Position numbers and translations under genes: made by a program. Below the pieces are notes generated by a model. The model was not told the DNA's origin and did not search any database. It saw nothing but the letters and a program-made list of their open reading frames with translations. Below, piece by piece: positions 1 through 52,382 of a stretch of DNA of 52,382 bases. The stretch spans positions 1-52,382 of the forward strand of contig CAJQQZ010000116.1 of the NCBI GenBank assembly GCA_905480575.1, read 5' to 3'. Each line of letters begins with the position of its first letter. The stretch's first letter is position 1. The DNA is from an uncultured Alphaproteobacteria bacterium (lineage in GTDB: Bacteria; Pseudomonadota; Alphaproteobacteria; UBA7985; CAJQQZ01).

Positions 1-134
1 GTTGCGGAAGAACGCCATTTGAGACAATGATAGAGGGCAAAGAAATCTGGAAGGCCAAGTTCATAAACTGAATTTGATCCGACAGACACCGCATCAAAAT
101 CCGGAAACTGTCAGATCAGGTCTGAACTTCTACA
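1..134 (+). mobile_element. Right part of an IS481-type insertion sequence (partial)
   Basis: The window opens inside a transposase whose last residues read CGRTPFETMIEGKEIWKAKF; the last two bases of the preceding codon (GT) would allow another Cys, giving the CCGRTP motif found near the end of many IS481-family transposases. After the stop at 69-71 the DNA runs to ...CTTCTACA at 134. IS481 elements usually have TGT...ACA ends, so 134 is my estimate of the element's outer end. The target duplication and the other end lie outside the window. Family assignment is from memory of the motif; the exact end is inference. Confidence 0.55.
3..71 (+). CDS. IS481-family transposase, C-terminal end (partial)
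   Basis: Only 22 residues and the TGA stop are present. The stretch GRTPFETMIEGKEIWKAKF resembles the conserved end of IS481-family DDE transposases (CCGRTP...DGKxIWKEK). The start and the catalytic DDE residues are outside the window, so whether the element is intact cannot be judged. Confidence 0.5.
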   Translation, partial: CGRTPFETMIEGKEIWKAKFIN

Positions 135-153
135 GTTAAGAACCGGTACACAA

Positions 154-1593
154 CTAGGTTCTTATTTCTGCATAGCTGTCTAGTGCTCTGACCCTCGCTG
201 CTTTATGATCAACAATCGGGTGAGGGTATGTTGATCCTAAAGCAACGCCAGCACCGGCTAGAACATGTGCTGGAGCCTCCCAGGGGGCATGGATGTATTT
301 GTTTGGCAAATTGGATAACTCTGGGACCCATCGGCGTACGTATTCACCGTTTGGATCAAATCTTTTACCCTGAGTCATTGGGTTGAAGATCCGGAAGTAG
401 GGAGCAGCATCAAAACCGCACCCGGCAACCCATTGCCAGGATGCCGCGTTGTTGGCTAGGTCCGCGTCAACCAGTGTGTCCCAAAACCACTGTTCGCCTT
501 TACGCCAATGCAGCAGCAGATGCTTCGTCAAAAAGGAGGCAGCAACCATGCGGACGCGATTATGTATCCACCCTGTGTGCCAAAGTTGGCGCATGCCTGC
601 ATCGATGAACGGATAGCCAGTCTGTCCTCTTTGCCATGCCAGAAGTTGGCTTTGATCATCGTTCCACTGAAAGCCATTGAACTTCTTGTTCCATGGTTCG
701 GTCGGAAGTTCGGGATAGTGGAAGAGCAGGTGGTAGGAAAATTCTCGCCATGCAACCTCCCGAAGGAAAGCCCAACAATCGCGAATTAGAGCCTCATCTT
801 TCGCCACAGCCATTTTGAACATCGTTGCTTGCCAAATTTGACGAGGAGAAATCTCGCCAAAATGTAAGTAGGGCGACAATGCTGAACAATGAGGGAGATC
901 GGGGCGGTCGCGTCTTTCTGCGTACCCATTGAGGCCTTCATCCAAAAAGCGCTGGAGTTGGGCCTGCGCACCTTTTTCGCCTGGTGTCCAGGCATCTCTA
1001 ATGGGTTTCGACCAGTCTGGCGTTTTCGGGATCAGAGACCAATTTTCCAGGGTATCACTGTCCACCTCTTTCGCGAATTCTGTATTGTCAGGTCTGAAAC
1101 AGGGTGATTGGGGTTGCCCATAAGAGACAAGTGTTTTCCAAAATGGCGTGAAAACCTTGAATGGCGTACCTGACTTTGTTTTGAGGACCCATGGGTCGTA
1201 GAGTAGAGCGGCGTTAAACGAACGAACTTCTATACCACGACTTCTTAACTTCGTTTTTAATTCGGTGTCGCGGTCAATAACTGCAGGTTCATAACATCGG
1301 TTCCAATACACTGACGTTGCTTGGGTCTCGCGGATCAAATCTGTTAGAACAGTTTCCGAGCAGCCCTGTCGCAGGATCAAAGATCCCCCAAGCTCTTCAC
1401 AAGAACGCCTTAGCGACCTTAAGGAACGATCAAGCCAAACTTTTGACGCGGCACCCATCGACCAAGACTGTTGTTTGTCTTGTTCAAGTATGTAGAGCGG
1501 TATGATTGGCCGGCTGGTTGTGGCGGCTTCGGAAAGCGCCGGGTTATCGGCTAATCGCAAATCCTGGCGAAACCAAACGATGATTGGGGTCAC
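154..1593 (-). CDS. phrB: Deoxyribodipyrimidine photo-lyase (cryptochrome/photolyase class I)
   Basis: Light-driven repair of cyclobutane pyrimidine dimers. The 479-residue length is normal for the family. The N-terminal alpha/beta antenna-binding domain begins IIVWFRQDLRLADNPAL. The C-terminal FAD-binding domain shows GWIHNRVRM, HWRKGEQWFWDTLVDADLANN and the substrate-pocket stretch ASWQWVAGCGFDAAPYFRIF. The start is a GTG in a 4-base GTGA overlap with the stop of pdeM, so translation is probably coupled to the repair genes upstream. The 3' end lies only about 20 bp from the estimated end of the IS element. Cryptochrome function cannot be excluded from sequence, but the repair context favours photolyase. 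Confidence 0.93.
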   Translation of the reverse strand: MTPIIVWFRQDLRLADNPALSEAATTSRPIIPLYILEQDKQQSWSMGAASKVWLDRSLRSLRRSCEELGGSLILRQGCSETVLTDLIRETQATSVYWNRCYEPAVIDRDTELKTKLRSRGIEVRSFNAALLYDPWVLKTKSGTPFKVFTPFWKTLVSYGQPQSPCFRPDNTEFAKEVDSDTLENWSLIPKTPDWSKPIRDAWTPGEKGAQAQLQRFLDEGLNGYAERRDRPDLPHCSALSPYLHFGEISPRQIWQATMFKMAVAKDEALIRDCWAFLREVAWREFSYHLLFHYPELPTEPWNKKFNGFQWNDDQSQLLAWQRGQTGYPFIDAGMRQLWHTGWIHNRVRMVAASFLTKHLLLHWRKGEQWFWDTLVDADLANNAASWQWVAGCGFDAAPYFRIFNPMTQGKRFDPNGEYVRRWVPELSNLPNKYIHAPWEAPAHVLAGAGVALGSTYPHPIVDHKAARVRALDSYAEIRT

Positions 1594-2315
1594 GCGTCTG
1601 AACCTTTTTTCGAAGCGTTGGCTTTACTCGGTAGCAACTTGTAGCGATGGACGTTTTCTTTTCCCAGCAACAGTGTTGTCGCTCCATCTACAAAGAATGC
1701 AGAAATAGCTGGGTCAATCACTGGTAGGCCACCAGTTAAGGACCCGAAGGCTGGCATGATCAATCTGTTTTGCGAATAGATAAAACAAGCACGTGAAAGT
1801 GTTCGGCCTCTAACTTTAACTTTGGCCTTGGGATGATAGTGTCCGGAAATTTCGCTGACGCCCGCGGGCAACTCGACCAATGCTTCGTGACGAAGGTCAA
1901 CTTGTCCAAATCGTAGGACCGAATGTTGTCTCCAGCCACGTTGCTCTGGTTCTTCGTCGTGATTACCAGTGATCCAGTTCCAACGATAACTCGCCAGTAA
2001 CTTTGAAAACTGGGTTTTGACGATGGCTGGCATTCGATTTAACGCTGTGTTGTCGTGAAATGAGTCGCCTAAAGTGAAGATTTGTTTGGCTTCGAAAAAC
2101 CGTGCGGCTGCTTCTAATTTATTGAGAGTTTCACCGCTGTCGTAAGGGGGGAGAAACTGACCTTTTGCAGCAAAGTGGCTGGCCTTTTCTAAATGTAGAT
2201 CAGCAACAATCAGCGCTTGTTTTTGCGGCCAGTAAAGTGCGCCTGAAGGATGGGCATAAAAATGCTGACCAGAGAGCACGATCAGTTGGCAGCCACGGGG
2301 TAGATTGGATTCCAA
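1590..2315 (-). CDS. pdeM: Ligase-associated DNA damage response phosphoesterase PdeM
   Basis: A 241-residue calcineurin-like metallophosphoesterase with the metal-binding motifs in order: VADLHLEK (D-x-H), GDSFHD, GNHDEEP and GHYHPKAK. The family is the manganese-dependent DNA nuclease that travels with Lhr-Core, the MBL exonuclease and an ATP-dependent ligase. The start is most likely TTG at 2315, 7 bases after the helicase stop: the frame has a stop six codons before the TTG and no ATG or GTG between. A GTG about 12 codons downstream is the alternative. It forms one transcription unit with the helicase and photolyase. Confidence 0.88.
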   Translation of the reverse strand: MESNLPRGCQLIVLSGQHFYAHPSGALYWPQKQALIVADLHLEKASHFAAKGQFLPPYDSGETLNKLEAAARFFEAKQIFTLGDSFHDNTALNRMPAIVKTQFSKLLASYRWNWITGNHDEEPEQRGWRQHSVLRFGQVDLRHEALVELPAGVSEISGHYHPKAKVKVRGRTLSRACFIYSQNRLIMPAFGSLTGGLPVIDPAISAFFVDGATTLLLGKENVHRYKLLPSKANASKKGSDA

Positions 2316-2322
2316 GGTATTT

Positions 2323-4740
2323 TTAGCCCATTACCTCAGCGATAAGGTCGTCTGACCCTTCGTCGAGAAGTTCATCATGCGCAGAACCGTAAACAGATTC
2401 GCGGCCTATTTCTAGAAGAATTGGGAGCGCCATAGGCGAAACTTTTCCCAGGCGTTGAAATTGCAGTTTTTCATCGTAGCGTGAAAGCAGGTCAGACAAT
2501 CGGGCCACATCAGTGAGGCCCGCGGCGGCATCGGCCCAAGTTGCCCTCAGCAAGATATGTTCGGGTTCGTGGCGTCTCAAAACGTTGTAAATGAGGTCAG
2601 AGTTTACAGTTACTTGTTTACGCGATTTTTCTTCTCCTGGATGACGCCGTTCAATGAGGCCCGCGATCACGGCGCAATTCCGGAAAGTACGTTTGAGTAG
2701 GGAGGAATCTTGTATCCAATCCTCTAGATCGTCACCAAGCATATCTCTACTAAAGAGCTCTGCGAGTTGCTCTTCAGTTGGAGCCCGCAAAGACCAAGTG
2801 GCTATCACATAATCCGTTGCCACAAACCCCAAGGGGCCCAGACCGAGCCGTTCCATTCGTTTGGTTAACAGCATGCCAAGTGTTTGGTGAGCATTCCGCC
2901 CTGCAAAACAATAGGCAACCAAATATTCCCTATCGGCACGTGGAAATGATTCAATGAGTAGTGTTTTCGGGTTTGGAGTGACCGACACTTCCATCTGGGC
3001 CGAAAGCCAATCGCGTACTTGTTTAGGAAACTTTCGCCAATAGTCTGAGTCTTGCAGCATACTCCGAACTCGGTCGGCGAGATGAGTGGACAAAGGGAGC
3101 CGACCGCCACCATAGGCTGGTATTTTTGGTGTGCCCGATCCGCCTGAGGTACATTCCAGGAAAACTTCGCGGATACGTTTGAATTGAAGCAATTGGCCAG
3201 AGAATATGAAAGTGTCACCAGGTTCCAACATTTGCGCAAATGATTCTTCGACTTCACCTAATGTTCGCCGGCCCAATTTAACCCTCAGCGTTGGTGCCTC
3301 GACGATGGTTCCGACGTTCATTCGATACTGGCGAGCAAAGCGCTGATGCGCGATCTTGTATCGTCCTTCTTCGTCAATGATCAGACGTTTGTATTGCTCG
3401 TAGGCTCTCAGCGCATAGCCACCATCGCTGACAAAATTCAGAATTGAGTCGAAGTCTTCGCGGCTCAAGTAGGCATAAGCTGCCGTGTTTGAAATATCCC
3501 GGTACAGAAGGTCAGCGTCGAAGGCTTCAGAGCAGGCTGTGCCGATCAAATGTTGAGCGAGCACGTCCATGCCGCCGTCGCGTTCTAACACGTCATCCAG
3601 TGTGTGCTCCTTCACGCCGTCAATGGCCGCTTGGCATTCTAACGTCTCGAAACGGTTAGCCGGCACAAGAACTGCACGGCTGGATTTGTCGAACTGGTGA
3701 TTGGACCGACCAATTCTTTGCAGCAGTCGGGAAACTCCTTTTGGCGCTCCGACCTGGATCACTAGATCCACGTTCCCCCAATCAATGCCTAAGTCCAATG
3801 AGGAGGTGGCGACAACGGCCTGCAACACGCCGCGGGCCATTGCGGCTTCGACTTTGCGGCGTTGTTCTGGGGCGAGGCTGCCGTGGTGGAGGGCTATGGA
3901 TAGTCCATCTTCATTGATGGACCAGAGGTCCTGAAAGACCAGCTCCGCTTGCGCGCGAGTGTTCACAAAAACAATGGCTGTTTTGGCGTTTTTAACGAGT
4001 TCATAAATCTCATTTACGGCATGAAGCGCCATGTGCCCTGACCAAGGCATACGGGCTTTGGTTTTCAAAATGGAGACCTTCGGTTTTGGCCCCGGTTTTC
4101 CCACAATCAGTTTTGTTGTCTGCTCGCCATCCCCAGCGACCGGCGCTAACCAACGCTGCAAATAAGCTGGGTCAGCGACCGTTGCAGATAAACCTATGCG
4201 GCGAACCTCGGGAGCCAAAGACGTAAGTCGTGCAAGTCCGAGTGCCAGCAGATCACCGCGTTTGTTATCAGTCAGTGCATGAAGCTCATCAATGATGAGG
4301 CATTTAAGGGAACCGAAAATTTTGTTCGCATCAGTATAAGACAGCAAAAGTGCAAATGATTCCGGTGTTGTCAGGAGAATTGACGGAGGTTTTTTCCTCT
4401 GCCGTTGTCGCTTGTGACTGGGGGTGTCGCCGGTTCTGGTTTCAATCGTAACGTTGAGCCCCATTTCTTCTACCGGCAGGGTGAGGTTTCGATGGATATC
4501 GACGGTGAGCGCCTTGAGAGGAGAAATGTAGAGCGTATGCAGCCCTTCTATCGGGTTGCGATAGAGATCAATAAGGGATGGTAGAAAACCCGCCAGAGTT
4601 TTGCCCCCGCCCGTCGGGGCAATCAGCAGGCAATCCTCACCCTTTATGCCTGCTTTGAGCATGTCTTTTTGGTGCCGATGTGGGGCCCAGCCACGGCTTT
4701 CAAACCAATCTGTGAAAACTTGAGGCAATTGCTTCGCCAT
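2323..4740 (-). CDS. Ligase-associated DEXH-box helicase (Lhr-Core-like)
   Basis: Superfamily 2 3'-5' DNA helicase of about 805 residues. It has Walker A APTGGGKTLAGF, motif II IIDELHAL, motif III SATVADP, the second RecA domain with VFVNTRAQAELVF and HHGSLAPEQRRKVE, and motif VI QRIGRSNHQ. The C-terminal winged-helix and Lhr-core regions follow. I choose ATG at 4740 because homologues begin close to the LPxxFxxWFxxRGW motif; a GTG six codons upstream (4758) also fits and neither has a strong ribosome binding site. It is the first gene of the leftward repair unit and is divergent from the exonuclease gene, with about 50 bp between them. Confidence 0.9.
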   Translation of the reverse strand: MAKQLPQVFTDWFESRGWAPHRHQKDMLKAGIKGEDCLLIAPTGGGKTLAGFLPSLIDLYRNPIEGLHTLYISPLKALTVDIHRNLTLPVEEMGLNVTIETRTGDTPSHKRQRQRKKPPSILLTTPESFALLLSYTDANKIFGSLKCLIIDELHALTDNKRGDLLALGLARLTSLAPEVRRIGLSATVADPAYLQRWLAPVAGDGEQTTKLIVGKPGPKPKVSILKTKARMPWSGHMALHAVNEIYELVKNAKTAIVFVNTRAQAELVFQDLWSINEDGLSIALHHGSLAPEQRRKVEAAMARGVLQAVVATSSLDLGIDWGNVDLVIQVGAPKGVSRLLQRIGRSNHQFDKSSRAVLVPANRFETLECQAAIDGVKEHTLDDVLERDGGMDVLAQHLIGTACSEAFDADLLYRDISNTAAYAYLSREDFDSILNFVSDGGYALRAYEQYKRLIIDEEGRYKIAHQRFARQYRMNVGTIVEAPTLRVKLGRRTLGEVEESFAQMLEPGDTFIFSGQLLQFKRIREVFLECTSGGSGTPKIPAYGGGRLPLSTHLADRVRSMLQDSDYWRKFPKQVRDWLSAQMEVSVTPNPKTLLIESFPRADREYLVAYCFAGRNAHQTLGMLLTKRMERLGLGPLGFVATDYVIATWSLRAPTEEQLAELFSRDMLGDDLEDWIQDSSLLKRTFRNCAVIAGLIERRHPGEEKSRKQVTVNSDLIYNVLRRHEPEHILLRATWADAAAGLTDVARLSDLLSRYDEKLQFQRLGKVSPMALPILLEIGRESVYGSAHDELLDEGSDDLIAEVMG

Positions 4741-4793
4741 AGAAAGCCGGAATCTCACTTTACCAAAGGGGTGCCAGACTCTAGTTTGCTCTC

Positions 4794-5813
4794 ATGCAAA
4801 GAGCAAGCCATCAGGCCGAAAGCTGGCTGAAAGTCACCCGGAAAGGACTCTATTGTGAGCCCGGGGATTTCTATGTCGATCCTGCTTTGGCTGTGGACCG
4901 TGCGCTCATTACCCATGCTCATGGTGATCACGCTAGACCTGGTAACAAGGCGGTTCTAGCCACTAAAGAGACGTTGAGGTTTATGCGGTTGCGATATGGC
5001 AAACGCGCTGGGCATCATCTTCAGGCCGTCACTTTGGGTGAAGTCATCTCGATTGGTCCCGTGAAGGTCAGTTTCTATCCCGCTGGACATGTGCTCGGTT
5101 CATGTCAAATTTTGTTGGAGTATAAAGGGTGTCGTGTTGTGGTCTCAGGCGACTACAAAAGACGGCCGGATCCGACGACGCTGGATTTTGAAGTGGTGCC
5201 TTGCCATGTTTTCATCACGGAAGCGACTTTCGGCCTTCCTGTTTTTGAGCATCCACCTGTCGAAAGTGAGCTCGAAAAACTGACACATGTACGGACGTGT
5301 TTTCCTGAACGCACGTTGCAGGTCAGTGCCTATAGCCTTGGCAAATGCCAACGCCTCATTGCCGAGTTGAGACGCGCAGGCATTGATGAGCCAATATACC
5401 TGCACGGTAGCCAGTATCATCACTGTGAAGCCTACCAGGAGCTAGGTGTCAATCTAGGTGAACTGCGATCTGTTGAATCTTGTCTGGGGGAAACTTTGAA
5501 AGGAGCTATAGTCTTTGCACCGCTCAATGTTTTGTTCCAGGACTATGCCGACAGAATTCTAGATCCAATCAGCACGTCTGCTTCCGGCTGGCTGCGGGTC
5601 AGAAGCAAGTCCTTCATGGGATCCTGTGAGCTACCGCTCATTATCTCTGACCACGTAGATTGGCCAGAACTTACCCAGACAATTGAGGAGGTCAATCCGG
5701 AGGAGGTTTGGGTTACACACGGGAGCGAAGAGGCGACAATCCATTGGTGCCGGTCTCACCAGCGAAGGGCCAAAGCGCTTTCTTTGGTTGGAAGAGGAGA
5801 TGGCGAAGAGTGA
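4794..5813 (+). CDS. Ligase-associated DNA damage response exonuclease (MBL fold)
   Basis: Metallo-beta-lactamase/beta-CASP fold nuclease, 339 residues, the fourth member of the bacterial Lhr-ligase repair cluster. The zinc motif THAHGDHARPG is near residue 40 and later metal-site segments include AGHVLGS, VVSGDYKRRPDPTT and SDHVDW. Its stop overlaps the GTG start of the DNA ligase (GTGA), indicating a coupled pair. It lies divergently to the helicase gene, so the short region 4741-4793 must contain both promoters. Confidence 0.9.
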   Translation: MQRASHQAESWLKVTRKGLYCEPGDFYVDPALAVDRALITHAHGDHARPGNKAVLATKETLRFMRLRYGKRAGHHLQAVTLGEVISIGPVKVSFYPAGHVLGSCQILLEYKGCRVVVSGDYKRRPDPTTLDFEVVPCHVFITEATFGLPVFEHPPVESELEKLTHVRTCFPERTLQVSAYSLGKCQRLIAELRRAGIDEPIYLHGSQYHHCEAYQELGVNLGELRSVESCLGETLKGAIVFAPLNVLFQDYADRILDPISTSASGWLRVRSKSFMGSCELPLIISDHVDWPELTQTIEEVNPEEVWVTHGSEEATIHWCRSHQRRAKALSLVGRGDGEE

Positions 5814-7381
5814 AGGCTTTTTCCCTCTTACTTGATTGCCTGTCTCATGCGTCTTCCGACGAGGCGAAGATAGTTTATTTGAGGAAGTACCTCCAAGACG
5901 TCAGCGCTTCGGAGCGAGGTTATGCTGTTGGTATTGTCACCAGGGAGCTTAATCTGCCAGCCATTAGACTTCCGCTACTGAAAAGCAGACTGTTGGATCG
6001 TGTAGATCCAAAGTTGTTCGAGCTTTCATTAAGTTTTGTCACTGATTTGTCAGAAACCATGGCCCTTCTTTGGCCAGCGATAGCTGAAAAACCAATAAGT
6101 TTACCGGATGTTGTTACCCGCTTGAACAACGCGGAAAAGGGTGAAGAGACAGCGGTAGTCGAAGATCTTCTCAACCACTTGCCCGCATCAAAGCGTTGGG
6201 TCGTGTTGAAGCTTGTGACAGCGAGAAAGAAACCGATAATTGCTCCACGTTTGGTGAAGGCAGCTTTAGCGCGTTGGGCGGGTAAGTCATCTCAAGAGGT
6301 GGCAGAGATTTGGCCTACACTGCCGCCCCCTTACACAGAGCTATTTGAATGGCTGGAGGGCAAGGGGGAACGCCCTGACGTTAAAGGAAGGGCTGTTTTC
6401 TTGCCAATGCAAAGCGCAGGAAACTTTGATCAAACCAAACTCAACCAAATCAAGTCACAGGATTTCGCTGTGGCAAGAAAGTGGGATGGTTTGAGAGTTC
6501 AGTTATCGTCCTTTGAGCAGGAAACGAAACTCTTCACATCAGAAGGGGACGACATCACGGCGTTGTTTCCCGATGCGGTAAAGCTGACTACTGATAATAG
6601 CGTTTTCGAAGGGGACTTAGTGATTGTTCGTGATGGAGAAATACAGCCTGCAAATGAACTCCAACCAAGATTAAACCGAAAATCAGCAACCAAGAAGTTA
6701 CAGGAATCTCATCCTGCGCGCTTTATCATTGATGACGTTCTGATCCTTAAGGGACAAGACGTAAGGAGCCGAATTTATAGCCAGCGGTATGAAGATCTAG
6801 AAAAGTATTTTGGCGATCAATCAAATTGCAAAGTGACTAAAACATTGCCGTGCTTAGATGAGCCCACCTTGCTCGACTTGCGGAAAGCCACTACCCAAGA
6901 AAGAGGTGTGGTCGGCATTCGATTAAAACGCTGGGACGCTCCCTATGAGGAGAAAAACCGAGCGGGATGTTGGTTGGATTGGCTCAACCCTCCGAAAGAA
7001 GCGCGTTTGGTTTTGCTTTATGCAGAAAAAGGTAAAGGAGCGATGTCGCCCCTTTACAGCGAGTTCACGCTTGGGACTTTGAACCAGAATGATGCCGGTG
7101 AAACTCTTGCCCTACCCGTGGGGAAATCTACTTTTGAAGGTGACAAAGAAGAACTGGCATCCATCAACCAGTGGATCGAAAATAATGTCGTTGAGCGTTT
7201 TGGGCCAGTTAGATCAGTGAACCTTGGTCTAGTCTTCAGGGTCACGTTTGGCGCCGTGCAACCATCGGCCCGTCGGAAATCTGGTTTGATCCTGACATCA
7301 CTATCTGTCGAGCAGGTGCTGTGGGAGGAAAGCTGGATAGAGGCCACGACGAGGCAAGAGCTCTTAGGTCTTATGGATTAG
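5810..7381 (+). CDS. ATP-dependent DNA ligase of the Lhr-associated repair cluster (divergent motif V)
   Basis: A 523-residue DNA ligase. The start is GTG at 5810, overlapping the exonuclease stop (GTGA), with a GAGGAGA-type ribosome binding site about 9 bases before. The N-terminal DNA-binding domain is followed by motif I ARKWDGLRV with the adenylated lysine, EGDLVI (motif III), IIDDVLIL (IIIa), RLKRWDAPY (around motif IV) and an OB-fold with RKSGLIL. Odd point: where related enzymes have a WWKWKxDP motif V, this protein has CWLDWLNP, so both lysines of the motif appear to be replaced. Nick joining may be weak or altered; that is inference from an alignment by eye. The stop overlaps the convergent epimerase gene by 11 bp. 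Confidence 0.88.
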   Translation: MKAFSLLLDCLSHASSDEAKIVYLRKYLQDVSASERGYAVGIVTRELNLPAIRLPLLKSRLLDRVDPKLFELSLSFVTDLSETMALLWPAIAEKPISLPDVVTRLNNAEKGEETAVVEDLLNHLPASKRWVVLKLVTARKKPIIAPRLVKAALARWAGKSSQEVAEIWPTLPPPYTELFEWLEGKGERPDVKGRAVFLPMQSAGNFDQTKLNQIKSQDFAVARKWDGLRVQLSSFEQETKLFTSEGDDITALFPDAVKLTTDNSVFEGDLVIVRDGEIQPANELQPRLNRKSATKKLQESHPARFIIDDVLILKGQDVRSRIYSQRYEDLEKYFGDQSNCKVTKTLPCLDEPTLLDLRKATTQERGVVGIRLKRWDAPYEEKNRAGCWLDWLNPPKEARLVLLYAEKGKGAMSPLYSEFTLGTLNQNDAGETLALPVGKSTFEGDKEELASINQWIENNVVERFGPVRSVNLGLVFRVTFGAVQPSARRKSGLILTSLSVEQVLWEESWIEATTRQELLGLMD

Positions 7382-8321
7382 GACTGGAAAGTAGGTTCAA
7401 ATCCTCAAGGGCCTCTTTGAATGCAACGTCTGGCGAAGTTGAAACAAAGTCAGGACAAAAGTTCGCAAGTTTACCGCCATCAAGAGCGTGTGGTGTGTCC
7501 CAGAGATATCTGATCTCCAGGGTTTCACGCCAAACTGGGTTGAACAATGCGCCAATCCGGAAAAGAGTCCAAGGAATAGAAGACTTCTTAAGAGGTTGCT
7601 TCGCTGCTTCTTCAAGCAGCGTATGAAGTTCCTGGCCAGTAAAAGTGAAGCCTTCGAAAAGGAATTCGTCAAACGGCTGGCATTCTGTTCTTTTCTCAGC
7701 AAGTGTAACGAAGGCTCGGGATAGGTCCGGAAGATAAGCCCAGGCATGTGGGAGGGATCTGTCGCCTGGATAAACAACTTTGCCTTTCTGGAACTGTGAT
7801 GTGATTGCTAGATCGAACCAAGAACCAGTTCCCGCACCTCCAGAAAAATCTCCGGCTCGCACTGTGATTGTCTGCAAGCCCTGACTGTTTGCAGCCCTCT
7901 CAAACAAACTTTCCATCTGAACTCTTATGTGGCCCTTTTTTGTACCGCCATGCTTCGGGGTGTTAGGAGTGATTTTTTCCGGGATGTCATAGCCGTAGTT
8001 GTAGAGGTTTCCAGGAAACAGATGGGTGGCACCGCTTTCCAAACAGGCGGCAATCACATTCTTGGCCAAAGGAATGGCTTCGTCATGCCAACGATGATAG
8101 AGTGGGTTTAGCCCGTTGAAAACAACATCACATCCGGAGACCGCCTCTTTCAAATCTACTAGTGAGTGGGCGTCAGCTGATTGGTTTTCTACGGCTTCGA
8201 TGCCGGAGAATTGCCCCTTGCGTGTAACAGCTACGACCGACCAACCGGCCTTATGAAATGCCGTCACGACAGTCAGTCCAATTCGACCATTCGCACCTAG
8301 CACTGCTATTTTTTTCGTCAT
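7371..8321 (-). CDS. NAD(P)-binding epimerase/reductase-like protein
   Basis: About 316 residues, atypical or extended short-chain dehydrogenase fold. A Rossmann nucleotide-binding motif VLGANGRIGLTVV lies at the N-terminus, and there is no clear canonical YxxxK. I chose ATG at 8321 because AAGGAG sits about 6 bases before it; an in-frame start nine codons further upstream lacks such a site. It is divergent from a LysR regulator, which probably controls it. The substrate is not recognisable; NmrA-like or sugar-nucleotide epimerase-like roles are possible. Confidence 0.8.
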   Translation of the reverse strand: MTKKIAVLGANGRIGLTVVTAFHKAGWSVVAVTRKGQFSGIEAVENQSADAHSLVDLKEAVSGCDVVFNGLNPLYHRWHDEAIPLAKNVIAACLESGATHLFPGNLYNYGYDIPEKITPNTPKHGGTKKGHIRVQMESLFERAANSQGLQTITVRAGDFSGGAGTGSWFDLAITSQFQKGKVVYPGDRSLPHAWAYLPDLSRAFVTLAEKRTECQPFDEFLFEGFTFTGQELHTLLEEAAKQPLKKSSIPWTLFRIGALFNPVWRETLEIRYLWDTPHALDGGKLANFCPDFVSTSPDVAFKEALEDLNLLSSPNP

Positions 8322-8330
8322 TTTTGTCTC

Positions 8331-8349
8331 CTTGAGTTGATTGCTCAAG
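8331..8349. promoter_or_regulatory. Candidate LysR operator, inverted repeat CTTGAG-N7-CTCAAG
   Basis: A perfect 6-bp inverted repeat with a 7-bp spacer sits between the divergent epimerase and LysR genes and contains the T-N11-A pattern usual for LysR-type boxes. One arm overlaps the ribosome binding site of the epimerase gene, so binding there would be expected to repress. No binding data; assignment is by position and symmetry. Confidence 0.4.
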
Positions 8350-8410
8350 AATAGGCATTCACAAAAGAATGGAAATTGGCCATTTTTAGATTTTACGTAT
8401 TCAGAAATGA

Positions 8411-9292
8411 ATGACTATGAACTGGGAACTTCTGAAAATTTTTAATGCTGCTTACGAATGCGGCTCTTTATCAGCTGCAGCAAAACGGCTGCAATCAAGC
8501 CAACCAACGGTGGGTCGCAACATTGATGAGTTGGAACGTCAATTGGGGTTGGTACTGTTTGAAAGATCTCGTGATGGATTGGCTCCAACAGACGCTGCAC
8601 ACCAAATAGCAAAACACGCTGGGGATTTGTCCGGCATCGTAGATCGAATTTCTTTGCTATCGCTAGGCCGCGCGGAAACAATCGCCGGCACAGTTCGAAT
8701 TACAGCCAGTCAGATCGTCTCGGCATTTGTTTTGCCGTCTCTTTTATCTGACTTGTTCGAAGTCCAGCCTTCAATCGAAATTGAATTGGTTTCAACGAAC
8801 GAGGTTGAGAACTTATTGCGCCGTGATGCAGATATAGCGTTGCGTATGGTGAGGCCTACTCAGAAGGATCTCATTGCCAAGAAGGTCAATGAAGTCGACC
8901 TCGCGGTTTTCGCCCACGAAGACTATCTATCAAAACGTTCCGTTCCGTCGGAACCGGACGATTTGGTCAATCATCGCCTCATCGGATACGATCAAGCTGA
9001 CATGATTGTACGAGGGTTTAGGGAGTTCGGATTGGAAGTTTCAAAAGATTTCTTTTCATTCCGTTCTGATGATCAAGTTGCGTGCTGGAACGCTATTGAG
9101 GCCGGAATTGGTATCGGGTTCGGCCCTCGGTGGTTGGGGCAGAAAAATCCAAAACTCGTCGAGATTGATCCGAAAGTTGAAATACCGCCTATGCCGATCT
9201 GGCTGGTAACACACCGCGAGCTCCAGACTAGTAAGAGGATACGCACGGTCTTTGATTTCCTTGCGGATGGCCTCTCAAAAATAAATTTCTGA
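8411..9292 (+). CDS. LysR-family transcriptional regulator
   Basis: A 293-residue LysR regulator. The N-terminal winged HTH reads WELLKIFNAAYECGSLSAAA and continues with RLQSSQPTVGRNIDELERQL, followed by a periplasmic-binding-like effector domain from about residue 90. ATG at 8411 is used; ATG at 8417 (two codons later) is equally likely. It is divergent from the epimerase-like gene with an 89-bp gap holding a LysR-type inverted repeat, so it most likely regulates that gene and itself. The effector is unknown. Confidence 0.9.
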   Translation: MTMNWELLKIFNAAYECGSLSAAAKRLQSSQPTVGRNIDELERQLGLVLFERSRDGLAPTDAAHQIAKHAGDLSGIVDRISLLSLGRAETIAGTVRITASQIVSAFVLPSLLSDLFEVQPSIEIELVSTNEVENLLRRDADIALRMVRPTQKDLIAKKVNEVDLAVFAHEDYLSKRSVPSEPDDLVNHRLIGYDQADMIVRGFREFGLEVSKDFFSFRSDDQVACWNAIEAGIGIGFGPRWLGQKNPKLVEIDPKVEIPPMPIWLVTHRELQTSKRIRTVFDFLADGLSKINF

Positions 9293-9399
9293 CTTGTTCG
9301 TTTTTGACATAGAAATGACGCAGATCAGAACGATTAGGAGTGAAACTTCGCTCAATAGGGCGATCTAATCTTCGGCATTTTTTTGGAAAGTAGTGTCGC

Positions 9400-10650
9400 A
9401 TGCGTGAGGTTCTCAATTCAGTTCTGGCTCTTTTAATCGGTGTGGTGTTGCTGGCTATGGGCAACACGCTATTGAACATCATTTTGCCTTTGAAAATGGA
9501 AGATGCGGGCTACTCAACAGCCTCATATGGCTTCCTGGGTTCCGTGTTTTTTGCTGGCCTGCTAACAGGTGCTCTATCAGCTAAGAACTTCATCCAAAGC
9601 TTTGGGCATATCCGTGCTTTTGCAGCATTCGCAACAGTTTTCTCGGCCGTCGTGATTTTACATCCGTTGTTCAAAGCCTACGCTTTTTGGATCTTACTGA
9701 GATTTATTGGTGGTTTCTGCATCGCTGGTTTGTTCGCCGCAATCGAGGCTTGGCTTAACCAACAAAGCTCGGCTGAAAACCGCGGTAAAGTTTTGGCTGT
9801 CTACTTCATGTCCAATTATATGGCCATGATTATGGGGCAATTCCTGGTTAACCTTTGGGATATTAAGCAATTGGAGCCCTATCTGTTGGCTTCACTGCTG
9901 GTATCATTTTCACTGTTACCTGTCGTTATGACTAAGTTCCCGCAACCATCGTTTTCTGATGCCAAGCCGATGAGTCTAGTTGCTTTGACACGGTTTTCAC
10001 CTTTGGCAGTTGCCGGATCACTAACTGCTGGCTTTCTTCAGGGGGCCTTGTATTCCTTGGGAGCGCTTTATGCGACCGCTCTAGGTTACAGTATTCTACA
10101 GACGTCGTTTTTCATGGGGGCAGTCTTTGCAGGTGCTTTGCTCGCTCAATACCCAATTGGATATTTGGCAGACAAGTTTGATCGCCGCTCAATTCTGTTG
10201 TTGGTGTTGCTAACGACAATAATTTCCGCTTTCCTGCTGACTTTTCAGAACAGCGTCGCCCCTAGTTTTATCCTTAACCTTGGATTAGTAACTGTGTTTG
10301 GCGGGTTTATTTCCTCGATTTATCCGATTTCCCTAGCTCAGGTTTTCGATTATCTTGAGAGTGATCGTTACGTTGCAGCTTCATCTGGTTTGTTGGTTGT
10401 TTATTCACTTGGTGCTATGTTGGGCCCGCTGTTGGCAGGTCCGGCTATGTCATTGTTCGGTTATTCCAGCCTCTTTTTCATGTCATTGGTCGCCGCAAGT
10501 GGATTAACTATCTTTACTCTCCTCAGAATGAGTAGACGCGAATCATTGCCTAACGAGGAGCAGGAAGTCGTTGTACCAGTCATGCCGGAAGCGGCAACTG
10601 TTTACACTGACTTGGATCCTCGTGTGGAGGAGGAGGATATTGAAGAGTAG
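9400..10650 (+). CDS. MFS transporter (YcaD-like)
   Basis: A 416-residue inner membrane protein with about 12 hydrophobic segments. MFS signatures are visible between segments 2 and 3 and in the second half (GYLADKFDRRSILL). The arrangement resembles the YcaD subgroup of the major facilitator superfamily. The C-terminal tail of about 35 residues is strongly acidic (EEEDIEE at the end) and cytoplasmic by prediction. A GGAAAG sequence stands about 12 bases before the ATG. The substrate is not predictable. It follows the LysR gene with a 107-bp gap and is convergent with the transpeptidase fusion gene. Confidence 0.85.
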   Translation: MREVLNSVLALLIGVVLLAMGNTLLNIILPLKMEDAGYSTASYGFLGSVFFAGLLTGALSAKNFIQSFGHIRAFAAFATVFSAVVILHPLFKAYAFWILLRFIGGFCIAGLFAAIEAWLNQQSSAENRGKVLAVYFMSNYMAMIMGQFLVNLWDIKQLEPYLLASLLVSFSLLPVVMTKFPQPSFSDAKPMSLVALTRFSPLAVAGSLTAGFLQGALYSLGALYATALGYSILQTSFFMGAVFAGALLAQYPIGYLADKFDRRSILLLVLLTTIISAFLLTFQNSVAPSFILNLGLVTVFGGFISSIYPISLAQVFDYLESDRYVAASSGLLVVYSLGAMLGPLLAGPAMSLFGYSSLFFMSLVAASGLTIFTLLRMSRRESLPNEEQEVVVPVMPEAATVYTDLDPRVEEEDIEE

Positions 10651-10656
10651 ACCGTC

Positions 10657-13209
10657 TTAGAACAAGGCGTCGTAGAGCGCCAAGTCGCGCTCATAGACAT
10701 CATCGCGGAAGTTAACTGTTCCTCCTTCGCCACTCCAGGCGGTTGCATAAGTCAAGTGAACGGGAAGCTTTTGCTTTAGGGGAACGACGGTGCGCTCTTT
10801 GCTTTCGATCAGATCGTCAATTCTTTGACGATCCCAGCCTTCTAACTGTTGCAATACCTTCTCCGCCAGGTCCAATGGACGTTGTAACCGGATGCACCCT
10901 GAGCTGTATGTACGGACTGCTTTGGAGAAAAGACTTCTGGCAGGGCTGTCATGAAGATAGATTGAAAAATCATTGGGAAACATAAACTTAACTTGACCCA
11001 GTGCATTCTTTGGCCCTGGAAGTTGACGCAGTGTATAGGGGAAGTAGTCCTTCGACAAAGAATTCCAGTCAACAAAGTAAGGATCAATTTCTGTTCCACT
11101 TTCTAGAACCTGAAAGCCCATACGTTCAATGAAACTTGGGTCGGCCAGGATTTGCGGGAGCTCATCTTCTACGGCGATTTTGTAGGGGACTGTCCAGTAC
11201 GGATTGAATTCCAGATATTCAATTTCGTCTGAAAACACTGGTGTCTTTCGGAAGGGTTTGCCAACGACGACAGCCATATGTTCCTTCACTGATCCTTGTT
11301 CAATCATACGCATCTCGAAGCCCGCGATGTTCACAAGGATGTAGTTGTCGCCCATGTTTTCCGGCATCCATCGCCAACGTTCCATGTTGACGATGATTTG
11401 CTTTATGCGTTGAATTACGGGGATGTTCAGTTGTCGGTAAGTTCCTTTTCCAACAATACCATCTGCCTCTAATCCGTGACGGTCTTGGAAGCGTTTGACG
11501 GCCATCTTCAGGCTTGTGTCAAACAAGTCAGGCCTATCACTTGGAACAGAGATGTCGTGCGACGCTTCAAGTCTTTGCCTTAGAATCGCAACATCGCTTC
11601 CCGACATATCAGGCTTGAGAACTCGGTCAGTCGGTACAGTGGGCCAGCCGCCTTTTACAAGGATTGTTTGATGTTTTGAGAGGAGAGAGCGCAAGGCCCT
11701 GTATTCTGGGTTGGATGATCGGAAGCTTGCGACAAATTGATGGAGCGAAGTAGCTTCCGACAGTTCGATTAGCGTTGCCTCGACATCAAGCCGTTTAGTT
11801 TGCACAAAAAGCTCAGGATCAATTGCCCTGGGTTTTAGTCGACCGATTTTTAGATCGGATGCATAAAAGGCAAAAAGAGTCGAAAACGTTGCCTCCGCTC
11901 TTGCCAGACTTACGAGGTCGGTTGTTCCCTCTACATTGTCGCTTAGCTGTTTCAAAGCCTGTACAGGATAGTCTCCTGGATTTAGTCCGTCACTGACAAC
12001 GGCATGAAGAGTTTGCAACAGTTGGTCCCTTGCATTCTTTGACTTTGCCCACAGAACCTCGGGTTTATCATTGCGATAATAGCTGATGAGACCCTGCCGA
12101 TAATCTTTGAAGCCTTTTGGGAAACGATCATTCAATTCAATGAGGTCAGATGCCAATTCAGCGACCGTATCAAGGTCCTCCATTGACAAGTTGGTGCTCG
12201 TATTAGAGCTCGCCTCCACCGCTCTGGGGGCTTCCATCAAACCAGCTTGACTGAAGGAATTCTGTGCACCAGTGTGGAATGGAAGAAGCAAACCAGAGGA
12301 AATCATTTGGCCAAGCGTCAAATCTGCAAAGGCTGGGTGCCATTGTTGTAGGTGCGGTAGTTTGATGAGTAGTTGGTTGGTGAAGTTTTCGATCAAATCT
12401 GGATCGCTATCTTTGTGCGTTACGACCACAGCTCTAACGCCAAAAGTGCTCACCGGCGCTGAGTTCAGCCCATAGACTTCGCCCGAGATGGACATCTTGG
12501 AATAGATGCCGGGATTGGAAGACATCAAAGCCTGCAATGTCTTTTCAGGGAAGGAAACCAATTGTATCGAGCATTTTTCAGCAGCTCTTTCTATCGCCCG
12601 GTTGGGATGCCCAGCCATGAAAGCAAAGGCATCGATACGACCCCTGCACAGATTCTTGTCTTGCTCTGTGCCTTTGAATTCAGTGACCAGCGAAAAATCT
12701 TGGTAGTCTATCCCGTTGGAAGATAGAAATGTTGAAACGCTGGTTCTGGTTCCGGAACTGGGATTAGCAACGTCAAAGCGCTGACCTAACAAATCGTCGA
12801 AGTCGCTGATGTTTGAGCCAGCTTTTGCAACCACTGTCATCGGCTCCAGGTGCAGGGCTAACAGGCCTCGCAGATCTATGAACGGAGAGCGACCTTCAAA
12901 GGCCCCCGTAGCGTTGATTGCTTGTTCAATGAGGTCAGACTGGACAATGGCTATGTCGATCTCTTTTCGCTTGAGCGCCTCTAGATTGTCCAGGCTACCG
13001 CCTGTCGTGAGCGTGTGACATTTGGGGGAGCTGTCTGGTTTTGTACGGTTATAGTTCCTGCATATCTCTGCCGCTGTTTGATAATAGAGTCCAACCACAC
13101 TTCCTGTGCCGATCGTGAATATTCCTTCGGCTTTGGATTGGGGGAGGTTGAAAAGTATGACGAGCCAAATGCCAGTCAACTGCATTGCTAATCTTACAAA
13201 TGGAGGCAT
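10657..13209 (-). CDS. Fusion: TAXI-type solute-binding domain with YcbB-like L,D-transpeptidase
   Basis: An 850-residue exported protein. Residues 1-27 look like a signal peptide (ending QSKAEG). Residues about 28-310 match TAXI-family TRAP solute receptors: FTIGTGSVVGLYYQTA, TTGGSLDNL, IDIAIVQSDL and NPSSGTRTS. After a Ser/Thr-rich linker come an LdtD/YcbB scaffold region (ARAEATFSTLFAFYASDL), a peptidoglycan-binding domain (FQDRHGLEADGIVGKGT) and a YkuD catalytic domain with YLHDSPARSLF and SSGCIRLQRP; the nucleophile is about Cys772. ATG at 13209 has AGGGA 8 bases upstream; a TTG eight codons earlier is less likely. No TRAP membrane subunits are nearby. The predicted role is 3-3 peptidoglycan cross-linking with a ligand-sensing periplasmic domain; the coupling is inference. 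Confidence 0.88.
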   Translation of the reverse strand: MPPFVRLAMQLTGIWLVILFNLPQSKAEGIFTIGTGSVVGLYYQTAAEICRNYNRTKPDSSPKCHTLTTGGSLDNLEALKRKEIDIAIVQSDLIEQAINATGAFEGRSPFIDLRGLLALHLEPMTVVAKAGSNISDFDDLLGQRFDVANPSSGTRTSVSTFLSSNGIDYQDFSLVTEFKGTEQDKNLCRGRIDAFAFMAGHPNRAIERAAEKCSIQLVSFPEKTLQALMSSNPGIYSKMSISGEVYGLNSAPVSTFGVRAVVVTHKDSDPDLIENFTNQLLIKLPHLQQWHPAFADLTLGQMISSGLLLPFHTGAQNSFSQAGLMEAPRAVEASSNTSTNLSMEDLDTVAELASDLIELNDRFPKGFKDYRQGLISYYRNDKPEVLWAKSKNARDQLLQTLHAVVSDGLNPGDYPVQALKQLSDNVEGTTDLVSLARAEATFSTLFAFYASDLKIGRLKPRAIDPELFVQTKRLDVEATLIELSEATSLHQFVASFRSSNPEYRALRSLLSKHQTILVKGGWPTVPTDRVLKPDMSGSDVAILRQRLEASHDISVPSDRPDLFDTSLKMAVKRFQDRHGLEADGIVGKGTYRQLNIPVIQRIKQIIVNMERWRWMPENMGDNYILVNIAGFEMRMIEQGSVKEHMAVVVGKPFRKTPVFSDEIEYLEFNPYWTVPYKIAVEDELPQILADPSFIERMGFQVLESGTEIDPYFVDWNSLSKDYFPYTLRQLPGPKNALGQVKFMFPNDFSIYLHDSPARSLFSKAVRTYSSGCIRLQRPLDLAEKVLQQLEGWDRQRIDDLIESKERTVVPLKQKLPVHLTYATAWSGEGGTVNFRDDVYERDLALYDALF

Positions 13210-13301
13210 TTTTTGATTCCCTGTTTGGACCAACCTAAGCTAAGTCACTTATTGATGGAATAGGATCTGAAGAACTTGTGAACGGTTAGAAGGCAGCACC
13301 A

Positions 13302-14033
13302 GTGAGTTACAAAAAACTAAAGCCAATTAAAGGATTGTTGTTCGACAAGGATGGTACCCTGTTTGATTTTCACTCGGAATGGCATATTCCAGCTATGGAA
13401 GCTGCTATGTTCGTCGCTGAAGGAAATCAAGCATTGGCTAACCGAATGCTGCTCTCTTCTGGTTATGATGTAAAAACCGGCGTTTTTGGCTCTGGCTCTT
13501 TGATTGCTGCAGGCACGGCATTGGATATTCTAAGGTGTTGGCTAGAGGTCAAACCCAGTGAACGCAGTTGGGAAGAACTCGTTCGGAAAACAGATGAAAT
13601 TTTCCGAGATGGCACTGATCCAATCGCCGCCCAAGTGACGGATCTGAACCAGTGGATAACGGACTTGAAGGCTCGGGGCTTTGTCATTGGGTTGTCAACA
13701 CACGACTCGTTTGAAGCGGCAGAAAGCCAGCTCTCGAAAGTTCGTGCTTTCGAATTGTTTGACTTTGTCGCCGGGTACGATTCTGGACATGGTCATAAGC
13801 CTGGCCCTGGGATGTTAAACGCTTTTTGTAAGCATACAGGGTTAGACGCTTCTCAGGTTGCTGCAGTCGGTGACAATACCCATGATCTGGGAATGGGCCG
13901 CTCAGGTGGGGCAGGTGCGACCATTGCTGTTATGACAGGCACGGGTGTCGTCGAAGACCTTCAGCCATTGGCGGATTTTATTTTCCCATCAATCGTGGAG
14001 TTTGGAGCAGCTTTGCAGGAAGCTCGTGGCTGA
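13302..14033 (+). CDS. HAD-family phosphatase (phosphoglycolate phosphatase-like)
   Basis: A 243-residue haloacid dehalogenase-like hydrolase. Motif I is FDKDGTLFDF with the nucleophilic Asp, motif II is LSTH, motif III is the HKPGPG region, and motif IV is VGDNTHDLGMG. A helical cap lies between motifs I and II. The start is GTG with AGAAGG about 8 bases before. It resembles Gph-type phosphatases, but the substrate cannot be fixed. It is divergent from the TAXI/transpeptidase gene. Confidence 0.85.
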   Translation: MSYKKLKPIKGLLFDKDGTLFDFHSEWHIPAMEAAMFVAEGNQALANRMLLSSGYDVKTGVFGSGSLIAAGTALDILRCWLEVKPSERSWEELVRKTDEIFRDGTDPIAAQVTDLNQWITDLKARGFVIGLSTHDSFEAAESQLSKVRAFELFDFVAGYDSGHGHKPGPGMLNAFCKHTGLDASQVAAVGDNTHDLGMGRSGGAGATIAVMTGTGVVEDLQPLADFIFPSIVEFGAALQEARG

Positions 14034-14040
14034 TGGTTGT

Positions 14041-15066
14041 CTAGCCTCTCCGCCGGCCTTTTCTTTCGCGTTTTGGCATTACGATTTCTTCACCACTTGC
14101 ATCGGCTTTTGCGCCCATGGTGACGTCGCCTAATTTCTTGACGATGGTTGCCATATCAGGCACCGGATTTGGGGAATAGTTATCCAGGGCTTTTCGCATA
14201 GCAGCGACGTGTTTTGGCGTTGTGCCGCAGCAGCCTCCGACGATGCGCGCGCCACAATCAACCGCTAGGCCAGCGTAGTATTCCATCATTTCGACGGTGC
14301 CGCTGTATTGGATTTCACCGTCGATGAATTCAGGGACGCCGCAATTTGCTTTAGCGATGATCAGGTCTTCAGCACCAGCTGCATTCTTCATCGAGATTGT
14401 GATAGCGATGAGTTCTGCAGGGCCAACGCCACAGTTCGCTCCGTAACAGGCTGGATGCTCAGAGCTTTTTGGGCTGATTTCGGTGAGGTCGATTGGGGTA
14501 ATCCCCATCATTGTACGGCCGTTCGTGTCGAAACTCAATGTCGTGACAATCGGTAATCCCGTTTTTTCAGCTGCCTCGTAAGCCGCTAATAGTTCTTCTT
14601 TGGAAGATATTGTTTCAATCCAAAGAACATCAGCACCACCTTTTGCAAGGGCACTTGCTTGTTCGTAGAATGCCTCAACGGCTTCCGCATGGGTAAGAGC
14701 TCCCAGGGGTTCGAACAACTCGCCTGTTGGGCCAATCGAACCAGCAACAACAACTGGACGGTCAACACTGCTTGCAATTTCTTTTGCAAGGGCTGCTGCC
14801 TTTTCGTTCAGTTCGGTGACGCGGTCGTCAGCTTGGTGCAGTTTTAGGCGATGCCTGGTGCCGCCAAAAGAGTTGGTCAGAATAATGTCTGACCCCGCAT
14901 CGACAAAATTTTGATGGAGAGCTCGAATTTTATCTGGTTGTTCGTCGTTCCAGAGCTCAGGCGCGTCACCGCTCATTAACCCCATTGCAAAGAGGTTTGT
15001 TCCGGTTGCGCCATCCGCGAGAATGGGTTTTCCACTTGATAGTAAGTCGAGGAAGGCGTTTGACAC
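14041..15066 (-). CDS. bmt: Betaine-homocysteine S-methyltransferase
   Basis: A 341-residue homocysteine methyltransferase that would convert glycine betaine and homocysteine to dimethylglycine and methionine. The TIM barrel begins ILADGATGTNLFAMGL. The zinc-binding cysteines are in YGANCGVGP and GGCCGTTP (277-284). The length and the position in a betaine/sarcosine cluster favour Bmt over a generic MmuM; this is inference. It ends with a basic tail (KRERKGRRRG) that also has counterparts on the MttB, RamA-like and MeTr proteins of this cluster. The start is GTG with a weak GGA site. A 9-bp-arm palindrome lies 15 bp upstream and may be its operator. Confidence 0.85.
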   Translation of the reverse strand: MSNAFLDLLSSGKPILADGATGTNLFAMGLMSGDAPELWNDEQPDKIRALHQNFVDAGSDIILTNSFGGTRHRLKLHQADDRVTELNEKAAALAKEIASSVDRPVVVAGSIGPTGELFEPLGALTHAEAVEAFYEQASALAKGGADVLWIETISSKEELLAAYEAAEKTGLPIVTTLSFDTNGRTMMGITPIDLTEISPKSSEHPACYGANCGVGPAELIAITISMKNAAGAEDLIIAKANCGVPEFIDGEIQYSGTVEMMEYYAGLAVDCGARIVGGCCGTTPKHVAAMRKALDNYSPNPVPDMATIVKKLGDVTMGAKADASGEEIVMPKRERKGRRRG

Positions 15067-15081
15067 GTCGATATTCCGGAT

Positions 15082-15105
15082 TTTTGTTCGTTATATCGAA
15101 CAAAA
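15082..15105. promoter_or_regulatory. Palindromic operator candidate upstream of bmt
   Basis: TTTTGTTCG, six bases (TTATAT), then CGAACAAAA: a perfect 9-bp inverted repeat. On the minus strand it contains a TATAAC that could be the -10 element of bmt, so a bound regulator would block the promoter. A SAM- or SAH-responsive ArsR-type regulator is one possibility for a methionine-cycle gene, but I do not recognise the motif with certainty. Confidence 0.45.
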
Positions 15106-15135
15106 TAGAAAACCCACCTGAATTTATCAAGTGGG
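15101..15135 (-). terminator. Rho-independent terminator after the OmpA-family gene
   Basis: On the minus strand CCCACTTGA-TAAAT-TCAGGTGGG forms a 9-bp stem with one T-G wobble, followed by TTTTCTATTTTG. It lies about 30 bp past the OmpA-family stop and partly overlaps the bmt operator candidate. Confidence 0.75.
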
Positions 15136-15162
15136 CTTTCGTCTAAAATGGAGTTTTTGTGG

Positions 15163-15912
15163 TTAGAATCGGCAGTTGGATTGCAGTGGTGCAATTTGTA
15201 ATTCAACGCGGCGGTTTTGTGCCTGCCCTGTTGGCGTAGCATTGCTTGCAATTGGTTGTCTTTCACCCATTGCAACTGCGCGAATACGGCTGCCGGACAA
15301 TCCTGACCTTTGAAGGAAGCGGCTCACAGCGTTAACACGCTGGGCAGAGAGTACTAAGTTATAGCGATCTCCGCCACGGCTGTCTGTGTGTCCCGAGATG
15401 GTGACACTTGAGCCTGGGTACGCGCTTAGGCTTTGTGCAATAGCTGACAGAGGCGCTGTGAATTGAGGCCGTATAGTAGCTTGCGCAGTATCAAAGGTGA
15501 TATTGTTGTTCGCTCTGATAAGAATGCCTGTTGCTGTACGCCCGACCTGTATGCCGTAAGGGGCCAAACTGTAAGAAAGTTGGGCTGCCTGTTCGTTAAG
15601 GTTCGGACAACCAGGAATTGGCACTGGTTGTGGGATCGGCTGAGGGATAGGTTGCGGTGTAGGAACGGGAGCAGGAAGTACCGGCGGGTAGCCCGGAATC
15701 GGTTGTGGGTATGGCAAGGGTTGCGGGGTTACTTGCGGTACGGCATAGCCAGGCAGTCCGGGGGTTCCGACCGCGTAGTACTTGTTGGTTGTTCCAGGAC
15801 CGTAAACACCTGCCGTGTCGCCAGTAGGGGCAAAAGTAGACAGGTTAGATGCGTTAGCCGCCAACGGAGCCATGGCTGTTAAGATAGTCGCAATTTGCAA
15901 TATGCGTCGCAT
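15163..15912 (-). CDS. OmpA-family outer membrane protein with Pro-rich linker
   Basis: A 249-residue envelope protein. ATG at 15912 (GAGGT just upstream) gives a clean signal peptide MRRILQIATILTAMAPLAANA. The middle is proline- and glutamine-rich with repeated QPIPQP units, probably a spacer in the periplasm. The C-terminal OmpA/MotB domain binds peptidoglycan: ITFDTAQATI, TISGHTDSRGGDRYN, LSAQRVNAVSRFL and GQAQNRRVEL. A terminator follows. It sits inside the betaine region but is transcribed on its own and has no obvious metabolic link. Confidence 0.85.
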   Translation of the reverse strand: MRRILQIATILTAMAPLAANASNLSTFAPTGDTAGVYGPGTTNKYYAVGTPGLPGYAVPQVTPQPLPYPQPIPGYPPVLPAPVPTPQPIPQPIPQPVPIPGCPNLNEQAAQLSYSLAPYGIQVGRTATGILIRANNNITFDTAQATIRPQFTAPLSAIAQSLSAYPGSSVTISGHTDSRGGDRYNLVLSAQRVNAVSRFLQRSGLSGSRIRAVAMGERQPIASNATPTGQAQNRRVELQIAPLQSNCRF

Positions 15913-16210
15913 TTTACCTCGCAAAATAAAAATTCCATAATGATTGGGGGAAGACACAAGCTGTGAATCCCTCAATTTGTTCAAATTAATCTCTATTTTA
16001 CCTTATGCAAAATGCGCGCCTAATGCAGCTGCAAAATTGGTGTGTTGGAGTCGTTGAAAACTCGGAGGCATCCTTTTGAAGCAATGGCGCTGAATGCCTT
16101 AAGCTTGTCGTGGTTCGGCAAGTCTGGAAAACAGCAAGATAGCAAAACAAAGCCATCGAATCACACTTCAAAATTTTGATTGATTTTGATTACAGAAGGT
16201 TAGGACACTC

Positions 16211-17767
16211 ATGACAGTTCAAGCATCCAGTGGTAGACGTTCGCGCGGTCGCAGTGGCGGCGGTGCTGAAGCGCGAAGAGCAGCGCGCACTAGTTCTGCT
16301 GTACAGTTCCTCGGTGCGATGGAACGCAAACTTTCTCCCATGGAAGTCCTCAGTGAGGAAGGCCTGGAAATCATTGAGAACAATGCTGAAACCATCCTTG
16401 AAGAAATCGGGATTGAGTTTCGCGATGACCCAGAAGCCATTGCTATTTTGAAGGAAGCAGGGGCTGACATTCAGGGTGAGCTCGTTCGTTTCCCTCGTGG
16501 AATGTGTCGAGAGCTTTGCAAGACGGTTCCTTCTAGTTATCAGTACCATGGCCGCGATCCAGCACGCACTGTCACTGTAGGCGGCAAGAATACGGTTTAT
16601 GCCCCTGTTTATGGACCTCCATTCTACAGAGACTATGTGACCGACCGTCGGTACGCGACAATCGACGACTTCCGCAAAATGGTTAAGCTTGCTTACATGC
16701 TGCCAGCGCTTCACTCGTCAGGCGGCACAATTTGTGAACCTGTTGATGTTCCGGTGAACAAGCGTCATTTGGATATGGTTTACACCCATCTGCGTTACTC
16801 AACTAAACCGATCATGGGGTCGGTAACCGCACCGGAAAGAGCGCAAGATTCTGTTGATCTTTGTTCGATTGTCTTCGGTGATCAGTTCGTCCAAGACAAC
16901 ACAGTTATGACGTCACTGATTAACGCGAACTCTCCTATGACCTTTGATGATACAATGCTCGGCGCATTGAAGGTCTACGCGAAAAACAATCAGGCTTGTA
17001 TCGTGTCGCCCTTCATTATCGGCGGTGCCATGTCGCCTGTGACACCTGCTGGCGTTATGGCCCAGGCTCTCGCTGAAGGTCTGGCGGGCATAGCCTTTTC
17101 ACAGTTGGTGCGCCCCGGTGCGCCGATTGTGTTCGGAACCTTTGCTTCTTCGATGTCGATGCAAACCGGCGCGCCGACATTCGGCATGCCAGAACCGGCG
17201 TTGATTATCTATGGCATGGCACAGTTAGTGCGTCGTTTGAATATTCCTTTCCGTTCTGGGGGCAGTCTCTGTGCCTCAAAGTTACCTGATGCACAGGCAG
17301 CCTATGAAAGTGCCAACACGATCCTGCCAACAACGCTGGCGGGCGTGAACTTCAGCCTTCATGCTGCTGGTTGGTTAGAGGGTGGTTTGGTGTCTTGTCC
17401 AGAAAAGATGATTATGGATGCCGATCAACTAGCCGCCCTGCATGTCCAAATGACCGGTGTTGATCTCTCTGAAAACGGCCAAGCCATGTCAGCGGTGCGT
17501 GAATGCGGCCCAGGGCAACATTTCCTTGGATGCGAACACACGAAGCAAAACTTTGAAACAGCTTACTATCGTTCAACAGTCGGCGATTCCAACTCCTTTG
17601 AGCAATGGGAAGCTGAAGGAGCGAAAGACACTTTCGCCCGTGCGCATGACGTCATGAACAAAATGCTGAGTGAATACGTGGCACCAGAGATTGATCCAGC
17701 AATTGACGAAGCTTTGTTAGCTTTCATCGCGAAACGTAAAGAATCAATGCCTGACGCCATGTATTGA
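16211..17767 (+). CDS. MttB-family corrinoid methyltransferase (non-pyrrolysine, probably betaine-type)
   Basis: A 518-residue member of the trimethylamine methyltransferase superfamily, expected to move a methyl group from a quaternary amine to the cognate corrinoid protein. There is no in-frame TAG, so no pyrrolysine; such members include the glycine betaine enzyme MtgB. Conserved TIM-barrel stretches include SSGGTICEPVDVP, MGSVTAPERAQDS, SPFIIGGAMSPVTPAG and QTGAPTFGMPEPALI. The first 26 residues hold seven arginines (GRRSRGRS...EARRAAR). The substrate is inferred from the linked bmt, sox and gbdR genes; carnitine or another betaine is possible. It stands alone on the plus strand, divergent from the OmpA-family gene and followed by a strong terminator. 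Confidence 0.87.
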   Translation: MTVQASSGRRSRGRSGGGAEARRAARTSSAVQFLGAMERKLSPMEVLSEEGLEIIENNAETILEEIGIEFRDDPEAIAILKEAGADIQGELVRFPRGMCRELCKTVPSSYQYHGRDPARTVTVGGKNTVYAPVYGPPFYRDYVTDRRYATIDDFRKMVKLAYMLPALHSSGGTICEPVDVPVNKRHLDMVYTHLRYSTKPIMGSVTAPERAQDSVDLCSIVFGDQFVQDNTVMTSLINANSPMTFDDTMLGALKVYAKNNQACIVSPFIIGGAMSPVTPAGVMAQALAEGLAGIAFSQLVRPGAPIVFGTFASSMSMQTGAPTFGMPEPALIIYGMAQLVRRLNIPFRSGGSLCASKLPDAQAAYESANTILPTTLAGVNFSLHAAGWLEGGLVSCPEKMIMDADQLAALHVQMTGVDLSENGQAMSAVRECGPGQHFLGCEHTKQNFETAYYRSTVGDSNSFEQWEAEGAKDTFARAHDVMNKMLSEYVAPEIDPAIDEALLAFIAKRKESMPDAMY

Positions 17768-17790
17768 GTCTTATCGAACCGGAATAAAGA

Positions 17791-17828
17791 AAAGGGCTGA
17801 AGAATTTTCTTCAGCCCTTTTTCGTTGG
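17791..17828. terminator. Bidirectional terminator between mttB-like and SCP2 genes
   Basis: AAAGGGCTGAAGA-ATTT-TCTTCAGCCCTTT is a perfect 13-bp stem flanked by A and T runs, so it can stop the mttB-like transcript from the left and the soxBDAG-SCP2 transcript from the right. Confidence 0.88.
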
Positions 17829-17844
17829 TTAGTTTTATTTCGTG

Positions 17845-18153
17845 TTAGCCTTTGAACAAACTCGCTAAAGACATAGCTTTGCTCATATCGCCTGATATTT
17901 TAATCTTACCCATCATTACTGCGGTTGTTGGGTTAACTGTTCCAGCAATTAGGCCTTCAACAGTATCAAGGGAGCATTTGACCGTCGTGTCTGCTTCCAT
18001 GTCATCGTTGGATACCGTCATGGGGGAGGCAGTTCCATCTAAAGCCACGATGCCATCTGATCCGAAATCAAACTTTATTTTCGCGCCAATGGAAGGTGCG
18101 GAGGCCGCTAGCCCAGAAATCTTGTTCGTCAATTCTTCCAAATTAAATGCCAT
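17845..18153 (-). CDS. SCP2 sterol-binding family protein
   Basis: A 102-residue single-domain SCP2 protein (LEELTNKISG, KIKFDFGSDGIVALDG, VKCSLDTVEGLIAGTVNP, GKIKISGDMSKAMSLASLF), a small lipid- or hydrophobe-binding fold. ATG at 18153 follows the soxG stop by 2 bases, so translation is coupled to soxG and this is the last gene of the sarcosine oxidase operon. Its role there is unknown; it may bind an acyl or amphipathic ligand or help assembly. Confidence 0.85.
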   Translation of the reverse strand: MAFNLEELTNKISGLAASAPSIGAKIKFDFGSDGIVALDGTASPMTVSNDDMEADTTVKCSLDTVEGLIAGTVNPTTAVMMGKIKISGDMSKAMSLASLFKG

Positions 18154-18155
18154 GT

Positions 18156-18755
18156 TTAACTCGATATTGCCAAGCCGAAGCCGATTGAACCGCTTTCCAA
18201 CCAAGCCCACAGGTATTGACTGAAGCTCCGACGGACGTAGAGTTTATAGAAAGGGGCATCGCTGACCTGCTGCAAAATTACGTTTGTCTTCGCTGCATGG
18301 GTTTGTGTGGACATGCCTGTGTGAAATTCACGAGGGTGCAAATCAAGCGGGATCGCTTTTTGAAGTAAAGCCCGTGCCTTTTCACCTTCGACCGTGATGA
18401 CCGCGAAATTGTCACTGACATTAACAGCCGAGTGATGAACACCGTCCAAGGCTTCGTCGAGTTTAGAGACGAGCTCATTGCCTTCCATGTTTTGGCTAAC
18501 GATCATCCATTCGTCAGGGGCTAACCAATGGACTTCGGTCTCCTTACCTTCAACGAAATAGTTGGCTTTTTGCGGAAGGTCGACCCCAACCAGGGTTGCC
18601 ACAGCCTTCATTGCGGCTTTATTGGCTGGGTCGAGGCGAAGATTAACAACCATTGGGCGGCCACCGTCACCCATAGTGACCTGAGCGTTGTCCTCTGAAG
18701 TTCGTCCCACAAGACCGAGATCGTTCAGTGGGCCTTGACGCATGAAGTTATCCAT
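18156..18755 (-). CDS. soxG: Sarcosine oxidase subunit gamma
   Basis: A 199-residue gamma subunit of heterotetrameric sarcosine oxidase. It has the folate-binding GcvT-like features of the family (WLAPDEWMIV, VNVSDNFAVITVEGEKAR, PLDLHPREF and YKLYVRRSFSQYLWAWLE). It overlaps soxA by 8 bp at its start and is followed after 2 bases by the SCP2 gene. With alpha, beta and delta it oxidises sarcosine to glycine, formaldehyde or methylene-THF, and hydrogen peroxide. Confidence 0.92.
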   Translation of the reverse strand: MDNFMRQGPLNDLGLVGRTSEDNAQVTMGDGGRPMVVNLRLDPANKAAMKAVATLVGVDLPQKANYFVEGKETEVHWLAPDEWMIVSQNMEGNELVSKLDEALDGVHHSAVNVSDNFAVITVEGEKARALLQKAIPLDLHPREFHTGMSTQTHAAKTNVILQQVSDAPFYKLYVRRSFSQYLWAWLESGSIGFGLAISS

Positions 18756-21700
18756 TTTGGCGGTTTCCTTCTTTATCGTAGAACACCGTGTCAGTTATTG
18801 TACATTCGATCACGCGACCATCTGCCTGCGGTGAATAGAGTTTTTGTCCCATCTTCTTCAAGCCGCCATGAACAAGCGCCATCGCGATGGAACGGTCACA
18901 GTTAGGACTCCAGTAGGAAGAGCTGACCCAACCAACCATATCCATCGGCGGCTTGTCCTTAACAACTTCCACCAATTGAGCGCCTTCCGGCAGTACTTCT
19001 TTTGGATCGTCCGTTAGAATGCCAACCAATTGCTTGCGATTAGGGTCAGACATGTCTTCACGGTCTAGCGAGCGTTTTCCGATGAAATCGCCCTTTTTCT
19101 TTGAGACGATCCAGTTCATGTTCAAATCAACAGGCGTGATCGACCCGTCTGTGTCTTGACCAACGATAATGAAACCTTTCTCAGCACGAAGAACGTGCAT
19201 CGTTTCAGTGCCGTATGGCGTGATGTCATACTTTGAACCGGCCGTCATCAAGGCCTGCCAAAGGGCCAGACCATAATCTGCTGGAACTGCAATCTCGTAG
19301 GATAGGTCACCGGTAAAGGAGATCCTGAAGACACGGGCAGGGATGCCAGCAACTGTTCCTGGGGTCCAAGCCATGAAAGGCAGAGCCTCATTAGAGAGAT
19401 CAATGTCATCCGTTAATTCGCTCAAGAGTGCTCGAGCATTCGGCCCAGCAATAGAAGCGGTTGCCCATTGTTCGGTCACGGATGTCAGATAGACTTCTAG
19501 ATCGGTCCACTCGGTTTGCAGGTAATCTTCTAAGTGTCCAAGAACAGGGGCGGCGTTACCGGTTGTGGTCGTCATCAAGAAGTGGTCTTCGGCAATGCGC
19601 GAAGTAACACCATCATCCATGACCATGCCATCTTCACCGAGCATCAAGCCGTAACGACACTTGCCAATACCAAGTTTGGTCCAGGCGTTGGTATACACTC
19701 GATTAAGGAACTCAGCTGCGTCCTTGCCCTTTACGTCGATCTTGCCGAGCGTTGTCGCGTCAAGAATGCCAACAGAATTACGCATAGCCGCGACTTCGCG
19801 ATTAACGGCGGCGTGCATGTCTTCACCAGGCTGTGGGAAGTACCAAGCACGTTTCCACTGTCCGACGTCCTCAAACTCTGCACCCGCATTTACGTGCCAG
19901 GAGTGCATTGGTGTGGTACGTGCGGGGTCCAGCAAATCGTCGATGTCACGACCAGCGATAGCGCCAAATGTGACCGGCACGTAAGGTGGACGGTAAGTCG
20001 TTGTGCCAACAGTAGGTATGGCTTCGTTCAGTGTCTGGGCAACAATGGCCAAAGCGTTAACGTTGGCAGTTTTGCCTTGGTCAGTTGCCATGCCAGTTGT
20101 TGTATAGCGCTTGACGTGCTCGATTGAACGATAGCCTTCGCGCAGAGCCAGTTGGAGGTCGGCAGCCGTTGAATCGTTTTGCAGATCAATGAAGTGCTTA
20201 CCGGATTGACCAAGCGGTTTCTTACCCGGCACAAGCCACAGAAGGCGGCGGTTGCCCTCATCAACAGCTTCTGCAGTTGGCGCTTTACCGGATTTTCTGA
20301 ATTTAATCCCAGCTGCTTTCGCTGCTTCCTGACCTGCCTCAAAACCTTGCGCCAGACAATCGGCCAAGCCAAACGCACCTTTGCATGAGCCTACGGAAAT
20401 GTTTGGATTAGTACGATTAGATGGAGCAGGGACGAATGCGCCACGTTCTTCATCAAAATCGAGCTTACCGCCAGCCTGGCAATGAAGGTGTACAGTTGGG
20501 TTCCAACCACCAGAACTGCCCAAGAAATCGCATGCAATTTCAGTGACGTCTGATTTGGCTGTTTCACCGTCGTCCGATAGCTCAGCAACTTCAACAGATT
20601 TTAGGTGCAAGCGACCGGATGTTCCAACGACCGCAGAATTGGTGAGTATTTTAACACCAGCAGCGTCTGCCTTTTCCATCAACGGGCCTAAAGGATCTTT
20701 GCGGACATCAACAACGGCTTTAATCTCAATGCCTGCATCAATCAAATCGAGAACGGTCGCATAAGCTGAATCGTTGTTTGTGAAGATGACGCCTTTGTTG
20801 CCGGGCTTAGCGCCAAAACGATTAACGTAGGTACGGCAAGCAGAGGCCAACATGATGCCTGGGCGATCATTGTCACAGAAGACAAGAGGGCGCTCGATAG
20901 CACCGGAAGCGATGATGACTTGCTTTGCTCGCATCATGTGGACACGGTGGCGAGGCAGGCCTTCCGGCTTAACAGGCAAATGATCTGTTAGACGTTCCCA
21001 AATGCCAACATAGTTGTGGTCATAGTAGGCGAAAGCAGTTGCGCGTCGGAGAACTTGGACGTTATCCAAGTCGTGAAGTTTGGCTTCAGCCTCATCAACC
21101 CATTCAAGAGCAGGCTTGCCATCGATCTCTTGGCCCGATTGAGCCATCAACGAACCACCGAAGCGCGGTTGATCGTCAACAAGCGTGACGTGAGCACCGG
21201 TCGCAGCGGCTGACAGCGCCGCACTTAAGCCTGCAGGCCCGCCACCAACAACGAGAACGTCACAGAACGCGTTGGTTTTGTCATAGAAATCGGGATCATG
21301 TTCTTCCGGTGCCTTGCCAATACCGGCAGCTTTGCGAATGAAATGCTCGTAAAATTTCCAGGCTTTAGAAGGCCACATGAAGGTTTTGTAATAAAACCCA
21401 GATACGAAAATCTTGGAGAAGAGAGAGTTAACTTCTCCGATGTCGTACTTTACCGTTGGAAAGGCATTTGACGTTGTAGCAACGAGGCCATCGAATAGCT
21501 CTTCCATTGTCGCGCGAGCGTTTGGCTCTGTATAGGCGCCTTCGCCTAGCTGCAACAATGCGTTGGCCTCCTCAGGGCCAGCTGACATGATGCCACGTGG
21601 ACGGTGATATTTGAACGATCTGCCAACTAGATGAACGCCATTCGCAATCAAGGCAGAGGCAAGTGTGTCGCCGTCATAGCCCTTCAATTCATGGCCATTG

Positions 21701-21768
21701 AAGGAGAAGGTGACGGGTTTATCGCGGTTAATTAAACCGCCAGATTCTAAGCGAAACTTTTGTGACAT
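18748..21768 (-). CDS. soxA: Sarcosine oxidase subunit alpha
   Basis: A 1006-residue alpha subunit, full length. The order is an N-terminal 2Fe-2S-like fold (HRPRGIMSAGPEEANAL), a Rossmann domain with VLVVGGGPAGLSAA at about 171-184, and a C-terminal GcvT-type folate-binding half from about 620 (VGILDATTLGKIDVKGKDA, SFTGDLSYEIAVPADY, LRAEKGFIIVGQDTDGSITP). The folate domain lets the released one-carbon unit be captured as methylene-THF, which links the operon to metF and fhs in the same window. It is 9 bp downstream of soxD. Confidence 0.95.
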   Translation of the reverse strand: MSQKFRLESGGLINRDKPVTFSFNGHELKGYDGDTLASALIANGVHLVGRSFKYHRPRGIMSAGPEEANALLQLGEGAYTEPNARATMEELFDGLVATTSNAFPTVKYDIGEVNSLFSKIFVSGFYYKTFMWPSKAWKFYEHFIRKAAGIGKAPEEHDPDFYDKTNAFCDVLVVGGGPAGLSAALSAAATGAHVTLVDDQPRFGGSLMAQSGQEIDGKPALEWVDEAEAKLHDLDNVQVLRRATAFAYYDHNYVGIWERLTDHLPVKPEGLPRHRVHMMRAKQVIIASGAIERPLVFCDNDRPGIMLASACRTYVNRFGAKPGNKGVIFTNNDSAYATVLDLIDAGIEIKAVVDVRKDPLGPLMEKADAAGVKILTNSAVVGTSGRLHLKSVEVAELSDDGETAKSDVTEIACDFLGSSGGWNPTVHLHCQAGGKLDFDEERGAFVPAPSNRTNPNISVGSCKGAFGLADCLAQGFEAGQEAAKAAGIKFRKSGKAPTAEAVDEGNRRLLWLVPGKKPLGQSGKHFIDLQNDSTAADLQLALREGYRSIEHVKRYTTTGMATDQGKTANVNALAIVAQTLNEAIPTVGTTTYRPPYVPVTFGAIAGRDIDDLLDPARTTPMHSWHVNAGAEFEDVGQWKRAWYFPQPGEDMHAAVNREVAAMRNSVGILDATTLGKIDVKGKDAAEFLNRVYTNAWTKLGIGKCRYGLMLGEDGMVMDDGVTSRIAEDHFLMTTTTGNAAPVLGHLEDYLQTEWTDLEVYLTSVTEQWATASIAGPNARALLSELTDDIDLSNEALPFMAWTPGTVAGIPARVFRISFTGDLSYEIAVPADYGLALWQALMTAGSKYDITPYGTETMHVLRAEKGFIIVGQDTDGSITPVDLNMNWIVSKKKGDFIGKRSLDREDMSDPNRKQLVGILTDDPKEVLPEGAQLVEVVKDKPPMDMVGWVSSSYWSPNCDRSIAMALVHGGLKKMGQKLYSPQADGRVIECTITDTVFYDKEGNRQNG

Positions 21769-21777
21769 AGCGGTTCT

Positions 21778-22083
21778 CTAAAACTTGTATTCGCGTTCAG
21801 CGTCGGCAATCTTCGGCGGCTTCTCACCGGCCTTGTAAGTTGCCAAGATTTCGTTGGTGACGGTATCACGCATGCAGTTGATCCAGCGTCTGCAGCCAGC
21901 GGCATGGTTCCAACGTTCAAGGTACACACCCTTTGTGTTTTTGCGCCAAAAGACCCATTCAACCCATTCCGCGTCGGTCATATCGAGACCGCCGCTTTCC
22001 GGGCGAGCAATGTGGGCTTCGCTGCAACCTGCATATTCTGTTTCGGCTCTAGGGCCACAGTGAGGACATTCAATTAGTAACAT
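21778..22083 (-). CDS. soxD: Sarcosine oxidase subunit delta
   Basis: A 101-residue zinc-binding delta subunit. The N-terminus MLLIECPHCGPRAETEYAGC supplies the cysteines and a nearby His (EAHIARP) for the zinc site. WVEWVFWRKNTKGVYLERWNH and GCRRWINCMRDTVTNEI are typical of the family. It sits between soxB (10-bp gap) and soxA (9-bp gap). Confidence 0.94.
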   Translation of the reverse strand: MLLIECPHCGPRAETEYAGCSEAHIARPESGGLDMTDAEWVEWVFWRKNTKGVYLERWNHAAGCRRWINCMRDTVTNEILATYKAGEKPPKIADAEREYKF

Positions 22084-22093
22084 TGTTCAATCC

Positions 22094-23347
22094 TTAGTGC
22101 GCGACAGCGGCGGCGCCGTGTTCATCAACAAGATAACCAGTTTTGAAACGATCTAGCTTGAAGGGGGCGTTCATATCATCAGGTTCACCGGAAGCAATCA
22201 AATCGGCAAATGTCCATCCGGAACCTGGTGTGCCCTTAAAGCCACCAGTTCCCCAACCGCAATTGATGAACATATTGGCGACCGGCGTTTTGGAAATGAT
22301 TGGGCTAGCGTCAGGATTGGTATCAACAATACCACCCCATTGGCGCATCATCTTCACGCGGCGGAACTGAGGGAACATCTCACAGATGGCAGCCAAAGTG
22401 TGTTCGGTCTGATGGCCGGAGCCTTTTTGACCATATGAGATATAAGCATCTGCGCCAGCGCCGATAACCAACTCACCCTTATCTGATTGAGAGATGTAGG
22501 CATGAACCGCGTTGGACATGACGACAGTATCAATACAAGGTTTCATTGGTTCCGACACGAGCGCCTGAAGTGGACGTGATTCAGTGGGCAGTCGGAAGCC
22601 AGCCATGTCTGCAATGACGGAAGAATGGCCCGCAACGACTAAACCGACTTTGCCAGCTTTGATTGGGCCTTTGCCACTGTTGATCGTAATCGATCCATCC
22701 GCATGGGATTCAAAACCCAAGACGGGGCAGTTCTGGATAACATCGACACCGAGTTCATCAGCCGCTCTAGCATAACCCCAGGCAACAGCATCGTGACGCG
22801 CTGTGCCGCCTCGGCGTTGTAAAGAAGCACCTAAAACTGGGTAGCGTCCACCACCGCGCAAATCAATGGCAGGGCAGAACTTCTTTACTTCTTCTGGATT
22901 CAGGAATTCTGAATCAACACCATTTAGACGGTTGGCGTTAATACGACGGGAGAGTTCGCGCAAATCATGCTGGTTATGGGCGAGGTTCAAAACACCACGT
23001 TGCGAGAACATGACGTTGTAGTTCAGCTCTTGGCTGAGACCCTCCCATAGCTTGACTGAATGTTCGTAGAGTTTAGCACTCTCATCCCAAAGGTAGTTTG
23101 AGCGGATAATCGTCGTGTTACGGGCCGTGTTACCCCCACCGAGCCAACCTTTTTCCAGCACGGCGATATTTGTCATACCGTGGTTTTTGGCTAAATAGTA
23201 AGCAGTCGCTAAACCATGGCCGCCACCGCCGACGATAACAGCGTCATAGGATTTTTTGGGCTCAGGACTGCGCCATGCAGGCGGCCATTCCTGGTGATAG
23301 CTGAACGCATTACGGATCAAACTGAAGATCGAATAGCGGTTTTTCAT
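22094..23347 (-). CDS. soxB: Sarcosine oxidase subunit beta
   Basis: A 417-residue catalytic flavoprotein subunit. The dinucleotide-binding motif [18 protein letters not shown] is at about 36-53, followed by [20 protein letters not shown], and the C-terminal FAD contact [20 protein letters not shown]. The first ~30 residues (SLIRNAF...[13 protein letters not shown]) are the usual beta-subunit lead. It is the first gene of the soxBDAG-SCP2 operon, divergent from the gbdR-like regulator. Confidence 0.95.
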
Positions 23348-23573
23348 CTGTATTTCTACTTCGCCAATTGAGTACTGGATGCCTTGAAATTGCTTCGAAA
23401 CAACAGGCTAAACGCAGCAATGATTTGAACGGCCCTGATAGTGGAAAGCCACGGACTGTCAAGTCAAGAAATATTCTTTCTTATTGGGGACTTAACTGTG
23501 CTTCCCTTTTGGTTCAGATTTCACTAAAGGACCATTTTTACACCGCCGACATTTTTTCTATTGGCGACAGGCT

Positions 23574-23595
23574 CGTCGCTAGTTAGGGTGCGACG
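23574..23595. promoter_or_regulatory. Inverted repeat in the soxB-gbdR intergenic region
   Basis: CGTCGC-N10-GCGACG lies about 36 bp before the ATG of the regulator gene in the 284-bp divergent region 23348-23631. Position suits an autoregulatory operator. Otherwise this region shows no convincing promoter or RNA element that I can name. Confidence 0.3.
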
Positions 23596-23631
23596 GTCTA
23601 TTTGTGGATAGTTCAGACGACTGGATAAAGA

Positions 23632-24678
23632 ATGTTTGGTGCCATACCAACGGAATTGCCTCAACGCATTGCTTTTGTGTTGGTGCCCAATTTTTCGATG
23701 ATTGCTTTCGCTTCGGCGGTTGAGACATTGCGTCTTGCCAACCGCATGGCGGAGAAGGAACTGTACGAGTGGAGCCTGTTCTCTACGGATGGTCAGCCAG
23801 TCACTGCCTCAAACGGCATTCCTCTGACGATGGCTGGTAATATAGACGAAATTGGAAAAATTCCAACCGTCGCAGTTGTCAGTGGCGTTGATGTTCAATC
23901 GCAAGACCTTAAGAGCTTGATCTCTGCCCTTCGTCGGTTGGATCGCCAGGGCAAAGACATTGGAGCCATTTGTACCGGTGCTTATGTTTTGGCGAAGGCC
24001 GGATTGTTGGACGGTCATCGCTGTACAATTCACTGGGAAAATCTTCCAGGCTTTGTGGAGAATTTTCCTGAGATTGAAGTCTCAACCGAACTCTTCGAAA
24101 TAGATCGTAACCGTTTCACGTGCCCAGGCGGCACTGCTGCGATTGATTTGATGTTGAATGTGATTGCGCTCCAGCATGGACATGAACTTACCGCAAAGGT
24201 TGCAGATCAAGTCATCCACGAGCGCATTCGTGACAAGAACGATCACCAACGCGTTGCACTGCCTGCTCGACTTGGCGTGAGACATCCTAAGCTTTTGTCT
24301 GTCATCGCGATTATGGAAGAAAACCTCGAAGAGCCTCTGAGCCGTAGTGAGCTCGCTAAGGGAGCTGGGCTCTCAACGCGTCAGCTGGAACGTTTGTTCC
24401 GCAAGTATCTCAACCGTTCGCCAGCCAGGTACTACTTGGAGCTTCGGTTGAACAAGGCGCGACTATTGTTGTTGCAAACCAATATGTCGGTTATCGATGT
24501 GGCATTGGCCTGTGGTTTCGTTTCTGCGTCACACTTCTCAAAGTGTTATCGGGACTTCTATGGTAAAACACCGCGTCGCGAACGGGGCCTACCTTTGGGG
24601 AGTCCAATGGAAGCCGGTGAAATGTCGGATGGCTTTGATTTGACTGATGATGAGTTCGGTGACTATTCAGAAGACTAG
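23632..24678 (+). CDS. GlxA/GbdR-like transcriptional regulator (DJ-1/PfpI plus AraC)
   Basis: A 348-residue regulator. The N-terminal DJ-1/PfpI domain (IAFVLVPNFSMIAFASAVE, GAICTGAYVLAKAGLLDG, HWENL) would sense a small metabolite. The C-terminal AraC DNA-binding domain has two HTH motifs (SRSELAKGAGLSTRQLERLF; VIDVALACGFVSASHFSKCYRDFYGKTP, split here only by motif). In Pseudomonas the same architecture is GbdR, which activates glycine betaine, dimethylglycine and sarcosine catabolism. Its divergent position to soxBDAG suggests the same role here. GGATAAAG precedes the ATG. The acidic C-terminal tail (DDEFGDYSED) is not needed for the fold. Confidence 0.88.
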   Translation: MFGAIPTELPQRIAFVLVPNFSMIAFASAVETLRLANRMAEKELYEWSLFSTDGQPVTASNGIPLTMAGNIDEIGKIPTVAVVSGVDVQSQDLKSLISALRRLDRQGKDIGAICTGAYVLAKAGLLDGHRCTIHWENLPGFVENFPEIEVSTELFEIDRNRFTCPGGTAAIDLMLNVIALQHGHELTAKVADQVIHERIRDKNDHQRVALPARLGVRHPKLLSVIAIMEENLEEPLSRSELAKGAGLSTRQLERLFRKYLNRSPARYYLELRLNKARLLLLQTNMSVIDVALACGFVSASHFSKCYRDFYGKTPRRERGLPLGSPMEAGEMSDGFDLTDDEFGDYSED

Positions 24679-24710
24679 TAGCTACTCACCGATTTTGTAA
24701 GAAAACTGAC

Positions 24711-25115
24711 TTACCTCGGGTCGAATGCGAATTCGATCCGGTTGCCGCCTGGTTCTATGATCATTGTATGCACTTTCGGACCTTTGCCTGAGTAATCAGG
24801 CGGAAACTCAATAGTTATACCAGGCCACTTCTTTATCGCCTTGAAGAGCTTTTTAAGATTTACCTCGGTGGTGACTTTTAGGGCGAGGTGGTGCAGGCCG
24901 ACGTTGTTGTGTCGATCAAAGTCTGCGGGCTCATCTCCGACCCGTTGCCACAGTGTCAGTGTTGTTGTGCCGTCGCTAACGAAAGCTGAAGGATAATCAG
25001 GCTTCCCGCCAACTTCACGCCAGCCAAGACAATCGACAAAGAAGTTCTTAGATGCTTCCAGGTCAGAAACAGTGAGGCCGACATGATCGACACCTTGGGT
25101 CAGTACTTCACGCAT
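24711..25115 (-). CDS. VOC/glyoxalase-fold protein
   Basis: A 134-residue vicinal oxygen chelate family protein with paired beta-alpha-beta-beta-beta modules: VDHVGLTVSDLEASKNFFVDCLGW at the N-terminus and GLHHLALKV with IIEPGGNRIEFAFDP at the C-terminus. The His and Glu residues expected for a metal site are visible. It could be a lyase, isomerase or resistance protein; the substrate is unknown. It ends 33 bp from the convergent gbdR-like gene. Confidence 0.8.
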   Translation of the reverse strand: MREVLTQGVDHVGLTVSDLEASKNFFVDCLGWREVGGKPDYPSAFVSDGTTTLTLWQRVGDEPADFDRHNNVGLHHLALKVTTEVNLKKLFKAIKKWPGITIEFPPDYSGKGPKVHTMIIEPGGNRIEFAFDPR

Positions 25116-25258
25116 GGGTATTTCCAGAAAAGGGCACGTGCTGTGAATTTCAGGCAGCTCGCGTCAGATGAGAACCAGCTCCCTCTAACATAACGGCAGC
25201 ATCGGCTCAATGATGGTAGTGGCGTAAGCGCTCGATCCGTTAGATTGGAGCAATAATG

Positions 25259-26323
25259 CTATTTCTTGCGAAAGTAGCCAGCGTCAATCATGTACTGAAA
25301 CATCTCTTCCATCGTTTCTTTCATCGGCCGGTACGACAGCCCGAGTTCGTTAACGGATTTCGAATTGTCAGCCTTCCAAGGGTGACTGACGTTTCTTGAA
25401 ACAAACTTCCGTTCCAAACCAACAAAAGGGCCGATCATCCAAGCAAGGAACTTGGGAACAGCACTTTTCGGAATTGCGTAGTCTTTGCCGAAGCGATCAC
25501 GAAGAGCGGAAAGAATATTGAAAAAGTCAGTGTTATGGCCGGAAACGATGTGACGGCCAGCGTCTTTCTGTGTGAAAGCAGCGGTGATGTGGGCATCTGC
25601 CACTTCGCGAACATCGACCAAACCGAAGCCCAATCTAGGTGCACCCGTTTTGAATTCTCCTTTACCAGCACGTGCCATGAGTGTGAAAGATTCAGAAGTT
25701 GGCTTTCCCCCGATGGCAGGTCCCATGACGAAACTTGGATTGATGACAACGAGATCCCATTGAGACTGGGCATCCGCTATTTTCCATGCTTCTTTCTCGG
25801 CAAGGGTCTTGGAATAAGAATAGGGTTGATAATCGACGGAAGCGGTTGTGTTCCACACGTCTTCGGTCAACATACCGTTTGGTGCGGATGCGCAATCAAT
25901 CGCGTCGCAGTAAATCGCAGCACATGAACTGGTTAACACAACTCGCTTTACGCTTTTTGTCTGATTGGCCGTCTCAAGGACGTTTCGAGTGCCCAGCAAC
26001 GCAGGGTCAATCAGTTCCTTTTGAGGGTCTTTGACATTGATCGTGAAAGGCGAGGCCGTATGGAACACAATTTCGCACCCTTCCATAGCGTCTGCATAGG
26101 ACCCGGTTTCCAAAAGATCTGCTTTGAAGAAATTGATGGTTCCACTGTTGCTTTCTGCAAGTGCTCTAAGGTGCGCAAGCTTCTCGTTGTCCGCAGGGTC
26201 TCTAACGGGAGCATGAACAGTATGACCGGATTCTAACAAATCCTTTACGATCCAACCAGCGACATAGCCGGTGGCCCCGGTCACCATCACGGTTTTGTTG
26301 GTGTTTTTTTCGGTTGCGACCAT
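25259..26323 (-). CDS. NAD(P)-dependent reductase, dihydroflavonol-4-reductase-like (extended SDR)
   Basis: A 354-residue extended short-chain dehydrogenase/reductase. The Rossmann motif VMVTGATGYVAGWIVKDLL is at the N-terminus, the catalytic Ser in LTSSCAAI, and YSYSKTLAEKEAW gives YxxxK. It resembles DFR/cinnamoyl-CoA reductase-type aldehyde or ketone reductases. It sits between the VOC gene (143-bp gap) and the RamA-like gene, with a 115-bp gap on the latter side, so it need not belong to the one-carbon cluster. Confidence 0.82.
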   Translation of the reverse strand: MVATEKNTNKTVMVTGATGYVAGWIVKDLLESGHTVHAPVRDPADNEKLAHLRALAESNSGTINFFKADLLETGSYADAMEGCEIVFHTASPFTINVKDPQKELIDPALLGTRNVLETANQTKSVKRVVLTSSCAAIYCDAIDCASAPNGMLTEDVWNTTASVDYQPYSYSKTLAEKEAWKIADAQSQWDLVVINPSFVMGPAIGGKPTSESFTLMARAGKGEFKTGAPRLGFGLVDVREVADAHITAAFTQKDAGRHIVSGHNTDFFNILSALRDRFGKDYAIPKSAVPKFLAWMIGPFVGLERKFVSRNVSHPWKADNSKSVNELGLSYRPMKETMEEMFQYMIDAGYFRKK

Positions 26324-26438
26324 CTTATTGCCCTTTGGATTTGTGAACTACCCATCACATAGACATAGATACAGTTTTGTCAACGACTGTTTACTTGAGT
26401 GGTGGTCCAATTTCACCCAATTCAGAACGGAAGAATGA

Positions 26439-28460
26439 TTATCCTCTGCGGCGGCGGCGTCTTCGACCACTGTCTTCACCCTCATCAGAACTCTTTTCCG
26501 GCATAACACGCGCCGGCATCTTCACCTGAGTTGAGAGCTTGGGGTAGGGGTCCGTTTTGTGGGGGATCGCCATTGCATTGATGAAGTGTTCCTGGAAACG
26601 AGGTTCAACAGCGGTTTCGATTTTTTCAATTTTGCGAACGACGTCTTTGATTTCCTGGCGCGAGGCTTTGTTGAGCAGCGCGATACGAGCACCCGTTCCC
26701 GCGGCGTTTCCGGCGGAAGTGACTTTCTCAAGTTCACAGTCGGGGATCATGCCAAGAATCATGGCGTACTTAGTATCGATATGTGAGCCAAAGGCACCGG
26801 CTAGTTTGACTTTACCGACGTGATCAATGCCAAGCTTATCCATTAACAATCGAGCGCCTGCATAGAGCGCAGCCTTTGCGAGCTGAATAGCTCTAACATC
26901 ATTCTGTGTAATGCAAATGCGTGGCTCGCCGTCGTGGAGCAGATAGGAGAAGGTGCGATCGTCAGACTCGATGCGTGATGATTTAGTGGCTAGGTTACCA
27001 TCAATCGTGCCATCCAACAGGATGATGCCCGCCAGATACATTTCGGCCAAAACCTCAATGATACCAGAACCACAGATACCCATGACACCGGTGTTTTTGA
27101 TCGATTCCTCGAAACCTTCTTCATTGGACCAGAGCTCTGATCCAATTACGCGGAACTTGGGCTCTAGCGTTTCTGGATCTATACGAACGCGTTCAATGGC
27201 ACCAGGTGCCGCACGCTGGCCACCAGAGATTTGCGCGCCTTCGAATGCGGGGCCTGTAGGGCTAGAGGCTGCTAAAATGCGGTCCTTGTTGCCAAGCAGC
27301 ATTTCCGCATTGGTGCCAACGTCCACGATCAGTGTGATTTCATCTTCGTTGTAGGGTGCTTCTGAAAGCGCAACGCCTGCTGTATCAGCACCAACATGAC
27401 CAGCAATACAAGGAAGTACAAAAATTCTAGCGCCAGGATGTAGGTTTAGATCTAGATCACGAGGTGTGAGGTCTTGAGCATTATCCGTGGACAGCGCGAA
27501 GGGAGCGCCGCCTAATTCAGTTGGGTCAATGCCAAGGAGGAGGTGATGCATGACTGGATTGCCGACATAGGTCGCGGCAATGATGTCGTGAGGTGTCATG
27601 TCCATTTCTTTGGTGGCTTCAACCATCAAATTGTTAAGGCCCTCACGAACGGCCTCCGTCATTTCTTTGTCACCACCTGGGTTCATCATCACGTAGGACA
27701 CGCGACTCATCAAATCTTCGCCAAATCGGATTTGTGGGTTCATCAATCCGGTTGAGACCATAACTTCACCAGACATGAGGTCACAGACGTGGGCTGCTAT
27801 TGTCGTTGAACCAAGGTCAACAGCGACACCGAAGATGCGTTCTCTAAGACCTGGCCATACAGCGATCACACGTTCATCGTTATGAACTGCAACGGTGACA
27901 GACCATTTACCCTTACGCAATGTCGTCTGTAGAACTTGGATGACATGAAGGTCGGTCGAAAGGCCTGTGACTTCCCACTGTTGCTCTAGGGCTTCATAAA
28001 CACGCTCTAAGTCACCCGAGGGGTCGTGCATGTCTGGCTCACGCACTGTGAGGTAATAGAGCCGGATTGCAGGGTCTATTGCGATATCACGCACGGTTGC
28101 GGATTTACGGACGACTTGTTTGTGCACTTGGCTGTCGGCAGGAACGTCAATGACGACGTCACCTTCGACGATGGCCTGACATGAAAGACGGCGATCCGCT
28201 TTCATGTTGCGTTTTTCTTGGTACCGGTTCTCTACGAAGCCTTTTTCGCTGAGATGGTCCCAGCTGGACGCGATACCGTGCTTGGCGAATTCGCCTTCGC
28301 CGACGTTTACTTGGCAGCGACCACAAAGGCCGTTGCCGCCGCAGATCGAGTCAATATCGACGCCGAGCTTGCGGGCCGCTTGAAGAACAGGAGTGCCGTG
28401 CGGAAAATGCCCGCGTTTCCCAGAAGGGGTGAATACAACGAGAGCTTCTTTTTCACTCAT
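26439..28460 (-). CDS. Corrinoid-activating iron-sulfur ASKHA protein (RamA-like/RACE)
   Basis: A 673-residue ATP-dependent reductive activator of the corrinoid cofactor. The N-terminal 2Fe-2S domain has Cys40, Cys46, Cys49 (ICGGNGLCGRCQ) and a fourth Cys near 93 (RRLSCQA). The middle linker region leads to the ASKHA ATPase domain (GVAVDLGSTTIAAHVCDL; LIVDVGTNAEMLLG; GICGSGIIEVLAEMYLAG; KVKLAGAFGSHID). Such proteins return oxidised Co(II) corrinoid to Co(I), which is needed often in air. The protein ends with a GRRRRRRRG tail. AGGACC is upstream of the ATG, and it lies 41 bp after the MeTr gene, probably in one operon. Confidence 0.9.
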   Translation of the reverse strand: MSEKEALVVFTPSGKRGHFPHGTPVLQAARKLGVDIDSICGGNGLCGRCQVNVGEGEFAKHGIASSWDHLSEKGFVENRYQEKRNMKADRRLSCQAIVEGDVVIDVPADSQVHKQVVRKSATVRDIAIDPAIRLYYLTVREPDMHDPSGDLERVYEALEQQWEVTGLSTDLHVIQVLQTTLRKGKWSVTVAVHNDERVIAVWPGLRERIFGVAVDLGSTTIAAHVCDLMSGEVMVSTGLMNPQIRFGEDLMSRVSYVMMNPGGDKEMTEAVREGLNNLMVEATKEMDMTPHDIIAATYVGNPVMHHLLLGIDPTELGGAPFALSTDNAQDLTPRDLDLNLHPGARIFVLPCIAGHVGADTAGVALSEAPYNEDEITLIVDVGTNAEMLLGNKDRILAASSPTGPAFEGAQISGGQRAAPGAIERVRIDPETLEPKFRVIGSELWSNEEGFEESIKNTGVMGICGSGIIEVLAEMYLAGIILLDGTIDGNLATKSSRIESDDRTFSYLLHDGEPRICITQNDVRAIQLAKAALYAGARLLMDKLGIDHVGKVKLAGAFGSHIDTKYAMILGMIPDCELEKVTSAGNAAGTGARIALLNKASRQEIKDVVRKIEKIETAVEPRFQEHFINAMAIPHKTDPYPKLSTQVKMPARVMPEKSSDEGEDSGRRRRRRRG

Positions 28461-28501
28461 GACGAGGTCCTGTTCTTTAGCTTGAGGCTTTCATTTAGCG
28501 A

Positions 28502-29413
28502 TTAGGCAGAGCGGCGTCTACGGCCTTCTCGATTGCGGCGACCAGCGCCTTCTGAGGCACCTTCGGCGGCTGGCTCACGGAACTTTTTGATCCAACGTGT
28601 ACAGTTTAGATCATTTGCGTTTAACACGTCAGCAGCCATGATACCTGTGAGTTCTTCTTCGTGAAGCGGATTCATGATCGCTGAAGTCATACCAGCAGCA
28701 GAAGCCATCGCGAGGAAGTAAGAGTTAAGCATGTGGCGGTTAGGAAGGCCAAAGGATACGTTAGAAGCGCCACAAGTGGTATTAACGCCTAGCTCCTCGC
28801 GAAGCTTGCGAACAATGGCGAATGCCTGGCGGCCAGCTGTACCCATAGCACCGATTGGCATAACCAAAGGATCAACCACAACACGGTCGCGGGAGATGCC
28901 ATGATCTTCGGCCCGTTCAGCGATTTTCTTTGCAACGGCGTAGCGAACTTCTGGGTCTTCGGAGATGCCGGTTTCGTCGTTAGAGATGGCAACAACAGAG
29001 GCATCGTATTTAGCAACAAGTGGGAGAACGCGCTCGAGACTTTCGTCTTCGCCGGTAACGGAGTTAACGAGTGCTTTACCCTGGTAAACTTCAAGACCAG
29101 CTTGAAGCGCATCAATGATAGAGGAGTCAATGCAGATTGGGAGATCAGTAAGACTCTGTACGAGCTGAATGCACTCAGCGAGAATTTTGGGCTCATCGGC
29201 AAGGGGGACACCAGCATTCACGTCCAACATGTGGGCGCCAGCTTCTACTTGGCGAATACAGTCACGCTCTACGCGGGAATAGTCACCAGCTGCCAATTCA
29301 GCCATGAACTTTGGGCGGTTGGTAGGGTTCAGGCGTTCGCCGATGATGCAAAAAGGGCGGTCAAAGCCGAGCACAACTTCTTTGCTGGCGGAGGTGACAA
29401 CTGTCTCAGTCAT
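28502..29413 (-). CDS. Methyltetrahydrofolate:corrinoid methyltransferase (pterin-binding, MtvC/AcsE type)
   Basis: A 303-residue TIM-barrel pterin-binding enzyme that moves a methyl group between the corrinoid protein and THF. Signatures include FCIIGERLNPTNRPKF, VEAGAHMLDVNAGVPLADE, LPICIDSSIIDAL, NSVTGEDESLERV, AISNDETGISEDP, DPLVMPIGAMG and TTCGASNVSFGLPNRH. The ATG at 29413 is preceded by GGAG; a TTG five codons upstream is unlikely. The last ~20 residues are arginine-rich (AGRRNREGRRRRSA), like three other cluster enzymes. It follows the metF terminator, so it probably has its own promoter in 29414-29596. Confidence 0.9.
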   Translation of the reverse strand: MTETVVTSASKEVVLGFDRPFCIIGERLNPTNRPKFMAELAAGDYSRVERDCIRQVEAGAHMLDVNAGVPLADEPKILAECIQLVQSLTDLPICIDSSIIDALQAGLEVYQGKALVNSVTGEDESLERVLPLVAKYDASVVAISNDETGISEDPEVRYAVAKKIAERAEDHGISRDRVVVDPLVMPIGAMGTAGRQAFAIVRKLREELGVNTTCGASNVSFGLPNRHMLNSYFLAMASAAGMTSAIMNPLHEEELTGIMAADVLNANDLNCTRWIKKFREPAAEGASEGAGRRNREGRRRRSA

Positions 29414-29596
29414 TGAGAGGAGCTCCAAGAGGAAGAGTGGAAAATAAGTTGTGCGGAATTTGCATGATCCAGCACAGCCGACTGTTTTTAACGCGACACT
29501 TTCTTTTCATTTCAAGACGATTCTAAAATGACCGAGGGATAGCCTGAAAAAGTTGTCAATTTGATTGCAAATTCAACAACGTGTTAAGCCGAAATG

Positions 29597-29629
29597 AAAA
29601 CAGCGTTTGAGAATTGTTCCCAAACGCTG
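29597..29629 (-). terminator. Terminator after metF
   Basis: On the minus strand CAGCGTTTG, an 11-base loop, CAAACGCTG, then TTTTCATTTC. It is a perfect 9-bp stem about 30 bp past the metF stop and separates the corrinoid protein-metF unit from the MeTr-RamA unit. Confidence 0.75.
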
Positions 29630-29660
29630 AAATCTCGAAAAAGCTTTGTTTATTAAGGGT

Positions 29661-30569
29661 TTAAATGTCTACGTTGACTTTAAAGCCTTCGCCTTTGGCG
29701 TCAATGTCGAACTTGCCATCTAAGACTCCATATGTCCAAAGTGCCGTGCGTTTGAGGCCACCAAGTGGGTACATGTGGACACCTGCAATCCCGCAGTTTG
29801 GATCACTGGCTTTGTAGTTTGCGAGCGCGAGGGTTTGTTTGTCAGGCGTTGAGACAACCAACAGCTTAGCAACATTGCGCGCTTGACGGGTCAGGAAGCG
29901 CATAGAGGGGCCGACGCCGCTGGCTTTTGCCAACATTAAGAGTGTTTTGATTGTCGCAAGGCCGGGAATGCCAATGTAGATAGGTAGTTTGTTGCCTTCG
30001 GCTTGGATCTTCTTGTCCCAAGCGATTACTGGCTCTGATTCAAAACAGAATTGTGTGACAACGTACATGTCCGCGTCTGTACGCTCTGAGAACGAATTCT
30101 TCCAAAGAAGGGCGTCTCGGATAGCTTCATCTGACATGTCTGGAGAACCCTCCGGGTGGCCCGCGACACCGATGGATTTGATCCCGTGCTGGTCGAGAAG
30201 GCCAGTTTCCATCAGTTGCATAGTATCAGAAAATTCTCCGAGCGGCGTGTCGACACCACCGGCGATCAGAAGAACTTTATCGACACCGGCTTCTCCAATG
30301 ACAGCTTTCAAATTTTCTTCGAACTGCATCTTTGAAGGAATGGAACGAGCTGCAAAGTGAGGGATTGGATCGAAACCTTCGTCTCGAAGACGCTTACACA
30401 CACGAATGGTGTCCGCAAAATCAGAGCCTGGCAAAAAGGTCACGTACACTTTTGTATTTGGCCGCAAGTGAACATTAAAGTCCGAAACTTTGTCTGCTGA
30501 TTTTGGTGTTGTCTCAGCAGTGAAGCCCGTCAAAAAATCGATGACGGCTTGTTTTTGATCGATTGCCAT
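29661..30569 (-). CDS. metF: Methylenetetrahydrofolate reductase
   Basis: A 302-residue MetF-family flavoprotein. It shows VHLRPNTKVYVTFLPGSD, IPHFAARSIPS, LLIAGGVDTPLGEF, GVAGHPEGSPDMSDEA and VVTQFCFESEPVIAW. In this cluster it would run in the oxidative direction, turning methyl-THF into methylene-THF, though a methionine-cycle role is also possible. Typical bacterial MetF motifs are somewhat divergent here, as in the subgroup found with corrinoid methyltransferases. GGAAAG precedes the ATG. It is followed by a terminator and preceded by the small 'virulence factor' gene with a 30-bp gap. Confidence 0.88.
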   Translation of the reverse strand: MAIDQKQAVIDFLTGFTAETTPKSADKVSDFNVHLRPNTKVYVTFLPGSDFADTIRVCKRLRDEGFDPIPHFAARSIPSKMQFEENLKAVIGEAGVDKVLLIAGGVDTPLGEFSDTMQLMETGLLDQHGIKSIGVAGHPEGSPDMSDEAIRDALLWKNSFSERTDADMYVVTQFCFESEPVIAWDKKIQAEGNKLPIYIGIPGLATIKTLLMLAKASGVGPSMRFLTRQARNVAKLLVVSTPDKQTLALANYKASDPNCGIAGVHMYPLGGLKRTALWTYGVLDGKFDIDAKGEGFKVNVDI

Positions 30570-30599
30570 GAGGCGAACTTTCTTGGAAAGAGAGAATAG

Positions 30600-30902
30600 T
30601 TAATTCGGTTCGTAGCCGCCATTTGCAATAAGAGCACGTAGGCGTTCTGTGTCATAAGCGGCATGCAGGCGCTCCGCTGCGGCTTGTGCTTCTGCTTCCA
30701 TATCGTCCCCACAATCTACGGGGTCAGCTTTTCGCCAATCAGCGAGATAGTCATCTGTTGAATCAGCTCCAGCCTTCATGGCTGCTGCGTCGATGCCTTT
30801 CTCAAAACGTTCTTCCAATTGGACCTTTGCATTCTTGCGACCGGCTTTAACAATCACTTGGGCTGGGATATCCCGCCAGTAAACAGTGGTTAATTTTGGC
30901 AT
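30600..30902 (-). CDS. Small 'virulence factor' family protein (methyltransferase-cluster associated)
   Basis: A 100-residue protein with VYWRDIPAQVIVKAGRKNAK near the start, rich in Ala, Asp and Glu after residue 30. It resembles the Pfam 'virulence factor' family; the name says nothing of function here. It starts 1 base after the DUF1638 stop, with AGGAG upstream, so it is coupled to it. The WRDIPAQV segment is probably the conserved core. The function is unknown; constant company with DUF1638, MetF and corrinoid proteins points to the methyl-transfer pathway. Confidence 0.75.
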   Translation of the reverse strand: MPKLTTVYWRDIPAQVIVKAGRKNAKVQLEERFEKGIDAAAMKAGADSTDDYLADWRKADPVDCGDDMEAEAQAAAERLHAAYDTERLRALIANGGYEPN

Positions 30903-30903
30903 T

Positions 30904-31524
30904 TCAAGCTCCTGCTTGTTTTGTCATGTAAGTTTCGAGAGTACCGTAACCGGTATAAAGATATTCGTATTTGAGCCCGATTTTTTCAGCGCAAGCTTTA
31001 GCCATTTCTTCGAGCTCTGGGTCCTTGCTTTGGGCCATGTAGATCGCGCGCTTATAATGGCCAAAGTACATGTCACGAAGTTCGGGGTGCTTTGAAATGC
31101 CCATTCCATCCATGATCAAGCGATCAAAATGGCGAACAAAGAAGTCTGTTAGAAACAGGGAACCGAGCTCTTCTTCCATCAGCTCTTCAAAAACAGGCTG
31201 TGTGGAGAAAAATTCGTAGCAATGGGGACCTGGAATGCGCTCAACGCCCTCCTTGTCCAACAAGGTATCCAATATACCACCGGTCCCGCAGTCAGCATAA
31301 AGTGAGACAATTCGATCGTAGGAGCCATCATCCTTGGCTTCTTGGATCTTGCGTGCCATGCCGTCCGGAATTTTATCGGGTGTATTATGCCATTCCGCTG
31401 GAAGGCAGGTGAGGGTGACGTGATCCCAGCCATTGGCTTTGATAATGGCCACCATCTCGTTTGCAACGGCGCCGCAACCAATCATCAAAGTCTTTGGTAA
31501 TTTTGGCGCTGTTACTGCTTCCAT
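30904..31524 (-). CDS. DUF1638 domain protein
   Basis: A 206-residue protein of the DUF1638 family. It shows MIGCGAVANEMVAIIKANGW at the N-terminus, a YADCGTGGILD segment around residue 97-107 and PHCYEFFSTQPVFEEL. Several conserved Cys and His residues could bind metal or a cofactor. Members are repeatedly found beside corrinoid methyltransferase genes in acetogens, methanogens and alphaproteobacteria, yet the function is not established. GGAGCT lies before the ATG. It is followed by the 'virulence factor' gene with 1 base between. Confidence 0.85.
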   Translation of the reverse strand: MEAVTAPKLPKTLMIGCGAVANEMVAIIKANGWDHVTLTCLPAEWHNTPDKIPDGMARKIQEAKDDGSYDRIVSLYADCGTGGILDTLLDKEGVERIPGPHCYEFFSTQPVFEELMEEELGSLFLTDFFVRHFDRLIMDGMGISKHPELRDMYFGHYKRAIYMAQSKDPELEEMAKACAEKIGLKYEYLYTGYGTLETYMTKQAGA

Positions 31525-31554
31525 TACAGAAGCTCCAATAAAAGAGGGCTAAGG

Positions 31555-32238
31555 TTAAGCTCTTTCCGCAATCAATGCTTTTGCTTTTTCAACAGCGACA
31601 GCAGCGTCGCGGCAGTAAGCATCAGCACCAACGTTCTCAGCAAAAGCTTCGTTTAGCGGCGCACCGCCAACAAGAACGATGTAGTCGTCACGAATGCCTT
31701 CTTCCTTCATCGTGTCAACAACGACCTTCATGTAAGGCATGGTTGTTGTCAGAAGGGCGGACATACCGAGGATGTTAGGCTTATGTTCAGCCATGGCTTC
31801 CAGGTAGTTTTCAACTGGGTTGTTGATGCCGATGTTATGCACTTCGAAACCAGCGCCTTCCATCATCATCGCAACCAAGTTTTTACCGATGTCGTGAATA
31901 TCGCCCTTAACGGTACCGATAACCATTGAGCCAACCTGAGGCGCCCCAGTTTCAGCAAGCAGCGGCTTGAGAATTGACATTCCGGCTTTCATTGCGTTGG
32001 CGGACATCAAAACTTCTGGCACAAAAAGGATACCATCGCGGAAGTCGATACCAACAATACGCATGCCTTCAACAAGCGCCTGTGTCAGAACATCGTAAGG
32101 AGTCCAACCGCGTCCGAGAAGGATGTTCACACCTTCTTCGATCTCTTCTTTAAGGCCGTCGTAAAGATCGTCATGCATCTGTTGCACAAGTTCGTCATCG
32201 TTAAGTTCGGAGAGGATGATATCTTCTTCGTCTGACAT
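31555..32238 (-). CDS. Corrinoid (B12-binding) methyl carrier protein
   Basis: A 227-residue MtbC/MtgC-type corrinoid protein: an N-terminal helical cap domain (residues ~1-90) and a C-terminal B12-binding domain. GDIHDIGKN places the cobalt-ligating His at residue 115 in the D-x-H-x-x-G motif; MSALLTTTMPYMK and VGGAPLNEAFAENVGADAYC follow. The first 36 residues hold 15 Asp/Glu and one Lys, very acidic. It accepts methyl groups from the MttB-like enzyme and passes them to the THF methyltransferase; the pairing is inferred from context. AAAGGAC is upstream of the ATG. It is 30 bp upstream of DUF1638 and likely heads the corrinoid-DUF1638-metF operon. Confidence 0.92.
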   Translation of the reverse strand: MSDEEDIILSELNDDELVQQMHDDLYDGLKEEIEEGVNILLGRGWTPYDVLTQALVEGMRIVGIDFRDGILFVPEVLMSANAMKAGMSILKPLLAETGAPQVGSMVIGTVKGDIHDIGKNLVAMMMEGAGFEVHNIGINNPVENYLEAMAEHKPNILGMSALLTTTMPYMKVVVDTMKEEGIRDDYIVLVGGAPLNEAFAENVGADAYCRDAAVAVEKAKALIAERA

Positions 32239-32395
32239 CTCTTAGTCCTTTAGAAGAGCCCTTAGGCTTTGTTTTAAACTAATCGCCATTTCGCCCGATT
32301 GCAGTGATCAAGCAGTTCGTTTAGCGACTTTCCTGTTCTTATTCGCGACAAGTCTGTCTTTAACGAAAAATGAATCGGTTAACGGCTTCTCGGCC

Positions 32396-32707
32396 TTATT
32401 CAGGAGCCAACGTTACCTTCAGCCCGTCCATTGCAGCAGTGAACTCAACCTGGCAAGAAAGGCGGGAATTGTCTTGCACATCAAGGGCCAGATCCAACAT
32501 GTCTGCTTCTTCTTCGTCAGCAGCATTCAGTTTGTCTTGCCAATCGGCATCGACATAGACGTGGCAGGTGGCACAAGCGCAGCATCCACCGCAGGCAGCT
32601 TCGATAGGCAGACCTGCGTCACGGATAATTTCCATAACTTTCCAGCCTTCTTTGCCTTCTAGTTCGTGATCGACGCCGTCACGGTCTGTGACAATAATTT
32701 TGGCCAT
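32396..32707 (-). CDS. 2Fe-2S ferredoxin
   Basis: A 103-residue adrenodoxin-type ferredoxin. The cluster cysteines are in AACGGCCACATCHVYV, with the last in RLSCQVEF. The predicted role is electron donor to the RamA-like corrinoid activator or to a nearby oxidoreductase; this is inference. GGATG precedes the ATG. It is 157 bp upstream of the corrinoid protein gene on the same strand and divergent from the 4Fe-4S protein. The gap 32239-32395 may hold a second promoter. Confidence 0.9.
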   Translation of the reverse strand: MAKIIVTDRDGVDHELEGKEGWKVMEIIRDAGLPIEAACGGCCACATCHVYVDADWQDKLNAADEEEADMLDLALDVQDNSRLSCQVEFTAAMDGLKVTLAPE

Positions 32708-32932
32708 GTTACATCCAATCTCTAATGCGAGTTCAACAAGTTACGTGCGCTAACACCAGTTTTTTTTCTTGAATGCAATAGAGAAATTGGAATCTGCCTT
32801 CCAAAGTTTACGACAAGTTAGATTTTGTCTTTGTAAGTGAGTAAATCCTAGGTTTTCTGTCGCTGGGACAACACCCTTTCTTATGGACTGTCCTATCATT
32901 TCAAGGCTTTAGAACTTTATAGAGAGAATCCT

Positions 32933-33637
32933 GTGACGAATTGGGATGACATAGTAGTCAGTGCGAAGGCGTCGGGGCTGGTTACTCGCGGTGGCTTCTC
33001 TGTTGCTGCCGACGACAAGTTTCTTGGTTGTAAGCTGACAGGGGAAACTGGAGCACTGGTTTTGCTTGGGAACGTTGGAGACAGCTACTGGAAACAGTTC
33101 ACAAAATCACCAGAATATTTGGATGGTGGAGAGGATCCACTAGATCGTTGGTCATCGCGTGTGATTGAGAAGTTAGCACTGGATTTGGGTGCCACCGCTT
33201 TGTTTCCATTCGATGGTCCGCCTTACTTCCCATTTCAACGTTGGGCAGCTCAAGCAGAGCCTCTGTTTTCATCGCCTTTGGGCCTCTACATTTCGCCTCA
33301 ATTCGGCGTATGGCACGCGTTTCGTGGGGCTCTTATTTTTGACAGACCTATCGACTTGCCAGCAGTGGTTCCTGGGGTGTCCCCTTGCATCAGTTGCGAC
33401 GGTCAACCTTGCTTAAATACTTGTCCTGTTGGGGCCTTCACAAAGCAAGGCTATGACGTTCATGCCTGTTTCGAGCATATTTCGAGTGATGCTAATCGTA
33501 CGTGTTTAGAAGATGGGTGTCAGGCACGGCTTGCCTGTCCAGCCGGAGGTGACTATGTCTACAGCCAAAATCAAATGCGTTTCTTGATGGAGGCTTTTGA
33601 AAAAGCACGGAGAAAAGCTGCTGAAGGTGGGAACTGA
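32933..33637 (+). CDS. 4Fe-4S ferredoxin-like protein (distant QueG-type resemblance)
   Basis: A 234-residue protein. Two cysteine clusters lie in the C-terminal third: PCISCDGQPCLNTCPVG (C-x2-C-x4-C-x3-CP, with an extended spacing) and RTCLEDGCQARLACPAG. The N-terminal half is reminiscent of the substrate domain of epoxyqueuosine-reductase-like proteins, but the corrinoid-binding part is not recognisable. The start is GTG at 32933 with GAGAGAA upstream. The stop is directly followed by the ATG of the amidotransferase, so they form a pair. Function unknown; the context suggests redox support for corrinoid or one-carbon chemistry. Confidence 0.72.
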   Translation: MTNWDDIVVSAKASGLVTRGGFSVAADDKFLGCKLTGETGALVLLGNVGDSYWKQFTKSPEYLDGGEDPLDRWSSRVIEKLALDLGATALFPFDGPPYFPFQRWAAQAEPLFSSPLGLYISPQFGVWHAFRGALIFDRPIDLPAVVPGVSPCISCDGQPCLNTCPVGAFTKQGYDVHACFEHISSDANRTCLEDGCQARLACPAGGDYVYSQNQMRFLMEAFEKARRKAAEGGN

Positions 33638-34351
33638 ATGACAAAGAATATTTTACTAATTCAACATATCGCTAATGAGCCAACAGATGACTTTGTTTCT
33701 GGATGGTTACGCACTCAAGGGTGCCGTCTCGACCTTCGCTTTCCGTCAGCAGGTGACGCGTTGCCAGATCCGGCTGGTGACGAGTTTGATGGTGTCGTTA
33801 ATTACGGCGGGACACAAAACTGTACAGAGATGGGCAAATACCCTTTTCTTCAAACGGAAATAGACTTCACTAAAGATTGGATTGAGCGAGGTAAATCTTA
33901 TGTAGGCTTCTGCTTGGGCGGACAAATTATGTCGGCCGCTCTTGGTGGAACAGTTAGCCGCCGTGATGATCAGCGCAGAGAAGTAGGGTACGTAAAGATC
34001 GAACCGACAGCTGAGGGCAAAGCTTGTGGTTTTTTGGGAGAAGCGCTGCCGATGTTTGAATGGCATCAGGAGCAGTTTTCTGTACCGGATTCTTGTCAGC
34101 TTCTAGCGACGTCTCAGGAGTATTTTCCAAATCAAGCAATATCTTATGGCGATAAAGCTTTCGGTTTCCAATTCCATCCCGAAGTTACGACGCAAATGTT
34201 GAAACGCTGGCATCGCGATGCTGGTGACATCTATCGAGGTGTCGCTGGTACCGATAGCCAAGCGAGGCAGGTTGAAGACGAGGCCAAGTACCAGCCAGAC
34301 GTCGATCGTTGGCTTTCAGCTTTTCTGACAGGTTGGCTCGCCAAACTGTGA
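33638..34351 (+). CDS. Class I glutamine amidotransferase domain protein
   Basis: A 237-residue stand-alone GATase domain of the GMP synthase-like type. The nucleophile is in YVGFCLGGQIMSAALGG, and the His and Glu of the triad are in GFQFHPEV. It starts immediately after the 4Fe-4S protein stop. Stand-alone members can be gamma-glutamyl hydrolases or partners of unknown synthetases; no acceptor subunit is next to it. Its place just before fhs in a methylamine cluster might hint at gamma-glutamyl-methylamide chemistry, but that is speculation. Confidence 0.85.
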   Translation: MTKNILLIQHIANEPTDDFVSGWLRTQGCRLDLRFPSAGDALPDPAGDEFDGVVNYGGTQNCTEMGKYPFLQTEIDFTKDWIERGKSYVGFCLGGQIMSAALGGTVSRRDDQRREVGYVKIEPTAEGKACGFLGEALPMFEWHQEQFSVPDSCQLLATSQEYFPNQAISYGDKAFGFQFHPEVTTQMLKRWHRDAGDIYRGVAGTDSQARQVEDEAKYQPDVDRWLSAFLTGWLAKL

Positions 34352-34499
34352 TCCTTTCCCCACGCAGAATTGCCATTAAGCGACCTGTAAGCGCGCTAAA
34401 AAATTAGGATTTGTCGGTTTGGCGATATTACATTTTTCAACTTGCCTGTAGGTTCCGCGCCAAACGAGTCCCTCTAACATGAAGAGAAGGTGCGGGCAC

Positions 34500-36173
34500 A
34501 TGCCTAAGTCAGATATTGAAATTGCACGCGAAGCCAAGATGGTTCACATCACGGAAATTGCCGACAAGGTTGGCATTCCGCATGAGCATCTAAATCAATA
34601 CGGTCATCACAAAGCTAAAATGGATTTGGACTATCTGAATTCTTTGAGCGATCGCGAAGACGGAAATCTGATCCTGGTCACAGCGATTACACCGACACCA
34701 GCCGGTGAGGGTAAGACAACGACCTCTGTTGGGCTTGGTGATGGCTTGAACCGCATCGGAAAGAACGCACTCATCTGTCTACGCGAACCAAGCCTTGGCC
34801 CATGCTTCGGTGTTAAAGGTGGCGCAGCTGGTGGTGGTTATGCTCAGGTTGTTCCAATGGAAGACATCAACCTGCATTTCACTGGTGATTTCCACGCTAT
34901 TACATCTGCGCACAACCTGCTTTCTGCTTTGATCGATAACCACATTCATTGGGGCAACAAACTGGGCATCGACGAACGTCGTGTAACTTGGCGCCGTGTG
35001 TTGGACATGAACGACCGCGCCCTTCGCAAAATCGTTAACTCTCTTGGCGGCACTGGTAACGGTTACCCGCGTGAGGATGGTTTCGATATTACTGTGGCTT
35101 CAGAGATCATGGCGATCTTCTGCCTCGCGACAGATCTTAAAGATCTCGAGCGTCGTCTCGGTAACATCGTTGTTGGATACGGCAAGGACAAGCAGCCTAT
35201 TCACGCCCGTGCGTTGGAAGGTGTCGGCTCGATGGTTGTCTTGTTGAAAGATGCTATTTCTCCAAACCTCGTGCAAACGCTCGAGAACAACCCTTGTTTC
35301 ATTCACGGTGGACCATTCGCGAACATCGCACACGGTTGTAACTCTGTGATGGCAACGAAAGCAGCTCTCAAACTTGCTGACTACGTCGTGACAGAAGCCG
35401 GTTTCGGCGCCGACCTTGGTGCTGAGAAGTTCTTTGACATTAAGTGCCGTAAGGCTGGTCTCAAGCCGAAAGCAGCCGTGATCGTTGCTACGATCCGCGC
35501 ATTGAAGATGCATGGCGGTGTTAAGAAGGACGATCTTGGCACAGAGAACGTTCAGGCCGTTATTGATGGTGCTACAAACCTCGAGCGCCACGTTAAGAAC
35601 GTAAAAGGCTATGGTGTTCCTGTTGTTGTCGCAATCAACCGCTTCATCACTGATACAGACGCGGAAATCCAAGCTGTGCGCGATGTTGTTGGCGCTTATG
35701 GCGTTGAAGCAATCGAAGCCAATCATTGGTCAGACGGTGGCGCTGGTACAGAAGAGCTGTCGCATAAGGTCGTAGAACTGGTCGAAGGCGGCACCGCTCA
35801 ATTCGCTCCACTTTACCCTGACGACATGCCTCTTTGGGATAAGATGAAGACCATCGCTACTCGCATCTACGGCGCGGACGATATTGTTGCTGACCAAAAG
35901 GTTCGCAACCAGTTCAAGCGTTTAGAAGAGCAGGGCTGTGGCCACTACCCAATTTGTGTTGCGAAAACTCAGTACTCATTCTCAACCGACCCTAACCTGA
36001 AAGGCGCGCCGTCTAACCACGTTGTGCCAATTCGCGAAGTTCGCTTGTCGAACGGTGCGGAATTCGTTGTGGTTGTCTGTGGTGACATCATGACAATGCC
36101 TGGCCTGCCACGCGTTCCATCTGCGAACCACATCCACCTGAATGATGAAGGCCTGATTGAAGGTTTGTTCTAA
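34500..36173 (+). CDS. fhs: Formate-tetrahydrofolate ligase
   Basis: A 557-residue enzyme for the ATP-dependent interconversion of formate plus THF and 10-formyl-THF. The P-loop is [18 protein letters not shown]; other signatures are [45 protein letters not shown]-type segment ([17 protein letters not shown]), [12 protein letters not shown]-type segment ([19 protein letters not shown]) and [18 protein letters not shown] at 34500 is chosen because it matches the family N-terminus ([13 protein letters not shown]); GAAGG lies upstream. It completes the route from methyl groups to formate or back. It is followed by a strong terminator. Confidence 0.95.
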
Positions 36174-36200
36174 ACCTCCTTTCAAACAAAATCTTATGAG

Positions 36201-36235
36201 ACCCTCTGGAGGAAACTTCAGAGGGTTTTCTTTTT
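36201..36235 (+). terminator. Terminator after fhs
   Basis: ACCCTCTGGAG-GAAA-CTTCAGAGGGT forms an 11-bp stem with one G-T pair, followed by TTTCTTTTT. It lies 27 bp past the fhs stop. Confidence 0.85.
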
Positions 36236-36283
36236 GCACATAAGCGACTATGAGCAGGCAATACAGCAAAGAAGGAAATTCCC

Positions 36284-36676
36284 ATGAAAACGATCAAGAT
36301 GGATGTTTGGCAGTTTGTCAGGGTAATGGTTGCTTGGGAGGACAAAGGGCTTGTTGAGGGAAAAAACGCAGCAGCAGCTCTCTACCAGGAATGGTCTGAA
36401 GGTTGGCAAGAACTTGACGCTCGACTAACGGACCTGAGTGACCGTGACTTCATTGCTTATTCTGAGCTAATGATGGAAGAGGAGGTCGAACTACCGATCC
36501 GTCATAAACAAGATCATGTTGCTTTGTTGCAAGCGCTTTCCTCTGTTGTCGCTGATATGAAGAAAACAAATGATCAGCCTGAAACAACTAACGAAGCGAA
36601 AGAAGATCTCATCTTTGAGATCCGTTCACTTATGTCGCTGTCTAAGCGGTTGAAACGCGAGCATGAAGCCGGTTAA
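36284..36676 (+). CDS. Hypothetical protein
   Basis: A 130-residue, mostly helical, cytoplasmic protein I do not recognise. It has no signal peptide or membrane segment. The N-terminal half is rich in Trp and acidic residues (WQFVRVMVAWEDKGL, YQEWSEGWQELDARL), and the end is basic (RLKREHEAG). AAGGAAA precedes the ATG. It follows the fhs terminator and overlaps the convergent acyltransferase gene by 4 bp. Confidence 0.7.
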   Translation: MKTIKMDVWQFVRVMVAWEDKGLVEGKNAAAALYQEWSEGWQELDARLTDLSDRDFIAYSELMMEEEVELPIRHKQDHVALLQALSSVVADMKKTNDQPETTNEAKEDLIFEIRSLMSLSKRLKREHEAG

Positions 36677-37407
36677 CTGAGCCCTTCGCCACGGGCTTTC
36701 TGATCGTCGATCAGTTCTTTGCTTCGATCAACAATCTGTTCTTCTAAGACAGCCATGAAGGCGTCTTTCTCAAGCCCTGGTTCGATAGGCTCGTGGAATT
36801 CAAATGTTGCTGTTCCAGCTGCTTTTCCCAGATCTCTTGCCTGCCAAAGGTTGCCCAGGTTTGACGCCATGGTGACGACCGGAATGTTGAGTTCCTTGTA
36901 GAGATAGAAAACGCCCTTCTTGAGAGGATCGTTTTCATCCAATCTAACCAACCGACCCTCAGGATAGATGACCAAAGGCTGATTGTCTTTTTTCGCTTCG
37001 TGAGCCAGTTCGTTAAGCCTGGGTTTGTCAGTTTGGCCAGCACCGCAGCTTTCAACAAAAATAGCGTCGATCTTTTTGAGTATTCGACCAACTAGCGGGA
37101 TTTTGGTTAGTCCTTGCCATGTGATGGCTCTGTAGGGACCAATGCTGCTCATCAATAAAATTGTGTCACCTTCCGAGCTATGTTTAGCGGCGATTATATA
37201 AGGCCGGTCGGTAGGTAGGTGTTCCTTGCCATGAACTTCTAGAGACGACCCGTTCAACAATTTCAAACCAGCCCTGATGGATTTCGTATAGATTCCCAAG
37301 TGCCCCCATAACAGGCGGTTTCCAGGCAGAATTAGAAGAGGTATGGCGACGATAGCCGCTAAGGTCGTGAACAAGTAAAAGAAAATATTAAACAAGAAAC
37401 TGCGCAT
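36673..37407 (-). CDS. plsC: 1-acyl-sn-glycerol-3-phosphate acyltransferase family protein
   Basis: A 244-residue PlsC-type acyltransferase anchored by a hydrophobic N-terminus (FLFNIFFYLFTTLAAIVAIP). The catalytic HxxxxD motif is KHSSEGDTI and the substrate-binding motif is YPEGRLVR. It would make phosphatidic acid at the inner membrane. Lysophospholipid acyltransferases of other specificity share these motifs. Confidence 0.87.
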   Translation of the reverse strand: MRSFLFNIFFYLFTTLAAIVAIPLLILPGNRLLWGHLGIYTKSIRAGLKLLNGSSLEVHGKEHLPTDRPYIIAAKHSSEGDTILLMSSIGPYRAITWQGLTKIPLVGRILKKIDAIFVESCGAGQTDKPRLNELAHEAKKDNQPLVIYPEGRLVRLDENDPLKKGVFYLYKELNIPVVTMASNLGNLWQARDLGKAAGTATFEFHEPIEPGLEKDAFMAVLEEQIVDRSKELIDDQKARGEGLS

Positions 37408-37486
37408 TATACTCTTTCGCTACAAGGCAATCTGAATTCAATTGGTCTTCGCAGTAGGTGGGATCAAGCAATTTTTGCTCTCAGCG

Positions 37487-38740
37487 CTATTGCTTTTCTG
37501 CATTAACCTTGTCCTCGTTGAAGCCCGCGAGTTGTGAATAGCCTTTCACGATTGCTTCCAGTTCTTCCGCGCTTGCGACGTCGTGGAGATCATCAAAGCC
37601 ATCAGGCGCGCGTTGATTGACGACGTCAATCACCCGTTCAGGACCGCCACTGCGGTTGGTGTGCACGATCTCGGATGTGACGGGTAATCGTTCTACCTCG
37701 TAAGCTTTCAGAGCCTCCACGATGTTTGTATTGGTGGCTAAACAATCAGACAGTGAACGAGCATCCAAAATTGCCTGAGAAGCACCATTTGACCCCACTG
37801 GATACATAGGGTGTGCAGCGTCACCAAGCAACGTCACTCTGCCGCGGCTCCACCGTGTGAGGGGATCGCGGTCACACATGGGATATTCGTAAAAGACCTC
37901 TGTTCCACGAATAAGTGCCAGCGGGTCAAGAACATCCAAAGAGAATTTATCTTCCACGAAGGGAAGGAGCTCGCTCATTTGGCCTTCACGGTTCCAATCC
38001 TCGCGCCTTGGTGGTTGTGCCTTGGCATCGCCAATTTTTGCTCCAACAGCCCAGTTCATTAGTACTTTGGAGGAGTCTGTGACTTCTCGGGATATGGGGT
38101 AGAGGACGAGTTTGGCATCCATGCCGCCTGAAATGACCATTGATTCTCCGGTCAGGAAGGGCTCCCATTCAGTTGCCCCCCGCCATAGCATGATGCCGTT
38201 CCAGGTCGGTGGGCCTTCACCCGGATGAAAGGACTGACGAATGACGGAATGGATGCCGTCGCAAGCAATGATGGCCGAACCAGAAACTTCTCGGTGTCTG
38301 TCCGAACCTCTTTCCTTGATTTGCAAGATGGCTTGGTCTTTGTTTTGTTCGAAACCGACAACTTCACAACCGGTGTGAACCGCCGCGTTGCCGAGACGTC
38401 CAAGCACTGCTTCATGTAAAACTCTTTGCAGTTTACCCCGATGGATCGAAAACTGTGGAAAGTCCAGTCCTGCATGCAAACCACGGGGCTCTTGCCAAAT
38501 CACTTGTCCAAGTCGATTTTGATAAATCAGCTCTAATGTCCGTATACCGACCGCGTCAAGCGCCTCCAAGAGGCCCAATTCAGCCAGTTCTTTAATGGCA
38601 TGGGGCAGGGTATTGATGCCAACACCTAGTTCTTTGATCTCTGTTGAACGCTCAAAAACTTCACAGTCAATACCTCTTTGATGAAGCATAAGAGCCGTGG
38701 TTAATCCGCCAATGCCACCGCCGGCAATTAAGACTGTCAT
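37487..38740 (-). CDS. FAD-dependent monooxygenase (salicylate hydroxylase-like)
   Basis: A 417-residue class A flavoprotein monooxygenase. FAD motifs: VLIAGGGIGGLTTALMLHQRG at the N-terminus, the DG motif ACDGIHSVIRQ, and GDAAHPMYPVGSNGASQAI. The family hydroxylates aromatic rings with NAD(P)H and oxygen; the substrate is unknown. GGAGATC precedes the ATG. It follows the orphan binding-protein gene on the same strand but is separated by a terminator, so it is probably a separate unit. Confidence 0.85.
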   Translation of the reverse strand: MTVLIAGGGIGGLTTALMLHQRGIDCEVFERSTEIKELGVGINTLPHAIKELAELGLLEALDAVGIRTLELIYQNRLGQVIWQEPRGLHAGLDFPQFSIHRGKLQRVLHEAVLGRLGNAAVHTGCEVVGFEQNKDQAILQIKERGSDRHREVSGSAIIACDGIHSVIRQSFHPGEGPPTWNGIMLWRGATEWEPFLTGESMVISGGMDAKLVLYPISREVTDSSKVLMNWAVGAKIGDAKAQPPRREDWNREGQMSELLPFVEDKFSLDVLDPLALIRGTEVFYEYPMCDRDPLTRWSRGRVTLLGDAAHPMYPVGSNGASQAILDARSLSDCLATNTNIVEALKAYEVERLPVTSEIVHTNRSGGPERVIDVVNQRAPDGFDDLHDVASAEELEAIVKGYSQLAGFNEDKVNAEKQ

Positions 38741-38760
38741 CGAGAAAGATCTCCAGCAAA

Positions 38761-38794
38761 GAAAAAGGGCAACAACGCTCGCGTTGCTGCCCTT
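38761..38794 (-). terminator. Terminator after the periplasmic binding protein gene
   Basis: On the minus strand AAGGGCAGCAACGC-GA-GCGTTGTTGCCCTT has a stem with one mismatch and is followed by TTTTTC. Close to the start of the monooxygenase gene, about 20 bp upstream of its ATG. Confidence 0.78.
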
Positions 38795-38845
38795 ATCTTA
38801 ATCAGAAAGAGTAGAATTTACATAGCGTAAATTACTAACCGGAAA

Positions 38846-40036
38846 CTACATGGAACAATCGGCTGCATGTGGATCAACAAAGTCTTCCAGAACTACTTTC
38901 TTAGTTTTGTGAACCCAGGCGCCGTCTTCGCCTTCGACAACTTCACGAAGGTAGAAGCTTTGAACAGGGAAGTGGTTGTGGCCGTAGGAGAAGTCACCAC
39001 GTACAGACGCGTAGTCTGCCTTCATCATTGCTTCACGCATACCGTCTTTGTTGCTGAGGTCGCCACCAACAGCGGCGACAGCCGCATCGATCATGAACAT
39101 GGTGTCATAAGCTTGAGCGGCATAGAAAGAAGGATAACGACCGTGCTCAGCGCGGAAATCAGCAACGAAACGCTTGTTCTGTTCGTTGTCGAAATCAACG
39201 TTCCAGTGCATGGTGTCAACAGAACCAAGAACGGAGTTCATGCCTGCAGCCTGGAATTTAGGAAGTGAGATGCCGTCAACAGTGAACACAGTGAAGAGCT
39301 TCATGCTATCGCCAAGTCCAGCTTGACCAAACTGCTTCATGAATGCGCCACCGGCTTTACCAGGATAGAAAACGAAGAGAGCATCTGCACCAGAGGCTTT
39401 AGCTTTTGCGAGTTCCGCTGAGAAATCAAGCTGAGCGTCTTTACCCCATTTGGTGAGATCCTTGCCTTTGATTTCCCCTTTGAACGTAGCAGCAACACCG
39501 TTGGCCATGTCTTTACCAGCGGCATAGTTAGGTGCCATGATATAGACTGAGTTCATGCCTTCAGAGTTCAGAACGTGGCCCAGCGCCATGGGAACTGTGT
39601 CATTCTGCCATGAAGCGTTGAAGAAGTTTTCGTGACAATTCTTACCAGCAAGCTTGGAGTGACCTGCGTTGGCAGAGATCGCGAATTTGCCAGCTTTCAA
39701 AATCGTTGGCGTGGAAGCGAGCATAACATGCGACCAGATTAGGCCTGTAACGATATCAACGTCATCTTGCTTGACCAGTTTTTCAGCTTTTTGTTTGCCG
39801 ATGTCGGGTTTGAAACCATCATCTTCGGCGATCAATTCGATGTCGAGGCCACCGGCTTTGCCACCGAGATGCTTCATAGCTAGGTTGAAACCGTTCATCT
39901 GTTCATTACCGAGAACGGCAGCAGGAGTGGTCAGTGTCGTGATTACACCAATTTTAACAGCGTCAGCAGCCAGAGCTGTTGTCGCGGTCAATGCGAAGCC
40001 AACAGCAGCAGCGCTGGCGAGTAGTTTTTTAATCAT
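38846..40036 (-). CDS. ABC transporter periplasmic substrate-binding protein (LivJ-like, type I)
   Basis: A 396-residue exported protein; ATG at 40036 has GGGAG 5 bases upstream and yields a signal peptide MIKKLLASAAAVGFALTATT ending ALAADA. The mature part shows VKIGVITTLTTPAAVLGNEQ, DDVDIVTGLIWSHVMLAS and QAYDTMFMIDAAVAAVGGD. It belongs to the branched-chain amino acid/aromatic acid binding group. No permease or ATPase genes are near, so it is an orphan here. It may serve a transporter elsewhere, perhaps for an aromatic substrate of the adjacent monooxygenase, which is inference. Confidence 0.88.
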   Translation of the reverse strand: MIKKLLASAAAVGFALTATTALAADAVKIGVITTLTTPAAVLGNEQMNGFNLAMKHLGGKAGGLDIELIAEDDGFKPDIGKQKAEKLVKQDDVDIVTGLIWSHVMLASTPTILKAGKFAISANAGHSKLAGKNCHENFFNASWQNDTVPMALGHVLNSEGMNSVYIMAPNYAAGKDMANGVAATFKGEIKGKDLTKWGKDAQLDFSAELAKAKASGADALFVFYPGKAGGAFMKQFGQAGLGDSMKLFTVFTVDGISLPKFQAAGMNSVLGSVDTMHWNVDFDNEQNKRFVADFRAEHGRYPSFYAAQAYDTMFMIDAAVAAVGGDLSNKDGMREAMMKADYASVRGDFSYGHNHFPVQSFYLREVVEGEDGAWVHKTKKVVLEDFVDPHAADCSM

Positions 40037-40217
40037 AAAATCTCCCTGTACGGCGCTTCGTGGAGCCGTGAGTTGTTCTTTAGAGATCAAGATCATAGCA
40101 CAAAGTTGGTTGCTGGCAATGTTGAGGTTCAATCAACGACACTTGCATTTGCTCTTGAAAGAGTGAGTCTTTGCCTTAAAGTCACAAACAACAAAACATA
40201 CAGAGAGGTTCTTCAAT

Positions 40218-40661
40218 ATGACAATGGCAGCAGGCGTCACTAAAGCGGGTGAGGGGATAGAAGGGATTTCATGGAATATCTTGGGGCAAACTTATATCCC
40301 CAAGCAAGTGACAGAGTCCTCCATGTCTTGGCATGCGACTTTCCCTCCTGGCACGTTCGTTCCACCCCATATCCATCCGGATCAAGACGAGTTTATTTAT
40401 GTTTTTGATGGTACCTTTGATCTATTCCTGGACGGAGAAGAAACAACAGCAACCAACGGCGATTTGATTAAATTGCCGCGTGGCCAAGCTCACGGCATCT
40501 TTAACAACTCTGATTCCGATGTGACTTGTTTCTTTTGGGTTTCTCCAACTCAGAAACTGTTTGAATTGTTCAAGAAAATTGACGGTGTTCCTGACCCCGA
40601 TGAAGTGGTTCGGTTGGCGGCTGAACACAATGTTCACTTTCTGCCACCACCAGGGGCTTGA
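40218..40661 (+). CDS. Cupin-domain protein
   Basis: A 147-residue single-domain cupin. Motif 1 is PPHIHPDQDEFIYVFDGTFDLF, with two His and one Glu, and motif 2 is GDLIKLPRGQAHGIFNN with the fourth ligand His. Probably a small metal-dependent enzyme or a binding protein. AGAGAGG precedes the ATG. A terminator follows; the next gene is a GMC oxidoreductase on the same strand. Confidence 0.85.
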   Translation: MTMAAGVTKAGEGIEGISWNILGQTYIPKQVTESSMSWHATFPPGTFVPPHIHPDQDEFIYVFDGTFDLFLDGEETTATNGDLIKLPRGQAHGIFNNSDSDVTCFFWVSPTQKLFELFKKIDGVPDPDEVVRLAAEHNVHFLPPPGA

Positions 40662-40682
40662 TTACCTGAACACAAATGATCT

Positions 40683-40706
40683 AGGGAGCTTAAAGGCTCC
40701 CTTTTT
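40683..40706 (+). terminator. Terminator after the cupin gene
   Basis: AGGGAGC-TTAAAG-GCTCCCT followed by TTTTT: a 7-bp GC-rich stem 22 bp past the cupin stop and just upstream of the GMC oxidoreductase start. Confidence 0.8.
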
Positions 40707-40717
40707 GTTGGTGTAAC

Positions 40718-42337
40718 ATGGCGGAATTCGACTTCATCATTATTGGTGCAGGCTCAGCGGGCTGTGTTCTGGCAAACCGTCTCAGCGAAAGCGGAAAACA
40801 TAAAGTTCTTTTGCTGGAAGCGGGGGACAGCGATTTTCGGTTCTTCGTGCAGATGCCGATAGGGTACGGCATTTCCTTTTTCGATAAAGCCGTAAACTGG
40901 TGTTACAGGACAGAAGAAGACAAAGGCCTGGGTGGTCGCAATGGCTATTGGCCGCGCGGGAAAGTTTTGGGCGGCTCTTCTTCGATTAACGCAATGGTCT
41001 TCATCAGAGGCCAGCATGCGGACTTTGATCGTTGGGAAGCGATGGGCAACCCTGGCTGGGGGTGGGACGGCGTCAAACCCTACTTCTTGAAAATGGAGGA
41101 CAACCAGGCCGGGGCTAACGAGTGGCGATCACAAGGCGGCCCTCTGCATGTCGCGGACGTTAAGGACGAGTACCATCCTGCCAATAAGCATTTTCTGGAG
41201 GCAGCGAGAGAACTTGATCTCCCCATAAACGAAGATTTTAATGGAGAGACGCAAGAAGGTGCTGGCTATTATCAAATAACCACCAAAGGCGGCATCCGAA
41301 TGTCGACTGCACGGGCTTACTTGAGGCCTGCAATGAAACGGAGCAACTTGACAGTTTTGACCAAAGCACAGGTGTCCAAAATAGTTTTTGAGGGCAAAAG
41401 AGCGGTTGGCGTTGAATATGTGCGCAACGGGAAAACTGAGAGAGTGACGGCAAAGCGCGAGATCGTTCTGTCGGCCGGTGCCGTCAACTCGCCACAAATT
41501 TTACAGCTGTCCGGTGTAGGGCCAAAGGAAACGCTAAAAAGGCACAAGATTGAACAAGTTTGCGAGGCTCCGGCCGTTGGTCGTAATCTCGCTGACCACC
41601 TTGCCTTTACCTATTACTACAAATCCTCAATTCCAACGCTGAACGATAAACTGAATTCGTGGCCCAAGAAAATTATGTTGGGCATTAAGTATGTTCTGAC
41701 GAGAAAGGGGACTTTGTCTCTTGGAGTCAATCAAGCAGGCGGTTTTCTCAAAACTCGATCTGAGTTAGACGAGCCTAACGTCCAGCTTTATTTTGCGCCT
41801 GTAACCTACACGACTAATGGTCCGCTGGAACGGCCGCTGATGTCACCGGATCCTTTCTCAGCCTTTCATATCGGCATTCAGCCCTGCCACCCAACCAGCC
41901 GTGGTCACATTGAAATCAAGTCAAACGATCCTAACGAACCTCCCGCAATCTATCCCAATTCTCTGTCGACCAACCACGACGTTGAGGAGATGTTGGAAGC
42001 AGCGAAACTCATGAAAAAACTCATGTCGACAAAGGCGTTGGGCGAGATAGCGACTGAACCGATGATGGCGGAACAAGAGAATGACGACGACGAAGCGATC
42101 ATTGATTTCGTCAGAAAAAATGCTTCAACGGTTTTTCACCCTGTTTCTACTTGCAGGATGGGGCCGGATGATGGGACTAACGTCGTTGACGCTCGATTGA
42201 AGGTCCACGGCTTAGAAGGACTGAGGGTTGCGGATGCTTCGATCTTCCCAACAATTACCGCCGGCAATACCAACGCACCGACCATTATGGTTGGTGAAAA
42301 AGCTTCGGATTTAATTCTCGACGATGTTAGTGAGTAA
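40718..42337 (+). CDS. GMC-family oxidoreductase (choline dehydrogenase-like)
   Basis: A 539-residue flavoprotein. FAD motif IIIGAGSAGCVLANRLSE at the N-terminus, PROSITE-like GMC segments RGKVLGGSSSINAMVFIRG and SAGAVNSPQILQLSGVGP, and the active-site region VFHPVSTCRMG with ADASIFPTITAGNTNAPT near the C-terminus. It resembles BetA and related alcohol dehydrogenases. If it is choline dehydrogenase it would supply glycine betaine to the cluster at 14-36 kb, but no betaine aldehyde dehydrogenase is present here. The substrate is not fixed by sequence. Confidence 0.87.
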   Translation: MAEFDFIIIGAGSAGCVLANRLSESGKHKVLLLEAGDSDFRFFVQMPIGYGISFFDKAVNWCYRTEEDKGLGGRNGYWPRGKVLGGSSSINAMVFIRGQHADFDRWEAMGNPGWGWDGVKPYFLKMEDNQAGANEWRSQGGPLHVADVKDEYHPANKHFLEAARELDLPINEDFNGETQEGAGYYQITTKGGIRMSTARAYLRPAMKRSNLTVLTKAQVSKIVFEGKRAVGVEYVRNGKTERVTAKREIVLSAGAVNSPQILQLSGVGPKETLKRHKIEQVCEAPAVGRNLADHLAFTYYYKSSIPTLNDKLNSWPKKIMLGIKYVLTRKGTLSLGVNQAGGFLKTRSELDEPNVQLYFAPVTYTTNGPLERPLMSPDPFSAFHIGIQPCHPTSRGHIEIKSNDPNEPPAIYPNSLSTNHDVEEMLEAAKLMKKLMSTKALGEIATEPMMAEQENDDDEAIIDFVRKNASTVFHPVSTCRMGPDDGTNVVDARLKVHGLEGLRVADASIFPTITAGNTNAPTIMVGEKASDLILDDVSE

Positions 42338-42366
42338 CAACCCGTTGTCTGGGTAATCAAATTCGA

Positions 42367-42957
42367 TCAGAGTTCTTTTTCAAAGTAGTCGATGATCACG
42401 TCAAGGATCTGATTGGCTCGTTCAGGTGCCGCGTTGTTGGGAGCGTTCAATATGGCGTGGGGAACGCGAAACTGCACTGTGGCATCCAGTAGGATTTCTA
42501 GCATTTTATCAGTGTTTGAGTTCTTTGAAGAAAATCCAGAGTCTAAAACCCTCCTTAGTTGATCGGCTAAGGTCCGAGTATGTTGTACTACCAATGCTTC
42601 ATGCGTTGAAGCCAAATTCAGGTAAGTCGCAAAGAGCTGTGGATCGTCTTGATAGGCGTTCTTCTTTAAGGCGAGTGTGGTAAGAATGTGCGATCTGAGA
42701 AGTTGTTGCCATGGCAAGTTTGAAGAACTGATTTCTTCGCCTGCTTGTTCGACCTTTTCAAACCATCGCCGGGCGAGTTCCGCCACAAGAGCGTCTTTGT
42801 TTTTGAAGAACTTGTAAACATAGGATTGCGAAACACCCATACGATCTGAAACATCAGAAAAGACTAATCGCTTTCCTGATGTTTCTTTGAGCAACGTTTC
42901 GGCTGTGGCAACGATTTCATCGCACACAGCGTTATGGTTTACGGCTGGTCGCGGCAA
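42367..42957 (-). CDS. TetR-family transcriptional regulator
   Basis: A 196-residue TetR regulator. The HTH is VFSDVSDRMGVSQSYVYKFFKNKDALV; the C-terminal part is a helical ligand-binding domain. The start is TTG at 42957, directly after the stop of the ICMT-like gene (TAG TTG), with AAGGTGGG upstream inside that gene, so the two are coupled. It is likely to regulate the pair through the AT-rich inverted repeat at 43423-43461. Confidence 0.85.
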   Translation of the reverse strand: MPRPAVNHNAVCDEIVATAETLLKETSGKRLVFSDVSDRMGVSQSYVYKFFKNKDALVAELARRWFEKVEQAGEEISSSNLPWQQLLRSHILTTLALKKNAYQDDPQLFATYLNLASTHEALVVQHTRTLADQLRRVLDSGFSSKNSNTDKMLEILLDATVQFRVPHAILNAPNNAAPERANQILDVIIDYFEKEL

Positions 42958-43410
42958 CTAAACCCACCTTCTGACTTTGCTTTTGTACTGGTCATAAGAA
43001 GCACCAAAGGCTTGTTCAGCAGCTTCCTCTTCACAAGGAGTGTACCAATAATGAGCTACAGCGAAGAAAATCAAGGGGGCAAATAGAGCCTGCCAAATAT
43101 TCACGGCCAAAGCGAGCGCAACCAAGAGAAGCAAGAAGCCGAGATACATTGGATTTCTTGAAACACGAAAGAACCCATGGGTAACCAAATTCTTTGGCGT
43201 TTTGAAGGTCATGATTTCGGAACCGGAGTTTTTGAATTGAATTCTGGCACCGATCAAGAAAACCAAACCGAGTAGGCCGCATATAGCGGCCTCCCAAAAA
43301 GGGGTGCCTGATTTGTGAATGATACGGAACACATCTAGTTTCATGAACGGGATTAGAGCCGTCGGTAAAAGCAATGCCAAGAACAAAGCGGGTGGTAAGA
43401 ACAAGCGCAT
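42958..43410 (-). CDS. Isoprenylcysteine carboxyl methyltransferase-like membrane protein
   Basis: A 150-residue inner membrane protein with about four hydrophobic segments. The C-terminal SAM-binding signature is recognisable: LVTHGFFRVSRNPMYLGFLLLLVALAL and HYWYTPCEEEAAEQAFGASYDQY. These are typical of the ICMT/phospholipid methyltransferase family, whose bacterial substrates are mostly unknown. It is the first gene of a two-gene unit with TetR. Confidence 0.82.
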   Translation of the reverse strand: MRLFLPPALFLALLLPTALIPFMKLDVFRIIHKSGTPFWEAAICGLLGLVFLIGARIQFKNSGSEIMTFKTPKNLVTHGFFRVSRNPMYLGFLLLLVALALAVNIWQALFAPLIFFAVAHYWYTPCEEEAAEQAFGASYDQYKSKVRRWV

Positions 43411-43967
43411 TGTATTTCTTTTTTTGATAAATAATAAAAATTAATTTTTTTATTTATCAAAGATTCAAACCAATATGTTTATGGCCTTGATGAAAGGAAT
43501 GTCGATGGCGCCTTTCATCGAGAGAGATTTTTTTGTGGATCTGAACAGAGGAAAAGTAAAACGAGATTGGCTTCTACTGAACCTTTTTCTTGAATGAGAA
43601 TTGGCTGAATTCTTCAACGCCGCTGCCTGATCTAGATGCTCAAGTAAATGTGAGTTTCATCACGATTAATTGAGTAGATTCTTCTTTATAGGGGAGTCTC
43701 TCACAGCGGCGTGACAATTTCTCAAAATAGCCAGTTGCATAAAAGCAACAGGGACTTCAATCTGCCAAGTCATTGATTTTACATTTGAATTCCTGCCCTC
43801 TTTGCCGTAGCCGAAGTCAGCGGGCAATAACAACTCAGTACAGATACAAAGAGTTAATAATAAAAATAGACGAAATTTGCGGGATCAAAATGACGCCTAA
43901 ATTGGCGCTCAATACCAATCAAAAATCACCTCATTTCCGATTTTGGAAAGAGGGAAAGGAAACAAAA
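43411..43967. other. Long non-coding interval between the ICMT-like and porin genes
   Basis: 557 bp with no convincing gene. It holds an AT-rich inverted repeat (43423-43461), a hairpin formed by GATGAAAGG and CCTTTCATC at 43489-43519 with a T run further on, and a small repeat GTTGC-ATAAAA-GCAAC at 43734-43749. The porin leader and promoter must lie in its right part; AAAGGA stands before the porin ATG. A porin-regulating small RNA is possible, but I see no clear one. Confidence 0.5.
43423..43461. promoter_or_regulatory. AT-rich inverted repeat upstream of ICMT-tetR
   Basis: TTTGATAAATAA and TTATTTATCAAA are perfect 12-bp arms separated by 15 bp, ending 13 bp before the ICMT-like start. After one T-T mismatch the pairing continues inward. 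It may be the TetR operator or a structured leader. The outer TTGAT/ATCAA resemble FNR half sites but the spacing is wrong. Confidence 0.45.
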
Positions 43968-44969
43968 ATGAAAACGCTAAAACTGCTCGGTACATCTGCA
44001 CTAACTATGGCTCTGGCGGTTCCGGCTTTGGCATCGGGGCCTGAGATAAATGACGCTTTCTCTGTCGTGTTTAATGGACGAGCAGAGCTGTCAATTAACT
44101 ATTCTACGGACTTCGGTCTTGATGATGCGATCAATGGTGGCACATCTGACGAGTTGTTCATGGAGCAGGAGTACACACGATTTGGCTTCACAGGAACGGG
44201 CTCAACCGCTGTTGGAGACTTCAAGGCTCGCATCGAGGCTGACTTCAATGGTGCGGGTAACACTCTTCGCATCCGCCATGCCTATGGTTCTGTCGGTCCA
44301 ATCCTTGCTGGTCAAACAGACTCAGTCATGCGCACAGGCATGCCATACGTTTCTGACTGGGGTTGGAATCGCGTTGACGCCGTTTCAGCAGGTAACAACT
44401 ATTTCAGAACTCAACAGTTACGTTACACAAGCAAGCTTGGCGGCGCGAAGTTCATTGTAGCGGTTGAAGACAATGGTGCTGGTGGTAACGATTTCTTCGA
44501 TATCACAGGTTCACTGGGTTTTGACTTCAACGGGAATGCTGTGACTGTAAAGGGTATTTTGAAACCAAGTGGCGATTCGGCAATTTCTGCTGCCACAAGC
44601 TTTAGCCTTGGTTCTGGTGATGCTTTTGTCACGGCTCACTATGCTGATGGCACGACGGTGAATGGTTTCAATTATCAAAGAGTGATTTCAGGCACTGGCC
44701 AGTCCTCATTTGGTATTGGCGCTGGTGCTTACTTCCCTGCAGGTGACAATTTGACTGCTTATGTCGGTGGTGCTGTTACAGAAGGCGAAGGTACGAATAT
44801 CAACGAGCAAACATACCTCACAGCTTCGTTGACTTGATCTCCAATGCCACAATACAAAATCATTGGCCAAGTTCACTACTATGACGAAGTGAGCGACATC
44901 AATGCTGCGAACTTGAACGTAGCCGCGCAAGCAACCGTGTTCGAAACACGTTGGATGTACGACTTCTAA
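43968..44969 (+). pseudogene. Outer membrane porin interrupted by in-frame TGA
   Basis: ATG at 43968 (AAAGGA upstream) encodes a signal peptide MKTLKLLGTSALTMALAVPA (cleavage near ALASG) and a beta-barrel porin. The reading frame stops at TGA 44835-44837 after 289 residues. The same frame then stays open for 43 further codons to TAA at 44967-44969 and ends FETRWMYDF, with the C-terminal Phe that the BAM machinery expects. A TGG (Trp) to TGA change explains the break: ...YLTASLT-stop-SPMPQYKIIGQVHYYDE. Without the last strands the barrel should not fold. A sequencing error would restore a 333-residue porin. Confidence 0.82.
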
Positions 44970-44997
44970 ACTTAGATTTTATCTAATGTTTGTTGAG

Positions 44998-45030
44998 GGG
45001 GCTTTCTGAGAAATGGAAGCCCCTTTTCTT
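44998..45030 (+). terminator. Terminator after the porin gene
   Basis: GGGGCTTTC, an 8-base loop, GGAAGCCCC, then TTTTCTT. A 9-bp stem with one T-G pair, located 28 bp past the TAA at 44969, that is at the end of the full-length porin frame and not the premature stop. Confidence 0.8.
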
Positions 45031-45045
45031 CTGCTTAAACGGCCA

Positions 45046-46407
45046 TCAATCGTCGAATGTGTGATCTAGACCTACAGCTTCCAATGCTGTTGCTTGTCGT
45101 TTTTCTAGATCCTCCACGCTGAATGTTTCAATCATCTCGTGAAAGAGGCGATGCCAATTTACTTCAGCGTCGAGATGCATGAAGACGGAACCCAACCCAA
45201 TGGCCGCGCGGTCCATGAAGACAAATTCTCGGGGAATGGTAACACCGCCAAGCTTACGCAATTCTGCGTGGACATTACCGGCAACCTCGGCACCATATTC
45301 TCCTGAATTGGTCTCAGAGATCAAACGCGGCTTGTCTTCCATCAATGGGGCATAAACGAATGAGGCCCAGAGATTGAGGGTCTCCAACATTTCTTTGGTG
45401 AGATTGGTGAATCCCCAGGTCTCATAAGAGGCGACCGCAAGCTCTTCGTCGCCATCCCGCAGTGCTTTGTAGAGGTTGATAACTGCTTCAACGAAATCGG
45501 GGCGGAAGATCCGGACACAGCCAAAGTCGAGCAGAGATACAGAGCCGTCTTGTTTGATCAGATAATTGCCAAGATGCGGATCGCCATGGATAGCGCCGTA
45601 GTTATAGAAGGGCTGATACCAGGCATGGAACATGTTGGTGGCAATGTTGTTCCGTTCTTCCAAAGAAGGATTGGCCTCAAGCCGTGTCAGGAGCGGCTCA
45701 CCCTCGAGCCAGGACATGGTCAGCAATCTTTTTGTGCTTAGCTCAGAGACTATTTCGGGAACTTCGACATTTTCCTTGTCGGCAAGCATCAACTTATAGA
45801 GCTGGGCGTGACGCGCTTCTCGTGTGTAGTCGAGCTCTTCGCGAAGTCGGTCGGACAGTTCCTTGAAAATCTGCCGGGGATCAATGGCTTTGTCATACTG
45901 TCGGTAGGCGGCAAAAATGAGCTGTAGCTGTTTTAGATCCGCTTCTACTGCTGATTCCATATCTGGGTATTGGAGTTTACATGCCAGCTTTCGACCATCT
46001 AGAGAAATGGCTTTGTGTACCTGACCAAGAGAAGCGGCTGCTGAGGCTTCTCGATCAAAGCTCTCGAACTTCGATGACCAGCCAGATCCCAATTCACCGC
46101 GCATGCGCCGCTTTACGAAAGGCCACCCCATAGCGGGGGCATTGGATTGGAGTTGACGTAACTCCTGAGCGTACTCTTTAGGAAGCGCTTCTGGGATAGT
46201 GGCTAAAAGCTGAGCGGCTTTCATCAACGGACCTTTAAGGCCGCCTAAAGCTTCTTTGAGTTCGACCGAGTGCTTGCCTTTGTCGATCTTGGTCCCCAGC
46301 ACCTTGCTCGAGGCCAACTGCATTGCTAGGCCACTCATGGCGCCCCCAACTTTTGCGTAGCGTTTCAGCTTACCGGTTAGGGATGCTTGATCATTGAAAT
46401 CGCTCAT
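45046..46407 (-). CDS. AarF/UbiB-family kinase-like protein (ABC1)
   Basis: A 453-residue atypical kinase. ATG at 46407 has AAGGAAAG upstream. It shows LKGPLMKAAQLLATIPEALP (the KxGQ-like segment, with Ala for Gly as seen in this subgroup), AAASLGQVHKAI, LACKLQYPDMESAVEADL, the catalytic GAIHGDPHLGNYLI and the metal motif SLLDFGCVR. UbiB relatives support ubiquinone biosynthesis; this subgroup's role is unproven. It has no C-terminal membrane helices. Confidence 0.85.
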   Translation of the reverse strand: MSDFNDQASLTGKLKRYAKVGGAMSGLAMQLASSKVLGTKIDKGKHSVELKEALGGLKGPLMKAAQLLATIPEALPKEYAQELRQLQSNAPAMGWPFVKRRMRGELGSGWSSKFESFDREASAAASLGQVHKAISLDGRKLACKLQYPDMESAVEADLKQLQLIFAAYRQYDKAIDPRQIFKELSDRLREELDYTREARHAQLYKLMLADKENVEVPEIVSELSTKRLLTMSWLEGEPLLTRLEANPSLEERNNIATNMFHAWYQPFYNYGAIHGDPHLGNYLIKQDGSVSLLDFGCVRIFRPDFVEAVINLYKALRDGDEELAVASYETWGFTNLTKEMLETLNLWASFVYAPLMEDKPRLISETNSGEYGAEVAGNVHAELRKLGGVTIPREFVFMDRAAIGLGSVFMHLDAEVNWHRLFHEMIETFSVEDLEKRQATALEAVGLDHTFDD

Positions 46408-46502
46408 GTCTTTCCTTTTCGAACTAGAGTTCAAATGGGGATGGTGATTTACTTTTTGAAGAGCGACCTTTTGTCAAGGAACCAGAGAGCTTGATCGGCG
46501 TA

Positions 46503-47402
46503 CTAAAGATTTCGCGCGCTAAAAGTATCGCATTGTGTGATGTCACCACTTTCTAAGCCTCGTCGGAACCAACGTACGCGCTGGTCGGCGCTGCCATGCG
46601 TGAACGCATCTGGTGTGATATGGCCCTGTGCCTGGTATTGTAAAGTGTCGTCACCGATGGCGGTGGCGGCACCGAGGGCTTCCTCTATATCTCCGCGTTC
46701 AAGGATATTGCGGGAGCGGTGTGCATTGTTGGCCCAGACTCCTGAGAAGCAATCCGCTTGCAGCTCCATCATAACCTGGATGCGGTTACCTTCTACCTTT
46801 GACGCTTTGGCTTGTGCTTGGCGAACTTTGTTTGAGATGCCTAGGATCGTTTGGACATGATGGCCGACTTCATGGGCGATGACGTAAGCCTGCGCGAAGT
46901 CACCTGGGGCGCCGAACTTGTTCTTGAGCTCTTGAAAGAAGGACATGTCTAGGTAGACTTTTTGGTCTCCGGGGCAATAGAAAGGCCCCATGGCGGACTG
47001 TCCTTGACCGCAAGCCGAACGAGTTGAACCCTCATAGAGAACCAAAACCGGCTCTTTGTAGTCGCGGTTGAGGTCTTGGCTGAAGATCTGATTCCAGGTG
47101 TCTTCAGTGTCGGCGAGGACAGAGGAAACAAACTGTTTAACTTGATCATCCGCTCTTGGACGCAGTGGGGCCTGTTGCGTTTGATAGTTCTGCGTTGCAA
47201 CTTGTTGTCCGCCGCCCATCATATTGAGGATCGTTGAAAGATCACCACCCATCAGCACGACGATTACAGCGATAACGATGGCTCCTAAACCGAGGCCTCC
47301 GCCAGCTTTAACGGCACCACGGCGTCGGCCTCCAGGCATTGAAATGCCGCTACCACGACGGTCTTCTATATTTGAACTGCGGCGGCCTTTTTTCCAACGC
47401 AT
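46503..47402 (-). CDS. Neutral zinc metallopeptidase (YpfJ-like)
   Basis: A 299-residue membrane-anchored protease. One transmembrane segment (LGLGAIVIAVIVVLMGG) near residues 37-55 follows a basic, glycine-rich N-terminus. The zinc site is VIAHEVGHHVQ (HExxH), with LQADCFSGVWA giving the third ligand region and SADQRVRWFRRG near the end. GGAG precedes the ATG. Substrates are unknown for the family. Confidence 0.9.
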   Translation of the reverse strand: MRWKKGRRSSNIEDRRGSGISMPGGRRRGAVKAGGGLGLGAIVIAVIVVLMGGDLSTILNMMGGGQQVATQNYQTQQAPLRPRADDQVKQFVSSVLADTEDTWNQIFSQDLNRDYKEPVLVLYEGSTRSACGQGQSAMGPFYCPGDQKVYLDMSFFQELKNKFGAPGDFAQAYVIAHEVGHHVQTILGISNKVRQAQAKASKVEGNRIQVMMELQADCFSGVWANNAHRSRNILERGDIEEALGAATAIGDDTLQYQAQGHITPDAFTHGSADQRVRWFRRGLESGDITQCDTFSARNL

Positions 47403-47452
47403 GAACTTGTCTCCTCAAAAAGTCGCTAGACTTTTAGCATTTTTCAGCAATC

Positions 47453-48220
47453 TTAGCCAAGCTTGGAAAAATCAGGCTTTCGCTTTTCTAGAAATGCTGA
47501 GAAAGCTTCTTTCGCTTCAGCTGATGCCAGACCTTCGCCAAATGCTTTGGCCTCAACGGCGATGCGTTCATCCATAGCTTCTGCACGGCGACGCAGAAGG
47601 GCTTTCGTTTGGCGCATGGCTCTTGGCGGTTTGGAAGCCAAGGTCTTCGCTGTTGCTTGTGCGGTCTCCATCAGCGCCTCTTTTGATACGATGGCATTGA
47701 TCAGACCTATCGCCACGGCTTCTGTGGCGTTGGCAGGCTTACCAAGCATCAGTAACTCAGCCGCTTTCCGATAGCCTACTTGGCTAGGTAACAGCAAACT
47801 AGAAGCAGCTTCAGGTACAACAGCAAGATCAATGAAAGGCATATGGAAAACCGAACTCTCTGTCGCATAAGCAAAGTCGCAATGCATCAACATGGTTGTG
47901 CCAATACCCACAGCCATTCCGTCCACCGCAGCGATGGTTGGAACGGTCGATCTTGCCAATCCTAACAACACCCTAAAGACAGGGGAATTCATGTCACCGG
48001 GCGGATTGTTGAGAAAATCGGAGATATCGTTGCCGGCTGTGAAAGTATCTCCGGCACCTGTGAATATGATGGCCCGAAGGTCGGTGTCTTTCTCTGCTGC
48101 TTCCAGCAAGTCAGCGATCACCGCGTACATGTCGCTGGTCAGCGCATTCTTCTTGTCTGCGCGATTGAGAGTGACAGTCGCGATATTGTTGCTGCGCTCT
48201 ATGAGAACCAGTTCAGTCAT
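47453..48220 (-). CDS. Enoyl-CoA hydratase/isomerase family protein
   Basis: A 255-residue crotonase-fold protein. It has NRADKKNALTSDMYAVI, the oxyanion-hole region FTGAGDTFTAGNDISDF and AAVDGMAVGIGTTMLMHCD. The conserved second-site Glu position is near FIDLAVVPEAASSLLLP. It could be an enoyl-CoA hydratase or an isomerase; the neighbours do not say. AAGGAAAA precedes the ATG. Confidence 0.88.
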   Translation of the reverse strand: MTELVLIERSNNIATVTLNRADKKNALTSDMYAVIADLLEAAEKDTDLRAIIFTGAGDTFTAGNDISDFLNNPPGDMNSPVFRVLLGLARSTVPTIAAVDGMAVGIGTTMLMHCDFAYATESSVFHMPFIDLAVVPEAASSLLLPSQVGYRKAAELLMLGKPANATEAVAIGLINAIVSKEALMETAQATAKTLASKPPRAMRQTKALLRRRAEAMDERIAVEAKAFGEGLASAEAKEAFSAFLEKRKPDFSKLG

Positions 48221-48259
48221 GCTAGATTTTCCTTCGATAAGATGTCGAGAGATTAGCGA

Positions 48260-48697
48260 ATGTTTGACGAGGATAAAACAGAAATAGAGCGAGACAAGCT
48301 TTACGCTCGAATTTTATCAGTGATCAAACAGGTGCCCGCCGGGAATGTGGCGACTTATGGCCAGATCGCCTTGGTTGCTGGCGCTTCCAACGCGCGGATG
48401 ATCGGGCGCATACTCAAGCACTTGCCCGATGGAACAGATGTACCTTGGCACCGAATTTTGAATTCTGGTGGGACGATTTCCGTGCGTGGAGACGGCGGGC
48501 CCTCTTTAGAGCAGTCAAGGCGACTGAAAGATGATGGCGTATTCATTACAGCAAACGGTAAAGTGAATTTCAGGGAATATGGTTGGTCAGGCCCTGATTG
48601 GTTCTGGCTTGAGGAGCAAGGTTATGACATCGAAGAATTGGCACTTAGAAGTCAGCAAAAACCCAAAACCGGTGCTTGGGTGAACTGGTCTCTATAG
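48260..48697 (+). CDS. Alkyltransferase-like (ATL) protein of the MGMT family
   Basis: A 145-residue protein with the Ada/MGMT DNA-binding domain: VPAGNVATYGQIALVAG (Tyr33) and NARMIGRIL (Arg finger). At the site of the MGMT alkyl-acceptor cysteine (PCHR) it has PWHR (Trp63), so it cannot accept an alkyl group. ATL proteins bind O6-alkylguanine and hand it to nucleotide excision repair. It adds to the DNA repair content of the window, though it is far from the Lhr-ligase cluster. It is convergent with the small exported protein gene, 1 base apart. Confidence 0.9.
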   Translation: MFDEDKTEIERDKLYARILSVIKQVPAGNVATYGQIALVAGASNARMIGRILKHLPDGTDVPWHRILNSGGTISVRGDGGPSLEQSRRLKDDGVFITANGKVNFREYGWSGPDWFWLEEQGYDIEELALRSQQKPKTGAWVNWSL

Positions 48698-48698
48698 T

Positions 48699-49073
48699 TT
48701 ACTCTACGAGTGTGAGCCAGACAGGTTCTTCAGCAACGATTTGACCATCGACGTCAGCGACAAAACAAGAGAACTCGCCAGGCCTCAGATAGCTCGTACA
48801 CTCTGCTAAAGCTTGCTCTTTGCCGTTAGAATAAGCCCAAACTTGAGAGGGCGATATAGCAAATGCTTTTGGTTTCGGCTGTTCCAAATAATCTAGGTAT
48901 CGATTCTGAGTAGCCTCATTGGCCCGAAACTCCACGAGTTCGCCAGTGTAGGGGTCGAATACAATGAACATCTTGAGAGGCAAGGCCTCATCCATGGTTC
49001 GCTGATGGGCCAATTCGTGATGGTGGCTGAGTAGTCCAAAGTGAATAACCAGGCTAACAATGAGGGGAACCAT
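48699..49073 (-). CDS. Hypothetical small exported protein
   Basis: A 124-residue protein I do not recognise. The N-terminus VPLIVSLVIHFGLLSHHHE is hydrophobic, either a signal peptide or a membrane anchor with a His-rich end. Two cysteines (AECTSY, FSCFVAD) could pair in the periplasm. GGAGATTCT before the ATG supports the start. No neighbouring clue. Confidence 0.6.
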   Translation of the reverse strand: MVPLIVSLVIHFGLLSHHHELAHQRTMDEALPLKMFIVFDPYTGELVEFRANEATQNRYLDYLEQPKPKAFAISPSQVWAYSNGKEQALAECTSYLRPGEFSCFVADVDGQIVAEEPVWLTLVE

Positions 49074-49194
49074 AGAATCTCCGTGGGAAACTGCTCTGTT
49101 CTAGTTATCTCATTGCACTTGTCTCAAGTTTAATCTTTTACTGCTGACTGGTTTGTGATCTTTAGGGGACAAAGAATCGAATGGAGAAGAAAAG

Positions 49195-49755
49195 ATGGGT
49201 CTCTTGATTGCTGGTGTCCTGCTTTGGTCAGTTGTGCACTTTTCCCCGATGGTGGCGTCTGGGCCACGAAGTAAACTGATTTCCTCGATGGGTGAGGGCC
49301 CATACAAAGGCCTGTTTTCACTTTTAATCGTTGGCTCAATCGTATTGATGGTGTTTGGCTGGCGTGGCAGCGAATTTGTGTCAGTCTATGATGCTCCTAC
49401 ATGGGGGCGTCACGTCACAATGCTGCTGATGTTGGTGGCTTTTATCTTGTTTGGTGCTTCCGCTTATCCATCGTCAATCAAGCGTGTTTTACGTCATCCC
49501 ATGCTTTCAAGCATTATCGTTTGGGCGGTAGCCCATTTGCTGTCAAACGGTGACCAAAGTTCGATCGTCCTGTTTGGGGGACTTGGCATTTGGGCTTTGA
49601 TTTCTATCTTCTTGATCAATCGTCGTGATGGTGAATGGGAAAAGCCCGAAGCTGGTTCGACAGTTCGACAAATTCGAGGCCTTGTAATCTCTGTGGTTAT
49701 CCTAGTCATCGTTATGTTCCTCCATCCGTACTTTACTGGCATTGCCCTGTTCTAA
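49195..49755 (+). CDS. NnrU family membrane protein
   Basis: A 186-residue inner membrane protein with about five hydrophobic segments and NnrU-type motifs: LLWSVVHFSP near the start, YKGLFSLLIVGSIVLMVFGW and KRVLRHPMLSSIIVWAVAHLLSNGD. NnrU is linked to nitrite/NO reduction in denitrifiers, but the family is wider (it also includes carotenoid isomerase relatives), and no denitrification genes are here. GGAG precedes the ATG. Confidence 0.85.
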   Translation: MGLLIAGVLLWSVVHFSPMVASGPRSKLISSMGEGPYKGLFSLLIVGSIVLMVFGWRGSEFVSVYDAPTWGRHVTMLLMLVAFILFGASAYPSSIKRVLRHPMLSSIIVWAVAHLLSNGDQSSIVLFGGLGIWALISIFLINRRDGEWEKPEAGSTVRQIRGLVISVVILVIVMFLHPYFTGIALF

Positions 49756-49775
49756 TCTAAACCTGAGTTGTCCAA

Positions 49776-52103
49776 ATGAATTTGATGAATATTACTTTTA
49801 GATTTCTATCGATTATTCTCCTGGTAGGGTTGTTTTCTTTTGTTTCTGGTGAACCGGCAACGGCTCAGCTTGGGCTCAACACTGGCGGGGCTGTTGATGA
49901 AGCGCCGAAACTGGATGATCCAGAAACTAAGGCCGGTGTTCGCGATATGGTCTCTCAGTTAAGTGATGATGCCGTGGGGGCGCTTCTGATTGAGCGGTTG
50001 GATGCAGTAGCGGAAGCTAAAGAGCTAGAGAAAGCAAACCAACAATCTGCTTGGTCTGTGATTAGCAAAGGTTTTACAACGCTATGGGGTAACGTGAAAT
50101 GGACTGCTCAGAACGTAGGTTGGCTTCCTGGAATTTTTGATTCTATATTTAGCGCGGTTGGCGCTGCTCTTGGTGCCGGGGAAACCAGTAAGTTCTGGTT
50201 GTTGTTGGGCGCGGCTTTGATTGCAGGCCTAGTCGGCGAGCGTGCTGTTGCCTTTTTCTTCCGAAAGAAGAAGCAAGAATTGATTGCTTCGGTTTCGACA
50301 ACACTTCTGGGCATTCTCAAGATACTCTATACGAGGCTTTCTTTCGACGTCCTGGGTGTTCTTGCTTTTACTTTGGTTGCTTATCTAGTTTTGGCTTCCA
50401 ACTACGACTACACGACCTTGCCTGGTAAGGCCGGTTACATGCTTATTGCCACTCTAGCGGCCGCCTTTATGGCTTTTGTTGTCTCACGGTTTTACTTTGC
50501 TCCGAGCCGTCCCGACCTCAGGATTTGCCAAACATCGAATAATAGAGCCTGGCGTTTGACAATTGCCTATTCGATCTTCGCTGGCTTCTGCGTTTTTCTA
50601 CATAACTTTTTCCCGTTGTTTTTGTCTATTGGAGTTGAAAACCTTGGCGGATGGCCGCGTCTCGGCGTCCTTGCGACTACGCTCAACATTTTGCTTTATG
50701 TAGCCGCATCGCTGGCCATTTGGGTCAATCGCCACGCCTTGACTGAAATTCTTGTCAACAACAAGCGCCGTATCTACTCAGCGATTGGTGCGGAGATCGC
50801 GGAGGATGAGGTTAGTTGGTTTGCAAGACACTGGCCCAAGATTGCGATCATCCTCTTCGTTTTGAAATTTCTGCTGGTCGAGATTGTCATCAACACAACA
50901 GATGTGGGTACCTATTCCACGGCAGCTGTTTACATCACCTTTATCGTGATTTTCCTTTGGCCTGGCATCGATGCCAACATTTCACTTTTTGTTGGCAAAG
51001 GAATCAAACGGGCTGAAGACGAGACAGAAGCGGGGGCAAAAGCACGACAAATGATGCAGCAAGGACTGCTGCGTGTTGGACGCGTTTTCTGGGTTTGTGT
51101 CATCCTATATATTTTGGCTTGGTTTTGGGGTGTCAATATTCTGGGACTTGCAGAGGCAGGTCTTGGCGCGAAAGTCGCTGGAGCAACCGTCGAAGTGTTG
51201 CTGGTTGTGGCTGTTGCTTACATTTGTTGGGAATTGGTTTCGATTTTTGTTAACCGCTGGTTGGCAGCCGAAGGTGGTTTGCCTGAGGCAGGTCAGGACG
51301 TCGGCGGCGGTGATGCTGGTGGCGTTGGGCTTTCTCGGACAGCAACCCTGTTGCCAATTATCAAATTGACAGCACAGGTTTTGATCGTCGTCGTTTCCAT
51401 CGTGATGGTCCTGAATAACTGGGGCGTCAACATCGGCCCAATCATTGCCGGTGCTGGTGTTCTCGGTTTGGCAATTGGTTTCGGTGCTCAAACCCTTGTG
51501 AAAGACATCGTGTCGGGTATGTTCTTCCTGTTCGATGATGCCTTCCGTGTGGGTGAATACATTGATGTTGGCGGGACAATGGGGAATGTTGAAAAGATCT
51601 CTCTCAGGTCTCTCCGTCTGCGTCACCACCGTGGTTTGGTTCACACCATTCCTTACGGCGAGATACCAAAGCTAACCAACTTCAGTCGTGATTGGGTGAT
51701 CATGAAACTTCGCTTCCGTGTGCCTTTCGATACGGACGTTGCTAAGGTCAAAAAAATCTTCAAGAAAATCGGCCAAGACCTCCTTGTCGATCCTTTACTC
51801 GGCGAAGATTTCTTGCAGCCGTTTAAATCACAGGGTGTCGCTGAAGTTGACGACAACGGTCTGGTTGTTCGCGGTAAATTTATGGCCAAGCCTGGCAAGC
51901 AGTTCATGATCCGCAAGGAAGTCTATGTGCGTGTTCAGAAGGCTCTGGAAGAAGCTGGCATTCCGTTTGCGCGCAAGCAAGTTATGGTCAGCATCGAAGG
52001 GATGGACAAAGATACCGAACTCACCGAAGCTGATCTGAAGGCAATTGGGGGAGCGGCTATGGAAGCCTCTGAAGAAGAGGCGGAAGCAGCAAAGAAAAAA
52101 TGA
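49776..52103 (+). CDS. Large mechanosensitive channel of the MscS family
   Basis: A 775-residue membrane protein. It has a signal peptide (SIILLVGLFSFVSGEPATAQ), a periplasmic helical stretch to about residue 130, eight or more predicted transmembrane segments, then the MscS pore and beta domain: IIAGAGVLGLAIGFGAQTLV, FFLFDDAFRVGEYIDVGGTMG, VEKISLRSLRLRHHRGLVHT. The C-terminal domain ends with an acidic, Glu-Ala-rich tail. It resembles YbiO/MscM-type channels that release solutes such as betaine on osmotic downshock. ATG at 49776 or 49785 are both possible. Confidence 0.88.
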   Translation: MNLMNITFRFLSIILLVGLFSFVSGEPATAQLGLNTGGAVDEAPKLDDPETKAGVRDMVSQLSDDAVGALLIERLDAVAEAKELEKANQQSAWSVISKGFTTLWGNVKWTAQNVGWLPGIFDSIFSAVGAALGAGETSKFWLLLGAALIAGLVGERAVAFFFRKKKQELIASVSTTLLGILKILYTRLSFDVLGVLAFTLVAYLVLASNYDYTTLPGKAGYMLIATLAAAFMAFVVSRFYFAPSRPDLRICQTSNNRAWRLTIAYSIFAGFCVFLHNFFPLFLSIGVENLGGWPRLGVLATTLNILLYVAASLAIWVNRHALTEILVNNKRRIYSAIGAEIAEDEVSWFARHWPKIAIILFVLKFLLVEIVINTTDVGTYSTAAVYITFIVIFLWPGIDANISLFVGKGIKRAEDETEAGAKARQMMQQGLLRVGRVFWVCVILYILAWFWGVNILGLAEAGLGAKVAGATVEVLLVVAVAYICWELVSIFVNRWLAAEGGLPEAGQDVGGGDAGGVGLSRTATLLPIIKLTAQVLIVVVSIVMVLNNWGVNIGPIIAGAGVLGLAIGFGAQTLVKDIVSGMFFLFDDAFRVGEYIDVGGTMGNVEKISLRSLRLRHHRGLVHTIPYGEIPKLTNFSRDWVIMKLRFRVPFDTDVAKVKKIFKKIGQDLLVDPLLGEDFLQPFKSQGVAEVDDNGLVVRGKFMAKPGKQFMIRKEVYVRVQKALEEAGIPFARKQVMVSIEGMDKDTELTEADLKAIGGAAMEASEEEAEAAKKK

Positions 52104-52133
52104 TCAGCAGAAGAGTAGAACTTTAAACCCAAA

Positions 52134-52271
52134 ATGCGCGTCGCCGTCGGAGGTTTTCAAAACGAGACAAACAGCTTCTCCTCAATCAAAGGGACTTATG
52201 AAGTCTTTGAAGAAGCGGATGGTTGGCCTGGTATAACCATTGGTGATGCCGTATTTGAAACACTTAAGTGA
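52134..52271 (+). pseudogene. Truncated M81 (MlrC-like) metallopeptidase gene, N-terminal remnant
   Basis: 45 codons from ATG to TGA read MRVAVGGFQNETNSFSSIKG... and DGWPGITIGDAVFETLK. This matches the N-terminus of M81/MlrC metallopeptidases (MRIAxGGFxHETNTF...DGWPG), which are normally about 480-500 residues. The frame ends right after the similarity breaks near 52258. The family's first zinc-region His (HET) is Asn here (NET). It is a remnant left by deletion or insertion; no clear ribosome binding site. Confidence 0.6.
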
Positions 52272-52272
52272 A

Positions 52273-52382
52273 TTAGTTCCGACTTAATCTGACATAGTAG
52301 TCCTTCCAGCTAGCTGGAAGGACTACGTTCGGCTCTTGAAGGAGCCAGCCGTTTCCGGTTTTGATGTAGGTGCAAACCAAAA
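52273..52382 (-). CDS. Possible partial gene, C-terminal end (unknown)
   Basis: An open minus-strand frame enters from the window edge and ends TAA at 52273-52275. The 35 visible residues end LPASWKDYYVRLSRN. The composition looks protein-like but I recognise no family, and a perfect 30-bp palindrome lies inside it, so it may not be coding. Confidence 0.25.
   Translation of the reverse strand, partial: LVCTYIKTGNGWLLQEPNVVLPASWKDYYVRLSRN
52297..52326. repeat. Perfect 30-bp palindrome
   Basis: Half site GTAGTCCTTCCAGCT followed by its exact reverse complement. There is no T run on either side, so it is not an ordinary terminator. It is just beyond the truncated M81 gene, close to a second small hairpin (GGCTC-TTGAAG-GAGCC, 52331-52346). 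Confidence 0.7.

Follow-up and report, generated by a model that had tools for sequence, protein, structure and literature searches.

The window, the whole stretch of DNA that was analysed, comprises 52,382 nucleotides from an uncultured alphaproteobacterium. A gene on its minus strand encodes a protein in which a TAXI solute-binding domain, of a kind that ordinarily belongs to nutrient transporters, is joined to an L,D-transpeptidase (LDT), which cross-links the cell wall. Residue numbers of this fusion protein are counted from the TTG codon at 13233 unless the 850-residue numbering is stated. The gene and its parts are as follows.

10657..13233, minus strand: TAXI-LDT fusion gene, 858 residues from TTG 13233 or 850 residues from ATG 13209
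13129..13209, minus strand: Sec signal peptide, residues 9-35, with its hydrophobic core at 15-28 and a cleavage site, predicted by eye, between SKA and EG
12229..13128, minus strand: TAXI solute-binding domain, residues 36-335, matched by PF16868, TIGR02122 and 8S4J
12091..12228, minus strand: linker, residues 336-381, a Ser/Thr-rich stretch followed by the beginning of the first scaffold helix
11680..12090, minus strand: YcbB-type scaffold domain PF20142, residues 382-518, 89.8 bits
11428..11604, minus strand: peptidoglycan-binding domain PF01471, residues 544-602, 42 bits
10852..11346, minus strand: YkuD L,D-transpeptidase catalytic domain PF03734, residues 630-794, 75.7 bits

An earlier reading made from the letters alone (the sequence-only reading) had placed the gene at 10657-13209. 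These coordinates are right, and what was missing is the strand, since the gene lies on the minus strand; a plus-strand gene at the same position was ruled out, stops being found all through it. The unbroken frame that this reading had claimed is present in the assembled sequence. A single frame runs from 13233 or 13209 to 10657 and neither a stop nor a frameshift lies between the TAXI half and the LDT half. The claimed architecture was borne out as well, with the domains in the order signal peptide, TAXI, scaffold, peptidoglycan-binding and YkuD, and with PF16868, TIGR02122, PF20142, PF01471 and PF03734 all matching. Chance domain matches are excluded because the profile scores lie far above the cut-offs. 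Base composition is much the same throughout, GC and GC3 being 0.49 and 0.52 in the TAXI part, 0.49 and 0.56 in the linker and 0.48 and 0.48 in the LDT part, for a window GC of 0.49. The join of a TAXI domain and an LDT in one gene is real. The codons from the TTG to the ATG (13210-13233, QTGNQKM) are nearly identical in a genome of the same genus. The true start may be TTG 13233, or this stretch may hold conserved signals.

The signal peptide reaches a Kyte-Doolittle maximum of 2.05 at residues 15-27. There is no lipobox cysteine, the only cysteines of the fusion being at positions 58, 72, 196, 221 and 780. A Kyte-Doolittle scan of residues 320-402 found no second signal peptide in the linker, the maximum there being only 0.63. 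The continuous frame and this hydropathy together rule out two genes separated by a missed stop or a second signal peptide. With no such peptide in the linker, export of the transpeptidase to the periplasm is possible only within the fusion, although later cleavage could release it. Ahead of the scaffold the fusion carries 370 residues, against mostly about 30-110 in the LDT relatives retrieved.

The profile search of the N-terminal half confirmed the assignment to TAXI that the sequence-only reading had made. Residues 41-329 cover positions 1-287 of the 289 in PF16868 with 200.5 bits, and TIGR02122 (TAXI) scores 222.9 bits, its cut-off being 84.35. The closest solved structure to this half is VcGluP, 8S4J (E 9e-61), in which 13 residues touch L-glutamate directly or through water (PMC11574862). 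The corresponding residues of the fusion make up an L-glutamate-type pocket that is identical to VcGluP at ten positions (S45, Y50, Y51, S80, Q98, H128, E130, G161, M206 and G208) and differs at L49, T162 and F205; TAXI proteins of the same class that are linked to TRAP genes retain 9-10 of the 13. Mutation of Y45 and Q93 in VcGluP cut its affinity for glutamate 213- and 990-fold, respectively (PMC11574862), and the counterparts of both residues are kept in the fusion. The TAXI part is ∼35% identical to its relatives and it retains 29 of the 31 near-invariant TAXI columns and all four TAXI cysteines. From these features the TAXI half looks functional.

A further comparison drew on 25 TRAP-linked TAXI proteins, in which 114 columns show conservation of 90% or more. 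The fusion keeps only 70 of them, as would be expected if docking to a transporter no longer constrains the TAXI part, compared with 90 in an orphan TAXI (L114) and 89 in a TAXI of the same genome (L002). Conservation of the pocket beyond that of the rest of the TAXI part was not significant (8/10 versus 62/104, p = 0.18). In the tree the TAXI part stands on a long branch beside an orphan TAXI of genome G120 (97/95), the nearest to it, in a grouping that depends on long branches. This orphan (L163:7736-8728) is flanked by genes for a GGDEF protein and endonuclease III, and no LDT or TRAP gene was found near it.

The catalytic motif of the second half is intact, H761-x16-SSGC780IR fitting the pattern H-x15-18-[S/T]-x-G-C-h-[R/N], and 24 of the 25 near-invariant LDT columns are kept. 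The best solved relatives of this half are YcbB/LdtA structures, to which the LDT core is ∼30% identical along its whole length. In an AlphaFold2 model built with LDT relatives the LDT part was confident, and residues 351-847 of the model superimposed on Vibrio cholerae LdtA, 7AJZ, with Z 32.5 and rmsd 4.1 over 465 residues; the comparison of the modelled LDT part with Escherichia coli YcbB gave Z 31.2. Around the linker the model is of low confidence up to residue 337, with a helix at 343-359 (850-residue numbering). The TAXI half of the model, built without TAXI relatives, was poor; it was left uninterpreted and gives nothing on the packing of the domains. TAXI relatives for the model were sought among viral contigs and none were found. 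The NCBIfam equivalog for E. coli-like LdtD, PRK10594, scored 279.5 bits, below its cut-off of 425, so that by profile the LDT part is of the same type as LdtD but is not the E. coli equivalog. In trees it pairs with L008 (98), a sequence from an uncultured member of the Rhizobiales, and is separate from the ordinary YcbB of the genus, which by a quick tree is common to G001 and G002. Judged by its motif and conserved columns the LDT half looks functional, and 3-3 cross-linking or D-amino-acid exchange is its predicted activity.

The TAXI proteins nearest to the fused one mostly adjoin a TRAP membrane gene, with few exceptions, and the fused TAXI does not. No DctM gene (PF06808) was found on the window contig, though the genome holds many, and the statement of the sequence-only reading that no TRAP membrane genes are near therefore holds. 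A search of the whole genome for GltS (PF03616) gave no match. Six other TAXI proteins are encoded in the genome, on contigs that include C134, C17, C150 and C6 (L006, L003, L002 and L007), and in the searches made only those on C16 and C43 adjoin a DctM gene. Elsewhere in the window, 1590-7381 holds a complete and ordinary ligase-associated DNA-damage cassette with genes for PdeM endonuclease, a DEXH helicase, an exonuclease and a cisplatin-response ATP-dependent ligase. The stretch 13302-24678 holds genes for a HAD protein, homocysteine S-methyltransferase, an OmpA-like protein, MTTB, the alpha and beta subunits of sarcosine oxidase and a GbdR-like regulator, and looks like a block for choline, betaine and sarcosine breakdown. 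The fusion gene abuts the near end of this block in both species of the genus. The neighbouring block may hint at an osmolyte-related signal.

The second species of the genus is represented by genome G001, in which the same gene order, MttB, OmpA-like protein, homocysteine methyltransferase and HAD protein, is followed by the start of the TAXI gene. The G001 contig stops 65 codons into this gene. The remainder of it was sought in the G001 assembly and was absent, as was the next gene (MFS). The unusual start GTGSVVGLYY is common to both species, and of the differences in the 30 mature codons that can be compared, 17 are synonymous and 3 nonsynonymous. As far as this short stretch goes, the TAXI lineage is common to the congener and under purifying selection.

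The complete fusion is known from one genome only. The sequence-only reading had hoped for a count of many genomes sharing the architecture, and this expectation failed. No second complete fusion was found in ∼900 genomes (the other genomes of the order, and samples of the class, of the phylum and of the two orders holding near single-domain relatives); at the strict cut-offs applied to class and phylum, 1e-80 and 1e-90, a much more divergent fusion could have escaped. None was found among 72,556 plasmid records, and none in a pattern scan of the genome contigs of 84,980 species, a scan that relies on short exact peptide matches. Long frames in G038, G025 and G024 were considered as fusions and rejected: each is a frame overrun in high-GC DNA, encloses an ordinary leader and is without a TAXI match. 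A TAXI gene adjoining an LDT gene, as a two-gene forerunner of the fusion, was not present in any of the loci retrieved (flanks of 1.5-8 kb).

Solute-binding proteins close round their ligand. The explanation that we prefer, at something short of an even chance, is that ligand-driven closure of the TAXI domain regulates or positions the transpeptidase, with a presumed ligand, a presumed closure and a presumed coupling to the enzyme. The protein would be a soluble YcbB/LdtD-type LDT of the periplasm, in which a complete TAXI protein has taken the place of the enzyme's own signal peptide. The TAXI domain would still bind a small amino or organic acid, something like glutamate being the best guess from the pocket, and the ligand would close the domain like a clamshell. 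Closure would act through the ∼45-residue linker and the adjoining scaffold on LDT activity, on substrate access or on the binding of a partner. The extent of 3-3 cross-linking or D-amino-acid exchange would then track a periplasmic nutrient or osmolyte signal. In E. coli the scaffold domain has been suggested to take part in protein contacts (PMC6478713). The sequence-only reading had likewise suggested a periplasmic sensor that gates cross-linking; this is compatible with the intact pocket and catalytic site, with export only as a fusion and with the lack of a nearby transporter, while the gating itself is something that we infer. It is also possible, and is put forward with more reserve, that the protein is a complete periplasmic circuit in one chain, where the LDT is switched directly, with neither a membrane receptor nor transcription involved, by a transporter-derived domain that detects a small molecule.

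The same features could be read in terms of location. The TAXI domain might be a targeting or docking module tethering the LDT to a membrane protein, either a TRAP component encoded elsewhere or some other partner, or to peptidoglycan, with any ligand being incidental or serving localisation. Known LDTs do localise through binding domains and anchors (PMC12729407), the genome has its many DctM genes and two TAXI-TRAP loci, and a TAXI of Bordetella pertussis works with the unrelated transporter GltS, TAXI-GltS fusions also existing (PMC12344293). Nevertheless, it is just those columns associated with TRAP linkage that are eroded in the fusion, no gene for a partner is on the contig, GltS was not found in the genome and the YcbB part already has its own peptidoglycan-binding domain. 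Tethering is somewhat unlikely in our judgement. We think it less likely again that the fusion arose by chance and is neutral or recent, the LDT being constitutive and the TAXI part a mere export leader or an independent uptake protein. A single complete example, with no conservation of the domain order found beyond the genus, is what such an event would leave. However, a mere leader would not retain almost all of the near-invariant TAXI columns, the pocket and the four cysteines at such low overall identity, and the mature TAXI stretch differs from that of the congener almost exclusively at synonymous sites.

Two further explanations have little probability. The peptidoglycan stem holds D-glutamate and LDT reactions use stem peptides containing D-Glu. 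With a pocket of the glutamate-binding type, the TAXI domain could have become a substrate-recognition module for a piece of the stem peptide, feeding the LDT or sensing its substrate or product. Against this, VcGluP fully encloses its ligand and is specific for glutamate (PMC11574862). An unchanged pocket would therefore not accommodate a polymer or a stem peptide, and the pocket residues of the fusion are nearly unchanged; recognition of this kind is very improbable. Marginally less credible still is a misassembly that joined separate TAXI and LDT genes. The source assembly is in 189 contigs and has no 16S gene, and for these reasons the genome is probably a metagenome assembly. The join is nevertheless in frame, it has a natural-looking linker, the LDT beyond it lacks a signal peptide, the base composition is equal on both sides and the congener has the same unusual TAXI lineage beside the same genes.

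Little is known of how LDTs are regulated in the periplasm, most of the recognised control acting on transcription. An intact predicted pocket joined in nature to an intact LdtD-type enzyme is a directly testable case of metabolite-controlled cross-linking of the wall, made by a class of enzymes that causes beta-lactam bypass. The fusion also widens the case for recruitment of TAXI proteins to roles beyond TRAP transport.

No account of an L,D-transpeptidase fused to a TAXI or other solute-binding domain was found in the open-access literature, in agreement with the sequence-only reading, which knew of none. The two halves come from families that are known; their combination is new to us. The LDTs of the YcbB/LdtD type (E. 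coli YcbB, 6NTW; V. cholerae LdtA, 7AJ9 and 7AJZ) share with the fusion their domain order, motif and a fold of ∼465 residues, but in them a short leader precedes the scaffold where the fusion has a whole TAXI domain. The LDTGo 1,3-transpeptidases (PMC10864386) have <10% identity to YcbB and a YkuD domain with a reduced capping loop; membership of this group was rejected, given the identity of the fusion to YcbB structures over the LDT core. The TAXI proteins of TRAP systems (VcGluP, 8S4J; TtGluBP, 1US5) resemble the fusion in their full-length domain, glutamate-type pocket and cysteines, whereas the fused TAXI is joined to an enzyme, has no TRAP membrane gene on its contig and has lost many of the columns conserved with TRAP linkage. 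BP0403 and the TAXI-GltS fusions (PMC12344293) are, like the protein described here, cases of TAXI outside TRAP and within fusion proteins, but the TAXI-GltS fusions are transport proteins with a Na+/glutamate symporter, whereas a cell-wall enzyme is the partner in the present case. The LDT of Liberibacter that is controlled by LdtR (PMC3999280) is similarly an alphaproteobacterial LDT under small-molecule or osmotic control, as we propose for the fusion. In Liberibacter this control is exerted by a separate transcriptional regulator, whereas in the fusion it would take place within one protein.
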